From Azospirillaceae bacterium (GTDB lineage: Bacteria; Pseudomonadota; Alphaproteobacteria; Azospirillales; Azospirillaceae), in NCBI GenBank assembly GCA_031291675.1, contig JARLIO010000041.1, positions 62,001 to 126,000 on the forward strand: DNA of 64,000 nt, given 5' to 3'. The notes beneath the pieces were generated by a model. The model made no database searches and was not told the DNA's origin. It saw only the letters and a list, made by a program, of their open reading frames with translations. Each line of letters starts with the position of its first letter. Position 1 is the first letter of the stretch. A program made the position numbers and the translations under genes. Positions 1 through 64,000 of this stretch are shown here, in pieces.

Positions 1-1
1 C

Positions 2-247
2 ATTGACAGCACCGCGTACCGGCGGACCGCCGGGATGAACGGGATGGAACGGGTCGGCGAACTGGCGGCGGCGACGCTGGCGAAAACGCCGCGTATCGGC
101 ATGTGTTGGCACCGCGGGTTCGTTCGCGGCGCTGGCGCACACGGCGATGATTTGATCATCGCGTTGGATCTCGATCCCATTTTCCGGGACGATGGGGACA
201 TCACGACCTCGGCTATCGGAGACCTGATCATGCGGACACCGGCGTAA
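2..247 (+). CDS. 3' end of an unrecognised gene cut by the window edge
   Basis: The reading frame is open from base 2 and ends at the stop at 245-247, so this is probably the C-terminal 81 codons of a gene that begins outside the window. An internal ATG at 35 could make a 70-residue protein, but no ribosome binding site sets it apart. The visible peptide has a Cys-His pair (MCWHRG) and an acidic tail, and matches no family I recognise. It lies 23 bases before the chemoreceptor on the same strand, so the two may be cotranscribed. Function unknown. Confidence 0.4.
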
Positions 248-270
248 AATCAAGAAAAGGATGCTCAAAC

Positions 271-3015
271 ATGCGCTTCACAATAAAATCGAAACTTGCG
301 CTGGGTTTTAGCGTAATTCTGGCTCTTTCCATGGTGTCTGCCATCGTCGCGATCAATGGCCTCGGAGACCTGAATACGGCGACGGGTCGGGTCGTCGGGA
401 TTTATTCCGGGGCGGTGGACAAGGCCAATTCGGTCGAACTGCTGTTGAACCAGGGGCTCGGGATCGCCAAGGATCTGGTGCTTGACACGGATGACGCCGC
501 GATCGCCCGATACGACACGACATTGGTGGCCAATCGGGAACAGATTCGCAAAGCCCAGGACGAACTCGCCAAAAGCGCCGGCGCTGAAGACAAGTCCAAA
601 GTGGAGGCCCTGGGCCAGGTCCTCGACAAATGGTACGAGGTCGAAGACAAGATCCGCGAATTGGCCAAATTGAACAGCCTGACCCATGCCTTGAAGATCA
701 GCATGACCGAAGGTGACGCGACGATTGCGCCGGTGGCTGAGTTCCTGCATGGCCTGGAGCAGCGAAACCGAGGTTCCGCAGACGCCGATCAACTTCGCGT
801 CGCGCTGTTGGCCGCTGAAGCCGGAGAGATTCTCGCCACCACGCGGTGGGCGGAGCGCAGCGCCATCGTCACCCCTGATGATGCGAGCACCAAAGCGGCT
901 GCCGATTTCGAGGCCACGCGGATCGAAGATACCGCCAAGGCCCTCGCGGCGTTGCGCCCAGTATTGACCGGTGACGACCAGCGGCTCTTCACCGATATTG
1001 ACAACCGCTTCGTCAAATGGCGGAAAATCCAGGACGAAATCATCCGGCTCAGCGTGCTCAACAGCAATAATCACGCCAGCGACCTGTCGCTCGGCGATGC
1101 GCAGCATCTGGTCGATCAGGTCGCGACGCAGGCGCACGCGGTCAAACAGGCGGCCGGTGACCGCAGCACCCTGGAGGTTGCGGCCGCCGACCACACCTTT
1201 GCTACGGTGCGGACCAGCCTGATCGCGACGGTGGCGGTATCGCTTCTGATCGGTATCGCTGCGGCCCTCTGGATTGCCCTTTCCATCGCGCGGGGTCTGA
1301 AGCGGGCAATCGGATTTGCCGATACCATTGCCGTCGGCAACCTCAGCCAGACCGTGTCGGTCTCGACCAACGACGAAATCAAGGACCTGTTCGACGCGCT
1401 CAACACCATGAAAAACAACATCGCGGCCCTGGTCGCCGATGCCAACCTGCTGTCCCAGGCGGCCGTCGAGGGTAAACTGGCCACGCGCGCCGATGCCACC
1501 CGCCACCAGGGCGATTACCGCAAGATCGTTCAGGGCGTCAACGACACGCTGGATGCCGTCATCGGCCCGCTGAACGTCGCCGCCGGGTATGTTGACCAGA
1601 TCTCCAAGGGCGTGATCCCGGCCCGGATTGCCGACACCTACAACGGCGATTTCAACACGATCAAAAACAACCTCAACACCTGCGTCGCCTGGTTCACCCA
1701 TCTGGTCGCCTACGTCACCGCAATCGCCAACGGCGACCTGACCGCGCAAATGGAAAAAGCCTCCACCGACGATCAGATCCATCAATGGCTGATGCTGCTG
1801 AAAGCCAATATCGGCAACGTCGTCGCCGACGCCAACACGCTGGTACAGGCCACCGTCGACGGCAAGCTGGCGGTGCGGGCTGATGCCGCCCGGCATCAAG
1901 GCGAATATCGCCGGATCGTCGACGGCCTCAACAACACCCTGGAGGCGGTGGTTGCGCCGCTGACACTGGCCGCGCACCATGTCGACAGCATCTCCACCGG
2001 GGACATCACCGCGAAGATCACCGAGACCTATCCCGGCGATTACAACACGCTGATGGCCAGCATCAACACCCTCGTCGACAATCTCAATCATTTCGCCTCC
2101 GATGTCCGCGACGCCGCAAATCAGGTCGCCACCGGCAGCGAGCAATCCAATGAGACCGCGCAATCCCTGGCTCAGGGGGCGAGCGAGCAGGCGTCTTCGA
2201 CCGAAGAAGCCTCGGCCTCGATGGAAGAGATGGCAGCCACCATCAAGCAGAACGCCGAAAACGCCGCCCAGACCGAAAAAATCGCCCGGCAATCCTCGCT
2301 CGACGCTCAAGCCTCGGGCGAGGCGGTGCGCAAGGCGGTCATCGCGATGCAGACCATCGCCGAGAAGATCACCATCGTCCAGGAGATCGCGCGACAGACC
2401 GATCTTCTGGCTTTGAATGCCGCGATCGAGGCGGCACGGGCCGGTGAGCACGGCAAGGGCTTCGCCGTGGTCGCATCCGAGGTGCGCAAACTGGCCGAAC
2501 GCAGCCAGAACGCCGCGGGCGACATCAGTGCGCTTTCGTCCGACACGGTCAAAGCGGCAGAGGCGGCCGGAAACATGTTGGCCAAGCTTGTGCCGGACAT
2601 CAAGCGCACGGCCGAACTGGTCGAAGAGATCAGCGCCGCCTGCCGGGAGCAGGATATCGGTGCGACGCAGATCAACCAGGCGATTCAGCAACTCGACAAG
2701 GTCACCCAGCAAAATTCCGCAGCCGCGGAGGAAATGTCGACGACGGCGGAGGAGTTGTCGGCCCAGGCGGAGCAAATGCAGACGACAATCGCTTTCTTCC
2801 GTCTTATCGAGGCTGAAACGGGCGCGAAGCTTCCGCCCGGGTCTCCGGCCAGAGTGCAGGCGCCGGCGAAAGGCAAGTCGCCAACGTCCCGCGCCGCCGC
2901 ATCATCGAATCTGGTGATCGCCAGGGGGGGCCGGCACGGCGGCCATAGCGGTGGTGGCATTCGACTGGAAATGTCCGATACCGATGAGCGCGATGCCGAG
3001 TTCGATCGCTACTGA
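271..3015 (+). CDS. Methyl-accepting chemotaxis protein with duplicated HAMP-like segment
   Basis: A 914-residue transmembrane chemoreceptor that would signal to CheA/CheW. The N-terminus has a short basic stretch and a first membrane helix at about residues 9-30. A helical periplasmic domain runs to about 310, and a second membrane helix lies at about 312-338. HAMP follows, then two related segments of about 130 residues starting near 390 and 520, each with a K-L-A-x-R-A-D-A-x-R-H-Q-G pattern; these look like repeated HAMP-type units. The signalling domain is at about 640-860 and contains the hairpin-tip sequence typical of MCPs ([20 protein letters not shown]). The tail lacks a CheR-tethering NWETF-like pentapeptide. 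ATG 271 is preceded by AAGGA. The ligand cannot be read from the sequence. Confidence 0.93.
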
Positions 3016-3057
3016 CGCCTGACGGTCGAGAGGAGCAGCCCTTTCCAGCCCCTGGAC

Positions 3058-3083
3058 GCGACGCCGGCCCCTGTCGGCGTCGC
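3058..3083. terminator. Hairpin between convergent genes
   Basis: A perfect 9-bp inverted repeat (GCGACGCCG, 8-base loop, CGGCGTCGC) lies between the convergent chemoreceptor and sensor kinase genes. No clear U-tract follows on either strand, so a role as a bidirectional terminator is inferred from position only. Confidence 0.4.
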
Positions 3084-3186
3084 TCTCGCCGTCCTTTGAA
3101 GGAATTACGGATCTGTGCGGCGAGCCCGACATGCCTGTAGGAATTGATGGATAATACCAGCCCGCCCGAAGCCCTGGCCGGTGCCG

Positions 3187-4569
3187 TCAATCGCCGACCG
3201 CCCGGTGAAAGCCCAGCACGACGCGTAGCCCTGGACAAACATTGCGAACATCGAAATTGGCACGGTGCAACTCGACAACGGCTCCAACCAGACTCAAGCC
3301 CAAGCCATTGCCCGGCGAAGTACGGCTCTGCTCGCCGCGGTAAAAGCGCTGGACAAGACGAGGTAAATCATCATCTGAAACGCCTTCGCCATTGTCTTGA
3401 ACCACAAGGGAGATCCCATCCGCCGCTGTGGCACCAACGCTGACTTGGATTCGCGTGCCCCTTGGCGTATGCCGAAGGCAATTCTCGATCAGATTGGCGG
3501 TCGCCTGGCTCAGCAACTCCTGATCGCCGAACACCTGAAGTCCCAGCTCGATCTCCACCTCAAGATGATAGCCTGCGTTTTCAAGATCGGGTCGATAGGC
3601 GTCAATGACCGTCTCCACGATCGCGCTGAGGTCGACGCGGCGAAAGCCGTCGCGCGGCGAGCCACCCGCGACCTGTGCGATCCGCAGCAGCGCCGAGAAC
3701 GTCTCCTGCAGCCCTTCGGCTTCGCGGATGGCACCCTCCACGGCGGTCTCGTAATCGGCGACAGACCTCGCCTGCCTGAGCGCCCCGTCCAGGCGCTGGC
3801 ATAAACGTGACAGCGGGGTTCGCAGATCATGCGCCACGTCGCTGCTCACCTGGCGCAGGCTGTCCACCAGCATCGCAATTCGGTCCAGCATCCGGTTCAA
3901 CGTCGAGGCGAGATGGTCGAGGTCGTCGCCGGTGCCGCGCACCGGCACCCGGCGTTTGATGTCGCCTTCGATGATCGCCTCGGCGGTCCGGGTAATCGCA
4001 TCCACGCGAGCCAGGAACGCCCGGCTCAGCAGGATACCGCCGCCCGTGCCAAGGAGCGCCGCAAGACCGATCGCCCAGGCCAACGCCCTGGCAATCGCTT
4101 CCTGAACCTCGTTGATCCTGTCGAGGTCGTCGCCGACCGCGAGCAAAACGCCCCCATCGAGCCGCGTGACCAGCATCCGCAAACGCGTCGACTTGGTGTC
4201 GTCGGCCGGGGTGCCGGCGATCTCCACCGTCATCCAGCCAGGGTGCAACGCTTCGGCCAGCGGCAATGCGCCAGCCAGCCGCGCGCCCGCCGCATCCTCG
4301 ATGAGGTAGTCCAGCGCGCTCGCGCCACGCCCACGGTCGCGCACCAGCGACATCATTCGGCCGATCCCACCGCTGCGGAACTCGTTGCTCAGAAGCTCGG
4401 CCTCGGCCTGAATCCGGCTCGTCATCTGGCCGTCGATCTCTGACCGGACAGAAACAAACACCGCGGCTCCGAGCACGCAGGACGACAGCACAAACAACAC
4501 AAGATAGAGCGCCGCGAGCCGAAAGCTCGCTGTGCGCAGCAGCCTAGGAACGCGGGGCACGCAGCACAT
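3187..4569 (-). CDS. Membrane sensor histidine kinase, orphaned from its regulator
   Basis: A 460-residue inner-membrane kinase of the OmpR-partner class. It has an N-terminal membrane helix at about 13-38, a periplasmic sensor segment, and a second helix near 163-187 followed by HAMP. The phospho-acceptor H-box reads VAHDLRTPLSRL. The ATPase domain has an N-box (LIENCLRHTPRG), G1 (DNGEGV) and G2 (GNGLGLSLV). All catalytic motifs are present. The start overlaps the stub of a response regulator just upstream (4544-4660), which was presumably its cognate partner and is now destroyed. GTG at 4560 is a possible alternative start. The signal sensed is unknown. Confidence 0.9.
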   Translation of the reverse strand: MCCVPRVPRLLRTASFRLAALYLVLFVLSSCVLGAAVFVSVRSEIDGQMTSRIQAEAELLSNEFRSGGIGRMMSLVRDRGRGASALDYLIEDAAGARLAGALPLAEALHPGWMTVEIAGTPADDTKSTRLRMLVTRLDGGVLLAVGDDLDRINEVQEAIARALAWAIGLAALLGTGGGILLSRAFLARVDAITRTAEAIIEGDIKRRVPVRGTGDDLDHLASTLNRMLDRIAMLVDSLRQVSSDVAHDLRTPLSRLCQRLDGALRQARSVADYETAVEGAIREAEGLQETFSALLRIAQVAGGSPRDGFRRVDLSAIVETVIDAYRPDLENAGYHLEVEIELGLQVFGDQELLSQATANLIENCLRHTPRGTRIQVSVGATAADGISLVVQDNGEGVSDDDLPRLVQRFYRGEQSRTSPGNGLGLSLVGAVVELHRANFDVRNVCPGLRVVLGFHRAVGD

Positions 4570-4660
4570 ACCCCGAACCGCGAACGGTATGGATCAACTC
4601 CGGATCATCCGGTGTGCGCGACAGCTTGGCGCGCAGCCGGCTTCTGTGCGATGCGATGAC
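4544..4660 (-). pseudogene. C-terminal stub of an OmpR-type response regulator
   Basis: On the minus strand a 38-codon frame ending in TAG at 4544 reads as the last part of a winged-helix output domain: SRLRAKL recognition helix, then IHTVRGSGYVL, the wing sequence typical of OmpR/PhoB regulators. No receiver domain or earlier winged-helix sequence precedes it. Instead the upstream DNA reads, in another frame, as the start of a serine acetyltransferase. This is therefore the remnant of a regulator that once preceded the adjacent histidine kinase. Loss by deletion is inferred from the two truncated genes meeting here. Confidence 0.75.
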
Positions 4661-4838
4661 CGAGGGCCTGGGCGAAGCTCCCATGATAGAGAATGGCGGC
4701 GTTCATGGCTCGGCTGAGCGTTGCATCCGCGGCGCTGGCAGCGACCGCCTCGGCGCACAGATCCTGCCACACGGCTTCGACCTGCTCGGAGACCAGATCA
4801 CCCCTCAACAAAGCGAGATTGGCCGTTTGGTTCCGCAT
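4605..4838 (-). pseudogene. Truncated serine O-acetyltransferase (CysE N-terminal part only)
   Basis: ATG 4838 follows a strong GGAGGG ribosome binding site. About 66 residues resemble the N-terminal helical domain of serine acetyltransferases (VWQDLCAEAV, then AAILYHGSFAQALGHRIAQK). The frame then runs into unrelated sequence overlapping the response-regulator stub and stops at 4605. The hexapeptide-repeat acyltransferase domain is absent, so no O-acetylserine synthesis is expected. The gene lies 160 bases after the encapsulated desulfurase gene. Serine acetyltransferase is a known neighbour of family 2A encapsulins, which supports the identification. The two frames overlap at 4641-4660, where the deletion joint probably lies. 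Confidence 0.65.
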
Positions 4839-4998
4839 GGCTTCCCTCCGGGCGGCGCTGGACCCGCCGCAATGTTCGACGCGTTGCGACAAAATCGGAA
4901 CTTCAGTCGCCGGACGATCTTGCACAACCGGCCGGCGACCGAAGCGAGAATGCCTTGCCTTGAACCGTCCCCTCAGATGACGCCGCCCGGCGACGGCA

Positions 4999-6807
4999 TC
5001 AGGCGCCGACGCGGATGCGCCGGATTGCACCAATCAGGGCCTCAACGTCGTCGTGCGTGTTGTAGATCGCAAACGAGGGCCGGACCGTACTTTCGAGCCC
5101 GAAGCGCCGAAGGACCGGCTGGGCACAGTGATGACCAGCACGCACGGCGATACCATCCTGGGCGAGCCGCCGGCCCACCTCCTCGGTGTTGATTCCCTCG
5201 ATCACGAAGGAGACAACGCCCGCGCGTTCGGCAGGATCGCCGACGATCCGCACGCCCGAAACCGTCTTCAGTTGCCGGACGCAGTCTTCGATCAGGGCGT
5301 GTTCGTGCGCCGCCACCGCCGCAAGTCCAAGGCTGGAGAGGTAGGTGAGTGCCGCTCCCAGTCCGACGGCATCGGCGATGTTGCCGGTGCCGGCCTCGAA
5401 ACGGGACGGCGGCGGCTGGTAGCTTATCGCCTCGAAGGTGACGTCGGCAATCATGTTGCCGCCCCCCTGGTAGGGAGGCATCGCGTCCAGTATCGCCTTT
5501 TTGCCATAGAGCGCACCGATGCCGGTCGGCCCGAACACCTTATGGCCGGAGAAGACGAACCAGTCGGCATCCAGGGCCCGGACGTCGGTCGGCATGTGCG
5601 GAACCGACTGGGCGCCGTCCACCAGAACCTTGGCGCCCGCGGCGTGCGCCATGGCGACGAGCAGGGCGGCGGGTGTCACCGTGCCGAGCGCGTTGGAGAC
5701 CTGCGTGAGGGACACCAGCCTGGTTCGCGGACCGAGAAGTCCGGCGAACGCCTCGACGATCACGTCGCCCTTGTCGTCCACCGGCGCGACCCGCAACGTG
5801 GCACCGACCGCCTTCGCCAGCCGGTACCAGGGCACGATGTTGGCGTGGTGCTCTAGTCCGGTGATGAGGATCTCGTCACCCGCGCCAATGTTGGCCCGCC
5901 CCCAGGTCTCGGCGACGAGATTGATGCCCTCGGTTGCGCCGCGGACGAAAACGATCTCGTCGCTCGATCCGGCATTGAGGAAGGCCCGCACGTCCTCGCG
6001 CGCGGCCTCGTAGGCATCGGTCGCCCGCGCCGCAAGTGTGTGCGCCGCCCTGTGGATGTTCGAGTTCTCGTGCTCGTAAAACCAGACGAGCCGCTCGATA
6101 ACCGCCCGCGGCTTTTGCGTGGTGGCTGCATTATCGAGCCAGACCAGCGGCTTGCCTCCGACCCGTTCCGTGAGGATCGGGAAGTCCTTGCGGATCACCG
6201 AAGGGTCGAAACCGGCGCCCGCCGCGGGTCGTGCCGCCGGAGGGACCAGCGCGGTCCGACCGCCCGCGGGCAATGTCGGCGCTGCCGGGAACGACGTCGG
6301 TGCCGGCAGCGGCCTTAGGAAATAGGGCTCGCTTGTCGGGCTCGACATGGCGCCGCCGCCGGTCGGCGCGACCGGACCACGGGCCGGTGCGCGATCGGCG
6401 AGCAGCGCTTTCAGTTCCGCCTCGTTCGGCAACGACCGGTCGAGGGCGGGGATGGCTTTCCGTTCGAAGGCTGGCCGAGACGCCGAAAACCCGGTGAGAT
6501 AGAGGCTCGGCGCCACCGACCGGTTCTGGTCGGCGATCGAGCCAGGATTCACATCCGGCGTCAGCGGCAGGATCGCAAAAGGCACCGGCACCGGCACGCT
6601 TGGCACCACGGGGGTGGCGGCCGGCGGCACCGGCACGGATGGCGGGGCGAAGCCCGGTCCCGCCATGGCCGGCGGCGGCGGGACCTCCCTGGCATCGCCG
6701 GGGAGCGCCCGGAAGAAGGCGTTGGCCATCTCCTGCAGCACGCCGGCATCGGGCAGCCCGGGGAAACCCGGCGGCTCGACGGTGGGGAGTGAGGTCGGAT
6801 CAGGCAT
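4999..6807 (-). CDS. Encapsulin-cargo cysteine desulfurase with disordered N-terminal loading domain
   Basis: A 602-residue PLP enzyme that releases sulfur from cysteine as a persulfide. Residues 1 to about 200 are rich in Pro/Ala and low in complexity. They contain short conserved-looking islands (PGFPGLPDAGVLQEMANAFF near the start, and LYLTGFSASRP), as in cargo-loading domains of family 2A encapsulin cargo. The SufS-like catalytic domain follows (DFPILTERVGGKPLVWLDNA), with the PLP-lysine motif FSGHKVFGPTG and catalytic Cys at about 561 in RAGHHCAQP. ATG 6807 overlaps the encapsulin stop by 8 bases, implying translational coupling. An ATG further upstream (6855) lies inside the encapsulin gene and is rejected. 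Inferred role: filling the shell with sulfur under sulfur limitation. Confidence 0.9.
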   Translation of the reverse strand: MPDPTSLPTVEPPGFPGLPDAGVLQEMANAFFRALPGDAREVPPPPAMAGPGFAPPSVPVPPAATPVVPSVPVPVPFAILPLTPDVNPGSIADQNRSVAPSLYLTGFSASRPAFERKAIPALDRSLPNEAELKALLADRAPARGPVAPTGGGAMSSPTSEPYFLRPLPAPTSFPAAPTLPAGGRTALVPPAARPAAGAGFDPSVIRKDFPILTERVGGKPLVWLDNAATTQKPRAVIERLVWFYEHENSNIHRAAHTLAARATDAYEAAREDVRAFLNAGSSDEIVFVRGATEGINLVAETWGRANIGAGDEILITGLEHHANIVPWYRLAKAVGATLRVAPVDDKGDVIVEAFAGLLGPRTRLVSLTQVSNALGTVTPAALLVAMAHAAGAKVLVDGAQSVPHMPTDVRALDADWFVFSGHKVFGPTGIGALYGKKAILDAMPPYQGGGNMIADVTFEAISYQPPPSRFEAGTGNIADAVGLGAALTYLSSLGLAAVAAHEHALIEDCVRQLKTVSGVRIVGDPAERAGVVSFVIEGINTEEVGRRLAQDGIAVRAGHHCAQPVLRRFGLESTVRPSFAIYNTHDDVEALIGAIRRIRVGA

Positions 6808-7717
6808 AGCTGTGGAACTTCGTGATGTCGACATTGTCGAGCACGGCGACCGCATCTTCGGTCAGGATCGCCAGCGAACAGTAGAGCGACACAAGATAGG
6901 AGGCGATGGCCCTGTCGTTGATGCCCATGAAGCGCACCGACAGCCCCATCGACTGCTCGCCCGGCAGGTTCGGCTGGAACAGGCCGACGACGCCCTGGCG
7001 GGACTGGCCGACGCGCATCAGGATGACCGACGAACGACCGTCCTTCACCGAGACTTTGTTGGATGGGACGATGGGGATGCCGCGCCAGGTGATAAAGGGC
7101 GAGCCGAACATGGTGATGGTCGCCGGTGGCACGCCGCGCCGGGTGCATTCGCGCCCGAAGGCGGCGATCGTGTCGGGGTGAGCGAGGAAGAAGCCCGGCT
7201 CCTTCCAGCATTTGGCGATCAGGCTGTCCAGGGCGTCGGGCGTGGGCAGGCCGGTGTTGCTCTCGATGCGCTGGCCCGGTACGGTGTTGGCGAGGATGCC
7301 GTATTCCGCGGAATTGATCAGTTCGCTCTCTTGCTGCTCCTTGATCACTTCGATCGAAAGGCGCAGTTGTTCGCCGATCTGGTTGTGCGGCGAAGAATAA
7401 AGGTCGGAGATGCGGGTGTGGACCTCCACCACCGTATTGACGGCGCACAGCAAATATTCGCGCGGGTTCGGGTCGTAGTCGACGAAGGTCTGCGGCAGCG
7501 GGCGTTCGTCGCGGCCCGAGCAGCCGACGGCGACCCGCTCCTCGTTCTTGACCCGGTTGACGCGCAGGATGCCCGCCTCGACGGGAATCCACTCCAGACA
7601 ATGGACGAGCCAGCGCGGCGAGACCGAGACCATCTGCGGCACGGTCTTGGTGGCGTTGGCGAGTTGGCGTGCAGCGACGTCGCCGAGCGACGTGGTGAGA
7701 ACGGGCGTATCGGACAT
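6800..7717 (-). CDS. srpI: Family 2A encapsulin shell protein (SrpI-like)
   Basis: A 305-residue HK97-fold shell protein. The N-terminal part (VSPRWLVHCLEWIPVEAGILRVNRV), the middle (SPFITWRGIPIVPSNK) and the C-terminus (GINDRAIASYLVSLYCSLAIL) match the SrpI-type family 2A encapsulins known from sulfur-starved cyanobacteria. Length fits the family, at about 300-320 residues. The next gene encodes the expected cargo, a cysteine desulfurase with a long disordered N-terminus. Known family members enclose this enzyme and some are reported to store elemental sulfur; that role here is inferred. ATG 7717 follows GGGGATCTCC and is first in its operon. The 277 bases upstream (7718-7994) hold its promoter region, AT-rich around 7740-7800, with no clear box that I would defend. 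Confidence 0.93.
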   Translation of the reverse strand: MSDTPVLTTSLGDVAARQLANATKTVPQMVSVSPRWLVHCLEWIPVEAGILRVNRVKNEERVAVGCSGRDERPLPQTFVDYDPNPREYLLCAVNTVVEVHTRISDLYSSPHNQIGEQLRLSIEVIKEQQESELINSAEYGILANTVPGQRIESNTGLPTPDALDSLIAKCWKEPGFFLAHPDTIAAFGRECTRRGVPPATITMFGSPFITWRGIPIVPSNKVSVKDGRSSVILMRVGQSRQGVVGLFQPNLPGEQSMGLSVRFMGINDRAIASYLVSLYCSLAILTEDAVAVLDNVDITKFHSYA

Positions 7718-7994
7718 GGAGATCCCCTCTCGAAATAAGCGACTCGGAACGAGTTTGTGCTTTTAATCAAAGACGGAGGCGATAGCGTTTAAACTATAAG
7801 AGCTTATCCGCTGCGTCGAGCTGCGGCAGTTTAACGCGGAAGGAATTTCTGGGGCGGGCAGGCCTGCCAGGGAGAGAAGATTTCGATCAAGCACTTCCTT
7901 TCAATTTTCAGTCGTATCGATCTGCCACAAGCAAGCGGCCATGCTGAGCCTTGTGCGGGAGCGGTGCTGGAACCTTCCCGGCCTACGGCGAGGG

Positions 7995-9740
7995 TCAAAC
8001 CAGATAATAAAGTTTGGCGGATGACGCGGGACTTTCCTCCGCGAGCTCTGCACGAATGCGCCTGATCGCGGCCAGGGTGGCGGAATCCTCGTCCCCGCTA
8101 TGCGGGAACAGTCGATCCGGTGCGAGCCAAGCCGCGAAATTCAGCCGTTTGAAGGCGGCGAGCAAATCGGGCTGCAGCCCGGCGAGCCAGACCTTGATGC
8201 CATCCGACTGCGCCTCCTTCAGAAAATGCTCGAACTGTTCGAGGCTCACCACATCGGGATTGCGAACGCGTTTCAGACGCAGCAGCACATGATCGATCTT
8301 TTCCGCATGAGCCTGATGTTTGAGGCGCCGAAATGTGCGCTCAAGTTCGGGCGCCGCGCCGAAGAACAACTCGCCCTGCAGGTCGAACAGGAGATAGCCG
8401 GCGGCAGGCTTGTCATCAGGTGCCTTTTCGCGAACGACATCGTGCGCATCGACAACGAGTTCGGTGGATTTCAGCTTCGCGGCCCGTGGCACAAACAGCA
8501 GAATGGATAAGGCAACGCCGATCAGGATGGCCTGATCGAGACCGAAGGCAACAGCCGAAAGGGCGGTCACGATGACGACGCCGGCATCCATGCGCGAAGC
8601 CCGAAGCGTGTAGACGATGCGCTCAGGATCGATCAGGCGCGCGGCCGTCAGCAGTAACAACGCCGCCAGTGCCGGTTTGGGCACGTAGCGTGCGAGCGGC
8701 GCGAAAGCCAACACGGCGATCGCAACAAATATCGCGGTCAGGATTCCCGAAAACCGGGACGCCGCCCCCGCCTGAAAATTGATCGCCGAGCGCGACAGCG
8801 ATCCCGAGCCCGGCAGGCATTGAAAGAAGCCGCCGGCCAGGTTGGCGATTCCCTCCGCGAGGCACTGCCGATTAAGGTCCAACGGCTGGCGTGTCCGGTT
8901 GGCGATCGATTTGGCGATGGCAAGCGCTTCGAGCAGCCCCAGAAAAGCGATCGCAACGCTATCGGATGCCAGATCCCAGGCCCAACTGAGCTTGACGGTC
9001 GGGATATGCGGCATCGGCAGACTGGTCGGTACGACACCCGCGACACCGATCGCGGTTTTGCCGTCGAGGCCCGGGATCGTCCAGCCGGCAAAATAGGTCG
9101 CAAGCGCGAGGATCACCAACACCGCCAGCATGTCGAATTGCGGCAAGCGATAACGCCGGACGAGCCCGCGAAACAGCAACGCCAGGATCAGTGTCGCCGC
9201 GGTCGCCGCGACGGCCTTGGCGTTGATGGGGTCGCCCGTCGTCAAAGTGAGCCATAGACGATAGAGAATATGCTGTGCCCCGGTGCCCTTGTCCTTCACG
9301 CCAAGCGCGTTGCCGATCTGGCCGATGGCGAGCAGGAACGCCGCCGCACTCATGAAACCGAGGATCACCGATTCGGAGATGTAGCGCGTGAGGTCGCCAA
9401 GGCGAAGCACGGCAATCAGGATCTGGATCGAGCCAACCATGACGCCCAGCACAAACATGGCTTCTGCGGCTTCAACGCGCTGATCCGGATCGAAGATCGA
9501 AAGGGCACTGAACACGACCAGCGAGATTGCGCTGGTCGGGCCGTTGATGAGATGAGACGACGAGCCGAACAGCGATGCCACGAACGTAACGAGGATGGCC
9601 GAATAAAGACCATAGCGCGGGTCGACGCCGGCAAGCAGAGCATAGGCCATGCCCTGGGGCAAGGAAATCGCCGCAACCGTAAGACCCGCGACGACGTCCC
9701 GGCGAAGGATGTCAGGCCCATAATTGATGCTGAGGCTCAT
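7995..9740 (-). CDS. SulP-family sulfate permease with STAS domain
   Basis: A 581-residue inner-membrane anion transporter. The N-terminus carries the SulP signature (ISLPQGMAYALLAGVDPRYGLYSA), followed by about ten hydrophobic segments to near residue 420. A cytoplasmic STAS domain occupies the last 150 residues (YLLFDLQGELFFGAAPELE). It overlaps the upstream sulfate-binding protein gene by four bases, so the two are almost certainly cotranscribed. No CysT, CysW or CysA gene is present, so sulfate uptake through this secondary transporter is the likely role. The exact anion (sulfate, bicarbonate or other) cannot be read from the sequence. Confidence 0.9.
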   Translation of the reverse strand: MSLSINYGPDILRRDVVAGLTVAAISLPQGMAYALLAGVDPRYGLYSAILVTFVASLFGSSSHLINGPTSAISLVVFSALSIFDPDQRVEAAEAMFVLGVMVGSIQILIAVLRLGDLTRYISESVILGFMSAAAFLLAIGQIGNALGVKDKGTGAQHILYRLWLTLTTGDPINAKAVAATAATLILALLFRGLVRRYRLPQFDMLAVLVILALATYFAGWTIPGLDGKTAIGVAGVVPTSLPMPHIPTVKLSWAWDLASDSVAIAFLGLLEALAIAKSIANRTRQPLDLNRQCLAEGIANLAGGFFQCLPGSGSLSRSAINFQAGAASRFSGILTAIFVAIAVLAFAPLARYVPKPALAALLLLTAARLIDPERIVYTLRASRMDAGVVIVTALSAVAFGLDQAILIGVALSILLFVPRAAKLKSTELVVDAHDVVREKAPDDKPAAGYLLFDLQGELFFGAAPELERTFRRLKHQAHAEKIDHVLLRLKRVRNPDVVSLEQFEHFLKEAQSDGIKVWLAGLQPDLLAAFKRLNFAAWLAPDRLFPHSGDEDSATLAAIRRIRAELAEESPASSAKLYYLV

Positions 9741-10768
9741 GGGTGCCGGTCCCCGACAATCGTGTTGATAACACCGTTTTCCCCGAAGAATTTCTCGTTG
9801 GCGTCATCCCAATCCTTGGCGATCGCGGTCACCGGAACAAGCTGCAGGTCCGGGAAAGTGACACCGGCGGCGGCCGCGATCGCCGCTTTCCAGGGCCGAT
9901 AGCCGAGGCGGGCGATGATCTCCTGAGCGGCATCGCCGAACAGGAATGTCAGATAGGCCCTGGCCTCCGCCAACTTGCCATCGTTGGCGACCGCGCTGTC
10001 GACCCAGGCAACATAAGGCTCGGCGAGAATGCTCACCGGAGGATAGACGATCTGTAACCGCCCCTTGGCTTCGGCCGCCTCGCGCAGCGCTTCATTTTCC
10101 CAGGTCAGATGGACATCACCCACTTCCTGAATGGCGAAGGTTATCGCCGAGCCGCGCGCGCCCTCGTCCAGCACCGGAACGTGATGATAAAGCGAGCGCA
10201 GATAAGCACGGGCATCGTCCTCGGTCCCGCCGCGGGTCGTCATCGCAGCCCAGCCGGCCAATGCCGCCAGTTTGCCATTGCCCGAGGTTCTCGGATCCGG
10301 GGTCACGACCTCGATCCCGGGCGAAAGCAGATCCGGCCAGTCCTTGATACCGTGAGGGTTGCCCTGCCGAACCACGAACACGATGGTCGAGGTATAGGGC
10401 AGCGAATGGTTGGGCAGCCTATCGGCCCAATTTTGGGCAATCAGGCCGCGTTTTCGAAGCGCGTCGATGTCAGAATAGAGCCCGAGCGTAACGACATCGG
10501 CCGGCTGCTCGCCGCTGATGACCTTTCGCGCCTGGCGCGATGAACCGCCGTGGGATTGCTCGATGGTCACGTGGTGCCCTGTCTGCCTCTCATAATACGC
10601 AACGAAAGCGGGGTTGAGCGCCTGATAGAGCTCCCGGGTCGGATCATAGGACACATTGATCAGCCGGCCGTTGGTATGACCCGGCACGTTCTTGATGGCA
10701 ACAAGCGAAAGGCCCGCAACGACGGCGACCACAGCGCCGATATTGAGAAAGTTCGATCTCAGTCTCAC
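9737..10768 (-). CDS. Periplasmic sulfate-binding protein
   Basis: A Sbp/CysP-type binding protein of about 343 residues with an N-terminal hydrophobic helix (LNIGAVVAVVAGLSLVAI) acting as signal peptide or anchor. Family features are the early NVSYDPTRELY motif, the EQSHGGSSRQARKV ligand loop and TPDPRTSGNGK, all typical of sulfate/thiosulfate-binding proteins. GTG 10768 is chosen because the hydrophobic helix follows directly and GAGAG precedes it; an in-frame ATG at 10822 is possible. No signal-peptidase cysteine is seen. The gene overlaps a SulP permease instead of lying next to ABC sulfate permease genes. That is unusual and may mean the ABC components are elsewhere. Confidence 0.88.
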   Translation of the reverse strand: MRLRSNFLNIGAVVAVVAGLSLVAIKNVPGHTNGRLINVSYDPTRELYQALNPAFVAYYERQTGHHVTIEQSHGGSSRQARKVISGEQPADVVTLGLYSDIDALRKRGLIAQNWADRLPNHSLPYTSTIVFVVRQGNPHGIKDWPDLLSPGIEVVTPDPRTSGNGKLAALAGWAAMTTRGGTEDDARAYLRSLYHHVPVLDEGARGSAITFAIQEVGDVHLTWENEALREAAEAKGRLQIVYPPVSILAEPYVAWVDSAVANDGKLAEARAYLTFLFGDAAQEIIARLGYRPWKAAIAAAAGVTFPDLQLVPVTAIAKDWDDANEKFFGENGVINTIVGDRHP

Positions 10769-10822
10769 GGTGTTCTCTCGTCCTTGTCTCGTTGCGTCCG
10801 AATGCAGGCAAGGATCTACCAA

Positions 10823-11163
10823 AAGATGGCCGGCCTGCCATTGTCGCCCTGCCCGCCCGTGTCATCTCAAACCCGGTGTCATGATTGCGCCACGAAGAGA
10901 AAATCTTACCGACTGGCCACGGCCATGAAATCGCCAAGGGGATTGCCGGCCCGGCTTTCGTGATTCTTCGACGATGCAGTGCAAGCTGCCTGCTTAAATA
11001 TCGAAGATCGGTTCCGGAAACCGAAGCAACTCGATTAGGGTATATCGTCTATCGCGTTAGTCAACTTACAATTTGACGATTCTTTGAATATGCGAACGCC
11101 GTTGCATCACCGGAAGGCGAAGAGCCATCGCCGACGAAGGAGGACGGCGATCGCGTCACGCTG
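10823..11163. other. Intergenic region upstream of the sulfate uptake operon
   Basis: These 341 bases separate two minus-strand genes. The part at about 10990-11095 is clearly AT-richer than the surroundings and probably holds the promoter of the sulfate-binding protein gene. No gene, convincing sigma-70 box pair or riboswitch fold could be supported. The mar-type CCATA palindrome is absent. Confidence 0.4.
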
Positions 11164-11838
11164 TCAGGGGCGAAAAAGCGGAACAAGAGTGCCGCCCAGG
11201 AAGCGTTGAAGCACGGAAATCATCCGATCGTGGCCAGCCACGATCAACCCCGCTGGCGTCGCCGCGTTGCCCTGGACAATCAGAAAGACATCGGTTGTCG
11301 TCGGCACGACCTTTGTCTTTTCGACCTGGCGGACCTCAAGGCGGCAGATCACATCGTTGGCATCATCGATATAGGCGTATTCCCCGGGTCTGATCGGCTC
11401 GACCGCAGGCGCACCGATGGGATGATAGCTCTCGCTGCCGTCGGTCAGGCGCAGACTGATGTCGCCGATGACGGCACGCAGATCATGCGCGCCCAGGGCG
11501 AGGCCGGTTTCCAGCGAGACGGCGTTGTAGAGGTCGACCAGCGGCCCGATCCGCGGAATATCGCCCCGCTTGTCGACATACCGGGCCAACACCTCCGGTG
11601 CCGAAAACAATTTGCGGGTTGGCACCTGGAAGGCTTCGTGCATCGCCCGGTAGCCCGCCCGTACCGCCGCGGAGGCCTGCGGCCGGAGCCGAATGGAGGC
11701 CACCACCTGGTCGACGAACTGCCGGATCTGATCGGTATCGGCGGCGCGCTGGTCGAACCCCAGCAACAGGGAATAGGCACCCGTCAATCCCCGGTCGCGG
11801 AGATCGGCAGAGAGATGAAAACGTGGCAGGCCCGTCAT
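11164..11838 (-). CDS. B3/4-domain protein (related to the editing domain of PheRS beta)
   Basis: A 224-residue soluble protein resembling the free-standing B3/B4 domain family, related to the editing domain of phenylalanyl-tRNA synthetase beta chain. Typical segments are LVDLYNAVSLETGLALGAHD in the middle and the strand-rich IRPGEYAYIDDANDVICRLE. Family members are proposed to act on misacylated tRNA or free aminoacyl compounds, but the role is not established. The start at 11838 is an ATG. It stands alone between the sulfate and sugar-type transporter operons. The 225 bases following it (11839-12063) show no gene. Confidence 0.75.
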   Translation of the reverse strand: MTGLPRFHLSADLRDRGLTGAYSLLLGFDQRAADTDQIRQFVDQVVASIRLRPQASAAVRAGYRAMHEAFQVPTRKLFSAPEVLARYVDKRGDIPRIGPLVDLYNAVSLETGLALGAHDLRAVIGDISLRLTDGSESYHPIGAPAVEPIRPGEYAYIDDANDVICRLEVRQVEKTKVVPTTTDVFLIVQGNAATPAGLIVAGHDRMISVLQRFLGGTLVPLFRP

Positions 11839-12063
11839 TCCGCTTTCCTGAACCGGCTTCCTGGTTGGACGCCGACTGCAGAGATGTCGCCAAGGTCAGT
11901 CAAGGCCCCAGGATCCGGCGATACCATCAATACACCAGAGACATGTCGATTACAGACGCGGTGTCCCGACCTCGTTAACATGAAAAAGCAAATTCACGTC
12001 CCGCGGCGTGGATTTTGAGAACAATGTTACATCCATTGTGTGCGCTATCGCTCCCGAATGCGG

Positions 12064-13044
12064 TCACGCCTCCCGGCGATGCCCGAAGCTAACGGCCAGG
12101 ACCAGAAAAATCAGGATGCCGGTGCCCACCTGTTGCCATTCGAAGGTCCAGCCGATCAAGAGCAAGCCATTCTTGACGATACTGAGCAACAACACCCCCA
12201 GAAGAGTTCCCGCAATCCGGGGTCGACCGTCGCGACCGAGCGTGGTGCCGATGAACGTGGCACCGATCGCGTCCAGAAGATAGGCGTTGCCTGCCAGCGG
12301 TACATAGGATCGGATCGTGGCCGACGAGACGATGCCCGCGACACCGCAAATCCCCGCGGCGGCGATAAACACCAAAGCGGTATCGCGCCGCACCGGCAGA
12401 CCGGTATAACGGGCGACCCCGGGCCCGGCCCCCAGAACCACGACGCGCCGCCCGAGCCGGGTCCAGCCCAGCAGCACGAAGAAACCTGCGATGGCCCCTG
12501 CGGCGATCCACAGCGCGACCGGAACGTCGGCCACGATGCCCGTGCCAATCGCGTTGAAGATCGCCAGCGGATGGCCGGCGACCAGATAGATCGGCTGCCC
12601 GCCCCCCGTCGCCAATTGCTCGACGCTCTGGCCAATGAACAATGTGCCCAGCGTTGCCAGAAATGGTGTGATCCGCAGGCGAGCGACCAGCACCGCGTTG
12701 ACGACACCAACCGCCAGGGCCGCAGCCACCCCGGTAGCCAACGCGGCCATGGTGCTGCCGCCAACCGCCAGAACCTCAATAAACCCGAGGCTTGCCATGT
12801 CCATTGCGGTGCCGATCGACAGGTCGATGCCGCCCGCGGCAATCACCAACGTCATGCCCAAGGACGCAATCCCGAGGATCGAAAAATGATTGACGAGGAC
12901 ACTGCGCAGATTGGCGGCAGACAGAAATGTGCTCGTCGCCAGCGAGAAGAACACAAACAGGCCGACGAAGCCGATCACGGGACCGAAGCGGAGCAGATCA
13001 CGGGGTTTCGGCGGCGCCCCCGCGCGAAGCCATGAGTTGGTCAT
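12064..13044 (-). CDS. Sugar-type ABC importer permease (RbsC-like), second
   Basis: A 326-residue inner-membrane protein of the ribose/xylose-type permease family. About ten hydrophobic segments are visible, and the family signature AAGGIDLSIGTAMDMASLGF lies near residue 70. The C-terminal half has the conserved Gly-rich IGATFIGTTLGRDGRPRIAGTLLG pattern. The gene is last in a tandem arrangement with a second permease, an ATPase and two binding proteins, all on the minus strand. One base separates its start from the stop of the upstream permease. The substrate is not readable; in this island an organosulfur sugar or sulfonate is possible. Confidence 0.88.
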   Translation of the reverse strand: MTNSWLRAGAPPKPRDLLRFGPVIGFVGLFVFFSLATSTFLSAANLRSVLVNHFSILGIASLGMTLVIAAGGIDLSIGTAMDMASLGFIEVLAVGGSTMAALATGVAAALAVGVVNAVLVARLRITPFLATLGTLFIGQSVEQLATGGGQPIYLVAGHPLAIFNAIGTGIVADVPVALWIAAGAIAGFFVLLGWTRLGRRVVVLGAGPGVARYTGLPVRRDTALVFIAAAGICGVAGIVSSATIRSYVPLAGNAYLLDAIGATFIGTTLGRDGRPRIAGTLLGVLLLSIVKNGLLLIGWTFEWQQVGTGILIFLVLAVSFGHRREA

Positions 13045-13045
13045 G

Positions 13046-14008
13046 TCACGACATCTCCCGGCGCACCAGCGAGGTCGTCCCGACGACGAAGAGAATCAAA
13101 ACCCCTTCAACACCGCTGACCCAATAGCTCGAGACATTGATCAATTGGAAGCCGTTGATCAGAAATCCGATGAACAAAACGGCCAGAAGCGTCCCGGCGA
13201 TGGTCGGGACGAGGCGCCGCGAAAAGACGCTGCCCAGCAAGGCGGCAACGACGATGGACAGCAGCATCTCACCCGAACCGGGCGTACTGCCGTTGAGCAG
13301 AGCCGCCGAAAACACGCCGCCGATGCCACCGCACAGGCCACTGACCAGATAAGAACCGCCAACATGACGTTCGACCGCCAGACCGGCGGCGCGGGCGGCC
13401 TCTCGATGACCGCCCACCGCGTAGAGCCGCAAACCCGTCGGGCTGCACTGGACCGCGAGGACCAGAACAAAAGCAATCGCCAGCAGCAGATAAGCCAGCA
13501 CCGGTAATCCGAAAGGTCCATCGCCGGCCAACCGGGACAGCAGAGAGGACCGGGCCTGGACCACCATATTGTGGGTCAGCACCAATTCGACCCCGGCGCA
13601 GATATTCATTACGGCGAGCGTTGCCAGCAGCGGCAGGATCCGTAAACGGACCACGGCAAACGCGTTGACAAACCCGACCGCCACGCCACTTGCCAAGGCT
13701 GCGACCACCGCAAGGACATCCCCGGATCCGGATTGACTCAGCACGGCAAAGACCGCGGCCGACAGACCCAGATTGCCCGCCAGCGACAGATCGATGCCAC
13801 CGGTGATGACGTCGCCGCCACCCCCGATGATTACCACCGTCATGCCGAATGCCAGCACGCCGAGGATCGCCGATTGATCGACGACGTTGGCGATATTGCC
13901 CACGACCAAAAATCCCGGGGCGGCGATGGCAAAACCCACGAACACAACGGTAAAAGCGGCCAGGGATCCCATCCGCAGCCACCCGGTGCGATGACGTCTA
14001 CGCGGCAT
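13046..14008 (-). CDS. Sugar-type ABC importer permease (RbsC-like), first
   Basis: A 320-residue inner-membrane permease, paralogous to the following one. The conserved GGGGDVITGGIDLSLAGNLG segment near residue 65 is the family signature. The gene overlaps the end of the ATPase gene by 11 bases, so translation is probably coupled. Two different permeases suggest a heterodimeric channel, as in some pentose and autoinducer-2 type importers. Confidence 0.88.
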   Translation of the reverse strand: MPRRRHRTGWLRMGSLAAFTVVFVGFAIAAPGFLVVGNIANVVDQSAILGVLAFGMTVVIIGGGGDVITGGIDLSLAGNLGLSAAVFAVLSQSGSGDVLAVVAALASGVAVGFVNAFAVVRLRILPLLATLAVMNICAGVELVLTHNMVVQARSSLLSRLAGDGPFGLPVLAYLLLAIAFVLVLAVQCSPTGLRLYAVGGHREAARAAGLAVERHVGGSYLVSGLCGGIGGVFSAALLNGSTPGSGEMLLSIVVAALLGSVFSRRLVPTIAGTLLAVLFIGFLINGFQLINVSSYWVSGVEGVLILFVVGTTSLVRREMS

Positions 14009-15551
14009 CAGCGTCAGCCTCGCCGCCGCGTCCCGTTGTCACGAAACGCATCAACGTATCGGCATCGGTCTCGCGGGATAGCAATTCGGCGGCAATCCGG
14101 CCGCGATACATCACGAGGATCCGGTCGGCCATTCCCGACAATTCCATCAGATCGGAGGACACAAGCAGGATCGCGGCGCCGTCGACCGCGAGATCGGCGA
14201 TCAGACGATAGATTTCCACCTTGGCACCGATGTCGACGCCGACCGTCGGTTCGTCCAGCACGAAGACCGACGATTGGCAGCTCAGCCATTTGGCCAAAAC
14301 CACCTTTTGCTGGTTGCCGCCACTGAGATCGCGGACCGGGCTGTTGCCGTCGGGGGTCCGGATCGCCAGTGCGCGGATCAGCCGATCGGTCTCGCGGTGC
14401 TCGGCTTTCCGGTTCAGCAGACCGAACGGACTGAACCGTTTAAGACCCGCCAACGTGGTGTTTTCCCGCACCGATAGCCGCAGAGCGACCCCGTGTCCCC
14501 GCCGGTCCTCGGGGACCATGGCGACGCCCGCGGCGACCGCGGCGGCGGGATCGCCCGGTCGCAACGTTTGGCCATCGACGCTGATCGTCCCCTGATCGGG
14601 GGTCGTGACCCCGAACAGACACCGGGCCAACTCCTTGGCGCCCGATCCCACCAGCCCGGTCAGGCCGACGATCTCCCCGTGCCGCACACTCAGTGAAATA
14701 TCGCTGAACGCGTCTTGTTGGCTCAGGGCCTGGGCGATCAACGCCGGTGCCCCGGCGCCCGCTTTTCGTCTTGGGAACATATCGCCAACGTCCCGGGCGA
14801 TCATCATCGATATAAGCCCCGTGGTCGAAGTCTGTCGCGGATCCACAGTCCCGACATCGACACCATTGCGCAGCACCGTCACCTGGTCGCACAGACGTTC
14901 GATTTCGGCGAGGTAGTGTGAAATATAAAGGATCGTCAACCCTTGATCGCGCAGCCGCAACAAGGTTGCAAGGAGCCGCTCGGCGTCACGCCGAACCAGG
15001 GCTGCGGTCGGTTCATCAAGCACCAGCATCGCCGGTTGATTCAACAGCGCTCGGGTGATCTGGACGATCTGCTGCTGAGCCGTCGTCAATTCACCGACCA
15101 GGGCATCGGGGGACAGATCGATATCAAAGATGCGATGCAGCGCCTCGCGGGCGCGGCTTCGAAGCGCGCGCCGATCGATCACCGGCAGCGCACCGCGGCG
15201 CGGTTCCTGGCCGAGGAACAGCGCTTCGGCAACCGTGAAAGTTGGTACCAGCAACCGGTCCTGGTGGATCATGTGGATCCCGTGTTCCGTGACCCGCGCC
15301 GGCGTCAGGTGATCGACGGGACGGCCACGGATTGTTATGACACCAGCGTCCGGCCGGTAGATGCCGGCGATGATCTTGATCAGCGTGGACTTGCCGGCAC
15401 CATTCTGGCCGACCAGGCCGTGAATGGTGCCCGTCGCAACAGTGAGATTGGCGCCGTCCAAAGCGCGAACACCGCCGAATGTCTTGACCAGACCACGAAC
15501 GGCCAGTGCCTCGACGCGGACCGCCGACGTCACGGAGGGTGGGGCCGTCAC
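13998..15551 (-). CDS. Sugar-type ABC importer ATPase with two nucleotide-binding domains
   Basis: A 517-residue ATPase of the RbsA/MglA/XylG type with two fused nucleotide-binding domains. The first has Walker A GQNGAGKST near residue 45 and Walker B LVLDEPTAAL. The second has a degenerate P-loop around GLVGSGAKELA, a strong signature LSGGNQQKVVLAKW and Walker B VFVLDEPTVGVDIGAK. This division of labour is normal in the family. It would energise the two adjacent permeases. ATG 15551 lies 38 bases after the upstream binding-protein gene. Confidence 0.92.
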   Translation of the reverse strand: MTAPPSVTSAVRVEALAVRGLVKTFGGVRALDGANLTVATGTIHGLVGQNGAGKSTLIKIIAGIYRPDAGVITIRGRPVDHLTPARVTEHGIHMIHQDRLLVPTFTVAEALFLGQEPRRGALPVIDRRALRSRAREALHRIFDIDLSPDALVGELTTAQQQIVQITRALLNQPAMLVLDEPTAALVRRDAERLLATLLRLRDQGLTILYISHYLAEIERLCDQVTVLRNGVDVGTVDPRQTSTTGLISMMIARDVGDMFPRRKAGAGAPALIAQALSQQDAFSDISLSVRHGEIVGLTGLVGSGAKELARCLFGVTTPDQGTISVDGQTLRPGDPAAAVAAGVAMVPEDRRGHGVALRLSVRENTTLAGLKRFSPFGLLNRKAEHRETDRLIRALAIRTPDGNSPVRDLSGGNQQKVVLAKWLSCQSSVFVLDEPTVGVDIGAKVEIYRLIADLAVDGAAILLVSSDLMELSGMADRILVMYRGRIAAELLSRETDADTLMRFVTTGRGGEADADAA

Positions 15552-15589
15552 CGCAGCGCTCCGTCTTGCTGCCGTTGTCCCGACACGGG

Positions 15590-16603
15590 TCAGCTTGCCT
15601 GTCCCAAGGTCTTCTGAACCTCAGCCGCATTCTGCTTCGTGACCAGGATTGCCGGGATATAGGAATAGAGGGGGACGCCGTGATCGCCGGCGAGATAGCG
15701 GGCGACATTGTCGACAGCGGCCTTGCCGATCTCATAGGGTTGTTGCGCAACGACAGCGGCAGCGGGCGAATCCGGATCCTTGATCAGGTTGACGACGTCA
15801 GGGCTGCCGTCCACGCCATAAGTCTTGATCTCGGTCCGGCCGGCCGCCAGCAAGGCCTGGGTTGCGCCGACCTGGGGCACGTCCCACGCCGCCCAGATCG
15901 CCTTGATAGAGCCTTTTTCCGGATATTTATTAAGCACTTCCGTGATCTGGGTGTAGGCGTTCTGGACCGTGTTGGGAATGACATCCCGCAATTCCGGTTC
16001 AATGATTCTGATCTTGGGGTAGAATTTCAGGACTTCCTTCAATTCATCGTAGCGGATCGCGCACACCGGAACGCCATAGAAGCCGTTGAACACCAGGATA
16101 TTGCCTTCACCGCCGATGTCATTGGCAAGACGCAGCGCCAACTGCTCCCCGATGAAGAAATTATCGGAGGTCGTATCGTTGAGGCTGAGGGGCGTCGCGG
16201 TATCGACAGTGAACAATGGAATGCCAGCGTCGCGGATCTTTTGCAACCATGGCTCCAGGACGCTCAAGGTCCCGAGTTGCTCAATGATGGCGTCAGGCTT
16301 TTGGCTGATCAAAGTCTGGATCTGCGCAATCTGCCGGCTGTCGTTGCGGCCGGCATCGACGGCGATCGCGGTACCGCCCAGCCGCCGGACCTCATCGACC
16401 TGGCCCTGATAGGCGCGGAGATCCCAATAATGATCCGTGCCGATGACGGTAATGCCAACGGTTTTGCCCAGCAGCGACAAGGCGGGGCTGCGGGCGGTGA
16501 CCGCGTCGTCGGCTCGCGCACCGCCGACAGTGATGGCCAGCGCCACGGCCAGCATCAGAGTCCTCATCTCGTAATAATAGCGACGCTCAATCAGCTTAGT
16601 CAT
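15590..16603 (-). CDS. Periplasmic sugar-type solute-binding protein A
   Basis: A 337-residue periplasmic-binding protein of the ribose type, with a signal peptide ending near GGARA-DD. The two-lobed family pattern is visible (GKTVGITVIGTDHYW, then VDTATPLSLNDTTSDNFFIGEQLALRLA). ATG 16603 is preferred because GGAGAAGG precedes it; ATG 16567 at MRTLML would give a shorter signal peptide but has a weak ribosome site. It heads the block of ATPase and permease genes. The ligand is unknown. Confidence 0.88.
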   Translation of the reverse strand: MTKLIERRYYYEMRTLMLAVALAITVGGARADDAVTARSPALSLLGKTVGITVIGTDHYWDLRAYQGQVDEVRRLGGTAIAVDAGRNDSRQIAQIQTLISQKPDAIIEQLGTLSVLEPWLQKIRDAGIPLFTVDTATPLSLNDTTSDNFFIGEQLALRLANDIGGEGNILVFNGFYGVPVCAIRYDELKEVLKFYPKIRIIEPELRDVIPNTVQNAYTQITEVLNKYPEKGSIKAIWAAWDVPQVGATQALLAAGRTEIKTYGVDGSPDVVNLIKDPDSPAAAVVAQQPYEIGKAAVDNVARYLAGDHGVPLYSYIPAILVTKQNAAEVQKTLGQAS

Positions 16604-16835
16604 CCGGCCTTCTCCGAAGATATGGTATCACTCAACATCAATGAAGTAGAATCACCGCAAGAAACAAATTGCGATACTGTCGTCATTCAGAAAATGCGTT
16701 CGATACTGCGTCCGTTTTTACGTCTTGGCGCTGATCAGCGGTTTCGGAATTTAACGCGCTCGACAAGTTCCCGCGGTCCTGCAGAAAATTCGACGACTTT
16801 TGGAACGTCCAATCTCCCAATGACCTTCGTATTGC

Positions 16836-17897
16836 CTATAGCGTTGGCCTGCCAAGCCAGGGTGCTGTTGCCTGATCGCTGGAGCCGAAGCCCGGCAGCT
16901 TGGCATCGAGATCACCGATCGTCTTGATGTCGTTCTTGATCAACTCGGCCTGTGTGATCAGGAAAGGCTTGACGTCGATCACCTTGCCGGGATCCTGGCC
17001 CGCGATCAGCAGCGCGAGCGCGCGCAGCGAGACTTCACCGACGACTGCCGGGTTGGTCGCGGAGGTCGCGACCCATGGACTGCCCGGCTCGCGAATATCC
17101 TGGATATCCGAAGTCGAGACATCGGCCGAATAGACCTTGATCTTGTCGGCGACCCCCGCTTCGGCCGCACCGATCTTGACGCCGCGCGCAAACTCGTCGT
17201 AAGGCGCGAACACGACCCTGATTTCCGGATGGGCACGCAGCACGGCCGCGGTTTGCGATGCGACCGTGGTGGCCGTCGTGGAATCGACGGCGCCCCATTG
17301 CGCTTTCTCGACGATACCGGGGTTGGCTTTCTTGATGTCTGCCCAGATTTCACCGCGCGATTCGAGCGGACGGAAACCGGCGACGAAGACATAACCGGCC
17401 GGGAAGCTCGTGCCGTTATCTTTCAATGCCTGATTGAGCACCTGATGGGCGATGTCGTGATCATCTTGCGAGATCAGGGGCACATTGGGCAAACCCAGCT
17501 CGATATCCTTGGCGACAACCTTGATGCCGGCATTGATGGCCCTTTGGACGACATCCTTGAGCGATTCCGGTTGGCCATGGCTGATGATGATGCCCTGGAC
17601 ACCAAGATTGATCGCCTGCTCAACCTGGTCGCGCTGCTGACCAGCATCCTGTTTGCCTTGAAAGATCCGCAGATCGATCCCCAGGGCCTTGGCCTGGCGG
17701 GCGACCCCAGCCTCGTAAGCTTCAAAATAGTCGCCCTGCGACAAATAATCGATCAAGGCGACCTTGACACCGCCTTTGTCGAACGGCGGCGGCGCCCCCT
17801 TGATGCCGTCGCTCCAGGCCGAACCGGCGGCAATCGTGCTGGCCAGGAGAGCGGCAGGGAGCAGCGCGCGGAGGCTCAAAAGAGAGTGGAGTTTCAT
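16836..17897 (-). CDS. Periplasmic sugar-type solute-binding protein B
   Basis: A 353-residue binding protein with a clear signal peptide (MKLHSLLSLRALLPAALLAS, cleavage near AGSAWS). Its body fits the ribose-binding fold (VQGIIISHGQPESLKDVVQ, IKVVAKDIELGLPN). It is first in the operon and 232 bases before binding protein A, a gap in which I see no gene. Two binding proteins with one membrane complex suggest two related ligands. The divergent region 17898-18366 should contain its promoter. Confidence 0.87.
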   Translation of the reverse strand: MKLHSLLSLRALLPAALLASTIAAGSAWSDGIKGAPPPFDKGGVKVALIDYLSQGDYFEAYEAGVARQAKALGIDLRIFQGKQDAGQQRDQVEQAINLGVQGIIISHGQPESLKDVVQRAINAGIKVVAKDIELGLPNVPLISQDDHDIAHQVLNQALKDNGTSFPAGYVFVAGFRPLESRGEIWADIKKANPGIVEKAQWGAVDSTTATTVASQTAAVLRAHPEIRVVFAPYDEFARGVKIGAAEAGVADKIKVYSADVSTSDIQDIREPGSPWVATSATNPAVVGEVSLRALALLIAGQDPGKVIDVKPFLITQAELIKNDIKTIGDLDAKLPGFGSSDQATAPWLGRPTL

Positions 17898-18366
17898 GAC
17901 GGCCGTCTTTCCTCGCAGGGTCCGGGCAGCGTCCTACCGCCTGGACCTCGGTTTGTGCGTCGAATCGCGTGTCCCGGTGCCGACGCGTGGTCCCTGCCAA
18001 CGCGGCAGCACCGGTATCGTAGGAACAACCGGGATCGGGCGTCAATAATAAAACATGTATACGATCGATATAATAGTGTTCTAGCCCATGTGGCCTGGCG
18101 ATGGTTGTGTCGATCGGGAGGCGCCCGGCCCGCACCGCGCGCACGAGCCTCGGGGTCGGCGCTTGCCGCTTTCCGTGCCAGGTGGCCGTCGTAGAAATAT
18201 ATTATACCTATCGATTTACTTTTCTTTTGGTTTGTGGAATCGTGAGGCCGGCGGTTTCGGGACGGCTGGTTGACCTTCGATCATCCTGAGGAGACCAGAA
18301 TGCCGCTCTCCGGACAGGTTCGAAACCCGCGGGCGGCGGGTGGGCGCCAGACACAGGAGTCCTGTC
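17898..18366. other. Divergent intergenic region with AT-rich promoter candidates
   Basis: These 469 bases lie between the minus-strand binding-protein gene and the plus-strand monooxygenase pseudogene. Two AT-rich islands stand out, at about 18045-18080 and 18195-18235, likely the two divergent promoters. Neither contains the CCATA-N7-TATGG element. No open reading frame here has coding character. Confidence 0.45.
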
Positions 18367-19741
18367 ATGCCGAAGCCGAAACACCTGATCGTCAACGCAT
18401 TCGACATGAATTGTGCGGGCCATATCAATCACGGCCTGTGGCGTCATCCTCGCGATCGTTCCGCCGCGTTCTCATCGCTGGATTACTGGATCGACCTCGC
18501 CCAGGCCGCTGAACGTGGCCTGTTCGACGCCGTTTTCATTGCCGATATCGCCGGGGTCTACGACGTCTATAAAGGCGGTCCGGAAACCGCCCTGCGGACC
18601 GGCGCCCAGGTGCCGGTCAACGATCCCGTGCTCGTCGTGCCCGACCATGGCCCATGCCACGAAGCACATCGGTTTCGGCGTGACGGTCAGCACGAGCTAT
18701 GAACATCCCTATTTGCTGGCCCGCCGCTTCTCCACCCTCGATCACCTGACCAACGGGCGGGTCGGATGGAACATTGTCACCGGCTATGTCGATAGCGCGG
18801 CGCGAGCCTTGGGGCGCGACGCGCAGATCGACCACGACACGCGCTATGACATCGCCGACGAGTTTTTGGATGCCGCCTATGCGCTATGGGAAGGCAGTTG
18901 GGACGACGACGCCCTGGTCGTCGATCGCGAGCGCGGTATTTTCACCGATCCGGCCAAGGTTCGCGCCATTCATCATGCGGGTGAACATTACCGCATCGAC
19001 GCCATTCACATCGTTGCCCCGTCACCTCAGCGGACCCCGGTGCTGTTCCAGGCGGGTTCGTCGGATCGCGGCCGGCGGTTCGCGGCCCGCCATGCCGAGG
19101 CCGTCTTCACCTTCAGCCCGACGCCGGAGGCGACCAAGCCCATCGTCGCTGAGATCCGGGCCGAGGCCGTGCGTTGGGGCCGCGACCCGTACGATCTTCG
19201 CATCGTCACCAGCCAGAGCATTGTCGTCGGACGAACCCGCAAGGAAGCCGAGGACAAACTCGCCGACTACCGCGCCCATGCCAGTGTCGAAGGGGCGCTG
19301 GCCCATTTCTCCAGCGCGGCCGGCATCGACTTCTCGCGGTTCGACCTGGATGAACCGATCCCCTACGTCAAGAACGACGCCAACAATTCGGCCCTGGAAG
19401 CGATCACCAAGCGGTCTGCCGAGGTGTGGACGCGTCGCCGGATCATCGACCAGATGGTCCTTGGCAGCCGGATGCCCCCCTTCGTCGGTTCGGCCGTGGA
19501 CGTGGCCGATCACTTGCAGGCCTGGGTAGCGATTGCTGATGTCGACGGCTTCAATCTGCCGCGTACGGTAACTCCCGAATGCATCCACGACTTTGCCGAT
19601 TTGGTGGTCCCGATCCTTCAGGAACGCGGCCTGTTCAAGCGCGAGTACGCCGCCGGCACATTCCGTGACAAGCTGTTCGGCCATCCCCGCTTACGGGAAC
19701 CGCACCGGGCCACGGCGTTTCGCCCACAAAACCTCCGATGA
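18367..19741 (+). pseudogene. Frameshifted DmoA/NtaA-type flavin monooxygenase
   Basis: ATG 18367 follows AGGAG and starts a luciferase-like monooxygenase closely related to the intact one at 49432. The first 93 codons read normally to VPVNDPVLVVP. The rest, from MAHATKHIGFGV onward, is in the next frame and is intact to the stop at 19741. One extra C in the CCC at 18640-18642 explains the shift. Restored, the protein would be about 457 residues with the family N-terminus (FDMNCAGHINHGLWRHPRD) and FMN-binding region (TNGRVGWNIVTGY). It would oxidise organosulfur compounds such as dimethyl sulfide or sulfones with reduced FMN. The shift may be a true mutation or a sequencing error, but pseudogenes nearby favour decay. 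Confidence 0.85.
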
Positions 19742-19801
19742 GTCGATGACGTTTGTCGACACTACAATCTATCTATGTCAATTTCCCGGGAGTTGTGCCT
19801 G

Positions 19802-20614
19802 ATGTTCTCGCAGCGCCTGATCGTTCAATTGGCCGCCGGATTCGTTCTCGGCCTCATCGTTTCCGGGACTCCAGCGGCGCCGGTCCGCGCCGACGTTGAC
19901 ATTCGCCTCGGACTGGCGTCCCCCGGCCCTCTCGCCGACCCGGTTTATCAGGCTGTCAAGGAGGCCCGGGACCAGGGCATCAACGTCCAGGTTATCGAGT
20001 TCACCGACTGGATCACCCCGAATGTTGCGCTGGCCGACAACGACATTGATCTGAACTATTATCAACACATTCCCTTTCTGGAAACAGCCTCCCAGGCCAA
20101 AGGCTATCACTTCATCTCCGTGGGCGTCGGAACATCCTCCAAACTTGGGCTGTATTCCAAGAAGCACAAATCCTTTGCCGAAATTCCTGACGGCGGCACA
20201 ATCGCGATTGCCAATGACCCCGTGAATGGGGGACGGGGTTTGGTGCTGCTGGAACAGGCCGGGCTGATCAGGCTGAAACCCGGCCTCGATTACAAGGCGA
20301 CGGTCGACGACATTGTCGAAAACCCGAAACATCTCAAGATCGTCGAAGTCATGGCCCAGCAGTTGCCCCGGACCCTGGACGACGTTGATCTGGCCGAAGG
20401 ATACGCCCATCTGCTGAAGGATTTCGGCATCGATCCCCAGGGGGCACTCTTGTTCGATACCATCCAGCAGCGCTACGCCCTGCAATGGGTCGCGCGACCG
20501 GACAATCCGCGGCTCGACCAGATCCGGAAGTTCGTGCAGATCTATCAGACCTCCCCGAAAGTGCGGGAAATCCTGAAAGAGAAGTTTGGCGATCTCATCG
20601 TCCCCGCCTGGTGA
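19802..20614 (+). CDS. MetQ-family periplasmic binding protein without its transporter
   Basis: A 270-residue binding protein of the MetQ/NlpA type, normally for methionine or related compounds. ATG 19802 gives a typical signal peptide (RLIVQLAAGFVLGLIVSG, cleavage near PVRA). The family pattern is clear: a VIEFTDWITPNVALADNDID strand-loop, NYYQHIPFLE, and IAIANDPVNGGRGLVLLEQAG. There is no lipobox cysteine, so it is probably soluble in the periplasm. No MetN or MetI gene is nearby. The upstream neighbour is a frameshifted monooxygenase and the downstream one a broken oxidoreductase. A -10-like TACAAT at 19763 is followed by CTATCTATG, weakly like the sulfur-regulon sites. Confidence 0.85.
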   Translation: MFSQRLIVQLAAGFVLGLIVSGTPAAPVRADVDIRLGLASPGPLADPVYQAVKEARDQGINVQVIEFTDWITPNVALADNDIDLNYYQHIPFLETASQAKGYHFISVGVGTSSKLGLYSKKHKSFAEIPDGGTIAIANDPVNGGRGLVLLEQAGLIRLKPGLDYKATVDDIVENPKHLKIVEVMAQQLPRTLDDVDLAEGYAHLLKDFGIDPQGALLFDTIQQRYALQWVARPDNPRLDQIRKFVQIYQTSPKVREILKEKFGDLIVPAW

Positions 20615-20654
20615 TGGCGTCACGATGCCCTCCGTCGAAGGTCCGACCCGGAGA

Positions 20655-21060
20655 AGTCAGACTCCGCCATCGTGACGGCGAAGCCGACGCAACAGGCCAG
20701 GCGACCGACGACGGAGCCGATGAGATTCTCACGGTCAGTGGAACGGCGACCTTCACCGATGTCGCGGTTGCCCAGGTCGACGTGATCTCCGACGACAGCG
20801 GCTTCCGGTATTCCGCAGCGTTCTATCAACTCGTCCAACTGGCGACGCGGGCGGGGGATCGGGCGTGCCGCAGCCAACGACCTCGCCAAGGCGATCGCCG
20901 AGCGGCGCCGCCTATGCAGCCGGCGCGATCGTGCTCAAGGCGGCGGAAGCGGTGCAGCGGGCCTGTGCCGCCTCCGCTATTGACGATCCCGCCGCTGAAG
21001 AGGCCGCCGACGCTGTGGCCGAACTCGAGGTGGCGCAATGCCCGGACGCTGTCGTCCCAC
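20655..21060 (+). pseudogene. Fragment of a DszC/SfnB-like acyl-CoA-dehydrogenase-fold flavoprotein
   Basis: Three frames in succession read as pieces of this family. The first is TVSGTATFTDVAVAQVDVIS followed by YSAAFYQLVQLAT. The frame then changes at a G-run near 20855 to AGIGRAAANDLAKAIAERRR. A further change near 20905 gives YAAGAIVLKAAEAVQRACAA and ELEVAQ. Start, N-terminal third and C-terminus are missing, and about 25 residues between the last two pieces are lost. It is therefore a dead remnant of an organosulfur oxidoreductase like those at 46.7-49.2 kb. The rest of the 490-base gap to the desaturase gene holds nothing else recognisable. Confidence 0.7.
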
Positions 21061-21104
21061 AAACCCGCGGATTTACAAGGACCGTATTGTCGGGGACTAC
21101 GCTG

Positions 21105-22130
21105 TCAACGGCACCCCACCGCCCGATCAATGGCGCATTGGCCAGCCGCAACCGCAGCCCCCCGAACCGGGATCACGCAAAGAGGCCCGCGATCGGCTGC
21201 CGACGCCGCAGTCGCCGCCAGACCGTCGGGAAAATCCGGCGGGTCGTGCGGCGTCAGCAGAAAACGCCGGGCGACGTCGCCATATCCCTGGTAAACCAGA
21301 CCACCGTTGCCCGCGATCAACGCCGCCCGGTGCATCCGGTAGCGATGGGGGATCCGGTACCACGGCAATCCCGGCCAGCGGTGATGCACCACGTGCAGAT
21401 TATTATAAAGAAACAACAGGCCGAAAACCGGGGCGCTCTCGACGATCGCCGTTCGCTTGCCCGGTTCGGGGACGGCGCGATGTTCGGCGAAGGAGCGGAT
21501 CAGGGCCAGAGCATAGCCAGGATACACCACCAGAATCAGATAGTCGGCCAGTGGCACCCCCATCGCACACAGCCACAGGATCACCGCTGTGGCGGCAACG
21601 GCATGCATCGCCCAGAGCCGACGGCGTCCCCCCACGCCAGTGACGACAAGCCGGCCCTCCGCCCGCAGAAAACAGGCGATGCCGAACGCTGGCCCGATCG
21701 TCACGCGGCCCAGAAGGGTATTGTACAGCCGCAGCACGAACCGCCACGCCGATGGCGTCGCAGCCCAGGCCCCGGGCGCGCGATAGCCGCTCTCAGGATC
21801 GTGGCCGGGCACGGTCAGGAAGTGTTCGCGATGATGGATCCGGTGGCTGTCCCGGTAGCAGGGATAGGGCAGCCACAGGCTCAACGGCGGCATGCCGAGG
21901 GCGTCATTGATCCAGGGCGTTCGCGTCGGGTGGCCGTGCAACACCTCGTGCTGCAGCGATATGTGCCATGCGGCCAGCCAGGCCCCCGCCACCAGCAGCA
22001 CCGGCCCCGGTAACAGAATCCAGAACCAGGTCAAGGCCAGCCAGCCGCCATAAACGACCGTCGCCAACGCCCAGGTCGGCAGCTCATATCGGATGACGAC
22101 GCGACGTCCTTGCATCTTCATAAATTCCAT
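21105..22130 (-). CDS. Membrane fatty acid desaturase
   Basis: A 341-residue integral membrane di-iron desaturase or related hydroxylase. The three histidine clusters of the family are present: HEVLHGHP near residue 62, HRIHH near 95 and HVVHH near 250. Hydrophobic helices flank them (residues 18-55 and 170-210). ATG 22130 is chosen; an in-frame TTG at 22136 is possible. It stands alone on the minus strand, divergent from a PhnD-like gene. The substrate and double-bond position cannot be read. A link to sulfur metabolism is not apparent. Confidence 0.85.
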   Translation of the reverse strand: MEFMKMQGRRVVIRYELPTWALATVVYGGWLALTWFWILLPGPVLLVAGAWLAAWHISLQHEVLHGHPTRTPWINDALGMPPLSLWLPYPCYRDSHRIHHREHFLTVPGHDPESGYRAPGAWAATPSAWRFVLRLYNTLLGRVTIGPAFGIACFLRAEGRLVVTGVGGRRRLWAMHAVAATAVILWLCAMGVPLADYLILVVYPGYALALIRSFAEHRAVPEPGKRTAIVESAPVFGLLFLYNNLHVVHHRWPGLPWYRIPHRYRMHRAALIAGNGGLVYQGYGDVARRFLLTPHDPPDFPDGLAATAASAADRGPLCVIPVRGAAVAAGQCAIDRAVGCR

Positions 22131-22239
22131 CGACAAACTATACTATCCTATCGCGCCTGGGAGCGCTTGCCAAGCACCGACGCTCAGCGTCGTCTGATTG
22201 ACTGCGTTTGCGCCTGACACCGAAAGGGACATCCCACCC

Positions 22240-23046
22240 GTGTTCGCCGCCCTGCCGATGTATGATTTTCCCGAATTGCGCCTCGCGACCGACGGTCTTT
22301 GGAGGGCAATGCACGACAGATTGGAAGATGCCGGCATCGACGGCAGTCCCGCCGCCCTGACGCGCACGGGCAGCGACCTCGACACCCTTTGGCGTGACCC
22401 CAACCTGCTGTTCGCTCAAACCTGCGGCTATCCCTTGAGCACCGCGTTGCGCGGCGTGGTCAGAGTGGTTGCCACGCCCTGTTATCGTTTCCCCGGCTGT
22501 GACGGGCCGACCCATCGCAGCCTGCTGATCGTTCCCGGGACCTCGCCCCACCGTGAGCTTGCCGCGCTGCGTGGCCGGCGGCTTGCGATCAACGGTTGGG
22601 ACAGCAATTCGGGCATGAACCTGTTGCGGGCCATGGTCGCGCGCCTGGCCGCGGGAAAACGCTTTTTCTCCGCCGTGACGGTCACCGGTTCGCATGTTGA
22701 AAGCATCGCCGCCGTGGGGCGGGGCGATGCCGACCTTGCGGCCATCGACAATGTCACCTGGGGACACATGGTCCGTTGGCGTCCCGGGCTGACCGCCGCG
22801 GTTCGCGTCATCGGCGAGACGCCGGCGACACCCGCCCTTCCCTTCATCACCGCACGCCGCACGCCGATCCCGACGTTACGCCGGTTGCGGGACGCGTTGG
22901 CCGCCGTCATGGCGGATCCGACGTTGGCCCCGATCCGCGATACCCTCGGGCTTTGGGGTATCGTGGTTCCGGACCCCGGCGCCTATCGCCGCGTCCTGGC
23001 GCTGGAACGGGCCGCCATCGCCGCCGGCTATCCGACCCTGGCCTGA
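22240..23046 (+). CDS. PhnD-like phosphate/phosphonate-binding family protein without signal peptide
   Basis: A soluble protein of about 268 residues resembling PhnD-type periplasmic binding proteins: LPMYDFPELRLATDGLW at the start, LRGRRLAINGWDSNSGMNLL, and DLAAIDNVTWGHM. No signal peptide is visible from any possible start (TTG 22198, GTG 22240, ATG 22258), so it is probably cytoplasmic. GTG 22240 is preferred because AAGGGA lies ten bases upstream, but ATG 22258 is also reasonable. No permease or ATPase gene is adjacent. The ligand is unknown; such stand-alone members are annotated only by homology. Confidence 0.75.
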   Translation: MFAALPMYDFPELRLATDGLWRAMHDRLEDAGIDGSPAALTRTGSDLDTLWRDPNLLFAQTCGYPLSTALRGVVRVVATPCYRFPGCDGPTHRSLLIVPGTSPHRELAALRGRRLAINGWDSNSGMNLLRAMVARLAAGKRFFSAVTVTGSHVESIAAVGRGDADLAAIDNVTWGHMVRWRPGLTAAVRVIGETPATPALPFITARRTPIPTLRRLRDALAAVMADPTLAPIRDTLGLWGIVVPDPGAYRRVLALERAAIAAGYPTLA

Positions 23047-23074
23047 CAGACCGCGCGCGCTCGATGCCACGGGA

Positions 23075-23869
23075 TTACCACGTTGAAGCGAGGCCGAGCA
23101 GATCAAACACCTGATGACGGAGCGACACCAAAGCCGCAGCATCGCGATGCCGGGGATAAGGGAGATCCACGTGTAGCTCCGCCTTGATCCGGGCCGGGCG
23201 TTCACTGAAGACAATCACCCGGCTTGCCATCAACAGTGCCTCTTCCACATCGTGGGTCACCAGGAGAACGGTGAAGCCCCGACGCTGCCACAATGAAAGC
23301 AATTCCCGCTGCATGGCCATGCGGGTGAGATGGTCGAGCTTGCCCAGCGGTTCGTCGAGGATCAGGAGGCGCGGATCATTGACCAATGCGCGGGCCAAAG
23401 CGGCACGCTGCGCCATGCCACCGGACAATTGGTGGGGATAGGCATTTTCAAACTTTTCCAATCCAACCAGCCGAAGGGCGCGCTCAACCCGTTCGGCATG
23501 GATCCTGGCCTGACCCCGCGCTTCCAGCCCCAAAGCGACATTCTTGCGAACCGTGCGCCAGGGAAACAGCGTCGGATCCTGAAATACCACGACACGGGAG
23601 GGATCCGGCTGCTCGATCGGAGCGCCATCGGCCAGGACAACGCCCTTGCAGGGCCGCTCGAGTCCCGCGACCAGACGCAGCAAGGTTGACTTGCCACATC
23701 CGGACGGCCCCAACAAAGCGATGAACTCACCGGGCTGCGCGGTCAGACTGACATGATCCAGCACAGGCAGAATCTCTCCCCGGATGTCGAACTGGTGGCT
23801 GACATCGCGGATTGCCACCGCCATTCCGGATCCGACAGGGGACTCGGCCGCCAAGGCGATATTCACCAT
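23075..23869 (-). CDS. Sulfonate/taurine-type ABC importer ATPase
   Basis: A 264-residue ATPase of the TauB/SsuB/NrtD family. Walker A is GPSGCGKSTLLRLVAG, the signature LSGGMAQRAALARAL and Walker B LLILDEPLGKLD, with the H-loop TVLLVTHDVEEAL. The frame is open further upstream, but ATG 23869 has AAGGA eight bases before it and gives a normal length. The partner binding protein and permease are divergent on the plus strand (24111-26208), so the transporter is encoded by two back-to-back units sharing a promoter region. The 241 bases between contain AT-rich sequence with a GAAATTATTGG stretch near 23962, reminiscent of the mar-promoter element but not a clear match. Confidence 0.9.
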   Translation of the reverse strand: MVNIALAAESPVGSGMAVAIRDVSHQFDIRGEILPVLDHVSLTAQPGEFIALLGPSGCGKSTLLRLVAGLERPCKGVVLADGAPIEQPDPSRVVVFQDPTLFPWRTVRKNVALGLEARGQARIHAERVERALRLVGLEKFENAYPHQLSGGMAQRAALARALVNDPRLLILDEPLGKLDHLTRMAMQRELLSLWQRRGFTVLLVTHDVEEALLMASRVIVFSERPARIKAELHVDLPYPRHRDAAALVSLRHQVFDLLGLASTW

Positions 23870-24110
23870 TTCAGTGGTCCTTTGCGTTCTGGAAACTTTG
23901 ATGATCCCGGTCATCAATTGCCCGCTGTTAGCGAATCCCGCATCAACCAGAAATATACTGGAAATTATTGGAATATCTCGCCACATCACGCTGCCGACAC
24001 GATAGCACAGTTTGTTTATCGATATTATTGCTTTTCGTTGAAACCCGCCATAGGATCGAGAGCTGAGATGGGGCTCACCGCCCCGCCCGAATCCTTTTGG
24101 AGGGAAATCC

Positions 24111-25154
24111 ATGACCAGCAAAAGCGGAAGCGTTTCCAATGGGACCTCAACGGCGCTATCGCGTCGCGGCATCCTGAAAGTCGCCGGTGCCACGGGACTT
24201 GCCACCTCGCTTGGCGTGATCGGGAAGCGGTTTTTCATTGGTTCCGCGGCGGCGGCACCGGTCAAAGTCCGTCTGTCATGGACCGAAGTGGCGGCTTGCC
24301 ATTCCCCGGTGGCCTTCGGGGCGGCCAAGGGTTTTTTCCAAAGGCAGGGTGTGGATATTGAACTTTACAACCAGGGCGCCACCGGACAAACGCTGATTCA
24401 GTCGCTTGCCACCAACAAGGCCGATCTTGGTCTGGGGCTGGTTTACGATTTCCTCAAGCCCCTGGAACAGGGATTCGATGTGAAATTGGTGGTTGGTACC
24501 CATGGCGGATGCCAACGTCTGCTCACCACGCCCGCGTCCGGCATCACAGACATCAAGGGGCTCAAGGGCAAAACGATCGCGAGCTGGGACGTGGCCAGCC
24601 CGCCGCGTGTCACCTTTGGCGTGGCCCTGGCCAAGTCCGGGCTTGATCCCGAAAATGATGTGACCTGGAAGGTTTTCCCGTTCGAGCTGTTGGGCGAGGT
24701 CCTGAAAAAGGGTCAAGCCGACGCCATCGGTCATATGGACCCCTGGGCCTGGGGGCTGATCAAGGAGCAGAATCTCGTCACGCTCGCGGAAACCTCGACC
24801 GGCTTCTTCAAGGACCGGGTGTGCTGCCTGCTCGGCGCCAGCGGAGACTTTCTGAAGAACAATCGGGACGCGGTTCGGCGGGTCGCGGCAGCCACGCTGG
24901 AGGTGCATGAATATACCGCCAGCCATCCCGAAGAAGTGGCTCAGTATTATGTCGATCTGACCAAGCCCGGAATCTCTGTGGCCGATCTTACTGAAAATCT
25001 GGCCGCGCTCCGTTACCACAATCACCCCGTTGGCGAGGCCCTGATCGAACAGATTCGTCTGGCAACAGAAGATCTCAAATTGGTAAATTTGTTGGAAAGT
25101 GACACCGACCCTGCCGAATTCTCCCGCCGCATCACCGACAGCATTCTTTCTTAA
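24111..25154 (+). CDS. Tat-exported sulfonate-type solute-binding protein
   Basis: A 347-residue binding protein of the SsuA/TauA/NitT class. The N-terminus has a twin-arginine signal (LSRRGILKVAGATGLATSLG), implying export in folded form. The mature part shows the family start (VKVRLSWTEVAACHSPVAFG), the LYNQGATGQTLIQSLATNKAD loop region and IGHMDPWAWGL. ATG 24111 follows a strong GGAGGG site. It is followed 19 bases later by the permease gene. The likely substrate is an organosulfonate or sulfate ester, but nitrate-type ligands cannot be excluded from sequence alone. Confidence 0.88.
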   Translation: MTSKSGSVSNGTSTALSRRGILKVAGATGLATSLGVIGKRFFIGSAAAAPVKVRLSWTEVAACHSPVAFGAAKGFFQRQGVDIELYNQGATGQTLIQSLATNKADLGLGLVYDFLKPLEQGFDVKLVVGTHGGCQRLLTTPASGITDIKGLKGKTIASWDVASPPRVTFGVALAKSGLDPENDVTWKVFPFELLGEVLKKGQADAIGHMDPWAWGLIKEQNLVTLAETSTGFFKDRVCCLLGASGDFLKNNRDAVRRVAAATLEVHEYTASHPEEVAQYYVDLTKPGISVADLTENLAALRYHNHPVGEALIEQIRLATEDLKLVNLLESDTDPAEFSRRITDSILS

Positions 25155-25173
25155 GCACAGGAAAGGGGCGGAG

Positions 25174-26208
25174 ATGACTCAGGTTTTGCAACAGGACGTG
25201 CTGACGGAGGCCGGAAGCTCCCGCTCATTTCTTCGGACATCGCGCCTCTCCCTTCTGTGGCGGGATGGCTTACTGGCCACAACGACCTGGCTGGCCGCGG
25301 CCTGGTCGGCGGTGGCGTGGCCGGACGTGGTCAAGTGGAACGACACGACTCTCTGGTCCTGGCTGATGATCGGTGGGGCGGTCATATGGGCCGCGTTTTC
25401 CGTGATCATGCCCTGGACGATACGATTCCCGCGGCTCCGCGGAACCGTCGGCGCCCTGCGCCGCAACGGGCCGTGGCTGATCGCTCTGGGCGTGGTGTTC
25501 GCGCTGTGGGAAGTGTTGACGGCCAAGCTTGGCTGGCTTCCCAAACCGTTCTTTTCACCACCTCAGGGATTGTTGCACACCTACGTCACCGACTGGAACC
25601 GACTGTTGTTTTCGATCCTGTATTCGCTGCGGCTTTGGTCGGTCGGGTTCGGACTGGGAATTGTGGTCGGATTCGTGATCGGCGTGGCACTGGGCTGGTC
25701 ACGGCGCTTCAACTACTGGGGCATGCCGCTGCTGAAGCTGATCGGCCCGATGCCGGCGACCGCCTGGTTGCCGTTCGTGTTCTTCATCTTCCCCACCAAC
25801 TTCTCGGCCAGCGCGTTCCTGATCGCACTGGCCTCGGGAATTCCGGTCGCCATCCTGACCGCCTCCGGCGTGGCCACCACCAACCAGGCCTATTACGACG
25901 TTGCCCGGACCTTGGGTGCCCGGGATCGTTTTCTGGTGCTGAAAGTGGCGGTCCCGGCCTCGTTGCCGCATGTGTTCGTCGGCCTGTTCATGGGGCTTTA
26001 CTATTCCTTTGCCGTGTTGGTGGTCGCCGAGATGCTGGGAGCAAAATTCGGATTGGGCTGGTATCTCCAATTCTACACCGGCTATTCGGCCTACGCCAAC
26101 GTCGATGCCTGCTTGCTGGTCATGGCCTTGTTGTGCGCCGGGATCGTCAAACTGTTGTTCGTGGTGCGTTCGCGCGTTTTGGCGTGGCAGGAACAGGGAC
26201 TGATCTGA
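25174..26208 (+). CDS. Sulfonate-type ABC importer permease
   Basis: A 344-residue inner-membrane permease of the SsuC/TauC family. ATG 25174 follows AAAGGGGCGGAG. About eight hydrophobic segments are visible, with an N-terminal extension longer than usual containing two extra helices (residues 30-80). The EAA loop that contacts the ATPase reads DVARTLGARDRFLVLKVAVP. It belongs with the binding protein upstream and the divergent ATPase. Its stop overlaps the start of a small membrane protein gene by one base (TGATG), indicating coupled translation. Confidence 0.9.
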   Translation: MTQVLQQDVLTEAGSSRSFLRTSRLSLLWRDGLLATTTWLAAAWSAVAWPDVVKWNDTTLWSWLMIGGAVIWAAFSVIMPWTIRFPRLRGTVGALRRNGPWLIALGVVFALWEVLTAKLGWLPKPFFSPPQGLLHTYVTDWNRLLFSILYSLRLWSVGFGLGIVVGFVIGVALGWSRRFNYWGMPLLKLIGPMPATAWLPFVFFIFPTNFSASAFLIALASGIPVAILTASGVATTNQAYYDVARTLGARDRFLVLKVAVPASLPHVFVGLFMGLYYSFAVLVVAEMLGAKFGLGWYLQFYTGYSAYANVDACLLVMALLCAGIVKLLFVVRSRVLAWQEQGLI

Positions 26209-26540
26209 TGACCTCGGTCGAATACCGAAAGCAGTCGCTGCGCTGGTGGCTCGCCCGATTCGTGGTCGGCCTTGGCCTCGTCCTGCTGACAATGGCGGTC
26301 GGTTGGTGGTGGCTGGTTTTCGAACCAACATTGCGCGGCGAGCTGTTGACCTTGCCGCAAGCCGGCTCCTGCCTTGCGGTGAACTCCGGTGTGTGTGTTT
26401 TGGCGCAATCCTTGTGTCGCGGCGTTCATTTGTTTGAGATTCGCCATTATTCGTCCGGATTGTTCTGGCTTGGTATCGCATTGTTAGGGTCGAGCCCATT
26501 TATCGCGACTTCATCCCATCGCGATTTATCAAGCTTGTAG
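26208..26540 (+). CDS. Small two-helix membrane protein coupled to the sulfonate permease
   Basis: A 110-residue protein whose ATG overlaps the permease stop by one base, a typical sign of coupled translation. It begins with a basic stretch (YRKQSLRWWLARF), then a hydrophobic helix (VVGLGLVLLTMAVGWWWLVF, about 20-40). A Cys-containing loop has three cysteines around residues 61-76, and a second hydrophobic stretch follows near 90-105. The basic start suggests the N-terminus is inside. I recognise no family. Its position suggests an accessory part of the importer or a quality-control or regulatory peptide. It is followed by a perfect hairpin at 26593. Confidence 0.55.
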   Translation: MTSVEYRKQSLRWWLARFVVGLGLVLLTMAVGWWWLVFEPTLRGELLTLPQAGSCLAVNSGVCVLAQSLCRGVHLFEIRHYSSGLFWLGIALLGSSPFIATSSHRDLSSL

Positions 26541-26592
26541 AAGGGTGACGGCGCGGCGGAAGGCGACGCCTGGAAGCAACAGCCTGCGTTGT

Positions 26593-26636
26593 GAACGGGT
26601 GGAGTGGCCTGCTTGATCAGGCCACTCCACCCGTTC
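26593..26636. terminator. Perfect 19-bp stem hairpin after the importer operon
   Basis: A perfect inverted repeat of 19 bp with a six-base CTTGAT loop (stem begins GAACGGGTGGAGTGG). It follows the small membrane protein gene and precedes the first mar promoter. The downstream TTGTGCCCAAATTT is only a weak U-tract, so termination is plausible but not certain. A related, eroded hairpin stands at the same place upstream of the second mar promoter (29993-30036), so it belongs to the duplicated block. Confidence 0.7.
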
Positions 26637-26705
26637 TTGTGCCCAAATTTCACAGAATATAATTGTTTTAACAATCCTCAATATTGAACATTGTGCAGAT
26701 TTATC

Positions 26706-26751
26706 TTGAAAAATGCCGAATAAGCCTGTTTAATCCATAGAAATTATATGG
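26706..26751 (+). promoter_or_regulatory. Sigma-70-type promoter with CCATA-N7-TATGG operator, mar copy 1
   Basis: TTGAAA (26706-26711), a 17-base spacer and TTTAAT (26729-26734) form a good housekeeping promoter. Directly after the -10 box lies a palindrome with arms CCATA and TATGG separated by seven bases (26735-26751), covering the expected start of transcription. That position fits a repressor site best. The same element occurs at 30151-30167 with one arm mismatch and at 59544-59560 on the other strand. The first complete gene downstream is marD copy 1. Confidence 0.8.
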
Positions 26752-26798
26752 TTATATCGCCCCAAGGTGGAGGCCTCATGCCGCCATCGGGAGGGGTC

Positions 26799-26948
26799 AT
26801 GCCCGTCAAGGTCGCCGTGGCAAACCAGGATGGAAGAAGAGTCGCTCAGCCCCCAGGACCTGCGCAGCGGGTCCGCCGCTTGGCCGGATCAGTTGATCGA
26901 AATCGAGCGCAACAGCCAACGCCTTCCCGTCCCTCCTGACGGCCGCCC
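26799..26948 (+). pseudogene. Fusion scar: start of nifX-like gene joined to end of marH
   Basis: The first 13-15 codons (MPVKVAVANQDGR) match the nifX-like gene at 30213. From 26843 onward the DNA matches the last 90-odd bases of marH (32419-32516) and a few bases beyond its stop. In the marH frame it still reads LSPQDLRS and DQLIEIERNSQ. The join shifts the frame, so translation from ATG 26799 gives a 46-residue nonsense fusion. At the junction both parents carry CG(A/C)TCAGC, a short shared sequence that probably mediated the deletion. Missing between the two ends are the rest of nifX, all of marB and most of marH, about 2.2 kb by comparison with the intact copy. Confidence 0.88.
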
Positions 26949-26972
26949 TGATCTCCATCAAGGAAAACCAGA

Positions 26973-28502
26973 ATGCCGATCAATCTGAAAACCGCTGTCG
27001 TTGAAAGCCGTGAACAGCGGCTTGGTACGATCATTGGCTGGGAGGGCAAGGCGTCCGATCTGGCCCGGGAATCGGCCTACGCCCGCGGTGGTTGCGAATC
27101 GAAATGCGGCCAGAAGGCGCGCCGGGTCTGCGAGCTGCAAAGCCCCTTCACCCAGGGCTCGGTATGCAGCGAACAGATGGTCGAATGCCAGGCCGGCAAC
27201 GTCCGCGGCGCCGTCCTGATCCAACATTCACCGATCGGCTGCGGTACCGGCCAGGTGATCTACAACTCGATTTATCGCAATGGTCTGGCGATGCGCGGGT
27301 TGCCGGTCGAAAACCTGCACCTGATCAGCACCAATCTTCGCGAAACGGACATGGTGTTCGGTGGTGTCGCCAAGTTGGAACAATCGATCCGCGACGCCTG
27401 GGACCGCCATCACCCCAAAGCGATCTTCATCGCGACATCTTGCGCGACGGCGATCATCGGCGACGACATCGAAAGCGTTGCCAGCCAGCTTGAGGAGGAA
27501 TTGGGCATTCCGGTCATTCCGCTGCATTGCGAAGGCTTCAAGTCCAAGCACTGGAGCACCGGGTTCGATGCCACGCAACACGGCATCATTCGCCAGATCG
27601 TCCGAAAAAATCCCGTGAGGAAACAGGAAGATCTGGTCAACGTCATCAACCTGTGGGGCTCGGATGTTTTCACACCGATCCTGGCGGAACTTGGCCTGCG
27701 GGTGAATTATGTCGTCGATCTGGCAACGGTCGAGGATTTGGAGCAACTTTCCGAGGCCGCGGCAACGGTCAGTTTTTGCTACACCTTGTCTTCCTATATG
27801 GCAGCAGCGCTGGAACAGGAATTCGGCGTGCCCGACGTCAAGGCCCCGTTGCCCTACGGCTTTGCCGGGACGGACGCCTGGCTGCGCGAGATTGCCCGGG
27901 TCACCCACCGTGAGGGAGCAGCCGAGGCCTATATCGCCCGCGAACATCAACGGGTCAAGCCGCGCCTGGACGAATTGCGGGCGCTGTTGAAGGGGAAAAA
28001 GGGCTACATCTCGACCGGATCAGCCTACGCCCACGGCCTGATTGGCATTCTTCGGGAATTGGGGGTCGAGGTCGACGGTTCGCTGGTGTTCCATCACGAT
28101 CCGGTTTACGACAGTCAGGATCCGCGCCAGGATACGCTGGCTCAGCTCATCGACAATTACGGCGATGTCCCGCAATTCACGGTCGGGAACCGCCAGCAAT
28201 ATCAGTTTTTTGCGCTGTTGCAGCGGGTGAAGCCGGATTTCATCATCATCCGCCACAACGGCCTGGCGCCACTGGCGTCACGCATGGGCATTCCGGCAAT
28301 TCCCCTGGGCGATGAACATATTGCCGTGGGCTACCAGGGCATCTTGAATCTCGGCGAGTCGATCCTGGATGTGTTGGCACACCGGAAATATCACCAGGAC
28401 ATCGCCGCTCACGTCGCCCTTCCCTACAAGAAATGGTGGCTCGAGCAGGACGATCCTTTTCTGCTGGCAAAAGAAAACGCTGTTTCTTCGGAAAGGGAAT
28501 AG
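26973..28502 (+). CDS. marD: Methylthio-alkane reductase-like alpha subunit, paralogous copy 1
   Basis: A 509-residue nitrogenase component-1 alpha homologue. Conserved cysteines match nitrogenase positions: Cys90 in HSPIGCG and Cys157 in ATSCATAIIGDD (P-cluster side), and Cys269 in SFCYTLSS at the place of the cofactor-binding cysteine. The N-terminus adds a Cys-rich stretch (GGCESKCGQKARRVC). It begins MPINLK like copy 2 and is clearly paralogous, but differs at roughly every second residue. ATG 26973 follows AAGGA. Its own B, H and X genes were deleted, so it must rely on MarH and MarB from the second locus. It may have a different substrate range. Expression should come from the duplicated promoter at 26706. 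Confidence 0.82.
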   Translation: MPINLKTAVVESREQRLGTIIGWEGKASDLARESAYARGGCESKCGQKARRVCELQSPFTQGSVCSEQMVECQAGNVRGAVLIQHSPIGCGTGQVIYNSIYRNGLAMRGLPVENLHLISTNLRETDMVFGGVAKLEQSIRDAWDRHHPKAIFIATSCATAIIGDDIESVASQLEEELGIPVIPLHCEGFKSKHWSTGFDATQHGIIRQIVRKNPVRKQEDLVNVINLWGSDVFTPILAELGLRVNYVVDLATVEDLEQLSEAAATVSFCYTLSSYMAAALEQEFGVPDVKAPLPYGFAGTDAWLREIARVTHREGAAEAYIAREHQRVKPRLDELRALLKGKKGYISTGSAYAHGLIGILRELGVEVDGSLVFHHDPVYDSQDPRQDTLAQLIDNYGDVPQFTVGNRQQYQFFALLQRVKPDFIIIRHNGLAPLASRMGIPAIPLGDEHIAVGYQGILNLGESILDVLAHRKYHQDIAAHVALPYKKWWLEQDDPFLLAKENAVSSERE

Positions 28503-28504
28503 AC

Positions 28505-29899
28505 ATGTCCATTATTTCGCCGAAAAGCAAAACAGGATCCGTGGTCAAGGCGCCGTGGAAGACGAACTCCATCGAACAGGTACGGTACGGCTGCGCCATC
28601 GGGGCGATGCAAACCGTTTCCGCGATTCCGCGAGCGATCCCGATTACCCATTGCGGTCCGGGATGTGCCGACAAGCAGTTCATGAACCTGGCCTTCTACA
28701 ATGGCTTCCAGGGCGGTGGCTACGGTGGCGGAGCGGTTGTCCCCAGCACCAACGCTTCCGAGCGTGAAGTCGTGTTCGGTGGTGCCGAACGCCTGACGGC
28801 GTTGATCGAAGCGTCGCTCAAGATCCTCGACGCCGATTTGTTTGTCGTTCTGACGGGCTGCATTTCCGATCTGGTGGGCGACGATGTCGCCGCGGTGATA
28901 AGTCCGTTCCAGCACCGGGGTGTACCGATCGTGTACGCCGAAACCGGCGGATTTCAGGGCAATAATTTTATTGGTCACGAGGCCGTGACACGGGCGGTCA
29001 TCGACCAGTTTGTTGGTGATTACCAGGGCACGCGACGGCCGGGAACAGTCAATGTGTGGTCCCTGCTGCCCTACCACAATACATTTTGGCGCGGTGATTT
29101 GACCGAGATCAAGCGAGTCCTGGAGGGGATCGGTCTCACGGTCAACATCCTGTTTGGTCCGGAATCCCGCGGTGTTTCAGAATGGAAGGCGATTCCCCAA
29201 GCCCAGTTCAATCTGGTGCTGGGCCCCTGGCTCGGTCTGGCGACAGCGCGGCATCTGCAAGCGAAATACAGCCAACCTTTTCTTCATGTGCCCGTGTTGC
29301 CGATTGGTGCCAGGGAGACCAGCCAATTTCTGCGCACTGTCCTGGAATTTTCCGGCGTGGCTGAAGCGGACGCCAAAACGGACGCCGACGCCTTCATCAA
29401 GGACGAGGAAGAACGGTATTACAAGTACCTTGAGGGCTTTACCGACTTCTATGCCGAGTATTGGTGGGGATTGCCCGCAAAATTCGCGGTCATTGGCGAC
29501 AGCACCTATAATCTGGCGCTGACAAAATTCCTCGTCAATCAGCTGGGGTTGATTCCGGGGCGCCAGATTATTACCGACAACCCCCCGGATGAATTCCGGG
29601 ACGCCATCAGAGCGCAATATCAATCCATTGCCGACGACGTGGCCACGGATGTCGAGTTCGAGGAAGACAGCTACACGATTCATCAAAAGCTCCGGGCAAC
29701 CAATTTCGGCCACAAGGCACCGATCATTTTTGGCACGACCTGGGAACGTGATCTGGCCAAGGAATTGATGGGCGCCATCGTCGAGGTCGGATTTCCGTCA
29801 TCGTACGAGGTCGTGTTGTCGCGATCCTATATCGGCTATCGCGGGGCCCTGACTTTGCTGGAAAAAATCTACAGTACGACAGTTAGCGCCAGCGCCTGA
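28505..29899 (+). CDS. marK: Methylthio-alkane reductase-like beta subunit, paralogous copy 1
   Basis: A 464-residue nitrogenase component-1 beta homologue. Candidate P-cluster cysteines are all present: Cys30 in RYGCAIG, Cys50 and Cys54 in THCGPGC, and Cys119 in LTGCISDLVGDD. ATG 28505 comes two bases after the marD stop, with AAGGGAATAG upstream. The gene is visibly lower in GC than copy 2; for example 29401-29460 is about 48% GC against about 60% at 35101-35160 in copy 2. It should pair with MarD copy 1 to form an alpha2-beta2 or similar complex. After the stop, the 313-base gap to 30212 holds the second copy of the duplicated promoter block. Confidence 0.82.
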   Translation: MSIISPKSKTGSVVKAPWKTNSIEQVRYGCAIGAMQTVSAIPRAIPITHCGPGCADKQFMNLAFYNGFQGGGYGGGAVVPSTNASEREVVFGGAERLTALIEASLKILDADLFVVLTGCISDLVGDDVAAVISPFQHRGVPIVYAETGGFQGNNFIGHEAVTRAVIDQFVGDYQGTRRPGTVNVWSLLPYHNTFWRGDLTEIKRVLEGIGLTVNILFGPESRGVSEWKAIPQAQFNLVLGPWLGLATARHLQAKYSQPFLHVPVLPIGARETSQFLRTVLEFSGVAEADAKTDADAFIKDEEERYYKYLEGFTDFYAEYWWGLPAKFAVIGDSTYNLALTKFLVNQLGLIPGRQIITDNPPDEFRDAIRAQYQSIADDVATDVEFEEDSYTIHQKLRATNFGHKAPIIFGTTWERDLAKELMGAIVEVGFPSSYEVVLSRSYIGYRGALTLLEKIYSTTVSASA

Positions 29900-29992
29900 G
29901 GCCGGAATCTTGCCAGTGGCGATCGATTTCGAGCCATGACATCAACCGGTGACTGATCTTCTCCGTTGCCGGCCGGCACAGGTGCATGCTGA

Positions 29993-30264
29993 GAACGGGT
30001 GGCGTGGCCTTCTTGGTCAGGCCAGGTCACCTGTCCGATTCTGAGGACACGCTTTTATCACGAATTAACATAATAATACCGTTATTAAAGGCTTCAATAT
30101 CGCATATTATGCAGATTTTTCTTGAAAAATGCCGAGCAGAGCCGTTTAATCCATAGACATTGTAAGGTTATACCGCCCCAAAGGGTGGTCCCGTTCGCCG
30201 TCAGGAGGGGTCATGCCCGTCAAGGTCGCCGTAGCTAGCCAGGATGGAAGAACCGTCGATCAGC
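29993..30264 (+). repeat. Duplicated mar upstream block, copy 2
   Basis: Counterpart of 26593-26850. The hairpin here is eroded (GGTGGCGTGGCCT against AGGCCAGGTCACC, 11 of 13 pairs), and the arm TATGG has become TAAGG. The -35, -10, 17-base spacing and the start of the nifX-like gene are conserved. Here the nifX-like gene continues intact beyond CGATCAGC (30257-30264), where copy 1 jumps to marH sequence. Confidence 0.85.
30122..30167 (+). promoter_or_regulatory. Sigma-70-type promoter with operator, mar copy 2
   Basis: TTGAAA (30122-30127), 17-base spacer, TTTAAT (30145-30150), then CCATAGACATTGTAAGG (30151-30167), which matches the palindrome of copy 1 with one changed arm base. It should drive nifX-like, marB, marH, marD and marK. 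The changed arm could weaken binding of the regulator, so the two copies may respond differently; this is an inference. Confidence 0.78.
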
Positions 30265-30599
30265 ATTTCGGCCAAGCCACGCAATTCGTGATTTACGAAG
30301 TCGCGGGTTCGGTCTTTCGCGTGCTGGAACACCGCACCAGTCAGCCCTCCTGTGGCACGGCAGCCTCGGGCCATGACGAGGACCGGATGCAACAGACGGT
30401 CGAGCTGATCGCCGACTGCCGGGCCGTTCTGGTCGCCCGGATCGGGCCTGCCGCCGAACGGCGCCTGGCGGCCCGCGGTATCGAAGCCTTCATGGTGCCG
30501 ACCTTCATTGATCGCGCGATGCAGCGGCTGGCCGCAAGCGGCATGCTCGAGCGGACTACCCCCGGCGTTGCCGCCAATTTCCGCGCCGTTGGGCGTTAA
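30213..30599 (+). CDS. NifX-like iron-sulfur cofactor carrier protein
   Basis: A 128-residue protein of the NifX/NafY/NifB-C-terminal family, whose members bind FeS cofactor precursors or apo-component 1. Family hallmarks are the start VKVAVASQDGRTVDQHFGQA and the late VARIGPAAERRLAARGIEAF. In many diazotrophs this domain is fused to NifB; here it is a separate gene immediately before the NifB-like marB. ATG 30213 follows GGAGGGG. Inferred role: carrying the NifB product to MarDK. Its 5' end is duplicated at 26799. Confidence 0.85.
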   Translation: MPVKVAVASQDGRTVDQHFGQATQFVIYEVAGSVFRVLEHRTSQPSCGTAASGHDEDRMQQTVELIADCRAVLVARIGPAAERRLAARGIEAFMVPTFIDRAMQRLAASGMLERTTPGVAANFRAVGR

Positions 30600-30627
30600 C
30601 CAGCCTCGGGCAAAGGATGATCGACCG

Positions 30628-31602
30628 ATGAGTCTGATGACACGCCTTTCTTCCTGCCCGGTGCCATCCCCGGCTGGCGATGCCGGAGACGGCATGTGCC
30701 CCGGGCAGCGGATGCGCACTCTGGCGACACCGTTCCCGCAATTGGAGGGGCGCCATCCCTGCTTCAGCGTCACCGCCGCGGGACATGCCCGCAGTGGCCG
30801 CCTGCACTTGCCGGTCAGTCCCGGATGCAATATCGCGTGCCGGTTCTGCAAACGGGACTTCAACGAGACCGAGCACCGGCCCGGGGTCGCAAGGCGGCTG
30901 TTGAGCCCCGAGGCAGCGCTTGAGGTCGTGCATCGCGCCTTGGCGCTATGCCCCTCGATCACGGTCGTCGGGATTGCCGGCCCGGGCGACACGTTGTTCA
31001 CCGATCACGCGCTCCGCACCTTTGCGCTGGTGCATGCGGCCTACCCGCATCTGATCAATTGTCTGTCGACCAATGGCCTGTTGCTTCCGGACAAGGCCGA
31101 GGCCGTGGTTGCCGCCGGGGTCGAAACCGTCACGGTCACGGTCAATGCCGTCGACCCCGTCATCGAGGCGCAGATCACCCCGACGATCGTCCACGACCAT
31201 CGCCGGATCGACGGTGAAGCCGGGGCGACCCGGTTGATCGCCCATCAGATCGAAGGAATTCGCCGGGTCACAGCGTTGGGGGCGGTGGTCAAGGTCAATA
31301 CCGTGCTGATTCCCGGGATCAATGACGATCATATCGCGACGATCGCACAGACCGTGGCCGAAGCCGGGGCGTCGATGATCAACATCATCCCGCTACTGCC
31401 CCAGCATGATTTCGCCACGCTGCCGGCCCCGTCGCCATTGCAACTGAGCCGGGCTCAGGCCGCGGCACGGCAACACCTGACCGTGTTCAGCCATTGCCAG
31501 CGGTGTCGCGCCGATGCGTGCGGCATCCCCGGCGTCAGCGATTTCGCCGACGCGCTCTACGGCTCCGGCGTCACAGCGGCGAGCACCTTTTCTCACGGCT
31601 GA
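30628..31602 (+). CDS. marB: NifB-like radical SAM protein for the MAR cofactor
   Basis: A 324-residue radical SAM enzyme. The cluster-binding CxxxCxxC is at Cys67, Cys71 and Cys74 (CNIACRFC), and the region RLHLPVSPGCNIACRFCKRD is typical of NifB. Cysteines near the end (CQRCRADACG) could hold the auxiliary cluster used to build the 8Fe core. The NifX-like C-terminal domain of some NifB proteins is absent, and that function is supplied by the preceding gene. ATG 30628 follows AAAGGA; an ATG at 30508 inside the previous gene is rejected. It would supply cofactor to both DK pairs, since the copy in the first locus is deleted. Confidence 0.88.
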   Translation: MSLMTRLSSCPVPSPAGDAGDGMCPGQRMRTLATPFPQLEGRHPCFSVTAAGHARSGRLHLPVSPGCNIACRFCKRDFNETEHRPGVARRLLSPEAALEVVHRALALCPSITVVGIAGPGDTLFTDHALRTFALVHAAYPHLINCLSTNGLLLPDKAEAVVAAGVETVTVTVNAVDPVIEAQITPTIVHDHRRIDGEAGATRLIAHQIEGIRRVTALGAVVKVNTVLIPGINDDHIATIAQTVAEAGASMINIIPLLPQHDFATLPAPSPLQLSRAQAAARQHLTVFSHCQRCRADACGIPGVSDFADALYGSGVTAASTFSHG

Positions 31603-31640
31603 CGGCGGCCAAACCCATCAAAAGAGAGAGTTATCGTGCC

Positions 31641-32516
31641 ATGGCCAAGAGCAAATTAAAGCAGATCGCCATCTACGGCAAAGGTGGCATCGGAAAGTCG
31701 ACAACAACCTCGAACATCAGCGCAGCCCTGGTCGATGCCGGCTACAAGGTGATGCAGTTCGGCTGCGACCCGAAAAGCGATTCGACCAATACGCTGCGCG
31801 GCGGCGATTATATTCCCTCCGTGCTGGATCTCTTGCATGAGAACAGCCGCGTCGATGCCCATGATGCGATATTCCGGGGTTTCGGCGGCGTGTACTGCGT
31901 CGAAGCCGGGGGACCCCAGCCGGGCGTCGGCTGCGCCGGCCGCGGCATCATCGCCGCGGTCCAGCTTTTGAAGCAGCAGGACATTTTTGACGAGCTGGAT
32001 CTCGACTACGTGATCTTCGACGTTCTGGGCGACGTCGTGTGCGGCGGCTTCGCCGTGCCGATCCGCGAGGGCATCGCCGAACATGTCTTTACCATCTCGT
32101 CCGCCGATTTCATGGCGATCTATGCCGCCAACAATCTGTTCCGGGGCATCCAGACCTATTCCAACAAAGGCGGCGCCCTGCTCGGCGGCGTGATCGCCAA
32201 TTCGATCAACACCGATTTCCAGCGCGAGATCCTCGACGATTTCGTCGCCAGGACCCGGACCCAGGTCGTCGAATATGTCCCGCGCTCGCTGACCGTGACC
32301 CAGGCCGAATTGCAGGGCAAAACGACGATCGAAGCGGCACCGCGCTCGGAGCAGGCCCGGATCTACCGCCGACTGGCCCAGCGCATCGCCGAACACACCG
32401 AATCAACAGTCCCCGCACCGCTCAGCCCCCAGGACCTGCGCAGCTGGTCCGCCGGTTGGGCCGATCAGTTGATCGAAATCGAGCGCAAAAGCCAACACCT
32501 TGCCGTCGCCTCCTGA
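31641..32516 (+). CDS. marH: NifH-like reductase component of MAR
   Basis: A 291-residue P-loop ATPase that passes electrons to component 1. The P-loop GKGGIGKSTTTSN is at about 14-26. The two cysteines that hold the bridging 4Fe-4S cluster are Cys97 (GVGCAGRG) and Cys134 (DVLGDVVCGGF), as in NifH and chlorophyllide reductase L/X proteins. ATG 31641 is preferred over the long upstream extension; GAGAGAG lies upstream. The arginine in CAGRG is the site of ADP-ribosylation in nitrogenase NifH, so similar control is possible. The C-terminal 30 residues (LSPQDLRSWSAGW...) are longer than usual and are the part preserved in the scar at 26843. Confidence 0.9.
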   Translation: MAKSKLKQIAIYGKGGIGKSTTTSNISAALVDAGYKVMQFGCDPKSDSTNTLRGGDYIPSVLDLLHENSRVDAHDAIFRGFGGVYCVEAGGPQPGVGCAGRGIIAAVQLLKQQDIFDELDLDYVIFDVLGDVVCGGFAVPIREGIAEHVFTISSADFMAIYAANNLFRGIQTYSNKGGALLGGVIANSINTDFQREILDDFVARTRTQVVEYVPRSLTVTQAELQGKTTIEAAPRSEQARIYRRLAQRIAEHTESTVPAPLSPQDLRSWSAGWADQLIEIERKSQHLAVAS

Positions 32517-32525
32517 CGGCTGCCC
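32419..32525 (+). repeat. Parent sequence of the marH-end remnant at 26843
   Basis: The last codons of marH and the first bases after its stop match 26843-26948 with about eight differences in 95 bases by eye. The similarity fades soon after TGACGGC. This is the right-hand boundary of the deletion in the first mar locus. Confidence 0.85.
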
Positions 32526-32657
32526 GGGCTGATCACGAAGACCGAGGGTGACCCTCGACGGCAGCCGACGCCGTTGGTGCGACCCGAAGTCCGCGATCAG
32601 CCCTCGAAACCGGTCCGCCACGGCCCGTTGAGGATGCCAACACGCCAGGAGTGCATC

Positions 32658-34184
32658 ATGCCCATCAATCTCAAGATCCCGGAAGCCGAGACCCGCGAAC
32701 AACGGCTCGGCACCATCACGCAGTGGGAAGGGAGCGCCGCCCAGTTGGCGCGCGATTCCGCCTTCAGCTATGGCTGCGCCAAAGGCTGCGTGACAGGGGG
32801 GCCGGAGGGGGGACGGCGGCTATGCGAGCAGAACAGCCCGTTCGCGCAGGCGTCGATGTGCGCCGAGACCATTGCCGTGACCAACGCCACCATTATCCAG
32901 GATTCGGTGGTCATTCAGCATTCGCCGATCGGCTGCGCCGCCAGCCAGTCCTTCACCTGCCGCTACTACCGCGACCTTGCCGCCCAGCGCGGCTGGGCGC
33001 TGGAAGACCCGCAATCCCTGTGTTCCAACCTGACCGAGCGGGACATGGTGTTTGGCGGCATCGCCAAGCTGGAGCAGGCGATCCGCGAGGCCTGGGACCG
33101 GCACCACCCGCGGGTGATCTTCGTCGCGACATCCTGCGCCAGCGGCATCATCGGTGATGACGTGGACGGCGCCGCCCAACGCCTTGAGGCGGAGATCGGC
33201 GTGCCCGTCGTCACGCTGCATTGCGAGGGCTTCAAGTCCAAGCATTGGAGCAGCGGCTGGGATGTGATCGAGCATGGCATTTTGCGCCGGCTGGTCAAGA
33301 CGGAGCGGCGCAACCGGCGGCAGGACCTGGTCAACGTCATTCACCTTGGCGGCCCCGACGTGTTCACGCCCCTGCTGGCTCCGCTCGGGCTTCGGGTTAA
33401 TCTGGTGATGGGTGGCAGTTCGCTCGACCGGCTGGCAGCGATGTCCGAGGCCGCGGCCACGGTCACGATGTGCTTCGTGCTGTCCTATCTCGCGACCGGG
33501 CTGGAGCAGGAATATGGTGTGCCCGAACTGAAGGCGCCGTTGCCCTACGGCCTCGCTGCGACCGATGCATGGCTGCGCGACATCGCCCGCGCGACCGGGC
33601 GCGAAGATCGGGTGGAGACGGTGATCGCCAGCGAACGAGCCCGCATCGCGCCCGAACTGGCACGCTTGCGCGACAGGCTGTCGGGCAAGAAAGGGTTCGT
33701 CGCCGCCGGTGCCGCCTTTGCCCACGGGCTGGTCGCCGATCTGCGCGAACTTGGCGTGACGGTGGACAGCGCCTATTCCTTCCATCACGATCCCAGCACC
33801 GACAGCGGCGACCCGCGACAGGACTCGCTGACGTATCTGGTCGAAACCTGGGGCGATATTCCCCACTTCACCGTCAGCCCGGACCAGCATTTCCAGGCCC
33901 ACGCCGCGCTGAAACGCTCAAAGCCGGATTTTGTCATCTGCCGCCATAGCGGCACCATGGCGGTGCTGGCGGCACGGCTGGGCATCCCAGTGCTGCCGAT
34001 CTTCTATTCCAACGACGGCCTGGGCTACGAGGGACTGCTGACCATCGGGCGGGCGATTCTGCGTGTGCTGCCGCGCCAGCGATTCTATCAGGACGTGGCC
34101 AGCCATTCCCAGTTTCCCTACCAGCCCTGGTGGCGGGACCAGACCAATCCCTACGCGCTCAGCGCCGATTCATCGGTCGCGTGA
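32658..34184 (+). CDS. marD: Methylthio-alkane reductase alpha subunit, copy 2
   Basis: A 508-residue nitrogenase alpha-like subunit with candidate cluster cysteines Cys93 (HSPIGCA), Cys160 (ATSCASGIIGDD) and Cys272 (VTMCFVLS). An N-terminal Cys pair (YGCAKGC) precedes them. In the known MAR pathway, MarDK with a nitrogenase-type cofactor cleaves C-S bonds of methylthio compounds to methanethiol plus a hydrocarbon. The gene lies in a complete X-B-H-D-K operon followed by metY, the same arrangement of functions as in R. rubrum. ATG 32658 follows CAGGAG. No NifEN scaffold genes are present, which argues against a true nitrogenase. Confidence 0.85.
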   Translation: MPINLKIPEAETREQRLGTITQWEGSAAQLARDSAFSYGCAKGCVTGGPEGGRRLCEQNSPFAQASMCAETIAVTNATIIQDSVVIQHSPIGCAASQSFTCRYYRDLAAQRGWALEDPQSLCSNLTERDMVFGGIAKLEQAIREAWDRHHPRVIFVATSCASGIIGDDVDGAAQRLEAEIGVPVVTLHCEGFKSKHWSSGWDVIEHGILRRLVKTERRNRRQDLVNVIHLGGPDVFTPLLAPLGLRVNLVMGGSSLDRLAAMSEAAATVTMCFVLSYLATGLEQEYGVPELKAPLPYGLAATDAWLRDIARATGREDRVETVIASERARIAPELARLRDRLSGKKGFVAAGAAFAHGLVADLRELGVTVDSAYSFHHDPSTDSGDPRQDSLTYLVETWGDIPHFTVSPDQHFQAHAALKRSKPDFVICRHSGTMAVLAARLGIPVLPIFYSNDGLGYEGLLTIGRAILRVLPRQRFYQDVASHSQFPYQPWWRDQTNPYALSADSSVA

Positions 34185-34197
34185 TCGGAGGAGCATC

Positions 34198-35577
34198 ATG
34201 ACCCCCTTGGACTCCAACCTGCCCGCTCCGGATGCCGGGATCTGCAATGGCTCCGGCCCCCTCGAGCAGGTGCGCTATGCCTGCAGCCTGGGCGCCCTGA
34301 CCAGCGTGATCGCCATTCCGGGCGCCATCCCGATCACCCATTGCGGCCCCGGTTGTGCCTCGAAGCAATTCCATGCGCTGTCGGGAATCAACGCCTATCA
34401 GGGTGGCGAATTCCATGTGCCAAGCACCAATATCGGCAACCGTGAGGTCATTTTCGGCGGTGCCGATCGGCTTGACGAACTGATCGCCGCAACGCTGAGG
34501 GTGATGGCGGCCGATCTCTTTGTGGTTCAATCCGGTTGTATCCCCGGTCTGATCGGCGACGACATCGAAAGCGTGGTCGGAAAATACCGAAAACGCGGCA
34601 TCCCTATCGTTCACGCCGAAACCAGCGGCTATCGCGGCAACAACTTCACCGGCCATGAGGCGATCATTCGCGCCATCATCGACCAGTTCGTCGGGGCCTA
34701 CGACGGTCCCCAGGAACCGGGCCTGGTGAATGTCTGGTCGGTGCTGCCCTATCAGAACCCATTCTGGCGCGGCGATCTGGAAGAGATTCAGCGAATCCTG
34801 GAGGGGATCGGGCTCACGGTCAACATCCTGTTCGGTCCCTCCTGCGCCGGTGTTGCCGAGTGGCAGGCTATTCCGCGCGCCGCCTTCAATCTCGTGCTGT
34901 CACCCTGGCTTGGCCTGGCAACCGCGCGGCACCTGGAGCAGAAATACCGGCAGCGGTTCCTGCATATTCCGGCCATCCCAATCGGCGCCAAACTGACCAG
35001 CGCCTTTCTGCGTCAGGTGGCGGAATTTGCCGATCTCGACCCGGGGCCGGTCGAGACCTTCATTGCCCGCGAAGAGAAGAGATATTATCCCTTCCTGCGC
35101 GACTTCGCCGCGTTCTATGCCGGTTGCACCAGCCAATACCAGTTGCCGTCACACCTCGTGGTGATCAGCGAAAGCGCCTATGCCCTGGCGATCACCCGGT
35201 TCATGGTCGACCAGCTTGGCCTGGAACCGCGATATCAGCTGGTCACGGAAAACCCGCCCGGTGAGTTTCGCGGCGCGATCCGCGCCCAGTTCCGCAACCT
35301 TGTCGAGGGTGGCGGGGCCGAGGTGATATTCGCCGAGGACGGTCGTCAGATCAACCGATCGATCCGCCAGGCGGATTTCACCGGCCAATTGCCGATCGTG
35401 TTCGGCAGCACCTGGGAAGGCGACCTGGCGCGACATCTGGGGGCACCGCTGGTCGAAATCGGCTATCCGGCGACCGACGAAGTGGTCCTGTCGCGCAGCT
35501 ATGTCGGCTATCGCGGAGCACTGGCATTGATCGAGCGCATCTACACGACCGTGGTGCGAAAAAACACCATGGCTTGA
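34198..35577 (+). CDS. marK: Methylthio-alkane reductase beta subunit, copy 2
   Basis: A 459-residue nitrogenase beta-like subunit. Candidate P-cluster cysteines are Cys29 (RYACSLG), Cys49 and Cys53 (THCGPGC), and Cys114 (QSGCIPGLIGDD). It starts 14 bases after marD with a strong GGAGGAG. The pairing of all P-cluster positions in both subunits supports an active component 1. The promoter for the sulfur amino acid genes lies downstream, around 35680. Confidence 0.85.
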   Translation: MTPLDSNLPAPDAGICNGSGPLEQVRYACSLGALTSVIAIPGAIPITHCGPGCASKQFHALSGINAYQGGEFHVPSTNIGNREVIFGGADRLDELIAATLRVMAADLFVVQSGCIPGLIGDDIESVVGKYRKRGIPIVHAETSGYRGNNFTGHEAIIRAIIDQFVGAYDGPQEPGLVNVWSVLPYQNPFWRGDLEEIQRILEGIGLTVNILFGPSCAGVAEWQAIPRAAFNLVLSPWLGLATARHLEQKYRQRFLHIPAIPIGAKLTSAFLRQVAEFADLDPGPVETFIAREEKRYYPFLRDFAAFYAGCTSQYQLPSHLVVISESAYALAITRFMVDQLGLEPRYQLVTENPPGEFRGAIRAQFRNLVEGGGAEVIFAEDGRQINRSIRQADFTGQLPIVFGSTWEGDLARHLGAPLVEIGYPATDEVVLSRSYVGYRGALALIERIYTTVVRKNTMA

Positions 35578-35681
35578 GGTTTATTCCCAGGGCGACCGGG
35601 CGTGGAACCGATGGAAGCCTCTCATGCGAAAACAACACGACGAATATGTACCATGATTTTTATACCATTTTCTATTGCACA

Positions 35682-35700
35682 TAAAATCCATAAGGCATAT
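35682..35700 (+). promoter_or_regulatory. Possible promoter with CCATA half-site before the transsulfuration genes
   Basis: TAAAAT (35682-35687) is followed at once by CCATAAGGCATAT. The AAT-CCATA arrangement matches the left half of the mar operator, but the right arm is not conserved and no good -35 box is seen at the right distance. It lies about 50 bases before the GTG of the first gene. Weak evidence. Confidence 0.4.
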
Positions 35701-35750
35701 CGATTACCAACATAACACGCCCACACCCGTCAAATTTCACAGTGTGAACC

Positions 35751-37130
35751 GTGCAAAATATTTCCGAAATACCCAAAAGCCTTCTCAGCCTGATCGGCAA
35801 CACCCCCCTGGTTGAGGTGACGCACCTGGATACCGGGCCGTGCCGCCTGTTTCTCAAACTGGAAAGCGCCAATCCCGGGGGTTCGATCAAGGATCGTCCG
35901 GCGCTGTCCATGATCGAGGCGTTCGAACGCAGCGGACAATTGCAGCCGGGCGGAACATTGGTCGAGGCGACGGCCGGCAATACCGGCCTGGGGCTGGCGC
36001 TGGTCGCCGCGGCCAAGGGATACCGGCTGATCCTGGTGATCCCCGACAAGATGAGCCGTGAAAAGGTGTTTCACCTGAAGGCCATGGGCGCCGAGGTCGT
36101 GATGACCCGATCGGATGTTGGCAAGGGACATCCCGACTATTACCAGGACCGGGCGGCGAAGATCGCCGCGGAACTGCCCGGCGCCGTTTTCGTCAATCAG
36201 TTCGCCAACCCCGCCAATCCCCGGGCTCATGAGACCGGAACTGCCCCGGAAATCTGGGAGCAGATGGGGCGCGACGTCGACGCCGTGGTCTGCGGCGTCG
36301 GTTCGGCCGGCACCCTCACCGGGATCAGCCGCTTCTTCGCCAAGGCCTCGCCCCAGACCGAGATCATTCTGGCCGATCCTGCCGGATCAATCCTGGTCGA
36401 CGTGGTCGAGGGTCGGCCCCCCGGTCAGCCGGGAAGCTGGCTGGTCGAAGGAATTGGCGAGGACTTTATCCCCGAGATCGCCGATTTTTCGCGGGTTAGC
36501 CGCGGTTTCGCGATAACCGATGCCCAATCCTTCGCGGCCGCGCGCGAGCTCCTGAAAAAGGAAGGCATTCTCGCCGGATCTTCATCCGGCACGTTGCTGG
36601 CGGCGGCGCTTCGCTATTGTCGCGAACAGAGCGCGGCCAAACGGGTGGTTTCGTTGGTTCCCGACAGCGGCAACAAGTACCTGTCGAAGATGTTCAACGA
36701 TTTCTGGATGACCGACCAGGGATTCATCGAGCGTCCACGGCAAGGCGACCTGCGCGATCTGATCAGTCGCCGCCACGACGAGGGCGCCGCGATCACCATC
36801 GGCCGCGACGATACCCTGAACACCGCCTATGCGCGGATGAAGCTCTATGACGTCTCGCAGTTGCCGGTGCTCGACGGCTTGAAGGTGGTCGGCATCATCG
36901 ATGAATCCGACCTTCTGCTGGCGGTCTTCGCCGACCGCCGACATTTCGCCAACCCGGTCGACAGTGCGATGAGCCACGGCATCCAGACCCTTTCGCCGAA
37001 CGCTCCCCTGTCGGAACTGCTGTCGGTATTCGACCAGGGCCACGTCGCCGTCGTGGTCGAGGATGACCGTTTCCTGGGTCTGATCACCCGGATCGACCTG
37101 ATCAACCATCTGCGTCGCAAGGTAGACTGA
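35751..37130 (+). CDS. Cystathionine beta-synthase / cysteine synthase with C-terminal CBS pair
   Basis: A 459-residue PLP enzyme. Residues 1 to about 320 are the cysteine synthase fold, with the PLP lysine in NPGGSIKDRPA, the substrate loop VEATAGNTGLG and the phosphate-binding GVGSAGTLTG. Residues from about 335 form a pair of CBS domains (ITIGRDDTLNTAYARMKLYD, then SPNAPLSELLSVFDQ). It condenses serine, or an activated serine, with homocysteine or sulfide. The CBS pair and the adjacent cystathionine lyase-type gene favour cystathionine beta-synthase. The start is GTG 35751, with no convincing ribosome site. The next gene begins three bases after the stop. Confidence 0.87.
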   Translation: MQNISEIPKSLLSLIGNTPLVEVTHLDTGPCRLFLKLESANPGGSIKDRPALSMIEAFERSGQLQPGGTLVEATAGNTGLGLALVAAAKGYRLILVIPDKMSREKVFHLKAMGAEVVMTRSDVGKGHPDYYQDRAAKIAAELPGAVFVNQFANPANPRAHETGTAPEIWEQMGRDVDAVVCGVGSAGTLTGISRFFAKASPQTEIILADPAGSILVDVVEGRPPGQPGSWLVEGIGEDFIPEIADFSRVSRGFAITDAQSFAAARELLKKEGILAGSSSGTLLAAALRYCREQSAAKRVVSLVPDSGNKYLSKMFNDFWMTDQGFIERPRQGDLRDLISRRHDEGAAITIGRDDTLNTAYARMKLYDVSQLPVLDGLKVVGIIDESDLLLAVFADRRHFANPVDSAMSHGIQTLSPNAPLSELLSVFDQGHVAVVVEDDRFLGLITRIDLINHLRRKVD

Positions 37131-37132
37131 CC

Positions 37133-38317
37133 ATGAGCAAACTCTCGGATCACCCTCCCGGTCCGTCCCTGGGCCTGTCCACCCGCGCCATCCATGGCCG
37201 GCAGAAACCGGATCCAACGACCGGGGCGGTGATGACCCCGATCTACGCGACCTCGACCTTTGTGCAGTCGTCGCCCGGCGTTCACAGCGGCTGGGAATAT
37301 TCCCGCTCGGGCAACCCGACCCGGGCCGCGTTCGAAGCCGCCATCGCCGAGCTGGAAGGCGGCAAAGCCGGTTTCGCCTTTGCCTCGGGTCTGGCCGCCG
37401 AGGCGACGGTGCTCGACCTGCTGGAGCATGGCAGTCACGTCGTGATCTCGGACGATGTTTATGGCGGCACTTGGCGGCTGCTCAATCGGGTGCGCAACCA
37501 TTCGGCCAATCTTTCGGTCACCGCTGTCGATGCCACCGATCCCGCGAATGTCGAGGCGGCCATCACCCCGAAAACCGCCCTGATCTGGGTGGAAACGCCG
37601 AGCAATCCCCTGCTCAAACTGGTTGATCTCGCGGCTGTCGGCGCCATTGCCCGGCGGCACGGAATTCTGGCGCTCGCCGATAATACCTTCGCGTCGCCGG
37701 TCAGCCAGCGGCCGCTTGCCCATGGTTTCGACATCGTCATCCATTCCGTCACCAAATATGTCGGTGGCCATTCCGATCTGATCGGCGGTGCCGCGGTGGT
37801 GCGCGACGATGCCGACCTGGCCGCCCGGCTGGCTTTCCTCCACAACGCGATCGGCAGCGTGCTTGATCCGTTTTCCAGCTTTCTCGCCCTGCGCGGCCTG
37901 AAGACGCTGCCGCTGAGAATGGAACGCCATGCCGCCAATGCTCTGGCCGTGGCCCGGTTCCTGGAAAGCCATCCCAAGGTGGAAAAGGTGATCTATCCCG
38001 GTTTGCCCAGCCACCCTCAGCACGCCTTGGCCGAACGCCAGATGACCAACAGCGGTGGCATGGTCGCCTTGTTCGTTGCGGCGGATGCACAGGCCACGGC
38101 CGCTTTGCTGAAACGATTGCAACTGTTTGCCCTGGCGGAAAGCCTGGGCGGTGTTGAAAGCCTGGTCGGGCACCCCTGGACCATGAGCCATGGCTCGGTT
38201 CCCGAGGATCGTCGCCTGGCCCTGGGCATCACCCCGCGACTGATCCGATTGTCGGTCGGCATCGAAGACGCCGACGACCTGATTGCCGATCTCGACCGGG
38301 CGCTGGCCGAAGCCTGA
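37133..38317 (+). CDS. Cystathionine gamma-lyase/gamma-synthase family enzyme
   Basis: A 394-residue PLP enzyme of the Cys/Met metabolism family. Diagnostic parts are the start ZTRAIHGRQKPDPTTGAV-like region near residue 15, YSRSGNPTRAAFEAAIAELEGG, and the PLP lysine in HSVTKYVGGHSDLIGGA. Next to cystathionine beta-synthase, the likely role is cystathionine gamma-lyase, completing conversion of homocysteine to cysteine. Gamma-synthase activity cannot be excluded from sequence. ATG 37133 is two bases after the preceding stop, so the genes are cotranscribed. Confidence 0.88.
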   Translation: MSKLSDHPPGPSLGLSTRAIHGRQKPDPTTGAVMTPIYATSTFVQSSPGVHSGWEYSRSGNPTRAAFEAAIAELEGGKAGFAFASGLAAEATVLDLLEHGSHVVISDDVYGGTWRLLNRVRNHSANLSVTAVDATDPANVEAAITPKTALIWVETPSNPLLKLVDLAAVGAIARRHGILALADNTFASPVSQRPLAHGFDIVIHSVTKYVGGHSDLIGGAAVVRDDADLAARLAFLHNAIGSVLDPFSSFLALRGLKTLPLRMERHAANALAVARFLESHPKVEKVIYPGLPSHPQHALAERQMTNSGGMVALFVAADAQATAALLKRLQLFALAESLGGVESLVGHPWTMSHGSVPEDRRLALGITPRLIRLSVGIEDADDLIADLDRALAEA

Positions 38318-38356
38318 AGGGGTTCCCTTTCCGTTGTGCATCCGGAGACATCAGCC

Positions 38357-39670
38357 ATGACGATTGATTTTGTCCCACCCAAAACGCTTCATGCCGATAC
38401 GCTGGCATTGCATGGCGGTGGCTATCGTGCCGACCCGACCACCGGTGCCGTGGCCGTGCCGATCTATCAGACCACCTCATTCCAGCTGCAAAGCACGGCG
38501 CAGGCGGCCAGGCTCGCCAATCTCGAAGAGATCGGCTTCATGTATACCCGTATCGCCAATCCGACCCAGGATGCGCTCGAACAGCGGCTGGCGGCTTTGG
38601 AGGGCGGTGCCGCGGCGCTGGCGGTCGCCTCCGGACAGGCGGCGTCGGCGATTGCCGTCCTGACCCTGGCAAGGACCGGGGACAATATCGTCACCTCGAC
38701 CGATCTTTACGGCGGAACCTGGAATCTCTTCGCCAATACCCTGAAGCAGTTCGGCATCGAAGCCCGTTTCGTCGATCCGGCCGATCCCGAGAATTTCCGT
38801 CGCGCCACCGATGACAAGACGCGGCTCTATTACGCGGAAACCCTGCCCAATCCGAAGCTGAACGTGTTTCCGATCGGTGAAGTCGCCGCCATCGGGCGTT
38901 CGTTCGGCCTGCCATTGATCATCGACAACACCGCAGCACCGCTGATCGCCCGGCCCCTGGATCATGGTGCGGCGATCGTGGTTTATTCCACGACCAAATA
39001 TATCGGCGGTCATGGCACGGCCATCGGCGGCGTCATCATCGACGGCGGCACGTTCCCCTGGGAAGACTATCCGGCGCGCAATCCGCTGCTGACCCAACCT
39101 GACCCCAGTTATCACGGCGGAATCTGGACCGAACTCGCCAAACCATTCGGACCCGTGGCCTATCTGTTCCGCGCCCGCGCCGGCTTGCTGCGCGATCTCG
39201 GCCCGGCGATTGCCCCGCAGACCGCGTTTCAGTTGATTCAAGGCATTGAAACCCTGCCCTTGCGCATCCAGCGCCACGGAGAAAACGCGATCAAGGTCGC
39301 GAATTACTTGAAGTCACATCCCAAGGTCGAAAGCGTGATCTTCCCCGGTCTGCAAACCGGTGAAAACCGCCGCCGTGCCGAAACCTATCTGCGGCCCGGG
39401 CATTTCGGCGGCCTGGTCGGCTTTGAACTCAAGGATGGAGCCGAGGCCGGCAAGCGCTTCATCGATGCGCTGAGACTGTTTTATCACGTTGCCAATATCG
39501 GCGATGCCCGGTCCCTGGCGATCCATCCGGCGTCGACGACGCATGGGCAATTGTCGGTCGACGATCAGGCCGCGACCGGCGTCACGCCGGGCTATGTCCG
39601 GCTTTCGATCGGCATCGAATATCCCGACGACATCATCGCGGATATCGCCCAGGCGCTGGTTCACGCCTGA
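38357..39670 (+). CDS. metY: O-acetylhomoserine sulfhydrylase
   Basis: A 437-residue PLP enzyme, the usual length for MetY. Features are TLALHGGGYRADPTTGAVAV, TRIANPTQDALEQRLAALEGG, and the PLP lysine in VYSTTKYIGGHGTAIGG, a spacing specific to the O-acetylhomoserine sulfhydrylase branch. It joins O-acetylhomoserine with sulfide or methanethiol; with methanethiol it makes methionine directly. In the MAR pathway this is the step that captures methanethiol, so its place next to mar genes fits. ATG 38357 with GGAG upstream is preferred over GTG 38336. Confidence 0.92.
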   Translation: MTIDFVPPKTLHADTLALHGGGYRADPTTGAVAVPIYQTTSFQLQSTAQAARLANLEEIGFMYTRIANPTQDALEQRLAALEGGAAALAVASGQAASAIAVLTLARTGDNIVTSTDLYGGTWNLFANTLKQFGIEARFVDPADPENFRRATDDKTRLYYAETLPNPKLNVFPIGEVAAIGRSFGLPLIIDNTAAPLIARPLDHGAAIVVYSTTKYIGGHGTAIGGVIIDGGTFPWEDYPARNPLLTQPDPSYHGGIWTELAKPFGPVAYLFRARAGLLRDLGPAIAPQTAFQLIQGIETLPLRIQRHGENAIKVANYLKSHPKVESVIFPGLQTGENRRRAETYLRPGHFGGLVGFELKDGAEAGKRFIDALRLFYHVANIGDARSLAIHPASTTHGQLSVDDQAATGVTPGYVRLSIGIEYPDDIIADIAQALVHA

Positions 39671-39749
39671 TCCGGCGCCTGGGCTTACGACTTCACGAAA
39701 AGCCGAATTTTCCCATCGTTTGATATCGACGTTACGGAAAGGATTGACG

Positions 39750-40808
39750 ATGTTTCACGCTCTCAAACGTCTTCCATCAAAGATAGGCCTGTCGAGGATT
39801 GTGGCGGTCGGCGTTCTCGCCCTGGCCGTGGGCGCGGCACTCCCCTCGGCGGCCCGGGCGGGTGCAACGCTGGATGCGATCAAGGCACGCGGCGTGATCA
39901 AGGTCGGAGTCGGAACCGCTCCGGGATTCTTCACACCCGACAGCAGTGGCCGGTGGCAGGGGTTCTTCGTCGATTTCGGGCGCGCCCTGGCGATCGCCGT
40001 GTTCAACGACCCGGACAAAGTCCAGTTCACCAATTCGTCGCCACAACAGCGCCTGCCCGCCCTGCAATCGGGCGAATTCGATATCCTGTTGTCCGGCGTG
40101 ACCCAGACGATCAGCCGCGCGACCCATCTGGGTTTCCATTTCGGCCCGGTCATTTTTTACGACGGCCAGGGCCTGCTGGTCGCGAAGAAGCTCGGCATCA
40201 CCAAGGGCAGTCAGCTTGATGGTGCGACCGTGTGCGTTCAGACCGGTACGACGGGTGAACTCAACATTGCCGACTTCTTCCGCCAGAACAAGATCAGCTT
40301 CAAACCGGTCGTGATCGAGGAAACCAGCCAATTCCGCGACGCGTTCGCGACAGGCCGTTGCGACGTTCTGACCCAGGATTCCTCGGATCTGGCGATCGAA
40401 CGGATCCAGCTTCCCAAGCCCGACGATTACGTGTTGCTGCCCGAACGCATTTCCAAGGAGCCTCTGGCGCCGGCGATCCGCTATGGCGATGACCAGTGGC
40501 TGGAGATCGTCAATTGGGTGGTCTACGCCACGATTCAGGCCGAGGAATATGGCATCACCAGCGCCAATGTCGACAGCTTCCTGACCAGTGACGACCCGGG
40601 CATCAAGCGGTTCCTCGGGGTTGACCCGACCCTTGGTGAAGCAGCCAAGCTGGACCCGAAATTCGCCTATACCATCATCAAGACCTTGGGCAATTACGGC
40701 GAGATCTTCGACCGCAATGTCGGCCCCAACACCAAAGTCGGGTTCGAACGCGGCTATAACCGGCTTTGGACCCAGGGTGGTCTGCTTTATTCACCGCCGT
40801 TCCGGTAA
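39750..40808 (+). CDS. AapJ-like general amino-acid binding protein
   Basis: A 352-residue periplasmic binding protein of the polar amino-acid family, AapJ branch. The signal peptide is VGVLALAVGAALPSAARA. The mature part begins ATLDAIKARGVIKVGVGTAP and contains FDILLSGVTQTISRATHLGF and VCVQTGTTGELNIADFF. ATG 39750 follows GGAAAGGA. Two AapQ/AapM-type permeases follow. The gene comes right after metY, suggesting uptake of sulfur amino acids such as cystine or methionine derivatives, though AapJ proteins are often broad in specificity. Confidence 0.88.
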   Translation: MFHALKRLPSKIGLSRIVAVGVLALAVGAALPSAARAGATLDAIKARGVIKVGVGTAPGFFTPDSSGRWQGFFVDFGRALAIAVFNDPDKVQFTNSSPQQRLPALQSGEFDILLSGVTQTISRATHLGFHFGPVIFYDGQGLLVAKKLGITKGSQLDGATVCVQTGTTGELNIADFFRQNKISFKPVVIEETSQFRDAFATGRCDVLTQDSSDLAIERIQLPKPDDYVLLPERISKEPLAPAIRYGDDQWLEIVNWVVYATIQAEEYGITSANVDSFLTSDDPGIKRFLGVDPTLGEAAKLDPKFAYTIIKTLGNYGEIFDRNVGPNTKVGFERGYNRLWTQGGLLYSPPFR

Positions 40809-40840
40809 TCCCGCTGGATCGCCGAGGGAAACCCGGAACG

Positions 40841-42061
40841 ATGGTGAAGCCGAACCCTTCGGGCTTCTTCACCCCACGGGGCCGACATCGGCCCCGTGGC
40901 TTTCCGGCCGCGCTGCTGCGGGCGCTGCGCGACTGGTGGGGTGACCAACCCCTGAGCCAATTCGCCCTGCTGGCCGGAGCGGCGCTGATCTTTGGCTTCT
41001 TTGGCGGCAACGTTGCGGACAACATGCAACGGCTCGGCATTACGCCGGGATTTGCTTTCCTCCATCGCGCGGCCAATTTCGAAATTGGTGAGTCCCTGAT
41101 TTCGTACACCGCCGCGGATAGCTACGCCCGCGCAATTTGGGTTGGTGTCCTGAATACCGCGGCGGTGGCCGCGATCGGCTGTGTGCTGGCCAGTGTGCTC
41201 GGCGTTTTCCTGGGGATCGCCCGCTTGTCGCGCAATCCGTTGCTGTCGGGACTGGTCCAAATCTATGTCGAGATCGTTCGCAATACGCCGCTGCTGCTCC
41301 AACTGTTCTTCTGGAATGCCATCGCCCATGCCCTGCCGTCGCCCCGCCAGGCTTTCAGCCTGGGCGAGACGGTATTTCTGAGCAATCGGGGGGTCTATTT
41401 GCCGGCGTTCCGCGAGGCAGCGGCGGGCCGTGCGCTCCTGATTGCGGTTCTGGTCGCGGCGGGTTTGGTCGTGGTCGCGATGACCGCGATGGCGCGGTGG
41501 CGACGTTGCCAATCATGGGGACGGCGTTGGGCTGTGCTGGCGCTTGCGGTCGTGCTCCCGCTTGCCGGCTTCGCCGCCTCGGAGATTTCATTCGCGCTCG
41601 AAGTGCCACAGCTTCGAGGCTTCAATTTCGCCGGCGGCAGCGTGATGTCGCCGGAATTCGCGGCGCTGCTGATCGGGTTGGTCGTCAACACCGCGGCGAC
41701 AATCTGCGAAATCGTGCGGAGCGGCATCCAGGCGGTATCGATCGGGCAATGGGACGCCGCACGGGCGCTGGGCCTGTCGCAAGGGCGGATCCTGCGCCTG
41801 GTGGTGTTGCCGCAGGCACTGCGCATCATCATCCCGGTCACAACGTCGAGCTATCTCGATCTGACCAAGAATTCCAGCCTGGCCGTGGCGATCGGCTTCC
41901 CGGATCTGGTCAGCATCATCAACACCAGCGCCAACCAGAGCGGCCAAGTGATCGAAACCGTCTTTATCATGATGGCGATCTTTCTTTCGATCAATCTTGC
42001 TGTGTCCCTGGCGATGAACATTTACCATCACAGGCTGTCTCGCCATGGAGGCATCGCATGA
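40841..42061 (+). CDS. AapQ-like amino-acid ABC permease
   Basis: A 406-residue inner-membrane permease with the long N-terminus and periplasmic insertion of AapQ. The core has FFWNAIAHALPSPRQ and the EAA loop WDAARALGLSQGRILRLVVLP. The start is taken as ATG 40841, which places a strong hairpin (40874-40899) inside the first 20 codons. Its stop overlaps the start of aapM by four bases (ATGA). No ATPase gene follows. Confidence 0.85.
   Translation: MVKPNPSGFFTPRGRHRPRGFPAALLRALRDWWGDQPLSQFALLAGAALIFGFFGGNVADNMQRLGITPGFAFLHRAANFEIGESLISYTAADSYARAIWVGVLNTAAVAAIGCVLASVLGVFLGIARLSRNPLLSGLVQIYVEIVRNTPLLLQLFFWNAIAHALPSPRQAFSLGETVFLSNRGVYLPAFREAAAGRALLIAVLVAAGLVVVAMTAMARWRRCQSWGRRWAVLALAVVLPLAGFAASEISFALEVPQLRGFNFAGGSVMSPEFAALLIGLVVNTAATICEIVRSGIQAVSIGQWDAARALGLSQGRILRLVVLPQALRIIIPVTTSSYLDLTKNSSLAVAIGFPDLVSIINTSANQSGQVIETVFIMMAIFLSINLAVSLAMNIYHHRLSRHGGIA
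40874..40899. terminator. Perfect 12-bp hairpin between binding protein and permease region
   Basis: CCACGGGGCCGA and its exact complement are separated by only CA, giving a very stable stem, followed by CTTTCC. Such hairpins after binding-protein genes often stabilise upstream mRNA and reduce permease expression. Here it falls within the predicted first codons of the permease, so either the true start is later or the stem is coding. Function inferred. Confidence 0.55.
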
Positions 42062-43149
42062 CCGATTTTGCCGAACCATCCTTGCCAACCGTCGAGATGC
42101 GCGCCCGCCTGGTTCGGTGGAGGCAACGCTGGTGGCGAGGTCTGTTCGGTTCGCCTGGCACGGCCGCGATTACGCTCGCTTGCATCGTGTTTCTGGCGGC
42201 GGTGGTTCCGCCGATGGTCCGTTGGACGGTGATCGACGCCGTGTGGTTCGGAACCCCGGATGCCTGCCACCTGGCTTCGGGGGCGTGCTGGGCCTTTATC
42301 GGTGAGAAATTCCGCTTCATCCTGTTTGGGTTTTATCCCGCGCCCCTGCAGTGGAAACCGCTCCTGGTCGTGTTGTTGCTGCTCACCGTGATCGCGGTCA
42401 GCGCGGTACCCCGCTGCTGGCACCGCCGCTTGCTGGCGCTTTGGGCCACGGCGATCCCGGTTGCGATCCTGCTGATGGCAGGGGCACCGCAAATCGGCTC
42501 GATCCCGACTGGCAGTTGGGCTGGTCTGCCCTTGACCTTGCTGTTGACGGTGATCAGCCTCGTCGCGGCGCTTCCCTTGGCGCTGTTGCTGGCCCTGGGG
42601 CGCCAGTCGCGCAGGGGCGGGGTGCGTTGGATGTCGATCATCGTCATCGAAGTGATGCGCGGCGTCCCCCTGATCACCGTGCTCTACGCCGCGACCTTGC
42701 TGTTGCCGCTGATGCTGCCGACCGGGCTGACGATCGACAAATTGCTGCGAGCCCAGGTCGCGTTGGTCGTCTTCGTCGCCGCCTATATGGCCGAAATCAT
42801 CCGGGCAGGACTTCAAGGTGTCGGCAACGGTCAGTACGAGGCGGCGAAGTCGCTTGGTTTGGGTTATTGGACCACGCTCCGGCTGGTCGTGCTGCCCCAG
42901 GCGTTGCGGATCGTCATCCCGTCCTTCGTCAACCTGGCGATCGGTGTGCTGCAAAGCACAACGCTGGTGATCGTGATCGGAATGTTCGATTTCCTGAATA
43001 CCGCCCGGGTCTCGGCCAACGATCCCGATTGGCTCGGATTCTTCCACGAAGCCTTCTTCTTTACCGGTGCGGTCTATTTCCTGTTTTCGTTTCTGACCTC
43101 GCGTTACAGCCTGTGGCTTGAGCGGCGCTTGCGGCCGACGGGGCGTTGA
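42058..43149 (+). CDS. AapM-like amino-acid ABC permease
   Basis: A 363-residue inner-membrane permease, partner of the preceding AapQ-like protein. The conserved permease core includes IVIEVMRGVPLITVLYAATL and the EAA loop YEAAKSLGLGYWTTLRLVVLP. ATG 42058 overlaps the aapQ stop. In typical aap operons an ATPase gene (aapP) follows, but here the operon ends. The ATPase must be provided from elsewhere if the importer works. Confidence 0.88.
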   Translation: MTDFAEPSLPTVEMRARLVRWRQRWWRGLFGSPGTAAITLACIVFLAAVVPPMVRWTVIDAVWFGTPDACHLASGACWAFIGEKFRFILFGFYPAPLQWKPLLVVLLLLTVIAVSAVPRCWHRRLLALWATAIPVAILLMAGAPQIGSIPTGSWAGLPLTLLLTVISLVAALPLALLLALGRQSRRGGVRWMSIIVIEVMRGVPLITVLYAATLLLPLMLPTGLTIDKLLRAQVALVVFVAAYMAEIIRAGLQGVGNGQYEAAKSLGLGYWTTLRLVVLPQALRIVIPSFVNLAIGVLQSTTLVIVIGMFDFLNTARVSANDPDWLGFFHEAFFFTGAVYFLFSFLTSRYSLWLERRLRPTGR

Positions 43150-43275
43150 ACGGAACATCTCACCCGAAAGAGCCGGTTCACGGTCCTGGTGGGAGGAGGC
43201 AGGCTTGGTGCCCTCTGCCGGCGTGGTCGATCGCATCATTCCGCTTCGTGGCGTACGAAAGGCTGTTGGCATAAA

Positions 43276-43299
43276 ATACACTACTATTATGTAGTGTAT
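43276..43299. promoter_or_regulatory. Perfect 9-bp palindrome, probable operator
   Basis: ATACACTAC, six-base TATTAT spacer, GTAGTGTAT. It lies about 105 bases before the dioxygenase gene in an AT-rich stretch and has no U-run, so it looks like an operator for a dimeric regulator. Its sequence is unlike the CCATA element of the mar promoters, so a different regulator is implied. Confidence 0.6.
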
Positions 43300-43403
43300 G
43301 CCATGAATCGATCTTGTCTATCGTTTATATAGCCATTAGTCTTCAAAAACGTGCCGATGACGCACGCCCTGGTACCAGGACATCGGAAGCAGAACGGAGC
43401 GCA

Positions 43404-44516
43404 ATGACCATGGCCAGCCACCCGGACGCATACACAATTCCTATCGTCGACCTCTCCCGCTTCACCGGATGCGGATCGACCAGTGACAACGCGGACAGCG
43501 AGAATTTTGTGACGGAACTGCGCCGCATCTTGCACGATTACGGCTTCTTTTATCTGACTGGTCATGGCGTCGACCCGGCCTTGATTGCCGATGTCCTGGC
43601 CGCCGCCAAGCGATTCTTTGCGTTGCCGACACCTGAAAAGCTGGCCATCGACATGGTCAACTCGCCACATTTCCGCGGCTACACCCGCCCAGGAAACGAA
43701 TATACCAGAGGCGAAAAGGACTGGCGTGAACAGCTTGACATCAATACCGAGGGCGCGGCGGTCCCCTGGGATCACAATACACCGGCGTGGAAACGCCTGC
43801 TTGGTCCCAATCAATGGCCCGAAGGTCAGCCCGAGTTGAGGCCTTTGCTGCTTGCTTACCAAGCCGAGGTTACCCGCGTGGCGGTCACTATTCTCAAGGC
43901 TATTGCCATAGCTCTCGGGCAGGACGAAAACGTCTTTCAGGATATCTATACGCCGTTACCGACCCAGCTTTTGAAGATCATCCGCTATCCGGGCCGCGAT
44001 ATCACTGGCAGCGATCAAGGCGTGGGTGCCCACAAGGACGGCGGTCTTGTGACCGTGTTGTTGCAAGACAGAGTCGACGGCCTGCGGGTTCGAACCGATG
44101 ATGGCGTCTGGTTGGGTGCCCCGCCGATTCCCGGCACCTTTGTCGTCAACACCGGGGAATTGCTCGAACTGGCAACCAATGGCTTCATTCGGGCCGACAT
44201 TCATGATGTGATCGCCCCGCCGCAGGGTGTCGAACGCTTCTCCGTGGCCTTTTTCCTCGGGGCCCGACTGGACGCCACCATGCCGGTCATCGATCTGCCC
44301 GATGCGTTGAAAACCGAACACCGTGGCATTGCCGTGGATCCGCTCAATCCGTTGTTTCGCGAGGTCGGGCGCAATCATCTGAAAAGCCGCCTGCGTTCCC
44401 ATCCCGACGTCGCACGCCGCCATCACGCCGATTTGCTCGACAGCGGCGACGGAACGACAAGCATCCTCGATCATAGCCCGGCTCAAGCACCGGTCGCCGC
44501 CGACATCCGATTCTGA
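43404..44516 (+). CDS. Isopenicillin-N-synthase-like non-heme iron oxygenase
   Basis: A 370-residue enzyme of the 2-oxoglutarate/Fe(II)-dependent dioxygenase superfamily. The N-terminal domain reads IPIVDLSRF and GFFYLTGHGVDP. The iron ligands are His-x-Asp in VGAHKDGGLVTVLLQD and a later His in DIHDVIAPPQG, with the cosubstrate RFSVAFF motif. ATG 43404 follows CGGAGCG. It precedes ssuD on the same strand, so desulfonation or oxidation of an organosulfur compound is possible. TauD-type dioxygenases are a different branch, so the substrate is uncertain. Confidence 0.82.
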   Translation: MTMASHPDAYTIPIVDLSRFTGCGSTSDNADSENFVTELRRILHDYGFFYLTGHGVDPALIADVLAAAKRFFALPTPEKLAIDMVNSPHFRGYTRPGNEYTRGEKDWREQLDINTEGAAVPWDHNTPAWKRLLGPNQWPEGQPELRPLLLAYQAEVTRVAVTILKAIAIALGQDENVFQDIYTPLPTQLLKIIRYPGRDITGSDQGVGAHKDGGLVTVLLQDRVDGLRVRTDDGVWLGAPPIPGTFVVNTGELLELATNGFIRADIHDVIAPPQGVERFSVAFFLGARLDATMPVIDLPDALKTEHRGIAVDPLNPLFREVGRNHLKSRLRSHPDVARRHHADLLDSGDGTTSILDHSPAQAPVAADIRF

Positions 44517-44606
44517 CGGCGTTTCGCTTTCCGGCAGCACGAGCGCGGCAGATGCAAGGCCGGTCGTGTCCCCAATCATCCTTCCCTTCACGAGCAACGG
44601 CTTGCC

Positions 44607-45818
44607 ATGACCGAACTCCCCCTCGCCTCCCCGGCCGACACCGCCACGGTTTCCGCGTCCGAACGCGCCGATATCCTGTGGTTTCTGCCGACCCATGGCG
44701 ATGGCCGCCATCTTGGCTCCCAGATCGGCGCGCGCCACATCACATTGAACTATTTGAGCCAGATCGCGACCGCTGCCGATGAACTCGGCTATTACGGCGT
44801 GCTGCTGCCGACCGGAAAATCCTGCGAGGATTCGTGGGTTATTGCCTCGGCCATGGTCCCTTTGACCCGGCGGTTGCGGTTTCTGGTCGCGGTCCGGCCC
44901 GGTCTGTCGGAACCGTCGATGACCGCTCGAATGGCGGCAACGTTCGACCGGTTGTCCGGCGGTCGCCTGCTCGTCAATGTCGTTGCCGGTGGTGACCCCG
45001 GCGAGTTGCAGGGCGACGGCGTCTGGCTCGACCATCAGCAACGCTATCAGGCGACGGATGAATATTTGACGGTGTGGCGCCGTCTGCTGGCCGGGGAGAC
45101 GGTCAGCTTCACCGGCGACCATGTCTGCATTGAGAACGGCAAGCTGCTCTATCCGCCGGTCCAGCAACCCTATCCACCGCTTTATTTCGGCGGCTCGTCC
45201 GCTGCCGGACAGGCGGTCGCCGCGCGTCATGCCGACGTCTATCTGACCTGGGGCGAACCTCCGGCGGCCGTCGCAGAGAAAATCGCCGCCGCCCGCGCTG
45301 CCGCGGCGGCCCAGGGCCGCACCCTCCGCTTTGGCATCCGTCTGCACGTCATTGTCCGTGAACAGGCCGACGAGGCCTGGCGCGCCGCCGACGATCTGAT
45401 TCGCCACCTCGATGACGAGGCGATCGCCACGGCACAACGGGCGTTCGCCGGGTTTGATTCCGTCGGTCAGCAGCGCATGGCAAAGTTGCATGGTGGGCGT
45501 CGTGATCGCCTGGTGGTTAGCCCCAATCTGTGGGCTGGTGTCGGCCTGGTCCGCGGTGGTGCCGGAACCGCACTGGTTGGCGACCCCCATCAGATCGCGG
45601 CACGAATGAAGGAGTATATGGCCCTGGGGATCGACCGCTTCATCCTGTCGGGCTATCCGCACCTTGAGGAATGCTATCGATTCGCCGAACTCGTGTTCCC
45701 GCTGCTGCCGCTTCAGGCGACGACCGGCAACGACTGGGGCCCGGCCCGCCATGGCGGCCCGTTCGGTGAAGTCATCGCCAACGTCGAAGCGCCGACGGCA
45801 CCGCGTCGCGGCGCCTGA
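44607..45818 (+). CDS. ssuD: FMNH2-dependent alkanesulfonate monooxygenase
   Basis: A 403-residue luciferase-like monooxygenase that releases sulfite from alkanesulfonates using reduced FMN. The SsuD pattern is clear: [20 protein letters not shown] at the start, [43 protein letters not shown] and [27 protein letters not shown]. Length is slightly above the usual 380. No NADPH:FMN reductase gene (ssuE) is seen in the window. ATG 44607 is preceded by a poor ribosome site. A sulfonate importer lies at 23-26 kb and part of another at 62-64 kb. Confidence 0.93.
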
Positions 45819-45826
45819 CTAGGCAA

Positions 45827-46372
45827 TCAGGGACCGCGGATGCCGGTGCGGGCAAACAGCAATTTCAACCGGTTGCCGTACGATACCGAACCGGCCGCCA
45901 TATAGCCGCATTTCTCGGCGACCCGGATCGAGGCCGCGTTCTCCGGCGTGATGATGCAGATCGAGGACTGTGACGCAAGCTGCTGATCGCCCCATGACAG
46001 CGCGGCACGGACGGCTTCGGTCGCCCAGCCGCGGCCCTGGGCCCAGGGCGCGAGCACCCAGCCGATTTCAGGGATGTCATCAAGGCGCGGCTCCATCTCG
46101 CGCTTGAAGTGCGCGAAGCCGACCTCGCCGACGAAACGACCGGAATCCCGGTGTTCGACGACCCAATATCCGAATCCGAGAACCGCCCAATGCCCGATAT
46201 GGCGCAAGAGCCGGGCCCAGGTTTGCTCCCGGGTCAATGGGGCGCCGCCGATGAACCGGGTCACTGCCGCATCGCCCCACATCGCAAAACTGGCATCGAG
46301 ATCGTCCGGGCGATAACCGCGAAGCGTGAGCTGCCCCTCGCTGACGATGGGAATGGTGTTCTTTTCGTTCAC
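45827..46372 (-). CDS. GNAT-family N-acetyltransferase (RimJ/RimL type)
   Basis: A 181-residue acetyltransferase. Typical features are LTLRGYRPDDLDASFAMWGD at the start, GEVGFAHFKREMEP, the acetyl-CoA loop VLAPWAQGRGWATEAVRAAL and a late NAASIRVAEKCGY. GTG 46372 is chosen because GAGGGA lies seven bases upstream; ATG 46420 would add a basic tail. It lies convergent to ssuD with nine bases between stops. The substrate is unknown and no sulfur role is evident. Confidence 0.85.
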   Translation of the reverse strand: MNEKNTIPIVSEGQLTLRGYRPDDLDASFAMWGDAAVTRFIGGAPLTREQTWARLLRHIGHWAVLGFGYWVVEHRDSGRFVGEVGFAHFKREMEPRLDDIPEIGWVLAPWAQGRGWATEAVRAALSWGDQQLASQSSICIITPENAASIRVAEKCGYMAAGSVSYGNRLKLLFARTGIRGP

Positions 46373-46561
46373 GCGGAGGTCCCTCTTCGGCCGCCTGGCG
46401 GCCCCGTCCCCGCGAGGCACATACGAAAAATATCACGGCTGCTCCGACCATGACGAGCGGTTTCGATGATCAACCGTTCGCGAGGCACAAAGGCGTCGGG
46501 GGCGGGGGCGTTCAAGGAACCAGTTTGCAGCCCTCTCGCCTCGCTTTGGAATTTTAATGAT

Positions 46562-46591
46562 TTTAATCGATCGAAATTATAGGTTATAACG
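46562..46591 (+). promoter_or_regulatory. Promoter with a diverged mar-type element before sfnB
   Basis: TTTAAT (46562-46567) is followed by CGATCGAAATTATAGG and then TTATAACG. With a one-base gap this aligns with the mar copy-1 sequence after its -10 box: shared are AATC, GAAATTATA, GGTTATA and CG. The palindromic arms are not perfect here. No good -35 box is present, so an activator may be needed. It lies about 80 bases before the first sfnB. Confidence 0.6.
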
Positions 46592-46671
46592 AGAGGCAAT
46601 CACAGAGTGCCAACGCGCCGTCACGACCAGGCTGCGGCGGCCCTCCCGAAACCACCGGTTATGGAGGCATC

Positions 46672-47916
46672 GTGTCAAAAATCATTTTTCACGCCGGCAG
46701 CGGCGTCGTCCCAGAATTGCCCGCCCGCAGCGCGCCAGCCCGGGTCATCACCTCCGACGCCGAGGCCATCGCCGTCGCCCATGAGGTCGCAGCCCAGATC
46801 GCCCCCGGCGCGTCAGACCGCGACCGCGACGCGGTCCTCGCCCTCGACGAAATCGCCCTGTTCTCGCAAAGCGGACTGTGGGCCATCACCGTGCCCAAGG
46901 ACTACGGCGGCGCCGGCGTTTCCGCCGTGACCCTGGCCGAAGTCACCGCAATCATCGCCGCCGCCGACGCCAGCATCGGGCAAATTCCGCAAAACCACTG
47001 GTACATCGTCGAAGCCCTGCGCCTCGCCGGGACCCCGGCCCAAAAAGCGTTCTTTTTCGGCAGGGTTCTGGAGGGCGACCGGATCGGCAATGCCTTCACC
47101 GAGATCGGGACCCGGACCCCCGTCGATTTCAAAACCACCATCACCCGGCAGGCGGATGGCACGCGCGTCATCGAAGGCCAGAAATTCTATTCGACCGGCG
47201 CCCTTTACGCCCACTGGATCGCGGTCGTCGCCAATGACGAAGACCGCCGCTCGACCATCACCTTCATCCCGCGCGGCACCAAAGGCCTTGAATTGGTTAA
47301 TGATTGGAGCAGCTTCGGCCAGCGCTCCACCGGCAGCGGCACCACGCGGTTTCACGCGGTCACGGTTCCGGAATTCAATGTCATCCCGCATCAGGTCGTG
47401 TTCGATCAACCGACACCGATGGGACCGATCGCGCAGATCATCCAGGCGGCCATCGACACCGGCATTGCCCGCGCCGCCCTGGCCGATACCATCGAATACA
47501 CCCGAAAATATGCCCGTCCGTGGCTTGAGACCAATTTCGAGCACGGTTACGAGGACCCTTACGTGATTGCCGCGGTCGGCGATCTGGCGTTGCGCGTCAC
47601 CGCGACCAACGCGGTGCTGGAGCGGGCCGGGCGATTTGTCGATATCGCGATCGCCGACCCCACCGACCAGACCGTTGCCGAGGCCTCGATTGCCGTCGCC
47701 GAGGCGAAAGTCTTGTCGACCGAAGCGTCGCTGCTGGTCGCCAGCAAACTGTTCGAGTTGACGGGTTCGCGGTCGACACTCAAGGAATTCAATTTTGACC
47801 GGCATTGGCGCAATGCGCGCACCCACACGCTCCATGACACGGTGCGCTACAAATACGTCAATGTTGGCAACTTTTTCTTGAACAACATCAGGCCTCCGCG
47901 TCACGGCGCCCTCTAA
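46672..47916 (+). CDS. sfnB: SfnB-family sulfur-acquisition oxidoreductase, first copy
   Basis: A 414-residue flavoprotein with the acyl-CoA dehydrogenase fold, SfnB/DszC branch, used with flavin monooxygenases to oxidise organosulfur compounds. Family marks are ITSDAEAIAVAHEVAAQIAP, QIPQNHWYIVEALRLAGT, DWSSFGQRSTGSGTTRFH and the C-terminal FNFDRHWRNARTHTLHD. The start is GTG 46672 with ATGGAGG upstream. The catalytic base of true acyl-CoA dehydrogenases is not expected in this branch. The second copy follows after 16 bases and looks like a tandem duplicate. Confidence 0.88.
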   Translation: MSKIIFHAGSGVVPELPARSAPARVITSDAEAIAVAHEVAAQIAPGASDRDRDAVLALDEIALFSQSGLWAITVPKDYGGAGVSAVTLAEVTAIIAAADASIGQIPQNHWYIVEALRLAGTPAQKAFFFGRVLEGDRIGNAFTEIGTRTPVDFKTTITRQADGTRVIEGQKFYSTGALYAHWIAVVANDEDRRSTITFIPRGTKGLELVNDWSSFGQRSTGSGTTRFHAVTVPEFNVIPHQVVFDQPTPMGPIAQIIQAAIDTGIARAALADTIEYTRKYARPWLETNFEHGYEDPYVIAAVGDLALRVTATNAVLERAGRFVDIAIADPTDQTVAEASIAVAEAKVLSTEASLLVASKLFELTGSRSTLKEFNFDRHWRNARTHTLHDTVRYKYVNVGNFFLNNIRPPRHGAL

Positions 47917-47932
47917 TCCGCAGGAGAGAACC

Positions 47933-49183
47933 ATGCCCCTCGATCTGACAACGGCTCCACGGGTCAACTCACCGGAGCCCTTTGCCCCCCGGCCCCGGCC
48001 GACGACACCGCCCCATCGCATCACCAGCGATGCCGAGGCGATCGCCATCGCCCATCGCCTGGCTGCCGAATTTTCCGTGAATGCCGCCTTGCGCGATCGC
48101 GAAGGCATCCTGCCGCTTGACGAACTGGACGCCTATTCGCAAAGCGGCCTGTGGGCCCTCAATGTGCCCAAGGCCTTCGGGGGACCGGCCGTGTCCTATG
48201 CCACCCTGGCCGAGGTGATCAAGATCATCGCCGCCGCCGATCCCAGCATTGCCCAGATCACGCAAAACCACCTCGCCATCATCGGCCAGATCGACCTGGA
48301 TGGCACTGAGGCCCAAAAGCGCACATTCTTCGGCTGGGTCCTGGACGGTCTTCGCTTCGGCAATGCTTTTTCCGAACGCAACAGCAAAACCGTGGCCGAC
48401 TTCGAAACCAGGATCACCTATGCCGATGACGAGGCCATCATCAACGGCACCAAATTCTACACGACCGGTGCTCTGCTTTCCCACATCGTGCCCATCGTTG
48501 CCGTGGATGACGAAGGTCATGGCTTTCTGGCTTTCAGCGAGCGCGATGCCCCGGGACTGACCGTGACCAATGATTGGTCAGGTTTCGGACAGCGCACCAC
48601 CGCGTCGGGCTCGGTGCGGATTGAGAATGTTCGCCTGCCGCGCGACCGCCTGCTGGCGGTGACGGCATTCGATCGTCCCACCGTTGCCGGGCCGGTCTCG
48701 CAGATCATCCAGGCCGCGATCGATCTCGGGATCGGCTACGGGGCGGTGGCCGATACCATCAGTTTCGTCAACACCCGATCACGACCTTGGCTCGACAGCG
48801 GCAAGGACCGCGCCGCCGAGGATCCCTTCACAATCCAGGCGATCGGGGACCTCGAAATCCGCCTGCACGCTGCCGATGCGCTGTTGGCACGGGCCGGGCG
48901 GCTGATCGACCAGGGCGTCACCACACCGACCGAAGAGGTGATCGCCGCAGCAACGATCGCCACCGCCGAGGCCAAGGTCCTGACCACCGAAGTCGCGATC
49001 CTCGCCACCAACAAGCTGTTTGAACTCGCGGGGACCCGCTCGATCCTGGCGGAACACAATCTCGACCGTCATTGGCGCAACGCTCGCGCCCATACCCTCC
49101 ATGATCCGGTCCGGTGGAAATATTTCCACATCGGCAACTACTACCTTAACCACACCAACCCGCCGCGGCATCCCTGGAACTAG
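47933..49183 (+). CDS. sfnB: SfnB-family sulfur-acquisition oxidoreductase, second copy
   Basis: A 416-residue paralogue of the preceding protein. It shares ITSDAEAIAIAHRLAAEFS, QITQNHLAIIGQIDLDGTEA, DWSGFGQRTTASGSVRI and LDRHWRNARAHTLHD. Two copies may form a heteromer or handle different substrates such as sulfones and sulfoxides. ATG 47933 follows CAGGAGAG. A terminator follows at 49201, separating it from the DmoA-like gene, which has its own promoter. Confidence 0.88.
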   Translation: MPLDLTTAPRVNSPEPFAPRPRPTTPPHRITSDAEAIAIAHRLAAEFSVNAALRDREGILPLDELDAYSQSGLWALNVPKAFGGPAVSYATLAEVIKIIAAADPSIAQITQNHLAIIGQIDLDGTEAQKRTFFGWVLDGLRFGNAFSERNSKTVADFETRITYADDEAIINGTKFYTTGALLSHIVPIVAVDDEGHGFLAFSERDAPGLTVTNDWSGFGQRTTASGSVRIENVRLPRDRLLAVTAFDRPTVAGPVSQIIQAAIDLGIGYGAVADTISFVNTRSRPWLDSGKDRAAEDPFTIQAIGDLEIRLHAADALLARAGRLIDQGVTTPTEEVIAAATIATAEAKVLTTEVAILATNKLFELAGTRSILAEHNLDRHWRNARAHTLHDPVRWKYFHIGNYYLNHTNPPRHPWN

Positions 49184-49200
49184 GCGTCGGACCGGGAGAC

Positions 49201-49233
49201 ACACGGCGGGGGAGGTCCCCGCCCTGTGTTTTT
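49201..49233 (+). terminator. Rho-independent terminator after the sfnB pair
   Basis: A GC-rich stem formed by GGCGGGG and CCCCGCC, extended by an ACAC/GTGT pair, ends in TTTTT at 49229-49233. It lies 18 bases after the second sfnB stop. Confidence 0.8.
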
Positions 49234-49288
49234 CGTGCACAATTGCTTCCGGAAGCCGATGGCTCCAGCGATCAATCAAAACAATCTT

Positions 49289-49306
49289 TATAATCGATCT
49301 ATATAC
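49289..49306 (+). promoter_or_regulatory. Possible promoter of the DmoA-like/Liv operon
   Basis: TATAAT (49289-49294) followed by CGATCTATATAC, about 135 bases before the DmoA-like ATG. AATC at this place recurs in the mar and sfnB promoters, and AATC-(G/T)-ATCTAT recurs at 19767 before the MetQ-like gene. No clear -35 box, so activator dependence is suspected. Confidence 0.45.
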
Positions 49307-49431
49307 TTGACTATGTGTCGCGGAGCCGCTTCAATCACTGCGGCAACATACCGCATCACCCGGGGGAACCAGACACCAGAAGCCCGACCCGCGTTCCCCA
49401 TTGCCACCGACATCGCCCAACGGAGCTCGCC

Positions 49432-50886
49432 ATGACGCGCACGATCCGCTTTAACGCCTTTGACATGAATTGTGTCGGCCACCAGTCCCCAGGCCTGTGG
49501 GCCCACCCGCGGGATCGCTCATGGCAGTACAAAGATCTCGAATACTGGACTGATCTCGCAAAGACCCTGGAGCGGGGTATTTTTGATGGCATCTTCATCG
49601 CCGATGTCATCGGATATTACGATGTATACAAAGGATCGAATTTTCACGCGATCCAACAGGCGGCACAGATTCCGGTCAATGATCCGCTCCAGCTTGCGGC
49701 ACCGATCGCCCAGGCAACCGAGCATCTGGGCATCGGGATCACCGCCTCGACCTCATTCGAGCACCCCTACACCTTCGCCCGCCGGCTTTCGACCGCCGAC
49801 CACCACACCAAGGGCCGGGTCGGCTGGAACATCGTGACGTCGTACCTGGAGAGCGGCGCCCGCAACATCGGCCAGGGCGGGTTGAAGCGCCACGACAACC
49901 GCTATGAAGTCGCGGCCGAATATGTCGAAGTCCTCTACAAGCTATTCGAAGGTAGCTGGGAAGCCGGTGCCGTGGTGCGCGATCGCGAAAAGCGTGTCTT
50001 CACGATCCCCGAGAAGGTCCATGAGATTGGACACAAAGGCAAATTCTTCGAGGTCCCCGGCTATCATCTGTGCGAGCCCTCGCCGCAGCGCACGCCGGTG
50101 CTCTACCAGGCCGGCGCGTCCGGTCCCGGCAAGGCCTTCGCAGCGCAGCACGCCGAGTGCGTTTTCGTCGCCGCACCGACCAAATCCATGCTCAAGGCCT
50201 ATGTCACCGACATTCGCCGTCAGGCCGCCGCCGCCGGCCGCGACGCCAGCAGGCTGCTGATCTATAACCTAACCACGGTCATCGTTGACGAAACCGATGA
50301 CAAGGCCCAGGCCAAATTCAAGGAATACCAGTCCTATACCTCGTATGACGGCTCGCTGGTATTCCTATCGGGCTGGAGCGGCATCGATTTCGGCCAATAT
50401 GCACCCACCGACCTGATCCGGAAGGTCGAAACCAACGCCATCGTTTCGGTTGTCGAGCATTTCGCCGGCGGCGACAAGAGCTGGACGATGGAGGAACTGG
50501 CCTTGTGGGGCGGCATCGGCGGCCTGGGTCCGGTCTTCGTCGGCTCCCCCTCGACGGTCGCCGATATCCTGGAAGGCTGGGTCGAGGACACCGGTGTCGA
50601 CGGTTTCAACCTGGCCTATGCCGTAACCCCCGAAAGCTTCGAGGACGTCACCAACCACCTGGTCCCGGAACTTCAAAAACGCGGCGTCTACCCAAAGGCC
50701 TACCAGCCTGGAACCTTGCGCGAAAAGCTGTTCGGCGCCGGTCCCTTGCTGCCGGAGAACCATCCCGCGGCCGGCTATCGTGACATCGAAGCCGTGAAGC
50801 GCCGTGATCGCGAACGGGAGCGCACCGCAGCCGAACCCGGTCAACCACGTCACGAAACCGCGAGCCTCGAAGCCGTGGCGGGATAA
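49432..50886 (+). CDS. DmoA/NtaA-family FMN-dependent monooxygenase
   Basis: A 484-residue luciferase-like monooxygenase of the branch that includes dimethyl sulfide monooxygenase DmoA, DszA and NtaA. Family marks are FNAFDMNCVGHQSPGLWAHP at the start, GIFDGIFIADVIGYYDVYKG, TKGRVGWNIVTSYLESGARN and PSPQRTPVLYQAGASGPGK. The length matches DmoA. It would use reduced FMN and O2 to cleave a C-S bond. ATG 49432 lies just after CGGAGCTCGCC. It is followed six bases later by livG, so this enzyme and the importer form one operon, suggesting the importer carries its substrate. The paralogue at 18367 is frameshifted. Confidence 0.88.
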   Translation: MTRTIRFNAFDMNCVGHQSPGLWAHPRDRSWQYKDLEYWTDLAKTLERGIFDGIFIADVIGYYDVYKGSNFHAIQQAAQIPVNDPLQLAAPIAQATEHLGIGITASTSFEHPYTFARRLSTADHHTKGRVGWNIVTSYLESGARNIGQGGLKRHDNRYEVAAEYVEVLYKLFEGSWEAGAVVRDREKRVFTIPEKVHEIGHKGKFFEVPGYHLCEPSPQRTPVLYQAGASGPGKAFAAQHAECVFVAAPTKSMLKAYVTDIRRQAAAAGRDASRLLIYNLTTVIVDETDDKAQAKFKEYQSYTSYDGSLVFLSGWSGIDFGQYAPTDLIRKVETNAIVSVVEHFAGGDKSWTMEELALWGGIGGLGPVFVGSPSTVADILEGWVEDTGVDGFNLAYAVTPESFEDVTNHLVPELQKRGVYPKAYQPGTLREKLFGAGPLLPENHPAAGYRDIEAVKRRDRERERTAAEPGQPRHETASLEAVAG

Positions 50887-50891
50887 CGGTC

Positions 50892-51662
50892 ATGGCCGAC
50901 GCTCTTCTCCGGCTTCACGACGTGTCGCTCGCCTTCAAGGGGATTACGGCCCTCAATCGTCTCAGCTTCGACGTTGAGCGCGGCGAGATCTGCGCCCTGA
51001 TCGGGCCGAACGGGGCCGGCAAGAGTTCCCTGCTCAACGTCATCAACGGCGTCTATCGCGCCAATACGGGTGATATCGTCTTCGATGGCGTCCGGTTCGA
51101 GAGGATCCATCCCTTAAAGGCAGCCGATCTCGGCATTGGCCGCACGTTCCAGCACAACGCTTTGTTCGGCCGGCTTACGGTGATCGAGAATGTGCTGGCC
51201 GGGCTTGCACGCCATGGACGGGCAAATTTCCTGGAAAACATCTTTCGGCTCGGCCGGGACCGCGCAGAACGGCGATCCTTTACCACCCGGGCGCACCGTA
51301 TCATCGCCTTCCTTGAGCTCGATCCGCACATCGAAACGGTCGTCTCGACTCTGCCCTATGGCCTGCAAAAGCGCGTGGATCTGGCCCGTGCCCTGGTCGC
51401 GGACCCCAAACTCCTGCTTCTGGACGAACCCATGGCCGGGATGAACCAGGATGAAAAGGCGGAGATGAGCCATTTCGTCAGTGATGTGAACGAAAAGCTC
51501 GGCACCACCGTCGTCCTGATCGAACACGATGTCGGCATCGTCATGGATCTGGCCGATCACGTCGTGGTGCTTGATTACGGCCGCAAAGTCGGAGATGGCA
51601 CGCCCGACGAAGTCCGCAACAACCCCGACGTCATCGCCGCTTACCTCGGCACGGTTCACTGA
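50892..51662 (+). CDS. Liv-type ABC importer ATPase (LivG-like)
   Basis: A 256-residue ATPase of the branched-chain amino-acid type. Walker A is GPNGAGKSSLLNVINGVY, the family insertion GIGRTFQHNALFGRLTV is present, the signature region reads LPYGLQKRVDLARAL, and Walker B LLLLDEPMAGMN. The signature deviates from LSGGQ (LPYGLQ), as is usual in LivG. It lies in a complete five-gene importer set behind a DmoA-like gene. Confidence 0.9.
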   Translation: MADALLRLHDVSLAFKGITALNRLSFDVERGEICALIGPNGAGKSSLLNVINGVYRANTGDIVFDGVRFERIHPLKAADLGIGRTFQHNALFGRLTVIENVLAGLARHGRANFLENIFRLGRDRAERRSFTTRAHRIIAFLELDPHIETVVSTLPYGLQKRVDLARALVADPKLLLLDEPMAGMNQDEKAEMSHFVSDVNEKLGTTVVLIEHDVGIVMDLADHVVVLDYGRKVGDGTPDEVRNNPDVIAAYLGTVH

Positions 51663-51670
51663 GGAAAATC

Positions 51671-52552
51671 ATGAACTTCTTTCTGGAAACGTTGGTAAGC
51701 GGACTGAGTGCGGGCGTGATGTATTCGCTTGTCGCGATCGGATTTGTCCTGATTTACAAGGCTTCCGGCGTCTTCAACTTCGCGCAGGGGTCGATGCTGC
51801 TCTTCGCATCATTGACCTTCGTCACCCTGGTCGAAAAGGGCGCTCCGTTTGGGGTGGCCCTGGGGACAACGGCTCTGGTGATGATCCTGGGAGCCATCCT
51901 GATTGAACGACTGGTGTTGCGACCACTCGTCAATCGCGATGCGTTGACATTGTTCATGGCGACGCTCGGTCTCAGCTTTGTCATCGAGGGCCTGGCCCAA
52001 CTGTTGATGGGATCGGACGTCCATATGCTGGATCTCGGCATCGACGATCTTCCGGTTTCGGTCGGTGGCCTGATGATCAGTCAATTCGATCTCTTTGCCT
52101 CGGGCGCGGCGTTGGCCCTGGTCGCGGTCTTGTCGATCGTCTTCAACAAGACACGCATGGGGATCTCGCTGCGAGCCGTCGCCGATGACACGCTGGCGGC
52201 ACAATCGATCGGAATCCGGCTGCCGGCGATCTGGCGGATCGTCTGGAGCGTCGCCGGGATCGTGGCGCTGGCCGCGGGTCTGATCTGGGGCGCGCGCCAG
52301 GGCGTCCAATATTCGCTGTCACTGGTGACGCTGAAGGCATTGCCGGTTCTAATTATCGGCGGATTTTCCTCGATTGCCGGTGCGATCGTCGGCGGCCTGC
52401 TTGTCGGGGCAACAGAGTCGCTTGCCGATATTTATATCGGCCCCCTGGTTCAGGGCAGCGTCTCAACCTGGTTTGCCTACATCCTCGCCGTCGTTTTCCT
52501 TCTGGTGCGCCCCGCCGGCCTGTTTGGCGACCGCGCGATTGAAAGGGTCTGA
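51671..52552 (+). CDS. Liv-type ABC importer permease (LivH-like)
   Basis: A 293-residue inner-membrane permease with the LivH start (LVSGLSAGVMYSLVAIGFVL) and the NFAQGSMLLFASLTFV segment. Eight hydrophobic stretches are visible. The cytoplasmic loop RMGISLRAVADDTLAAQSIG and the late LIIGGFSSIAGAIVGGLLVG are typical. ATG 51671 comes eight bases after the livG stop with GAGGAAAATC upstream. Confidence 0.9.
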   Translation: MNFFLETLVSGLSAGVMYSLVAIGFVLIYKASGVFNFAQGSMLLFASLTFVTLVEKGAPFGVALGTTALVMILGAILIERLVLRPLVNRDALTLFMATLGLSFVIEGLAQLLMGSDVHMLDLGIDDLPVSVGGLMISQFDLFASGAALALVAVLSIVFNKTRMGISLRAVADDTLAAQSIGIRLPAIWRIVWSVAGIVALAAGLIWGARQGVQYSLSLVTLKALPVLIIGGFSSIAGAIVGGLLVGATESLADIYIGPLVQGSVSTWFAYILAVVFLLVRPAGLFGDRAIERV

Positions 52553-52556
52553 GGCC

Positions 52557-53642
52557 ATGACCGTCGCTTCCCAGATCGCCGACACCCCCGTCCGGGGGGT
52601 ACAGCGCCGAGCCGGCCTGATCGGGCGGCCGCTGGTCCTGATCACGATCGGCCTGGTCGTCGCTTTCGTCGCGATCCCTTTGGTCGCAACTGATTACTGG
52701 TTGAGCTCAATCATCATCCCCACCATCGTGATGGGCCTGGCGGGGCTCGGCCTCAATTTACTGATGGGCTATGCCGGGCTGGTCTCGCTCGGCGCCGCAG
52801 CCTTCATGTCGATCGGCGCCTTCGCCACCTACAACCTGTTGCTGCGGCTGCCGGTGCTGCCCTTGCCGGTCGTCCTGGTGCTGGCGGGCCTGATCGCAGC
52901 GGCGGCCGGCATTCTGTTCGGCCTGCCGAGCCTGCGGATCAAGGGCTTCTATCTCGGAGCCTCGACGCTGGGGGCACAATTCTTCTTCGAATGGCTGTTC
53001 ACCAATTTCAAATGGTTCTCCAACGGCAGCCAATCCTTGACGATCTCGGCACCGCGGCTGGCATTTCTCGGCTGGGATCTGTCCGCCGCGACCGGCCGCT
53101 ATCTCCTGGTGGCCGCCGTCACCGCACTCTTGATCCTGTTGGCATATGCGATTGTCCATAGCCGCGTCGGCCGCGAATGGATGGCGATCCGCGACCAGGA
53201 CACCGCCGCCGCTGTCATCGGGATTCGCATCGGCCGTCGCAAATTGCTGGCCTACGCCATCAGCTCGTTCTTTTGCGGCATCGCCGGGGCGCTCTGGGCC
53301 TTTGGCTATCTCGGGACGGCCGATGCCCACGCCTTCGATCTCGACAAGTCATTCCAGGTTCTCTTCATTGTTCTGATCGGCGGCACGGCAACCCTATTCG
53401 GTAGTTTCTTCGGCGCCGCTTTCATCGTCCTGACGCCCATCCTGCTCGATCGCATCGTGCTGGCAACCAGCCTGACCGCCAGTGCTGACCAGGGTGCGCT
53501 CGCGAACCTGCAACGGATCATCTTCGGCGTCATCATCATTCTCCTTCTGATCAAAGAGCCGGATGGTCTGAGCAGCCTCCTACGCCGTGGCCTCAGCGGT
53601 GTCCGGCGGCGTGACACCGCATCGCGCGCACCCCTCGGCTGA
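52557..53642 (+). CDS. Liv-type ABC importer permease (LivM-like)
   Basis: A 361-residue permease partner of the LivH-like protein. The LivM motif is GLGLNLLMGYAGLVSLGAAA near residue 60, followed by LPSLRIKGFYLGASTLGAQF. The later loop GREWMAIRDQDTAAAVIGIR is conserved. ATG 52557 follows GAGG. The 138 bases to the next gene hold no other gene. Confidence 0.9.
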   Translation: MTVASQIADTPVRGVQRRAGLIGRPLVLITIGLVVAFVAIPLVATDYWLSSIIIPTIVMGLAGLGLNLLMGYAGLVSLGAAAFMSIGAFATYNLLLRLPVLPLPVVLVLAGLIAAAAGILFGLPSLRIKGFYLGASTLGAQFFFEWLFTNFKWFSNGSQSLTISAPRLAFLGWDLSAATGRYLLVAAVTALLILLAYAIVHSRVGREWMAIRDQDTAAAVIGIRIGRRKLLAYAISSFFCGIAGALWAFGYLGTADAHAFDLDKSFQVLFIVLIGGTATLFGSFFGAAFIVLTPILLDRIVLATSLTASADQGALANLQRIIFGVIIILLLIKEPDGLSSLLRRGLSGVRRRDTASRAPLG

Positions 53643-53780
53643 TCCTTTCGATCCATTACCCCCCGCTTGTCTGGTGCCGTGGCGCAATTCGCAGCGCATG
53701 CGTTTCGGTGACCGCCATTGGCCCGCGAGGACGCCGGACCCGCCACAAGATCTGCAAATCTCAACGAAAGGACGTCATTG

Positions 53781-55124
53781 ATGCCGTCGCTATCCGTACC
53801 AACGATCATCCTGGCCGGGGCCCTGGGCCTGGTTGCCCTGACCGGCAGCCAACCGGCTTCTGCGCAGGAGCACAAGGGCGAGCAGCTCTATCCGCTGTTC
53901 ACCTATCGCACCGGGCCCTATGCGCCATCCTTCATCCCCTTCGGTGCCGGCAACCGCGATTATCTTCGTTACATCAACGAGGTCGAGGGCGGCGTTGACG
54001 GCGTCAAGATCTTTATCCAGGAATGCGAGACCGGCTACACCATCGAACGTGGCATCGAATGCTATGAACGTTACAAGAACGGCTATGACGGCGCCCTGAC
54101 GGCGGCAATCTACCCGCATTCAAGCGGTCTTGATGTCGCGTTGACCGACAAGGCGCGCATCGACAAGATTCCGATTGTCAGCCCCGGCGGCGGTCAGAAC
54201 ATCGCGACCGACGGCCGCGTCTTTCCCTACCAGTACCCGTTGATCTTCGATTATTGGAGCGAAGCCCAGATCGTCGTCGATTACATCGCCCATCAAGTCG
54301 GCGGCACCGACAAACTCAAGGGCGTCAAAATCGCCACCCTCTATCATGACTCGGGTTACGGCCGCGACACGATCGAGCCCCTCGACATCCTGTCGAAGAA
54401 ATTCGGGTTCGAGGATATCCAGATCCCGGTGCCGCATCCCGGCGAACAGCAGCAGGCGCAATGGCAACAAATCCGCCAGGCCGGCGCCGATTGGGTGTTC
54501 CTGCGGGGCTGGGGCGTCATGACGCCGGTCGCAATCAAGACCGCGGCCCGTGTCGGTTTTCCCGTGAACCACATCATCGGCGATATCTGGAGCGGCTCCG
54601 AAGACGATGCACGGCCGGCCGGCGGCGTCGCCAAGGGTTATCTCGCCGTATCGGTATTCCCGCCCGGAACAGATTACGATATTCTCAAGAAACTCAAGGA
54701 AACAATCATCGATACGGGAAAGAGCGACCTGAAGGACGATACAAAATTCGGTACCGTCTATTATAATTATGGGGTCATCGAGGCGATCACCTTTGTCGAA
54801 GCTTTGAGGACGGGTCACCGAAAATTCGGTAACCATCCGTTGACCGCGGCGGAAGGCCAATGGGCTCTGGAAAACCTCGCCATCGACGATCAGCGCATCG
54901 CAGCACTCGGGGCCAAGGGGTTGATCAGCCCGCTGCAAACATCGATTGCAAACCACAAGGGCGAAACCATCGCAGCCAAAATCATACAATGGGACGGTAC
55001 CCGGTGGGACACCCTGACCGATTGGATCAAGGCCGACACAACCCTGTTTGCTGACGTCATTCGGGCCAAAGCCGCCGCCTACGCCCAGGAAAAGGGCCTC
55101 GTGCTGCGCACCGCCAGCAACTGA
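53781..55124 (+). CDS. Liv-type solute-binding protein
   Basis: A 447-residue periplasmic binding protein of the LivK/amide-urea branch. The signal peptide is TIILAGALGLVALTGSQPAS, with cleavage near ASAQ. The mature part has FGAGNRDYLRYINEVEGGV, FIQECETGYTIERGIECYER and KIATLYHDSGYGRDTIEPLD. ATG 53781 follows GAAAGGA. Position behind the DmoA-like gene suggests a sulfone, sulfonate or related ligand, not leucine; this is inferred. Confidence 0.88.
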   Translation: MPSLSVPTIILAGALGLVALTGSQPASAQEHKGEQLYPLFTYRTGPYAPSFIPFGAGNRDYLRYINEVEGGVDGVKIFIQECETGYTIERGIECYERYKNGYDGALTAAIYPHSSGLDVALTDKARIDKIPIVSPGGGQNIATDGRVFPYQYPLIFDYWSEAQIVVDYIAHQVGGTDKLKGVKIATLYHDSGYGRDTIEPLDILSKKFGFEDIQIPVPHPGEQQQAQWQQIRQAGADWVFLRGWGVMTPVAIKTAARVGFPVNHIIGDIWSGSEDDARPAGGVAKGYLAVSVFPPGTDYDILKKLKETIIDTGKSDLKDDTKFGTVYYNYGVIEAITFVEALRTGHRKFGNHPLTAAEGQWALENLAIDDQRIAALGAKGLISPLQTSIANHKGETIAAKIIQWDGTRWDTLTDWIKADTTLFADVIRAKAAAYAQEKGLVLRTASN

Positions 55125-55138
55125 GACCCGGTCCGCCG

Positions 55139-55162
55139 GAGGGCCGGCACGGACCGGCCCTC
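55139..55162. repeat. Perfect 9-bp hairpin between livK-like and livF-like genes
   Basis: GAGGGCCGG, six-base CACGGA loop, CCGGCCCTC. No U-run follows, so it more likely protects the 3' end of the binding-protein mRNA than terminates transcription. The last ATPase gene starts 34 bases later. Confidence 0.6.
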
Positions 55163-55195
55163 AAGACCAGGTCTTCACCACCAAGAGGAATCGTC

Positions 55196-55996
55196 ATGAG
55201 CGGACCGATGGAACCCGGCCTCGATGTCGTCGACATCCAGGCCTATTATGGCCAGGCGATCCTGGCAATTCGGGGGGTCTCGCTTCGCGTTGACCATGGC
55301 TCGATTGTTGCCCTGTTGGGCGCCAATGGCGCCGGCAAGACGACAACCCTCAAGGCGATTTCCAATCTTCTGGGTTCCGAACGCGGCGCGCTGAGCCGAG
55401 GCACCATCACCTGGGGTGGCGACGCGGTCGACCGCCTCTCCCCCTCGGAACTGGTCGCCAAAGGCGTCGTTCAAGTCCTCGAAGGCCGGCATTGTTTTCC
55501 GCAACTGACCATCGAGGAGAACATCCTTTCCGGTGGCTTCCTGCGACGCCCGAGCCGCCGGCAGATGGCGGCGGACCTGGAACAGATCTACGCCTGGTTT
55601 CCCCGGCTGAAGGAAAAGCGCAAGACCAAGGCCGGCCTGACCTCCGGTGGTGAACAACAAATGACAGCGATCGGCCGGGCGCTGATGACCAGGCCAAAGC
55701 TGATGTTGCTCGATGAGCCGTCGATGGGGCTGGCGCCGATCATCGTCCAGGAAATCTTTGAAATCATCCGGATGCTCAACCAGCGCAGCGGAGTCAGCTT
55801 CCTTATCGCAGAACAAAACGCCACCCTCGCGCTGCGCTACGCCGATCACGGCTATGTGCTCGAAACCGGCAGGGTTGTCGCCTCGGGCACAGCCGCCGAA
55901 CTGGCCGCGCGCGACGACGTCAAGGAATTCTATCTTGGCGGTTCCCGTGATCAGGCCAACGACCGGCGGGGTCGGCCAACACGGGCAACCGCGTGA
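55196..55996 (+). CDS. Liv-type ABC importer ATPase (LivF-like)
   Basis: A 266-residue ATPase that completes the Liv importer. Walker A is GANGAGKTTTLKAISNL, the signature region TSGGEQQMTAIGRALM, and Walker B LMLLDEPSMGLAP. The family phrase GVVQVLEGRHCFPQLTIEEN is present. ATG 55196 follows AAGAGGAATCGTC. It is the last gene of the operon. The next genes are on the opposite strand, and 55997-56112 holds nothing clear. Confidence 0.9.
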   Translation: MSGPMEPGLDVVDIQAYYGQAILAIRGVSLRVDHGSIVALLGANGAGKTTTLKAISNLLGSERGALSRGTITWGGDAVDRLSPSELVAKGVVQVLEGRHCFPQLTIEENILSGGFLRRPSRRQMAADLEQIYAWFPRLKEKRKTKAGLTSGGEQQMTAIGRALMTRPKLMLLDEPSMGLAPIIVQEIFEIIRMLNQRSGVSFLIAEQNATLALRYADHGYVLETGRVVASGTAAELAARDDVKEFYLGGSRDQANDRRGRPTRATA

Positions 55997-56112
55997 CCCG
56001 GGCCGTGAAACGGCGCAACGTTCGCTCGGCCTTTTGCCCTGTTTCGAACGTCATCGCGGCCGGTGTTGATGGCTATGACCCTTGACGAGAGCGAAACAAC
56101 AATGATCTCCGG

Positions 56113-56814
56113 TCAGCCGATCCACAGGCCTTCGACCCGGACCTGCAATCCTTCATCGGTGCGATTGAGATAGTTGACCAGGCCGCTATGACGCCATTGC
56201 AGCATGCAACGCCGCGGCTGGAAGAAATAGCGCATGCCGATGCGGATGTCGGCGCGCGTCTGGGTGATCAGCCCCTCATAGCCCTCGGCGATATAATAGC
56301 CGATATCCTTGAAGCCCTTCTCCCGGGCGGCGAGCGGCCCGGTGACGCACCAGACGATCACGCCCGTCCGGCGATCGACCTCGGTGACGACGCCACAATG
56401 GGTGATCGGGCAGCCGCATGACATGCCGAGCGGCCGACCAATCAGCAGATCATCGACCTGAACGTCCATTTCGCGGGTCAGGATCGGATTGTGCGGCAGG
56501 ATGATCTCGCGCGGCCCCGGCTCCTCCGGGAAATGTTCCAGGTAGAAGTCGAAATCACGCCCCAGGGAGTCGCGCCAAGCCTCATCGGCCACCGCCGCGG
56601 CGGCTGGCTGGACCGTGGGCTCCCGGGGAATGGCGGCGGGAACCGGGCTCGGCGCAGCCGGGGTGACGTCGAACCGGCTCTCGGACAGATGGATACAGCG
56701 TTCGATCAGGTCGGGGCGGTTTTCAAGCGCGACCGCCAGGGCGTCGCAGGTCCGATAGCCGCAGACACCGCAATTCTGGCCCGGAAGATCGCGGTGTGAG
56801 AGGGTGGTCGTCAT
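56113..56814 (-). CDS. Cysteine-rich Fe-S protein, candidate MAR accessory factor
   Basis: A 233-residue soluble protein. An N-terminal Fe-S domain has cysteines at about 15, 18, 23 and 40 (GQNCGVCGYRTC, later ERCIHL), the spacing of the small four-cysteine FeS domain found in RnfB and in corrinoid/CODH-related proteins. A Pro/Ala linker spans 50-75. The C-terminal part has three more cysteines in GMSCGCPITHCG, then VWCVTGPLAAREKGFKDIGY. Role unknown. It is last in an operon with an ATPase, a GTPase and a NifS-like desulfurase, whose promoter carries the mar operator. Inference: electron delivery or cluster assembly for MAR. Confidence 0.75.
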   Translation of the reverse strand: MTTTLSHRDLPGQNCGVCGYRTCDALAVALENRPDLIERCIHLSESRFDVTPAAPSPVPAAIPREPTVQPAAAAVADEAWRDSLGRDFDFYLEHFPEEPGPREIILPHNPILTREMDVQVDDLLIGRPLGMSCGCPITHCGVVTEVDRRTGVIVWCVTGPLAAREKGFKDIGYYIAEGYEGLITQTRADIRIGMRYFFQPRRCMLQWRHSGLVNYLNRTDEGLQVRVEGLWIG

Positions 56815-56838
56815 TGTCGCTTCCTTATCCTTGCCGCA

Positions 56839-58011
56839 TCAGCGACGGGCTCTGCGCGGACTGGTGATCCCGCGCAGGCTGGCGACGATCGGCGGCAACA
56901 CCTCGATGAACCGGGCGATTTCTTCGCCGGTGGTGAAACGCCCGAGGGTGATGCGCAGGGCACCCCGGGCCCGAAACGGATCAAAGCCCATCGCCTGCAG
57001 AACGTAGGAGGGTTCGGCGGCATGGGCGGCGCTGCACGCGCTGCCGGTCGATACGGCAAAACCGGCCTCGTCGAGGGCAAGCAACAGCTTGATCGCCTCC
57101 CCCTCCTGCCCGGCGAAGCCAACGCTGAGATGCCCCGGCAAGCGCCGGAAGCGGTGACCGATCAGGTAGGCTCCGGGACAGGCGGCGGTGATACCGTCGA
57201 GCAGGGTATCGCGCAGTCCGACCAGCCGGCTCGCCTCCTCGGCCCGCTCGGCCGCGGCGAGCACGGTGGCGCGGCCCAGCCCAACGATGCCGGCGACATT
57301 CTCCGTGGCCGAGCGCAAGCCGCGTTCCTGACCACCGCCATGGATCAGCGGCGCCACGGCGACGCCATCGCGGACAAACAACGCCCCGACGCCCTTGGGG
57401 CCGTGCAGCTTGTGCGCCGACAGCGACAGCAGGTCGACCGGCAGCACCGCGAGATCGAGGGGCAGTTTTCCCACGGCCTGGACCGCGTCGGTATGGAACA
57501 GCGCCCCGGCGGCGCGGGTGACCGCCGCCAACTCGGCAATCGGTTGCACGGTGCCAACGACATTGTTGGCGGCCATAATCGAGACCAGCCGGGTGGTTGG
57601 ACGCAGGGATCGCCGCAGGGCCTCGGGCGCCACCAGACCATCGCCGTCGACCGGCAACCGGGTGACCTCGGTGCCATGGCGTTCCAGCCATTGGCAGGTC
57701 TCAAGAATGGCGGGATGTTCGAAGGCGCTGGTGATCAGGTGGTTGAGCCCGGCCGGCGCCGTCGCCATCGCGCCGATCAGCGCCAGATTGTCGGCTTCGG
57801 TGCCACTGGCGGTGAAGATGATCTCCGCAGGCCGGGCGTTGAGCAGCGCCGCGACCTGGGCGCGGGCCGCGTCAACCGCCTGCCGGGCCCGGCGCCCGGC
57901 CTGATGGAGGCTGGAGGGATTGGCAAAGACGTCGCTCTGGAACGGCGTCATGGCTTCGACCACCCTCGGGTCGACCGGCGTCGTGGCAGAGTGGTCGAAA
58001 TAGATCGCCAC
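56839..58011 (-). CDS. NifS/IscS-type cysteine desulfurase
   Basis: A 390-residue PLP enzyme. The start IYFDHSATTPVDPRVVEAM, PLP lysine in SLSAHKLHGPKGVGALF and active-site cysteine in STGSACSAAHAAEPS mark the NifS/IscS group, distinct from the SufS-type cargo enzyme at 4999. It supplies sulfur for Fe-S clusters. No iscU or iscR is adjacent; instead it sits with a GTPase, ATPase and Fe-S protein. This suggests dedicated cluster supply to the MAR system, as NifS serves nitrogenase. The next gene begins 24 bases downstream. Confidence 0.9.
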   Translation of the reverse strand: MAIYFDHSATTPVDPRVVEAMTPFQSDVFANPSSLHQAGRRARQAVDAARAQVAALLNARPAEIIFTASGTEADNLALIGAMATAPAGLNHLITSAFEHPAILETCQWLERHGTEVTRLPVDGDGLVAPEALRRSLRPTTRLVSIMAANNVVGTVQPIAELAAVTRAAGALFHTDAVQAVGKLPLDLAVLPVDLLSLSAHKLHGPKGVGALFVRDGVAVAPLIHGGGQERGLRSATENVAGIVGLGRATVLAAAERAEEASRLVGLRDTLLDGITAACPGAYLIGHRFRRLPGHLSVGFAGQEGEAIKLLLALDEAGFAVSTGSACSAAHAAEPSYVLQAMGFDPFRARGALRITLGRFTTGEEIARFIEVLPPIVASLRGITSPRRARR

Positions 58012-58014
58012 GAT

Positions 58015-58716
58015 CTATTCGCCTCGATAGAAGGTCTGGTTGTCGAGGGCGCGAACCACGCCGAAATGCGATTGCCAGCCGATTTCCTTCTTGCCGACAC
58101 AGATGGTGCAGGTGCCGACCGGCGGGTTGCCGCGCAACAGCAGCTTGTCGCCAACATCGGCGGTCGCGAGGATATGGTCGACCAGCGGATCGATGCCGAT
58201 CCCGTAAAGGGCGTTAACCTCGCGAACACGAACCGTCGGCGCGGCATCCTGGATCCGGGCACGGAACACTTCGCGCTCGGCCTGGGACACACGGTCGATC
58301 TTGGTCACGACGGCGATATCGGCCAGCGACAGCATCGGCCCGATCTTGCGGGGCAAATTCATGCCGCTGGTCGCCTCGACGACGACGATGCCAAGGCCGC
58401 CATCGACATAGGGCGAACAACGCAGGCACAAGCCTGCGGTTTCGACCAGCAGGACGTCGGCACCGCCGCGTTCCGCCCATTGCAGGGCCTCGCCCAGGAC
58501 CATGACATTGCAGTGATCCGGGCACAGTTCGCCCGAATAGACCTTGCGCGTCGGGATCGAGAATTCGCGGGCGAACAATTCGTCCTCTTCGGCGAACTGG
58601 ACATCGATCTTGAGGAAAGCGACCGCCAGCCCGCGCTTCTGGAGCCGTGGGACCACTCCACGCAGGACCGCGGTCTTGCCGGTGGTGGCGGTGCCGGCGC
58701 AGATCACCAGTTTCAT
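58015..58716 (-). CDS. HypB/CobW-like GTPase with Cys motifs
   Basis: A 233-residue P-loop protein resembling metallochaperone GTPases of the G3E class. The P-loop is CAGTATTGKTAVLRG, a Walker B-like stretch is DVLLVETAGLC, and the guanine-specificity motif reads VVTKIDRV. Cysteine pairs occur in GELCPDHC, GLCLRCSP and GTCTICVG, possible metal or cluster sites. Family members (HypB, UreG, CooC-like) insert or activate metal cofactors. The start overlaps the preceding ATPase stop by four bases. Inferred role: energy-driven maturation of MAR or its reductase. The exact family is uncertain. Confidence 0.75.
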   Translation of the reverse strand: MKLVICAGTATTGKTAVLRGVVPRLQKRGLAVAFLKIDVQFAEEDELFAREFSIPTRKVYSGELCPDHCNVMVLGEALQWAERGGADVLLVETAGLCLRCSPYVDGGLGIVVVEATSGMNLPRKIGPMLSLADIAVVTKIDRVSQAEREVFRARIQDAAPTVRVREVNALYGIGIDPLVDHILATADVGDKLLLRGNPPVGTCTICVGKKEIGWQSHFGVVRALDNQTFYRGE

Positions 58717-59510
58717 GTCCGTTTCTCCACGTCAACGCTGGCGACATCGGAGCGCGTGACCCGGTGGCCGAGGCGGATCAGGTCGCGCAGATGCGACAGC
58801 ATGTCGTCGAACTGGCACACGATCGGGGCCAAGTCCCGCTCGCCGGCATCGGTATGAAGCACCTGGTCGATCCGGCCATCCTTGAGGACGATGCGATAAT
58901 CGGACAGCAGGGCAATACGCGGGTCGTGGGTCACGAAGATGAAGATCTTGCGATAACCCCGCAGCAGTTCGAGCGCCCGCGACCGGTTGATGCCGGCATT
59001 CTCGACCTCATCGAGCAGCACGATCGGGGTGTCGCAGATGATCGTGGCATCGGCAATCAGCAGCGCGCGGGTCTGGCCACCCGATAATTCGGTCATCTGG
59101 CTCGACAGCGAAATCGGCTCCCCGGTCAACTCATTGGCGAAAGTCAGCGTGCGCTCGACCGCCCCTTCCGCAGCCACCGGGGTATGACGGATGCGGGCGT
59201 GAATGTGCAGGAATTCCGCGACGGGCAGATCCGAGAGAAAGGTGGTGTGCTGGGTGATCAGCGCGATCGGATTGCAGGCGGGATCGTCGCGATATTCCGG
59301 CGGCGGCGTCCGTCCGTTGATCAGGATGGTGCGGCCAGTCGGCGTGTTGCCGTTGGCGAACAGCTCGATGTCGTTGATCAGGGTCGTCTTGCCCGACCCG
59401 GTGCGACCGACGACGCTGACGACATCACCCATCCGCAGATCCAGGCGATCGATCCCGTCAGGCGTGCCATCACGGCCATGACCGGCGAGAATGGTGATTT
59501 CTTCGATCAA
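58713..59510 (-). CDS. Stand-alone ABC-type ATPase, candidate MAR accessory factor
   Basis: A soluble ABC-type ATPase of about 265 residues. Walker A is GRTGSGKTTLINDIE, the signature LSGGQTRALLIADA, Walker B PIVLLDEVENAG and the H-loop IFVTHD. No membrane partner is encoded nearby. Stand-alone ABC ATPases are known in activation of other metalloenzymes, such as the A2 component for methyl-coenzyme M reductase, so a role in enzyme activation is reasonable. TTG 59510 with GGAG six bases upstream is preferred. GTG 59537 gives nine more residues but would leave almost no leader after the predicted transcription start. Confidence 0.75.
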   Translation of the reverse strand: MIEEITILAGHGRDGTPDGIDRLDLRMGDVVSVVGRTGSGKTTLINDIELFANGNTPTGRTILINGRTPPPEYRDDPACNPIALITQHTTFLSDLPVAEFLHIHARIRHTPVAAEGAVERTLTFANELTGEPISLSSQMTELSGGQTRALLIADATIICDTPIVLLDEVENAGINRSRALELLRGYRKIFIFVTHDPRIALLSDYRIVLKDGRIDQVLHTDAGERDLAPIVCQFDDMLSHLRDLIRLGHRVTRSDVASVDVEKRT

Positions 59511-59543
59511 GGCCGACTCCGAACGGTGCAGGGCCACGCTAGT

Positions 59544-59566
59544 CCATACAATTTCTATGGATTATA
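59544..59566 (-). promoter_or_regulatory. Promoter with mar-type operator for the ATPase-GTPase-NifS-FeS operon
   Basis: Read on the minus strand, a perfect -10 box TATAAT (59566-59561) is followed at once by CCATAGAAATTGTATGG (59560-59544). Over 20 bases this differs from the mar copy-1 operator at one position only. The CCATA-N7-TATGG palindrome is perfect. The best -35 at 17-base distance is poor (TCGTCG). The match in sequence and in position relative to -10 strongly suggests the same regulator controls both operons. Confidence 0.8.
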
Positions 59567-59671
59567 CGCGCTACCCGGTACGCCGACGATGCCGAATCAC
59601 CGCCGTGGCGCGCGGTCGTTTGCCGCACGCTCGCGCGCAACGGCGGTCGTCGCGCGGCCAACCGCTCCTCG

Positions 59672-61132
59672 TCACGAATGCTTGCGCGTCAGAATGTAGA
59701 AACCGGTGAAGCTTAACGCCGTCGCGGCAACGTTATAGATCGTGGCGAGTGCGAGAGCATGGCCGTAAAGAAACGCGCGCTTCGCTGGTGAAAAACCGGG
59801 TGTCGGCGTGATCAAGGAAAAGAATATGACGCCCACAATGGCAACGCCGACCGCAGTTCCGATAATCTGCACCGTGCTCACCACGCCCGATCCGGTGCCG
59901 GCCTGATCGGTTCGGACACCACTCAGAATGGTGTTAAGGGCGAGAGGGATGACCAGCCCCTGGCCGGCACCGTTGAGAATCAGTGAGGTAACCAGCAGCG
60001 GCAGGTTCCCCGGGGCGACCACGCCGGCGATGATCGATAGCAGCAAACCGCTGCCAAAAACCACGACGCCGAAAAGGAGTGCCCGATGCCCGATGCGGCC
60101 GGCCAGTTTCGGGCCAGCCAGAGAGCCGGCGAAAAAGGCCAATGCTGATGGCGTAAACACCGCTCCCGCGGTCATGGGGGACAGGCCCAGGCCCGGCTGA
60201 AGCAGCATGGTCAGCGAAAGAAAGAAAGAACTGATCGCCGAGTAGAACAGGAAAACGGCTGCAACGCCGGCGACAAAGCGATGATTGTGAAACAGCGATA
60301 TGTCGATGATCGGGACCCCACCCGCGCGGGATAGCCAGCGCTCATAGCGCACAAAATCAATCATGACCGGGAGGCCGAGGATCGGGACCATCCATGACCA
60401 CCAGGGCCAGCCATGGTCCCGCCCTTCCATGGCCGGAATCAAGAAAAGTGCCAAACCAGCGGCCCCGGTCAAAGCTCCGCGCAGATCAAGCCGGGAGGGC
60501 ACCGGGGCTTTGGTCTCGTCGATCAACAGCCGTCCCACCACCAGCGCCACCAGACCGACCGGCAGGTTGACCAAAAACACCCAACGCCAGCCGAGGCCGC
60601 TGGAACCATGCTTGATGAGGAACCCTCCGGTGAGCTGGGAGATCGAGGCGGCAACGCCTTGGACGGCCCCCATGATACCAAAGGCATGGCGCCGCGCCCC
60701 ACCTTCGAAAAGCACGCGCAGCGACGAAAACACCTGCGGCATGAGCAGAGCGGCCCCGATCCCCTGGAGCACCCTGGCCCCGATCAACGCCAGGGGAACC
60801 GACGCCAATCCGCACAAGGCCGACGCCACGGTAAACAGGCCCATGCCGATCAGAAAAATGCGCCGCCGGCCGAAAATGTCACCGAGACGCGCCCCATTCA
60901 TCAGCAAGACACCGTAGGCGCCACTGTAACCGACCATGACGAGCTGGATCTCGGACGGCGTGGCATTGAGATCCTTTTGAATACTGTCCAACGCCACGTT
61001 GACGATGAACAGGTCCAGGATGGTGACGAAATTGCCGCTCAGAAGTACGGCCAGGGCCAACCATTTATGGCGGTCCGGTTGCTGACATTCCGCGATGGCC
61101 TCGGTGGCCGCAAGAATCGATTCGCTTGACAT
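59672..61132 (-). CDS. MFS drug-efflux-type transporter (14-helix family)
   Basis: A 486-residue inner-membrane transporter of the EmrB/QacA (DHA2) type. The signature NFVTILDLFIVNVALDSIQ lies in the first helix, then NGARLGDIFGRRRIFLIG between helices 2 and 3. About 14 hydrophobic segments fit the family. ATG 61132 with GAGGCGA upstream is preferred; the longer frame would cross the operator. A divergent TetR gene with a palindrome between suggests regulated efflux of an unknown compound. Relation to sulfur use is not evident. Confidence 0.88.
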   Translation of the reverse strand: MSSESILAATEAIAECQQPDRHKWLALAVLLSGNFVTILDLFIVNVALDSIQKDLNATPSEIQLVMVGYSGAYGVLLMNGARLGDIFGRRRIFLIGMGLFTVASALCGLASVPLALIGARVLQGIGAALLMPQVFSSLRVLFEGGARRHAFGIMGAVQGVAASISQLTGGFLIKHGSSGLGWRWVFLVNLPVGLVALVVGRLLIDETKAPVPSRLDLRGALTGAAGLALFLIPAMEGRDHGWPWWSWMVPILGLPVMIDFVRYERWLSRAGGVPIIDISLFHNHRFVAGVAAVFLFYSAISSFFLSLTMLLQPGLGLSPMTAGAVFTPSALAFFAGSLAGPKLAGRIGHRALLFGVVVFGSGLLLSIIAGVVAPGNLPLLVTSLILNGAGQGLVIPLALNTILSGVRTDQAGTGSGVVSTVQIIGTAVGVAIVGVIFFSLITPTPGFSPAKRAFLYGHALALATIYNVAATALSFTGFYILTRKHS

Positions 61133-61147
61133 CGGTCGCCTCATAAT

Positions 61148-61167
61148 ATATACGATCGTTCGTATAT
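61148..61167. promoter_or_regulatory. TetR-type operator between efflux pump and regulator
   Basis: ATATACGA, four-base TCGT, TCGTATAT: a perfect 8-bp-arm palindrome 15 bases before the transporter start, within the divergent promoter region. Position and form fit a site for the TetR-family protein at 61246. Confidence 0.75.
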
Positions 61168-61245
61168 TAATATGGTGAGAAACAGAGTCAACAGCCGCGT
61201 TGCCCCAATCAGGAACGGCGCTGTGCTCTGGGAAAGGCACAGGGC

Positions 61246-61911
61246 GTGATCAAAGCAGACGAAACCGACGGCCGAAGGCGACGCGGCGATCGGGCCCGGG
61301 GACAAATCCTCACCCACTCCCGGATGATCGCTTCGGCGGAAGGTCTGGACGGATTATCGCTCGGGCGCGTTGCCGCCGAAGCGGGAGTCGGCAAGAGCAA
61401 TATTCAGATCCTGTTTGGTGATAAGGAAGCGCTACAGTTGGCGACGCTCGAAAATGCCGTTGGGCTGTACCACGACACCGTCGTTACGCCCGCGCTGGCA
61501 GCGGCCAATCCCCTGGGCAGACTGCGGGCACTGGTCGATGGCTGGTACGATTTCGTCGAGAACAGGGTCCTGCCGGGCGGTTGCTTCATCAACGCGGTCA
61601 GCAGCGAATACCGGACGCGGCCGGGCCGCATCCGCGACCGGATCAACGATTTCCGTAGGGCGGCACGGACGCGACTTCGCCAGTTGATTCGGGATGCCAA
61701 GGATTGTGGCGAGTTCTTCCCCGATGTGGACGAGGCGCAACTCGTCTTCGATCTCGTCGCCTGTCAGGCGGTCGCCAATGTGGCGGCCCTGATGGACGAC
61801 GCGGAGGAATTCGCCCGGGCGCGGCAAACGTCGCGCGACCGCATCCAAGCGGCGATCGCTATTGCCATCGTGACCGATACGGACAAAGGTGGGCCGAGCA
61901 ACCGGCGCTAA
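61246..61911 (+). CDS. TetR-family transcriptional regulator
   Basis: A 221-residue regulator. The N-terminal DNA-binding domain reads RARGQILTHSRMIASAEGLD and LSLGRVAAEAGVGKSNIQIL, the helix-turn-helix typical of TetR proteins. The C-terminal ligand domain (VEARPGGCF-like LPGGCFINAVSSEY) resembles the branch that controls efflux or reductase genes. The start is GTG 61246. It is divergent from the MFS gene and probably represses it through the palindrome at 61148. Confidence 0.88.
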   Translation: MIKADETDGRRRRGDRARGQILTHSRMIASAEGLDGLSLGRVAAEAGVGKSNIQILFGDKEALQLATLENAVGLYHDTVVTPALAAANPLGRLRALVDGWYDFVENRVLPGGCFINAVSSEYRTRPGRIRDRINDFRRAARTRLRQLIRDAKDCGEFFPDVDEAQLVFDLVACQAVANVAALMDDAEEFARARQTSRDRIQAAIAIAIVTDTDKGGPSNRR

Positions 61912-62269
61912 TTCCGCTCCGGACAGACCCGAGCCAATAGCAACGCCTTCCGTCGACGTCGGCGATCTGCATTGGTCGTGCAAACCCGTTCCACGCCCGG
62001 CGGAGCCGGCGTCATAAGGCCAAGTTTATCAAACCTGCCGTCCGGATCCGCGCAACGAAGGTTGCGGTACCGTCCTGGCCTCCCCGATTGGTGACGAGCC
62101 GGCAACACAAAGGCACGTCTCTGCTGGAACGTTGCCTGTTGGTACGGCCCCAATAATCCGATGGCTCCGATGATCCATTCTTCTGCCTTGGCCACAAACA
62201 TGAGAGCAGTACGTGAGACGGGCACCAAAGAGCCTTGCGCACGCGGACCAAGACCGCGCTCACCCGGCT
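61912..62269. other. Intergenic region without a supported gene
   Basis: These 358 bases separate the TetR gene from a convergent transporter operon. Open frames exist (for example on the minus strand to about 62273), but they lack family similarity and ribosome sites. No terminator hairpin with a U-run was found. Confidence 0.4.
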
Positions 62270-63070
62270 TCACGCCCGATCCGTCTCTCTGCGAGCGACA
62301 ATCTCCTGACGCAGGATCCGCACAATATCTTGCTTGAGCCGACTGAATGCAGGATCCGCAATCAGCGCCTCATAACACCGTGGTCGCGGAAACGGGATCG
62401 GAATATCGAGCGTGATCCGCCCGGGCCGGCGACTCATCACGGCGACGCGATCCGCCAGAAAAAGCGCCTCCTCGATGTCGTGTGTCACAAACAGCACCGT
62501 CGAAACCGCTTGGCCGCGGGCGGCCAGCAGGGTTTCCTGCATCTCAAGCCGGGTCTGCGCATCCAGGGCGCCGAACGGCTCGTCCATCAGGAGTATGCGC
62601 GGGTTTGAGATCCAGGCCCGCGCGATGGCGACGCGCTGGCGCATTCCTCCTGAAAGTTCATAGGGTGCGTGGTTCTCGAAGCCACCCAGCCCCATTTTCT
62701 CGATGAGTTCCAACGCTTGCGCACGATAGGTGGACGGCGCGACACCGGATAAGCGGGGCGCAAAGGTGACGTTGTCGATCACCGACAACCAGGGAAACAG
62801 AGAGGCATCCTGGAACACAACGCCCCGGTCTGGTCCCGGCCGCCCAACCGGCTCTCCCGCAATCAGGATACGGCCCTCGGTTGGCCCCTCGAAGCCCGCC
62901 AGCATATCCAGAATTGTCGACTTGCCGCATCCGCTCGGACCCAGCAGGCAAAGGAACTCCCCCTCGCCAATATTGAGCGAGACATCCCGAATTGCCCAGG
63001 TTTCCTGGCGGGTGCGCTGGGCGCGAAAGCATTTACTGACACTCTGGAGTTCAATCAGCGGCGCGACCAT
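62270..63070 (-). CDS. Second sulfonate-type ABC importer ATPase
   Basis: A 266-residue ATPase of the SsuB/TauB family. Walker A is GPSGCGKSTILDMLAGFEG, the signature LSGGMRQRVAIARA, Walker B ILLMDEPFGALDAQTR, and the H-loop TVLFVTHDIEEALFLADRV. ATG 63070 lies three bases after the permease stop. It pairs with the permease and partial binding protein upstream. Confidence 0.9.
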   Translation of the reverse strand: MVAPLIELQSVSKCFRAQRTRQETWAIRDVSLNIGEGEFLCLLGPSGCGKSTILDMLAGFEGPTEGRILIAGEPVGRPGPDRGVVFQDASLFPWLSVIDNVTFAPRLSGVAPSTYRAQALELIEKMGLGGFENHAPYELSGGMRQRVAIARAWISNPRILLMDEPFGALDAQTRLEMQETLLAARGQAVSTVLFVTHDIEEALFLADRVAVMSRRPGRITLDIPIPFPRPRCYEALIADPAFSRLKQDIVRILRQEIVARRETDRA

Positions 63071-63073
63071 CGA

Positions 63074-63853
63074 TCAACTCCGCCCCGCCCACGGGGTTAC
63101 CCACCGCTGCAGCCCGACAATTGCCAGATCAAGAACATAGCCGGTCAGCCCGAGCAACACGATTCCCAGCATCACAATATCGGTGCGCAGATACGCCGAC
63201 GCGTTGACCGCCATCCAACCCAGTCCCGCGTCAGCTGCGATCATCTCGGCAGCGATCAAGGTTGTCCAGCCGATCCCCAACGAAAGCCGCACGGCAACGA
63301 ACAGTTCGGGAGCCATTTGAGGCAGCATCACATGGCGAAACAGCGCAAATCCATGGGCGCCGAGCACTTTGCCCGCGCGGATCTGCTGGCGCCGCACATT
63401 CGCAACGGCAGCCGCCGCGCCGACGACAATACTCAATGAGGCGGACAAGAAAATCAGAAACACTTTCGAGAACTCACCAATTCCGAACCACAGAATGACC
63501 AGCGGGATCAGCGCGAGCTTCGGCAGGGGCCGCAGGAACTGGACGAACGGATCGATCAGGCCGGCGAAGATCGGCGAAATCCCGATCATGACGCCGAGGG
63601 GGATGCCGACGATGACGGCAGCGACGAACGCAACGAGCGCCCGCCCAAGGCTGAGACCGACATGCACCCACAAAGGTGAGCCTCTGTAGCCATGGCGCAA
63701 GAGATCGACCGCTGTGGCCAGGACCTCGGTCGGCGGCGGCAGGAACAAGGGATCGACAAGTCCATAACGTGCCGCTGACTCCCATGCCACGGTCACACTC
63801 GTGACGGAAACCAGCCCCAAGACAAGCCTGCGGACGCCTTCGCCCTCGTTCAA
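63074..63853 (-). CDS. Second sulfonate-type ABC importer permease
   Basis: A 259-residue permease of the SsuC/TauC family with six hydrophobic segments. Features are DPLFLPPPTEVLATAVDLL, GIPLGVMIGISPIFAGLIDP, FLRPLPKLALIPLVILWFG and the EAA loop KVLGAHGFALFRHVMLPQ. The start is taken as TTG 63853, whose bases overlap the TGA of the upstream binding-protein gene, implying coupled translation; a later start cannot be excluded. Confidence 0.88.
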   Translation of the reverse strand: MNEGEGVRRLVLGLVSVTSVTVAWESAARYGLVDPLFLPPPTEVLATAVDLLRHGYRGSPLWVHVGLSLGRALVAFVAAVIVGIPLGVMIGISPIFAGLIDPFVQFLRPLPKLALIPLVILWFGIGEFSKVFLIFLSASLSIVVGAAAAVANVRRQQIRAGKVLGAHGFALFRHVMLPQMAPELFVAVRLSLGIGWTTLIAAEMIAADAGLGWMAVNASAYLRTDIVMLGIVLLGLTGYVLDLAIVGLQRWVTPWAGRS

Positions 63854-64000
63854 GCCGGAAATGCCTTGTTGAGCAAATCGTAATTGACGGTCTGGGCAAA
63901 GGAGCCCGGGATGCCGTCGCGCTGGATCTCTCCGGTGTCGGCCAGGAATTTCGCGACATCATCGAGCGCCCGAACCATGGGGGCGTCCTTGCCGGACTCC
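63850..64000 (-). CDS. C-terminal part of a sulfonate-type solute-binding protein (window edge)
   Basis: The last 49 codons of a gene that enters from the right edge. The visible end (VRALDDVAKFLADTGEIQRD, then TVNYDLLNKAF) matches the C-terminus of SsuA/NitT-type binding proteins. With the following permease and ATPase genes it makes a second complete sulfonate-type importer. Confidence 0.8.
   Translation of the reverse strand, partial: ESGKDAPMVRALDDVAKFLADTGEIQRDGIPGSFAQTVNYDLLNKAFPA

Follow-up and report, generated by a model that had tools for sequence, protein, structure and literature searches.

The four coupled genes for an ATPase, a GTPase, a NifS-like desulfurase and an iron-sulfur (Fe-S) protein in the window (the whole 64-kb stretch of DNA analysed here) are best explained as a member of a widespread sulfur-limitation or sulfur-assimilation module, whose ATPase, GTPase and NifS would build or energise the Fe-S protein; we hold this reading as a whole with roughly even confidence. 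A link of the module to sulfur assimilation is very probable, and for the proposal that the ATPase, the GTPase and NifS may serve the Fe-S protein the balance stands close to the middle. Because unrelated microbes keep the module beside sulfate- and cysteine-assimilation genes, it probably helps cells to obtain sulfur rather than to build methylthio-alkane reductase (MAR), whose locus the four genes adjoin here. No description of the three-protein module was found in the family libraries or in the literature searched, which was mainly open-access, and we regard the ATPase/GTPase/Fe-S-protein set as previously undescribed.

Four coupled genes and their proteins

All four open reading frames were confirmed on the minus strand with canonical motifs, and so was the tight coupling noted in the preliminary description: the start of the GTPase gene overlaps the stop of the ABC gene (ATGA, 58713-58716), the NifS gene follows 3 bp on and the Fe-S gene another 24 bp on (Table 1). 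The gene order is the same in nearly all of 80 related loci, and the arrangement is not a chance one, since order and orientation are repeated in dozens of genomes. The NifS gene lies between the GTPase and Fe-S genes in 37 of 64 loci and is absent from the operon in the other 27, with at least ten gains or losses on the tree; the core of the module is ABC ATPase-GTPase-Fe-S protein, and NifS is optional. The module is spread over bacteria and some archaea and has apparently been exchanged horizontally; a plasmid search found no relatives of the Fe-S protein on plasmids.

Table 1. Positions in the window of the module genes, the operator sites and two MAR-locus genes
Feature	Position	Strand	Remarks
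Stand-alone ABC-type ATPase gene	58713..59510	-	PF00005, 53 bits; ORF readable from GTG 59537
HypB/UreG/CobW-class GTPase gene	58015..58716	-	PF02492 cobW/HypB/UreG, 44 bits
NifS/IscS-like cysteine desulfurase gene (accessory part)	56839..58011	-	PF00266 class-V aminotransferase, 253 bits
Fe-S protein gene	56113..56814	-	PF04060 FeS, 40 bits
Operator TATAATCCATAGAAATTGTATGG before the module	59544..59566	-	Overlaps a TATAAT -10-like hexamer; 40.7 bits
Operator TTTAATCCATAGAAATTATATGG before marD1K1	26729..26751	+	
Operator TTTAATCCATAGACATTGTAAGG before the nifX-like/marB/marH/marD2K2 unit	30145..30167	+	
Fourth operator site TTTAATCGATCGAAATTATAGGT before the SfnB/DmoA-like operon	46562..46584	+	26.9 bits
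NifB-like MarB in the MAR locus	within 30508-31602		
NifX-like protein in the MAR locus	30213-30599		

In the ABC protein, Walker A, the DE of Walker B, LSGGQ and the H-loop histidine H204 are invariant or nearly so among 41-80 homologues, as are the G motifs and residues C65, H68, C97, C100, C203 and C206 of the GTPase and K201 and C326 of NifS. Translation of the ABC gene most likely begins at TTG 59510 rather than at GTG 59537, because the homologues begin M-I-x-x-I-T-I, GGAG sits just 5' of the TTG, and a GTG start together with the operator would leave no space for a ribosome-binding site. The operon holds no permease gene for this ATPase, which sets it apart from an ABC transporter with a membrane permease of its own.

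The GTPase resembles the HypB/UreG/CobW class (PF02492) in its P-loop GTPase class, its conserved Cys/His motifs and the coupling of its gene to an ATPase and a metalloprotein, and its relatives in the PDB are UreG and HypB (E≥3e-5). It differs in lying far under the HypB and UreG equivalog cut-offs (42.3 bits against the HypB model, cut-off 121.2), in three Cys motifs of its own, conserved over 80 sequences (C65-P-D-H68-C69, C97xxC100 and C203xxC206), and in having no nickel enzyme genes nearby. The desulfurase scores 472 bits against the TIGR03402 NifS model, under the cut-off of 530.75.

The Fe-S protein had been described as having seven cysteines; the count is nine (15, 18, 23, 40, 133, 135, 140, 156 and 203), seven of which are shared by 90% or more of family members. 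The invariant residues in 66 sequences are C15, C18, C23, C40, R127, C135, H139, R195, C203, R208, H209 and R226. Its PF04060 [4Fe-4S] domain is N-terminal and covers residues 10-41 only. The C-terminal domain is beta-rich in the AlphaFold model (mean pLDDT 86, above 90 across most of residues 81-232); it matches no Pfam family, and when the model was searched against PDB structures no similar fold came up at E≤0.001. AcsC, the corrinoid/iron-sulfur protein large subunit, and RnfB likewise carry an N-terminal four-cysteine PF04060 domain, but the match extends over about 48 residues only and the C-terminal domain is unrelated.

Sulfur genes around the module and the shared operator

To describe the neighbourhood we sampled the 80 related loci, from many phyla, with flanks of up to 10 kb. 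Sulfur genes lie within 10 kb of the module in 26 of the 80; for ten control genes the figure is 1 of 80. By number of loci, these neighbours are cysteine synthase (14), MetY-type genes (10), MetX (3) and CysP/U/W (3), and CysD, CysN and CysC are found at four loci each, five loci together. One locus (L038) reads CysP-[ABC-GTPase-FeS]-CysU-CysW-CysA, its CysUWA transporter retaining an ATPase of its own, another (L075) reads [module]-CysC-CysD-CysN, and three more (L021, L022 and L025) carry MetX-MetW and MetY-type genes. An Rrf2 regulator gene stands directly upstream of the module in many loci, without the cysteines of IscR in most of those outside Bacteroidetes, and Crp regulators also recur among the neighbours. 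A PF01507 protein (CysD/CysH) or ATP sulfurylase is encoded in 42 of 49 module genomes. No recognised sulfur gene was present in the sequence around 54 of the 80 loci, short contigs explaining part of this, which counts against a sulfur module. Sulfate assimilation in the host genome is complete, with CysH, CysDNC and a DUF2849-CysI-DUF934 sulfite reductase (SiR) operon all present; this too counts against such a module, which is therefore not the sole route to sulfide in the host.

A putative operator of about 23 bp was found, as previously proposed, before the module and before both mar units. A matrix built from these three sites picked out the fourth site in the window, followed by genes for SfnB, SfnB and NtaA/DmoA, against a background of at most 14.9 bits in five shuffled windows; in other contigs of the same genome, about 260 kb in all, there was no further strong site. 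The sharing of the operator is thus confirmed, but as it also precedes the SfnB/DmoA organosulfur operon, it would be the mark of a regulon for scavenging sulfur and not of MAR assembly. Judged by these sites, the module, the two MAR systems and the SfnB/DmoA operon apparently belong to one such regulon in this genome, and we infer that the module may be controlled by sulfur limitation. The operator was not seen before the host CysH, CysDNC or SiR genes, and a search of module and mar loci in Rhodoblastus gave no strong site; these absences count against the sulfur module.

Weighing other functions

The preliminary description had proposed that the module serves the maturation or reactivation of MAR, which we consider highly improbable. 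The shared operator speaks for it, and the closest relative of the module in the window is that of Rhodoblastus (support 99), which also has two MarD proteins (84 and 54% identity). However, no MarH, MarD or MarK gene lies near the module in any of the 80 loci (flanks up to 10 kb each side), and module and mar are about 20 kb apart even in the window. In the co-occurrence comparison that the description itself had put forward, MarD-like proteins are missing from 47 of 49 module genomes, the exceptions being Rhodoblastus sphagnicola and one Bryobacterales bin. The converse comparison, for MAR genomes that lack the module, weighs neither way, as MarD is absent at E≤1e-100 from all of 288 other genomes of the class and 81 other genomes of the order. 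The operator did not turn up in the Rhodoblastus loci, as noted above. Further assembly factors had been expected because the MAR locus has no equivalent of NifEN, NifU or NifQ; that locus does encode a NifB-like MarB and a NifX-like protein. Moreover, Rhodospirillum rubrum MAR made from marBHDK alone in R. capsulatus, a host that may or may not carry the module, is reported to contain P- and [Fe8S9C]-clusters (PMC12552129). With little co-occurrence, no linkage to mar and sulfur-assimilation genes as neighbours elsewhere, we reject MAR maturation as the main role, and caution that proximity of an operon to MAR genes does not amount to a part in MAR maturation. Type 1 mlp gene clusters have been reported near MarHDK (PMC10418091); identity of the module with these was also rejected, as the text of that paper names no GTPase or NifS part.

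A different proposal is that the ATPase and the GTPase power or mature the Fe-S protein, which would itself reduce sulfite (or APS/PAPS) to sulfide where CysIJ or Sir is missing. Among the 49 module genomes this looked strong: 33 have no PF01077 protein, and at least 13 encode CysDN or Sat for sulfate activation with no detectable CysH or SiR. The module is flanked by uptake, activation and incorporation genes, never by CysH or CysI and only at one locus by a weak CysJ match, and an oxyanion would be a fitting substrate for the invariant Arg, His and Cys of the Fe-S protein. A control of 148 genomes of one Bacteroidetes order (Bacteroidales) weakened it, since PF01507 occurs in 116 of these, PF01077 in 11 and the module in 8, so that absence of SiR is normal there without the module. 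A sample of the class Bacteroidia, with the module in 1 of 197 genomes, speaks neither for nor against it. The SiR operon, CysH and CysDNC of the host also stand against it, most module genomes are incomplete bins, and CysDN may serve sulfation only. Replacement of sulfite reductase was kept as an alternative that we consider unlikely, and sulfite-type reduction as the chemistry of the module is likewise doubtful. Equally tentative is the wider proposal that many uncultured anaerobes without known sulfite reductases make sulfide from activated sulfate or sulfite by a previously undescribed route that needs no siroheme, in which an ABC ATPase and a GTPase would charge a new Fe-S catalytic domain. 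The literature searched, mainly open-access, held nothing relevant on an alternative assimilatory sulfite reductase.

By analogy with SUF, the module might instead assemble or repair Fe-S clusters under sulfur shortage, NifS providing sulfur, the ABC ATPase resembling SufC, and the GTPase and Fe-S protein acting as carriers to many targets. The NifS gene at 37 of 64 loci, the soluble ATPase, the Cys-rich GTPase and the nearby Rrf2 regulators fit this proposal. We nevertheless think it improbable, if worth weighing, because Pfam domain searches found no SufB/SufD domain in the four proteins and no NifU/IscU scaffold encoded in the operon, 27 of the 64 operons do without NifS, most Rrf2 regulators outside Bacteroidetes have no IscR cysteines, and the neighbours are genes of sulfate uptake, activation and incorporation. 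Delivery of a metal or cofactor (nickel, molybdenum or similar) to another enzyme, with an indirect link to sulfur, is a poor candidate. It would suit the HypB/UreG/MobB class of the GTPase and a distant relative in Fusobacterium vincentii whose neighbours look like metal transporter genes and include no sulfur gene, a case that also counts against the sulfur module; however, no metalloenzyme gene recurs beside the module, the recurring neighbours being sulfur genes and Rrf2/Crp regulators.

Proposed mechanism and known systems

Under the preferred reading, a sulfur-assimilation module, scarcity of preferred sulfur would release (or activate) the operator and the module would be expressed. The cysteine desulfurase would supply sulfur, and the Cys-rich HypB-like GTPase and soluble ABC ATPase would load or energise the Fe-S protein, whose C-terminal domain, with its invariant Arg, His and Cys, would act on an oxidised inorganic sulfur species such as sulfite or a related intermediate. 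Alternatively this domain might pass on reduced sulfur; either way the product would feed CysK/MetY. We infer these loading or energising roles and the nature of the substrate; that the Fe-S protein acts on inorganic sulfur species seems most likely.

The module is a conserved three-protein machine that combines two different nucleotide hydrolases with an Fe-S protein, one domain of which has an unmatched fold. Should it take part in reducing or delivering sulfur, a pathway regarded as complete would gain a step or helper, and the module could explain the sulfide supply of microbes that activate sulfate yet have no known sulfite reductase. It may occupy the same position in the pathway as CysIJ/Sir, after sulfate activation and ahead of cysteine synthase, but the module proteins have no siroheme-protein domains (PF01077 NIR_SIR, PF03460) and the host has its own SiR. 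The SUF system (SufBCDS) is alike in combining a soluble ABC-type ATPase with a cysteine desulfurase; it differs in SufB and SufD, which the module lacks, and the module desulfurase is of NifS rather than SufS type and dispensable. In the F. vincentii pair (L010), the GTPase (37% identical) and ABC ATPase (41%) are encoded by adjacent genes as in the module, with a DUF1858/SBP_bac_6 (solute-binding-type) partner in place of the Fe-S protein and NifS.

The four-gene operon and its operator

An ORF check bore out the positions of the four open reading frames which the preliminary description had proposed as a maturation system for methylthio-alkane reductase (MAR). The ATPase and GTPase genes overlap (ATGA), gaps of 3 bp and 24 bp separate GTPase from NifS and NifS from the Fe-S gene, and the products belong to the Pfam families ABC_tran, cobW/HypB/UreG, aminotransferase class V and FeS. 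None of the four reached an NCBIfam equivalog cut-off (GTPase against HypB, 42/121 bits; NifS-like protein against NifS, 472/531 bits). The set, hereafter the module, appears new in the sense that it has no family or system counterpart in the libraries searched and, on the literature side, in open-access papers; its function is a proposal. For the ABC gene the most likely start codon is TTG 59510 rather than the GTG 59537 originally assigned, because homologues open with M-I-x-x-I-T-I and because the operator would leave a ribosome-binding site no room before the GTG.

Sites sharing TWTAATCCATAGAMATTRTAWGG precede mar unit 1 (marD1K1), mar unit 2 (nifX-like/marB/marH/marD2K2) and the module. 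The 24-bp module site occurs twice in the window with ≤3 mismatches vs 0 in 100 shuffles, and a fourth site, independent of the matrix, scored 26.9 bits vs ≤14.9 in five shuffled windows; it lies immediately before an operon for an NtaA/DmoA monooxygenase and two proteins that score above the SfnB-family cut-off. No comparable site turned up elsewhere: the highest score was 17.2 bits in about 260 kb of other host contigs, among them the CysDNC, CysH-CysPUWA, SiR and nitrogenase regions, and 12.0 bits in the mar and module loci of Rhodoblastus. The operator common to the mar units and the module therefore exists as first described, but the SfnB/DmoA operon also carries it, and it probably marks a local organosulfur-scavenging regulon rather than MAR assembly. 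Its overlap with a TATAAT/TTTAAT hexamer suggests control at the promoter. The surrounding organosulfur island also holds genes for SsuD (above cut-off), for an ABC ATPase paired with a permease, and ABC genes of the branched-chain type.

Features in the window and in two related loci
Feature	Position	Strand	Remark
Operator-like motif, mar unit 1	26729-26751	+	shares TWTAATCCATAGAMATTRTAWGG
Apparently decayed duplicate before marD1	near 26798		sequence starting here, nearly identical to nifX-like gene beginning (30213)
marD1K1 pair	26973-29899		one operator site
MarD1	26973-28502		988 bits vs solved MarD
Operator-like motif, mar unit 2	30145-30167	+	shares TWTAATCCATAGAMATTRTAWGG
marD2K2 pair	32574-35577		one operator site
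MarD2	32574-34184		597 bits vs solved MarD
Organosulfur island	44607-55996 and 62270-63853		includes the two SfnB proteins and NtaA/DmoA monooxygenase
Operator-like motif, SfnB operon	46562-46584	+	matrix from other three sites
Module	56113-59537	-	four genes
Operator-like motif, module	59544-59566	-	shares TWTAATCCATAGAMATTRTAWGG
Rhodoblastus sphagnicola locus L015	7848-9210		divergent sigma-54 activator and TGGCCCGCTCCTTGCA element before module
Fusobacterium vincentii locus L010	10823-13807		DUF1858 plus solute-binding-domain protein, then module-related GTPase and ABC ATPase

The link to MAR

The two distinct MarDK pairs, whose MarD proteins are about 53% identical, match solved MarD far above the best NifD score (about 126-136 bits). 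Genes for a NifX-like product and for MarB, a radical SAM protein resembling NifB, lie upstream of marH, so that the MAR locus has a NifB of its own, and marBHDK expressed in R. capsulatus yielded cluster-loaded MAR (PMC12552129). The MAR-specific maturation role first proposed for the module finds no support by the criterion set for it there, co-occurrence: MarH, MarD or MarK matches were found in none of 80 module loci (flanks of up to 10 kb), and MarD-like proteins (≥43% identity) in 2 of 49 module genomes. Among 289 class genomes, MarD and the module Fe-S protein (1/289) were each found in the host alone, as was MarD among 82 order genomes, which leaves the reverse comparison, MAR genomes lacking the module, without power in these samples. 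Two host contigs (C47 and C99) carry eight more nitrogenase-type component 1 genes; the host therefore has nitrogenase systems other than MAR.

Distribution and sulfur-gene neighbourhood

GTPase relatives were found in >560 stretches of the genome contigs searched, and the best 80, a set of nearest relatives rather than a balanced sample, represent Chloroflexota, Planctomycetota, Omnitrophota, Acidobacteriota, Bacteroidota, Pseudomonadota, Spirochaetota, Myxococcota and others, including two archaeal bins. The order ATPase, GTPase, Fe-S gene is the same in nearly all of them, whereas NifS stands between the latter two in 37/64 loci, its presence changing at least 10 times across the tree, and is therefore an accessory. 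The window and Rhodoblastus modules pair with support 99 within a branch of Chloroflexota, Planctomycetota, Omnitrophota and others, which suggests spread by horizontal transfer; the tree alone is no proof. The F. vincentii record is 2.1 Mb and labelled a plasmid.

Searched with E. coli and window proteins, 26/80 loci contain sulfur-assimilation genes vs 1/80 for any of ten control genes, whose abundance is unlike that of the sulfur genes. The arrangements include CysP-module-CysU-CysW-CysA (L038), module-CysP-CysU (L055), module-CysC-CysD-CysN (L075), adjoining CysD/CysN (L076, L077, L089) and upstream MetX-MetW with MetY-type genes (L021, L022, L025). Cysteine or cystathionine synthase occurs in 14 of the 80 loci; CysH and CysI stand beside the module in none. 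In many loci an Rrf2 regulator lies immediately upstream, outside Bacteroidetes mostly without the cysteines of IscR; in Rhodoblastus a sigma-54 activator takes its place, an arrangement reminiscent of SfnR control, and TGGCCCGCTCCTTGCA resembles a sigma-54 promoter. In three loci (L013, L016, L017) the ABC gene is preceded by a tandem pair of Rrf2 regulators, of which the second has diverged and is shorter.

Proposed role of the module

The module might instead stand in for sulfite reductase: a PF01077 protein is missing from 33 of the 49 module genomes, mostly incomplete bins, a PF01507 protein or an ATP sulfurylase is present in 42, and CysDN or Sat occurs with CysH and SiR undetected in at least 13. 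However, in a Bacteroidetes-order control (n=148) PF01507 occurs in 116 genomes, PF01077 in just 11 and the module in just 8, the zero overlap of the last two comparing with a chance expectation of about 0.6, and the host itself has CysDNC, CysH-CysPUWA and a DUF2849-CysI-DUF934 operon (DUF2849 by eye). Because the control is unsupportive and the host has its own SiR operon, the reductase reading remains a rival only. Most genomes of that control order have CysD/CysH-type proteins without a siroheme sulfite/nitrite reductase domain.

Conservation of the module, its sulfur-gene neighbourhood and an operator in common with organosulfur genes are established. In the mechanism that we propose, NifS would supply sulfur where required, the soluble ABC ATPase may work with the Cys-rich GTPase in assembling, loading or energising the Fe-S protein, and the C-terminal domain of the latter could act on inorganic sulfur species or pass reduced sulfur to CysK/MetY. 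The Fe-S protein has nine cysteines, not the seven first counted, and its residues 10-41 form a PF04060 domain (Pfam), in common with CFeSP and RnfB. Residues 80-233 are predicted with high confidence to form a beta-rich domain, for which a PDB fold search returned nothing at E≤0.001. Its invariant residues (R127, C135, H139, R195, C203, R208, H209 and R226) suggest that a cluster or an anionic substrate is bound there.
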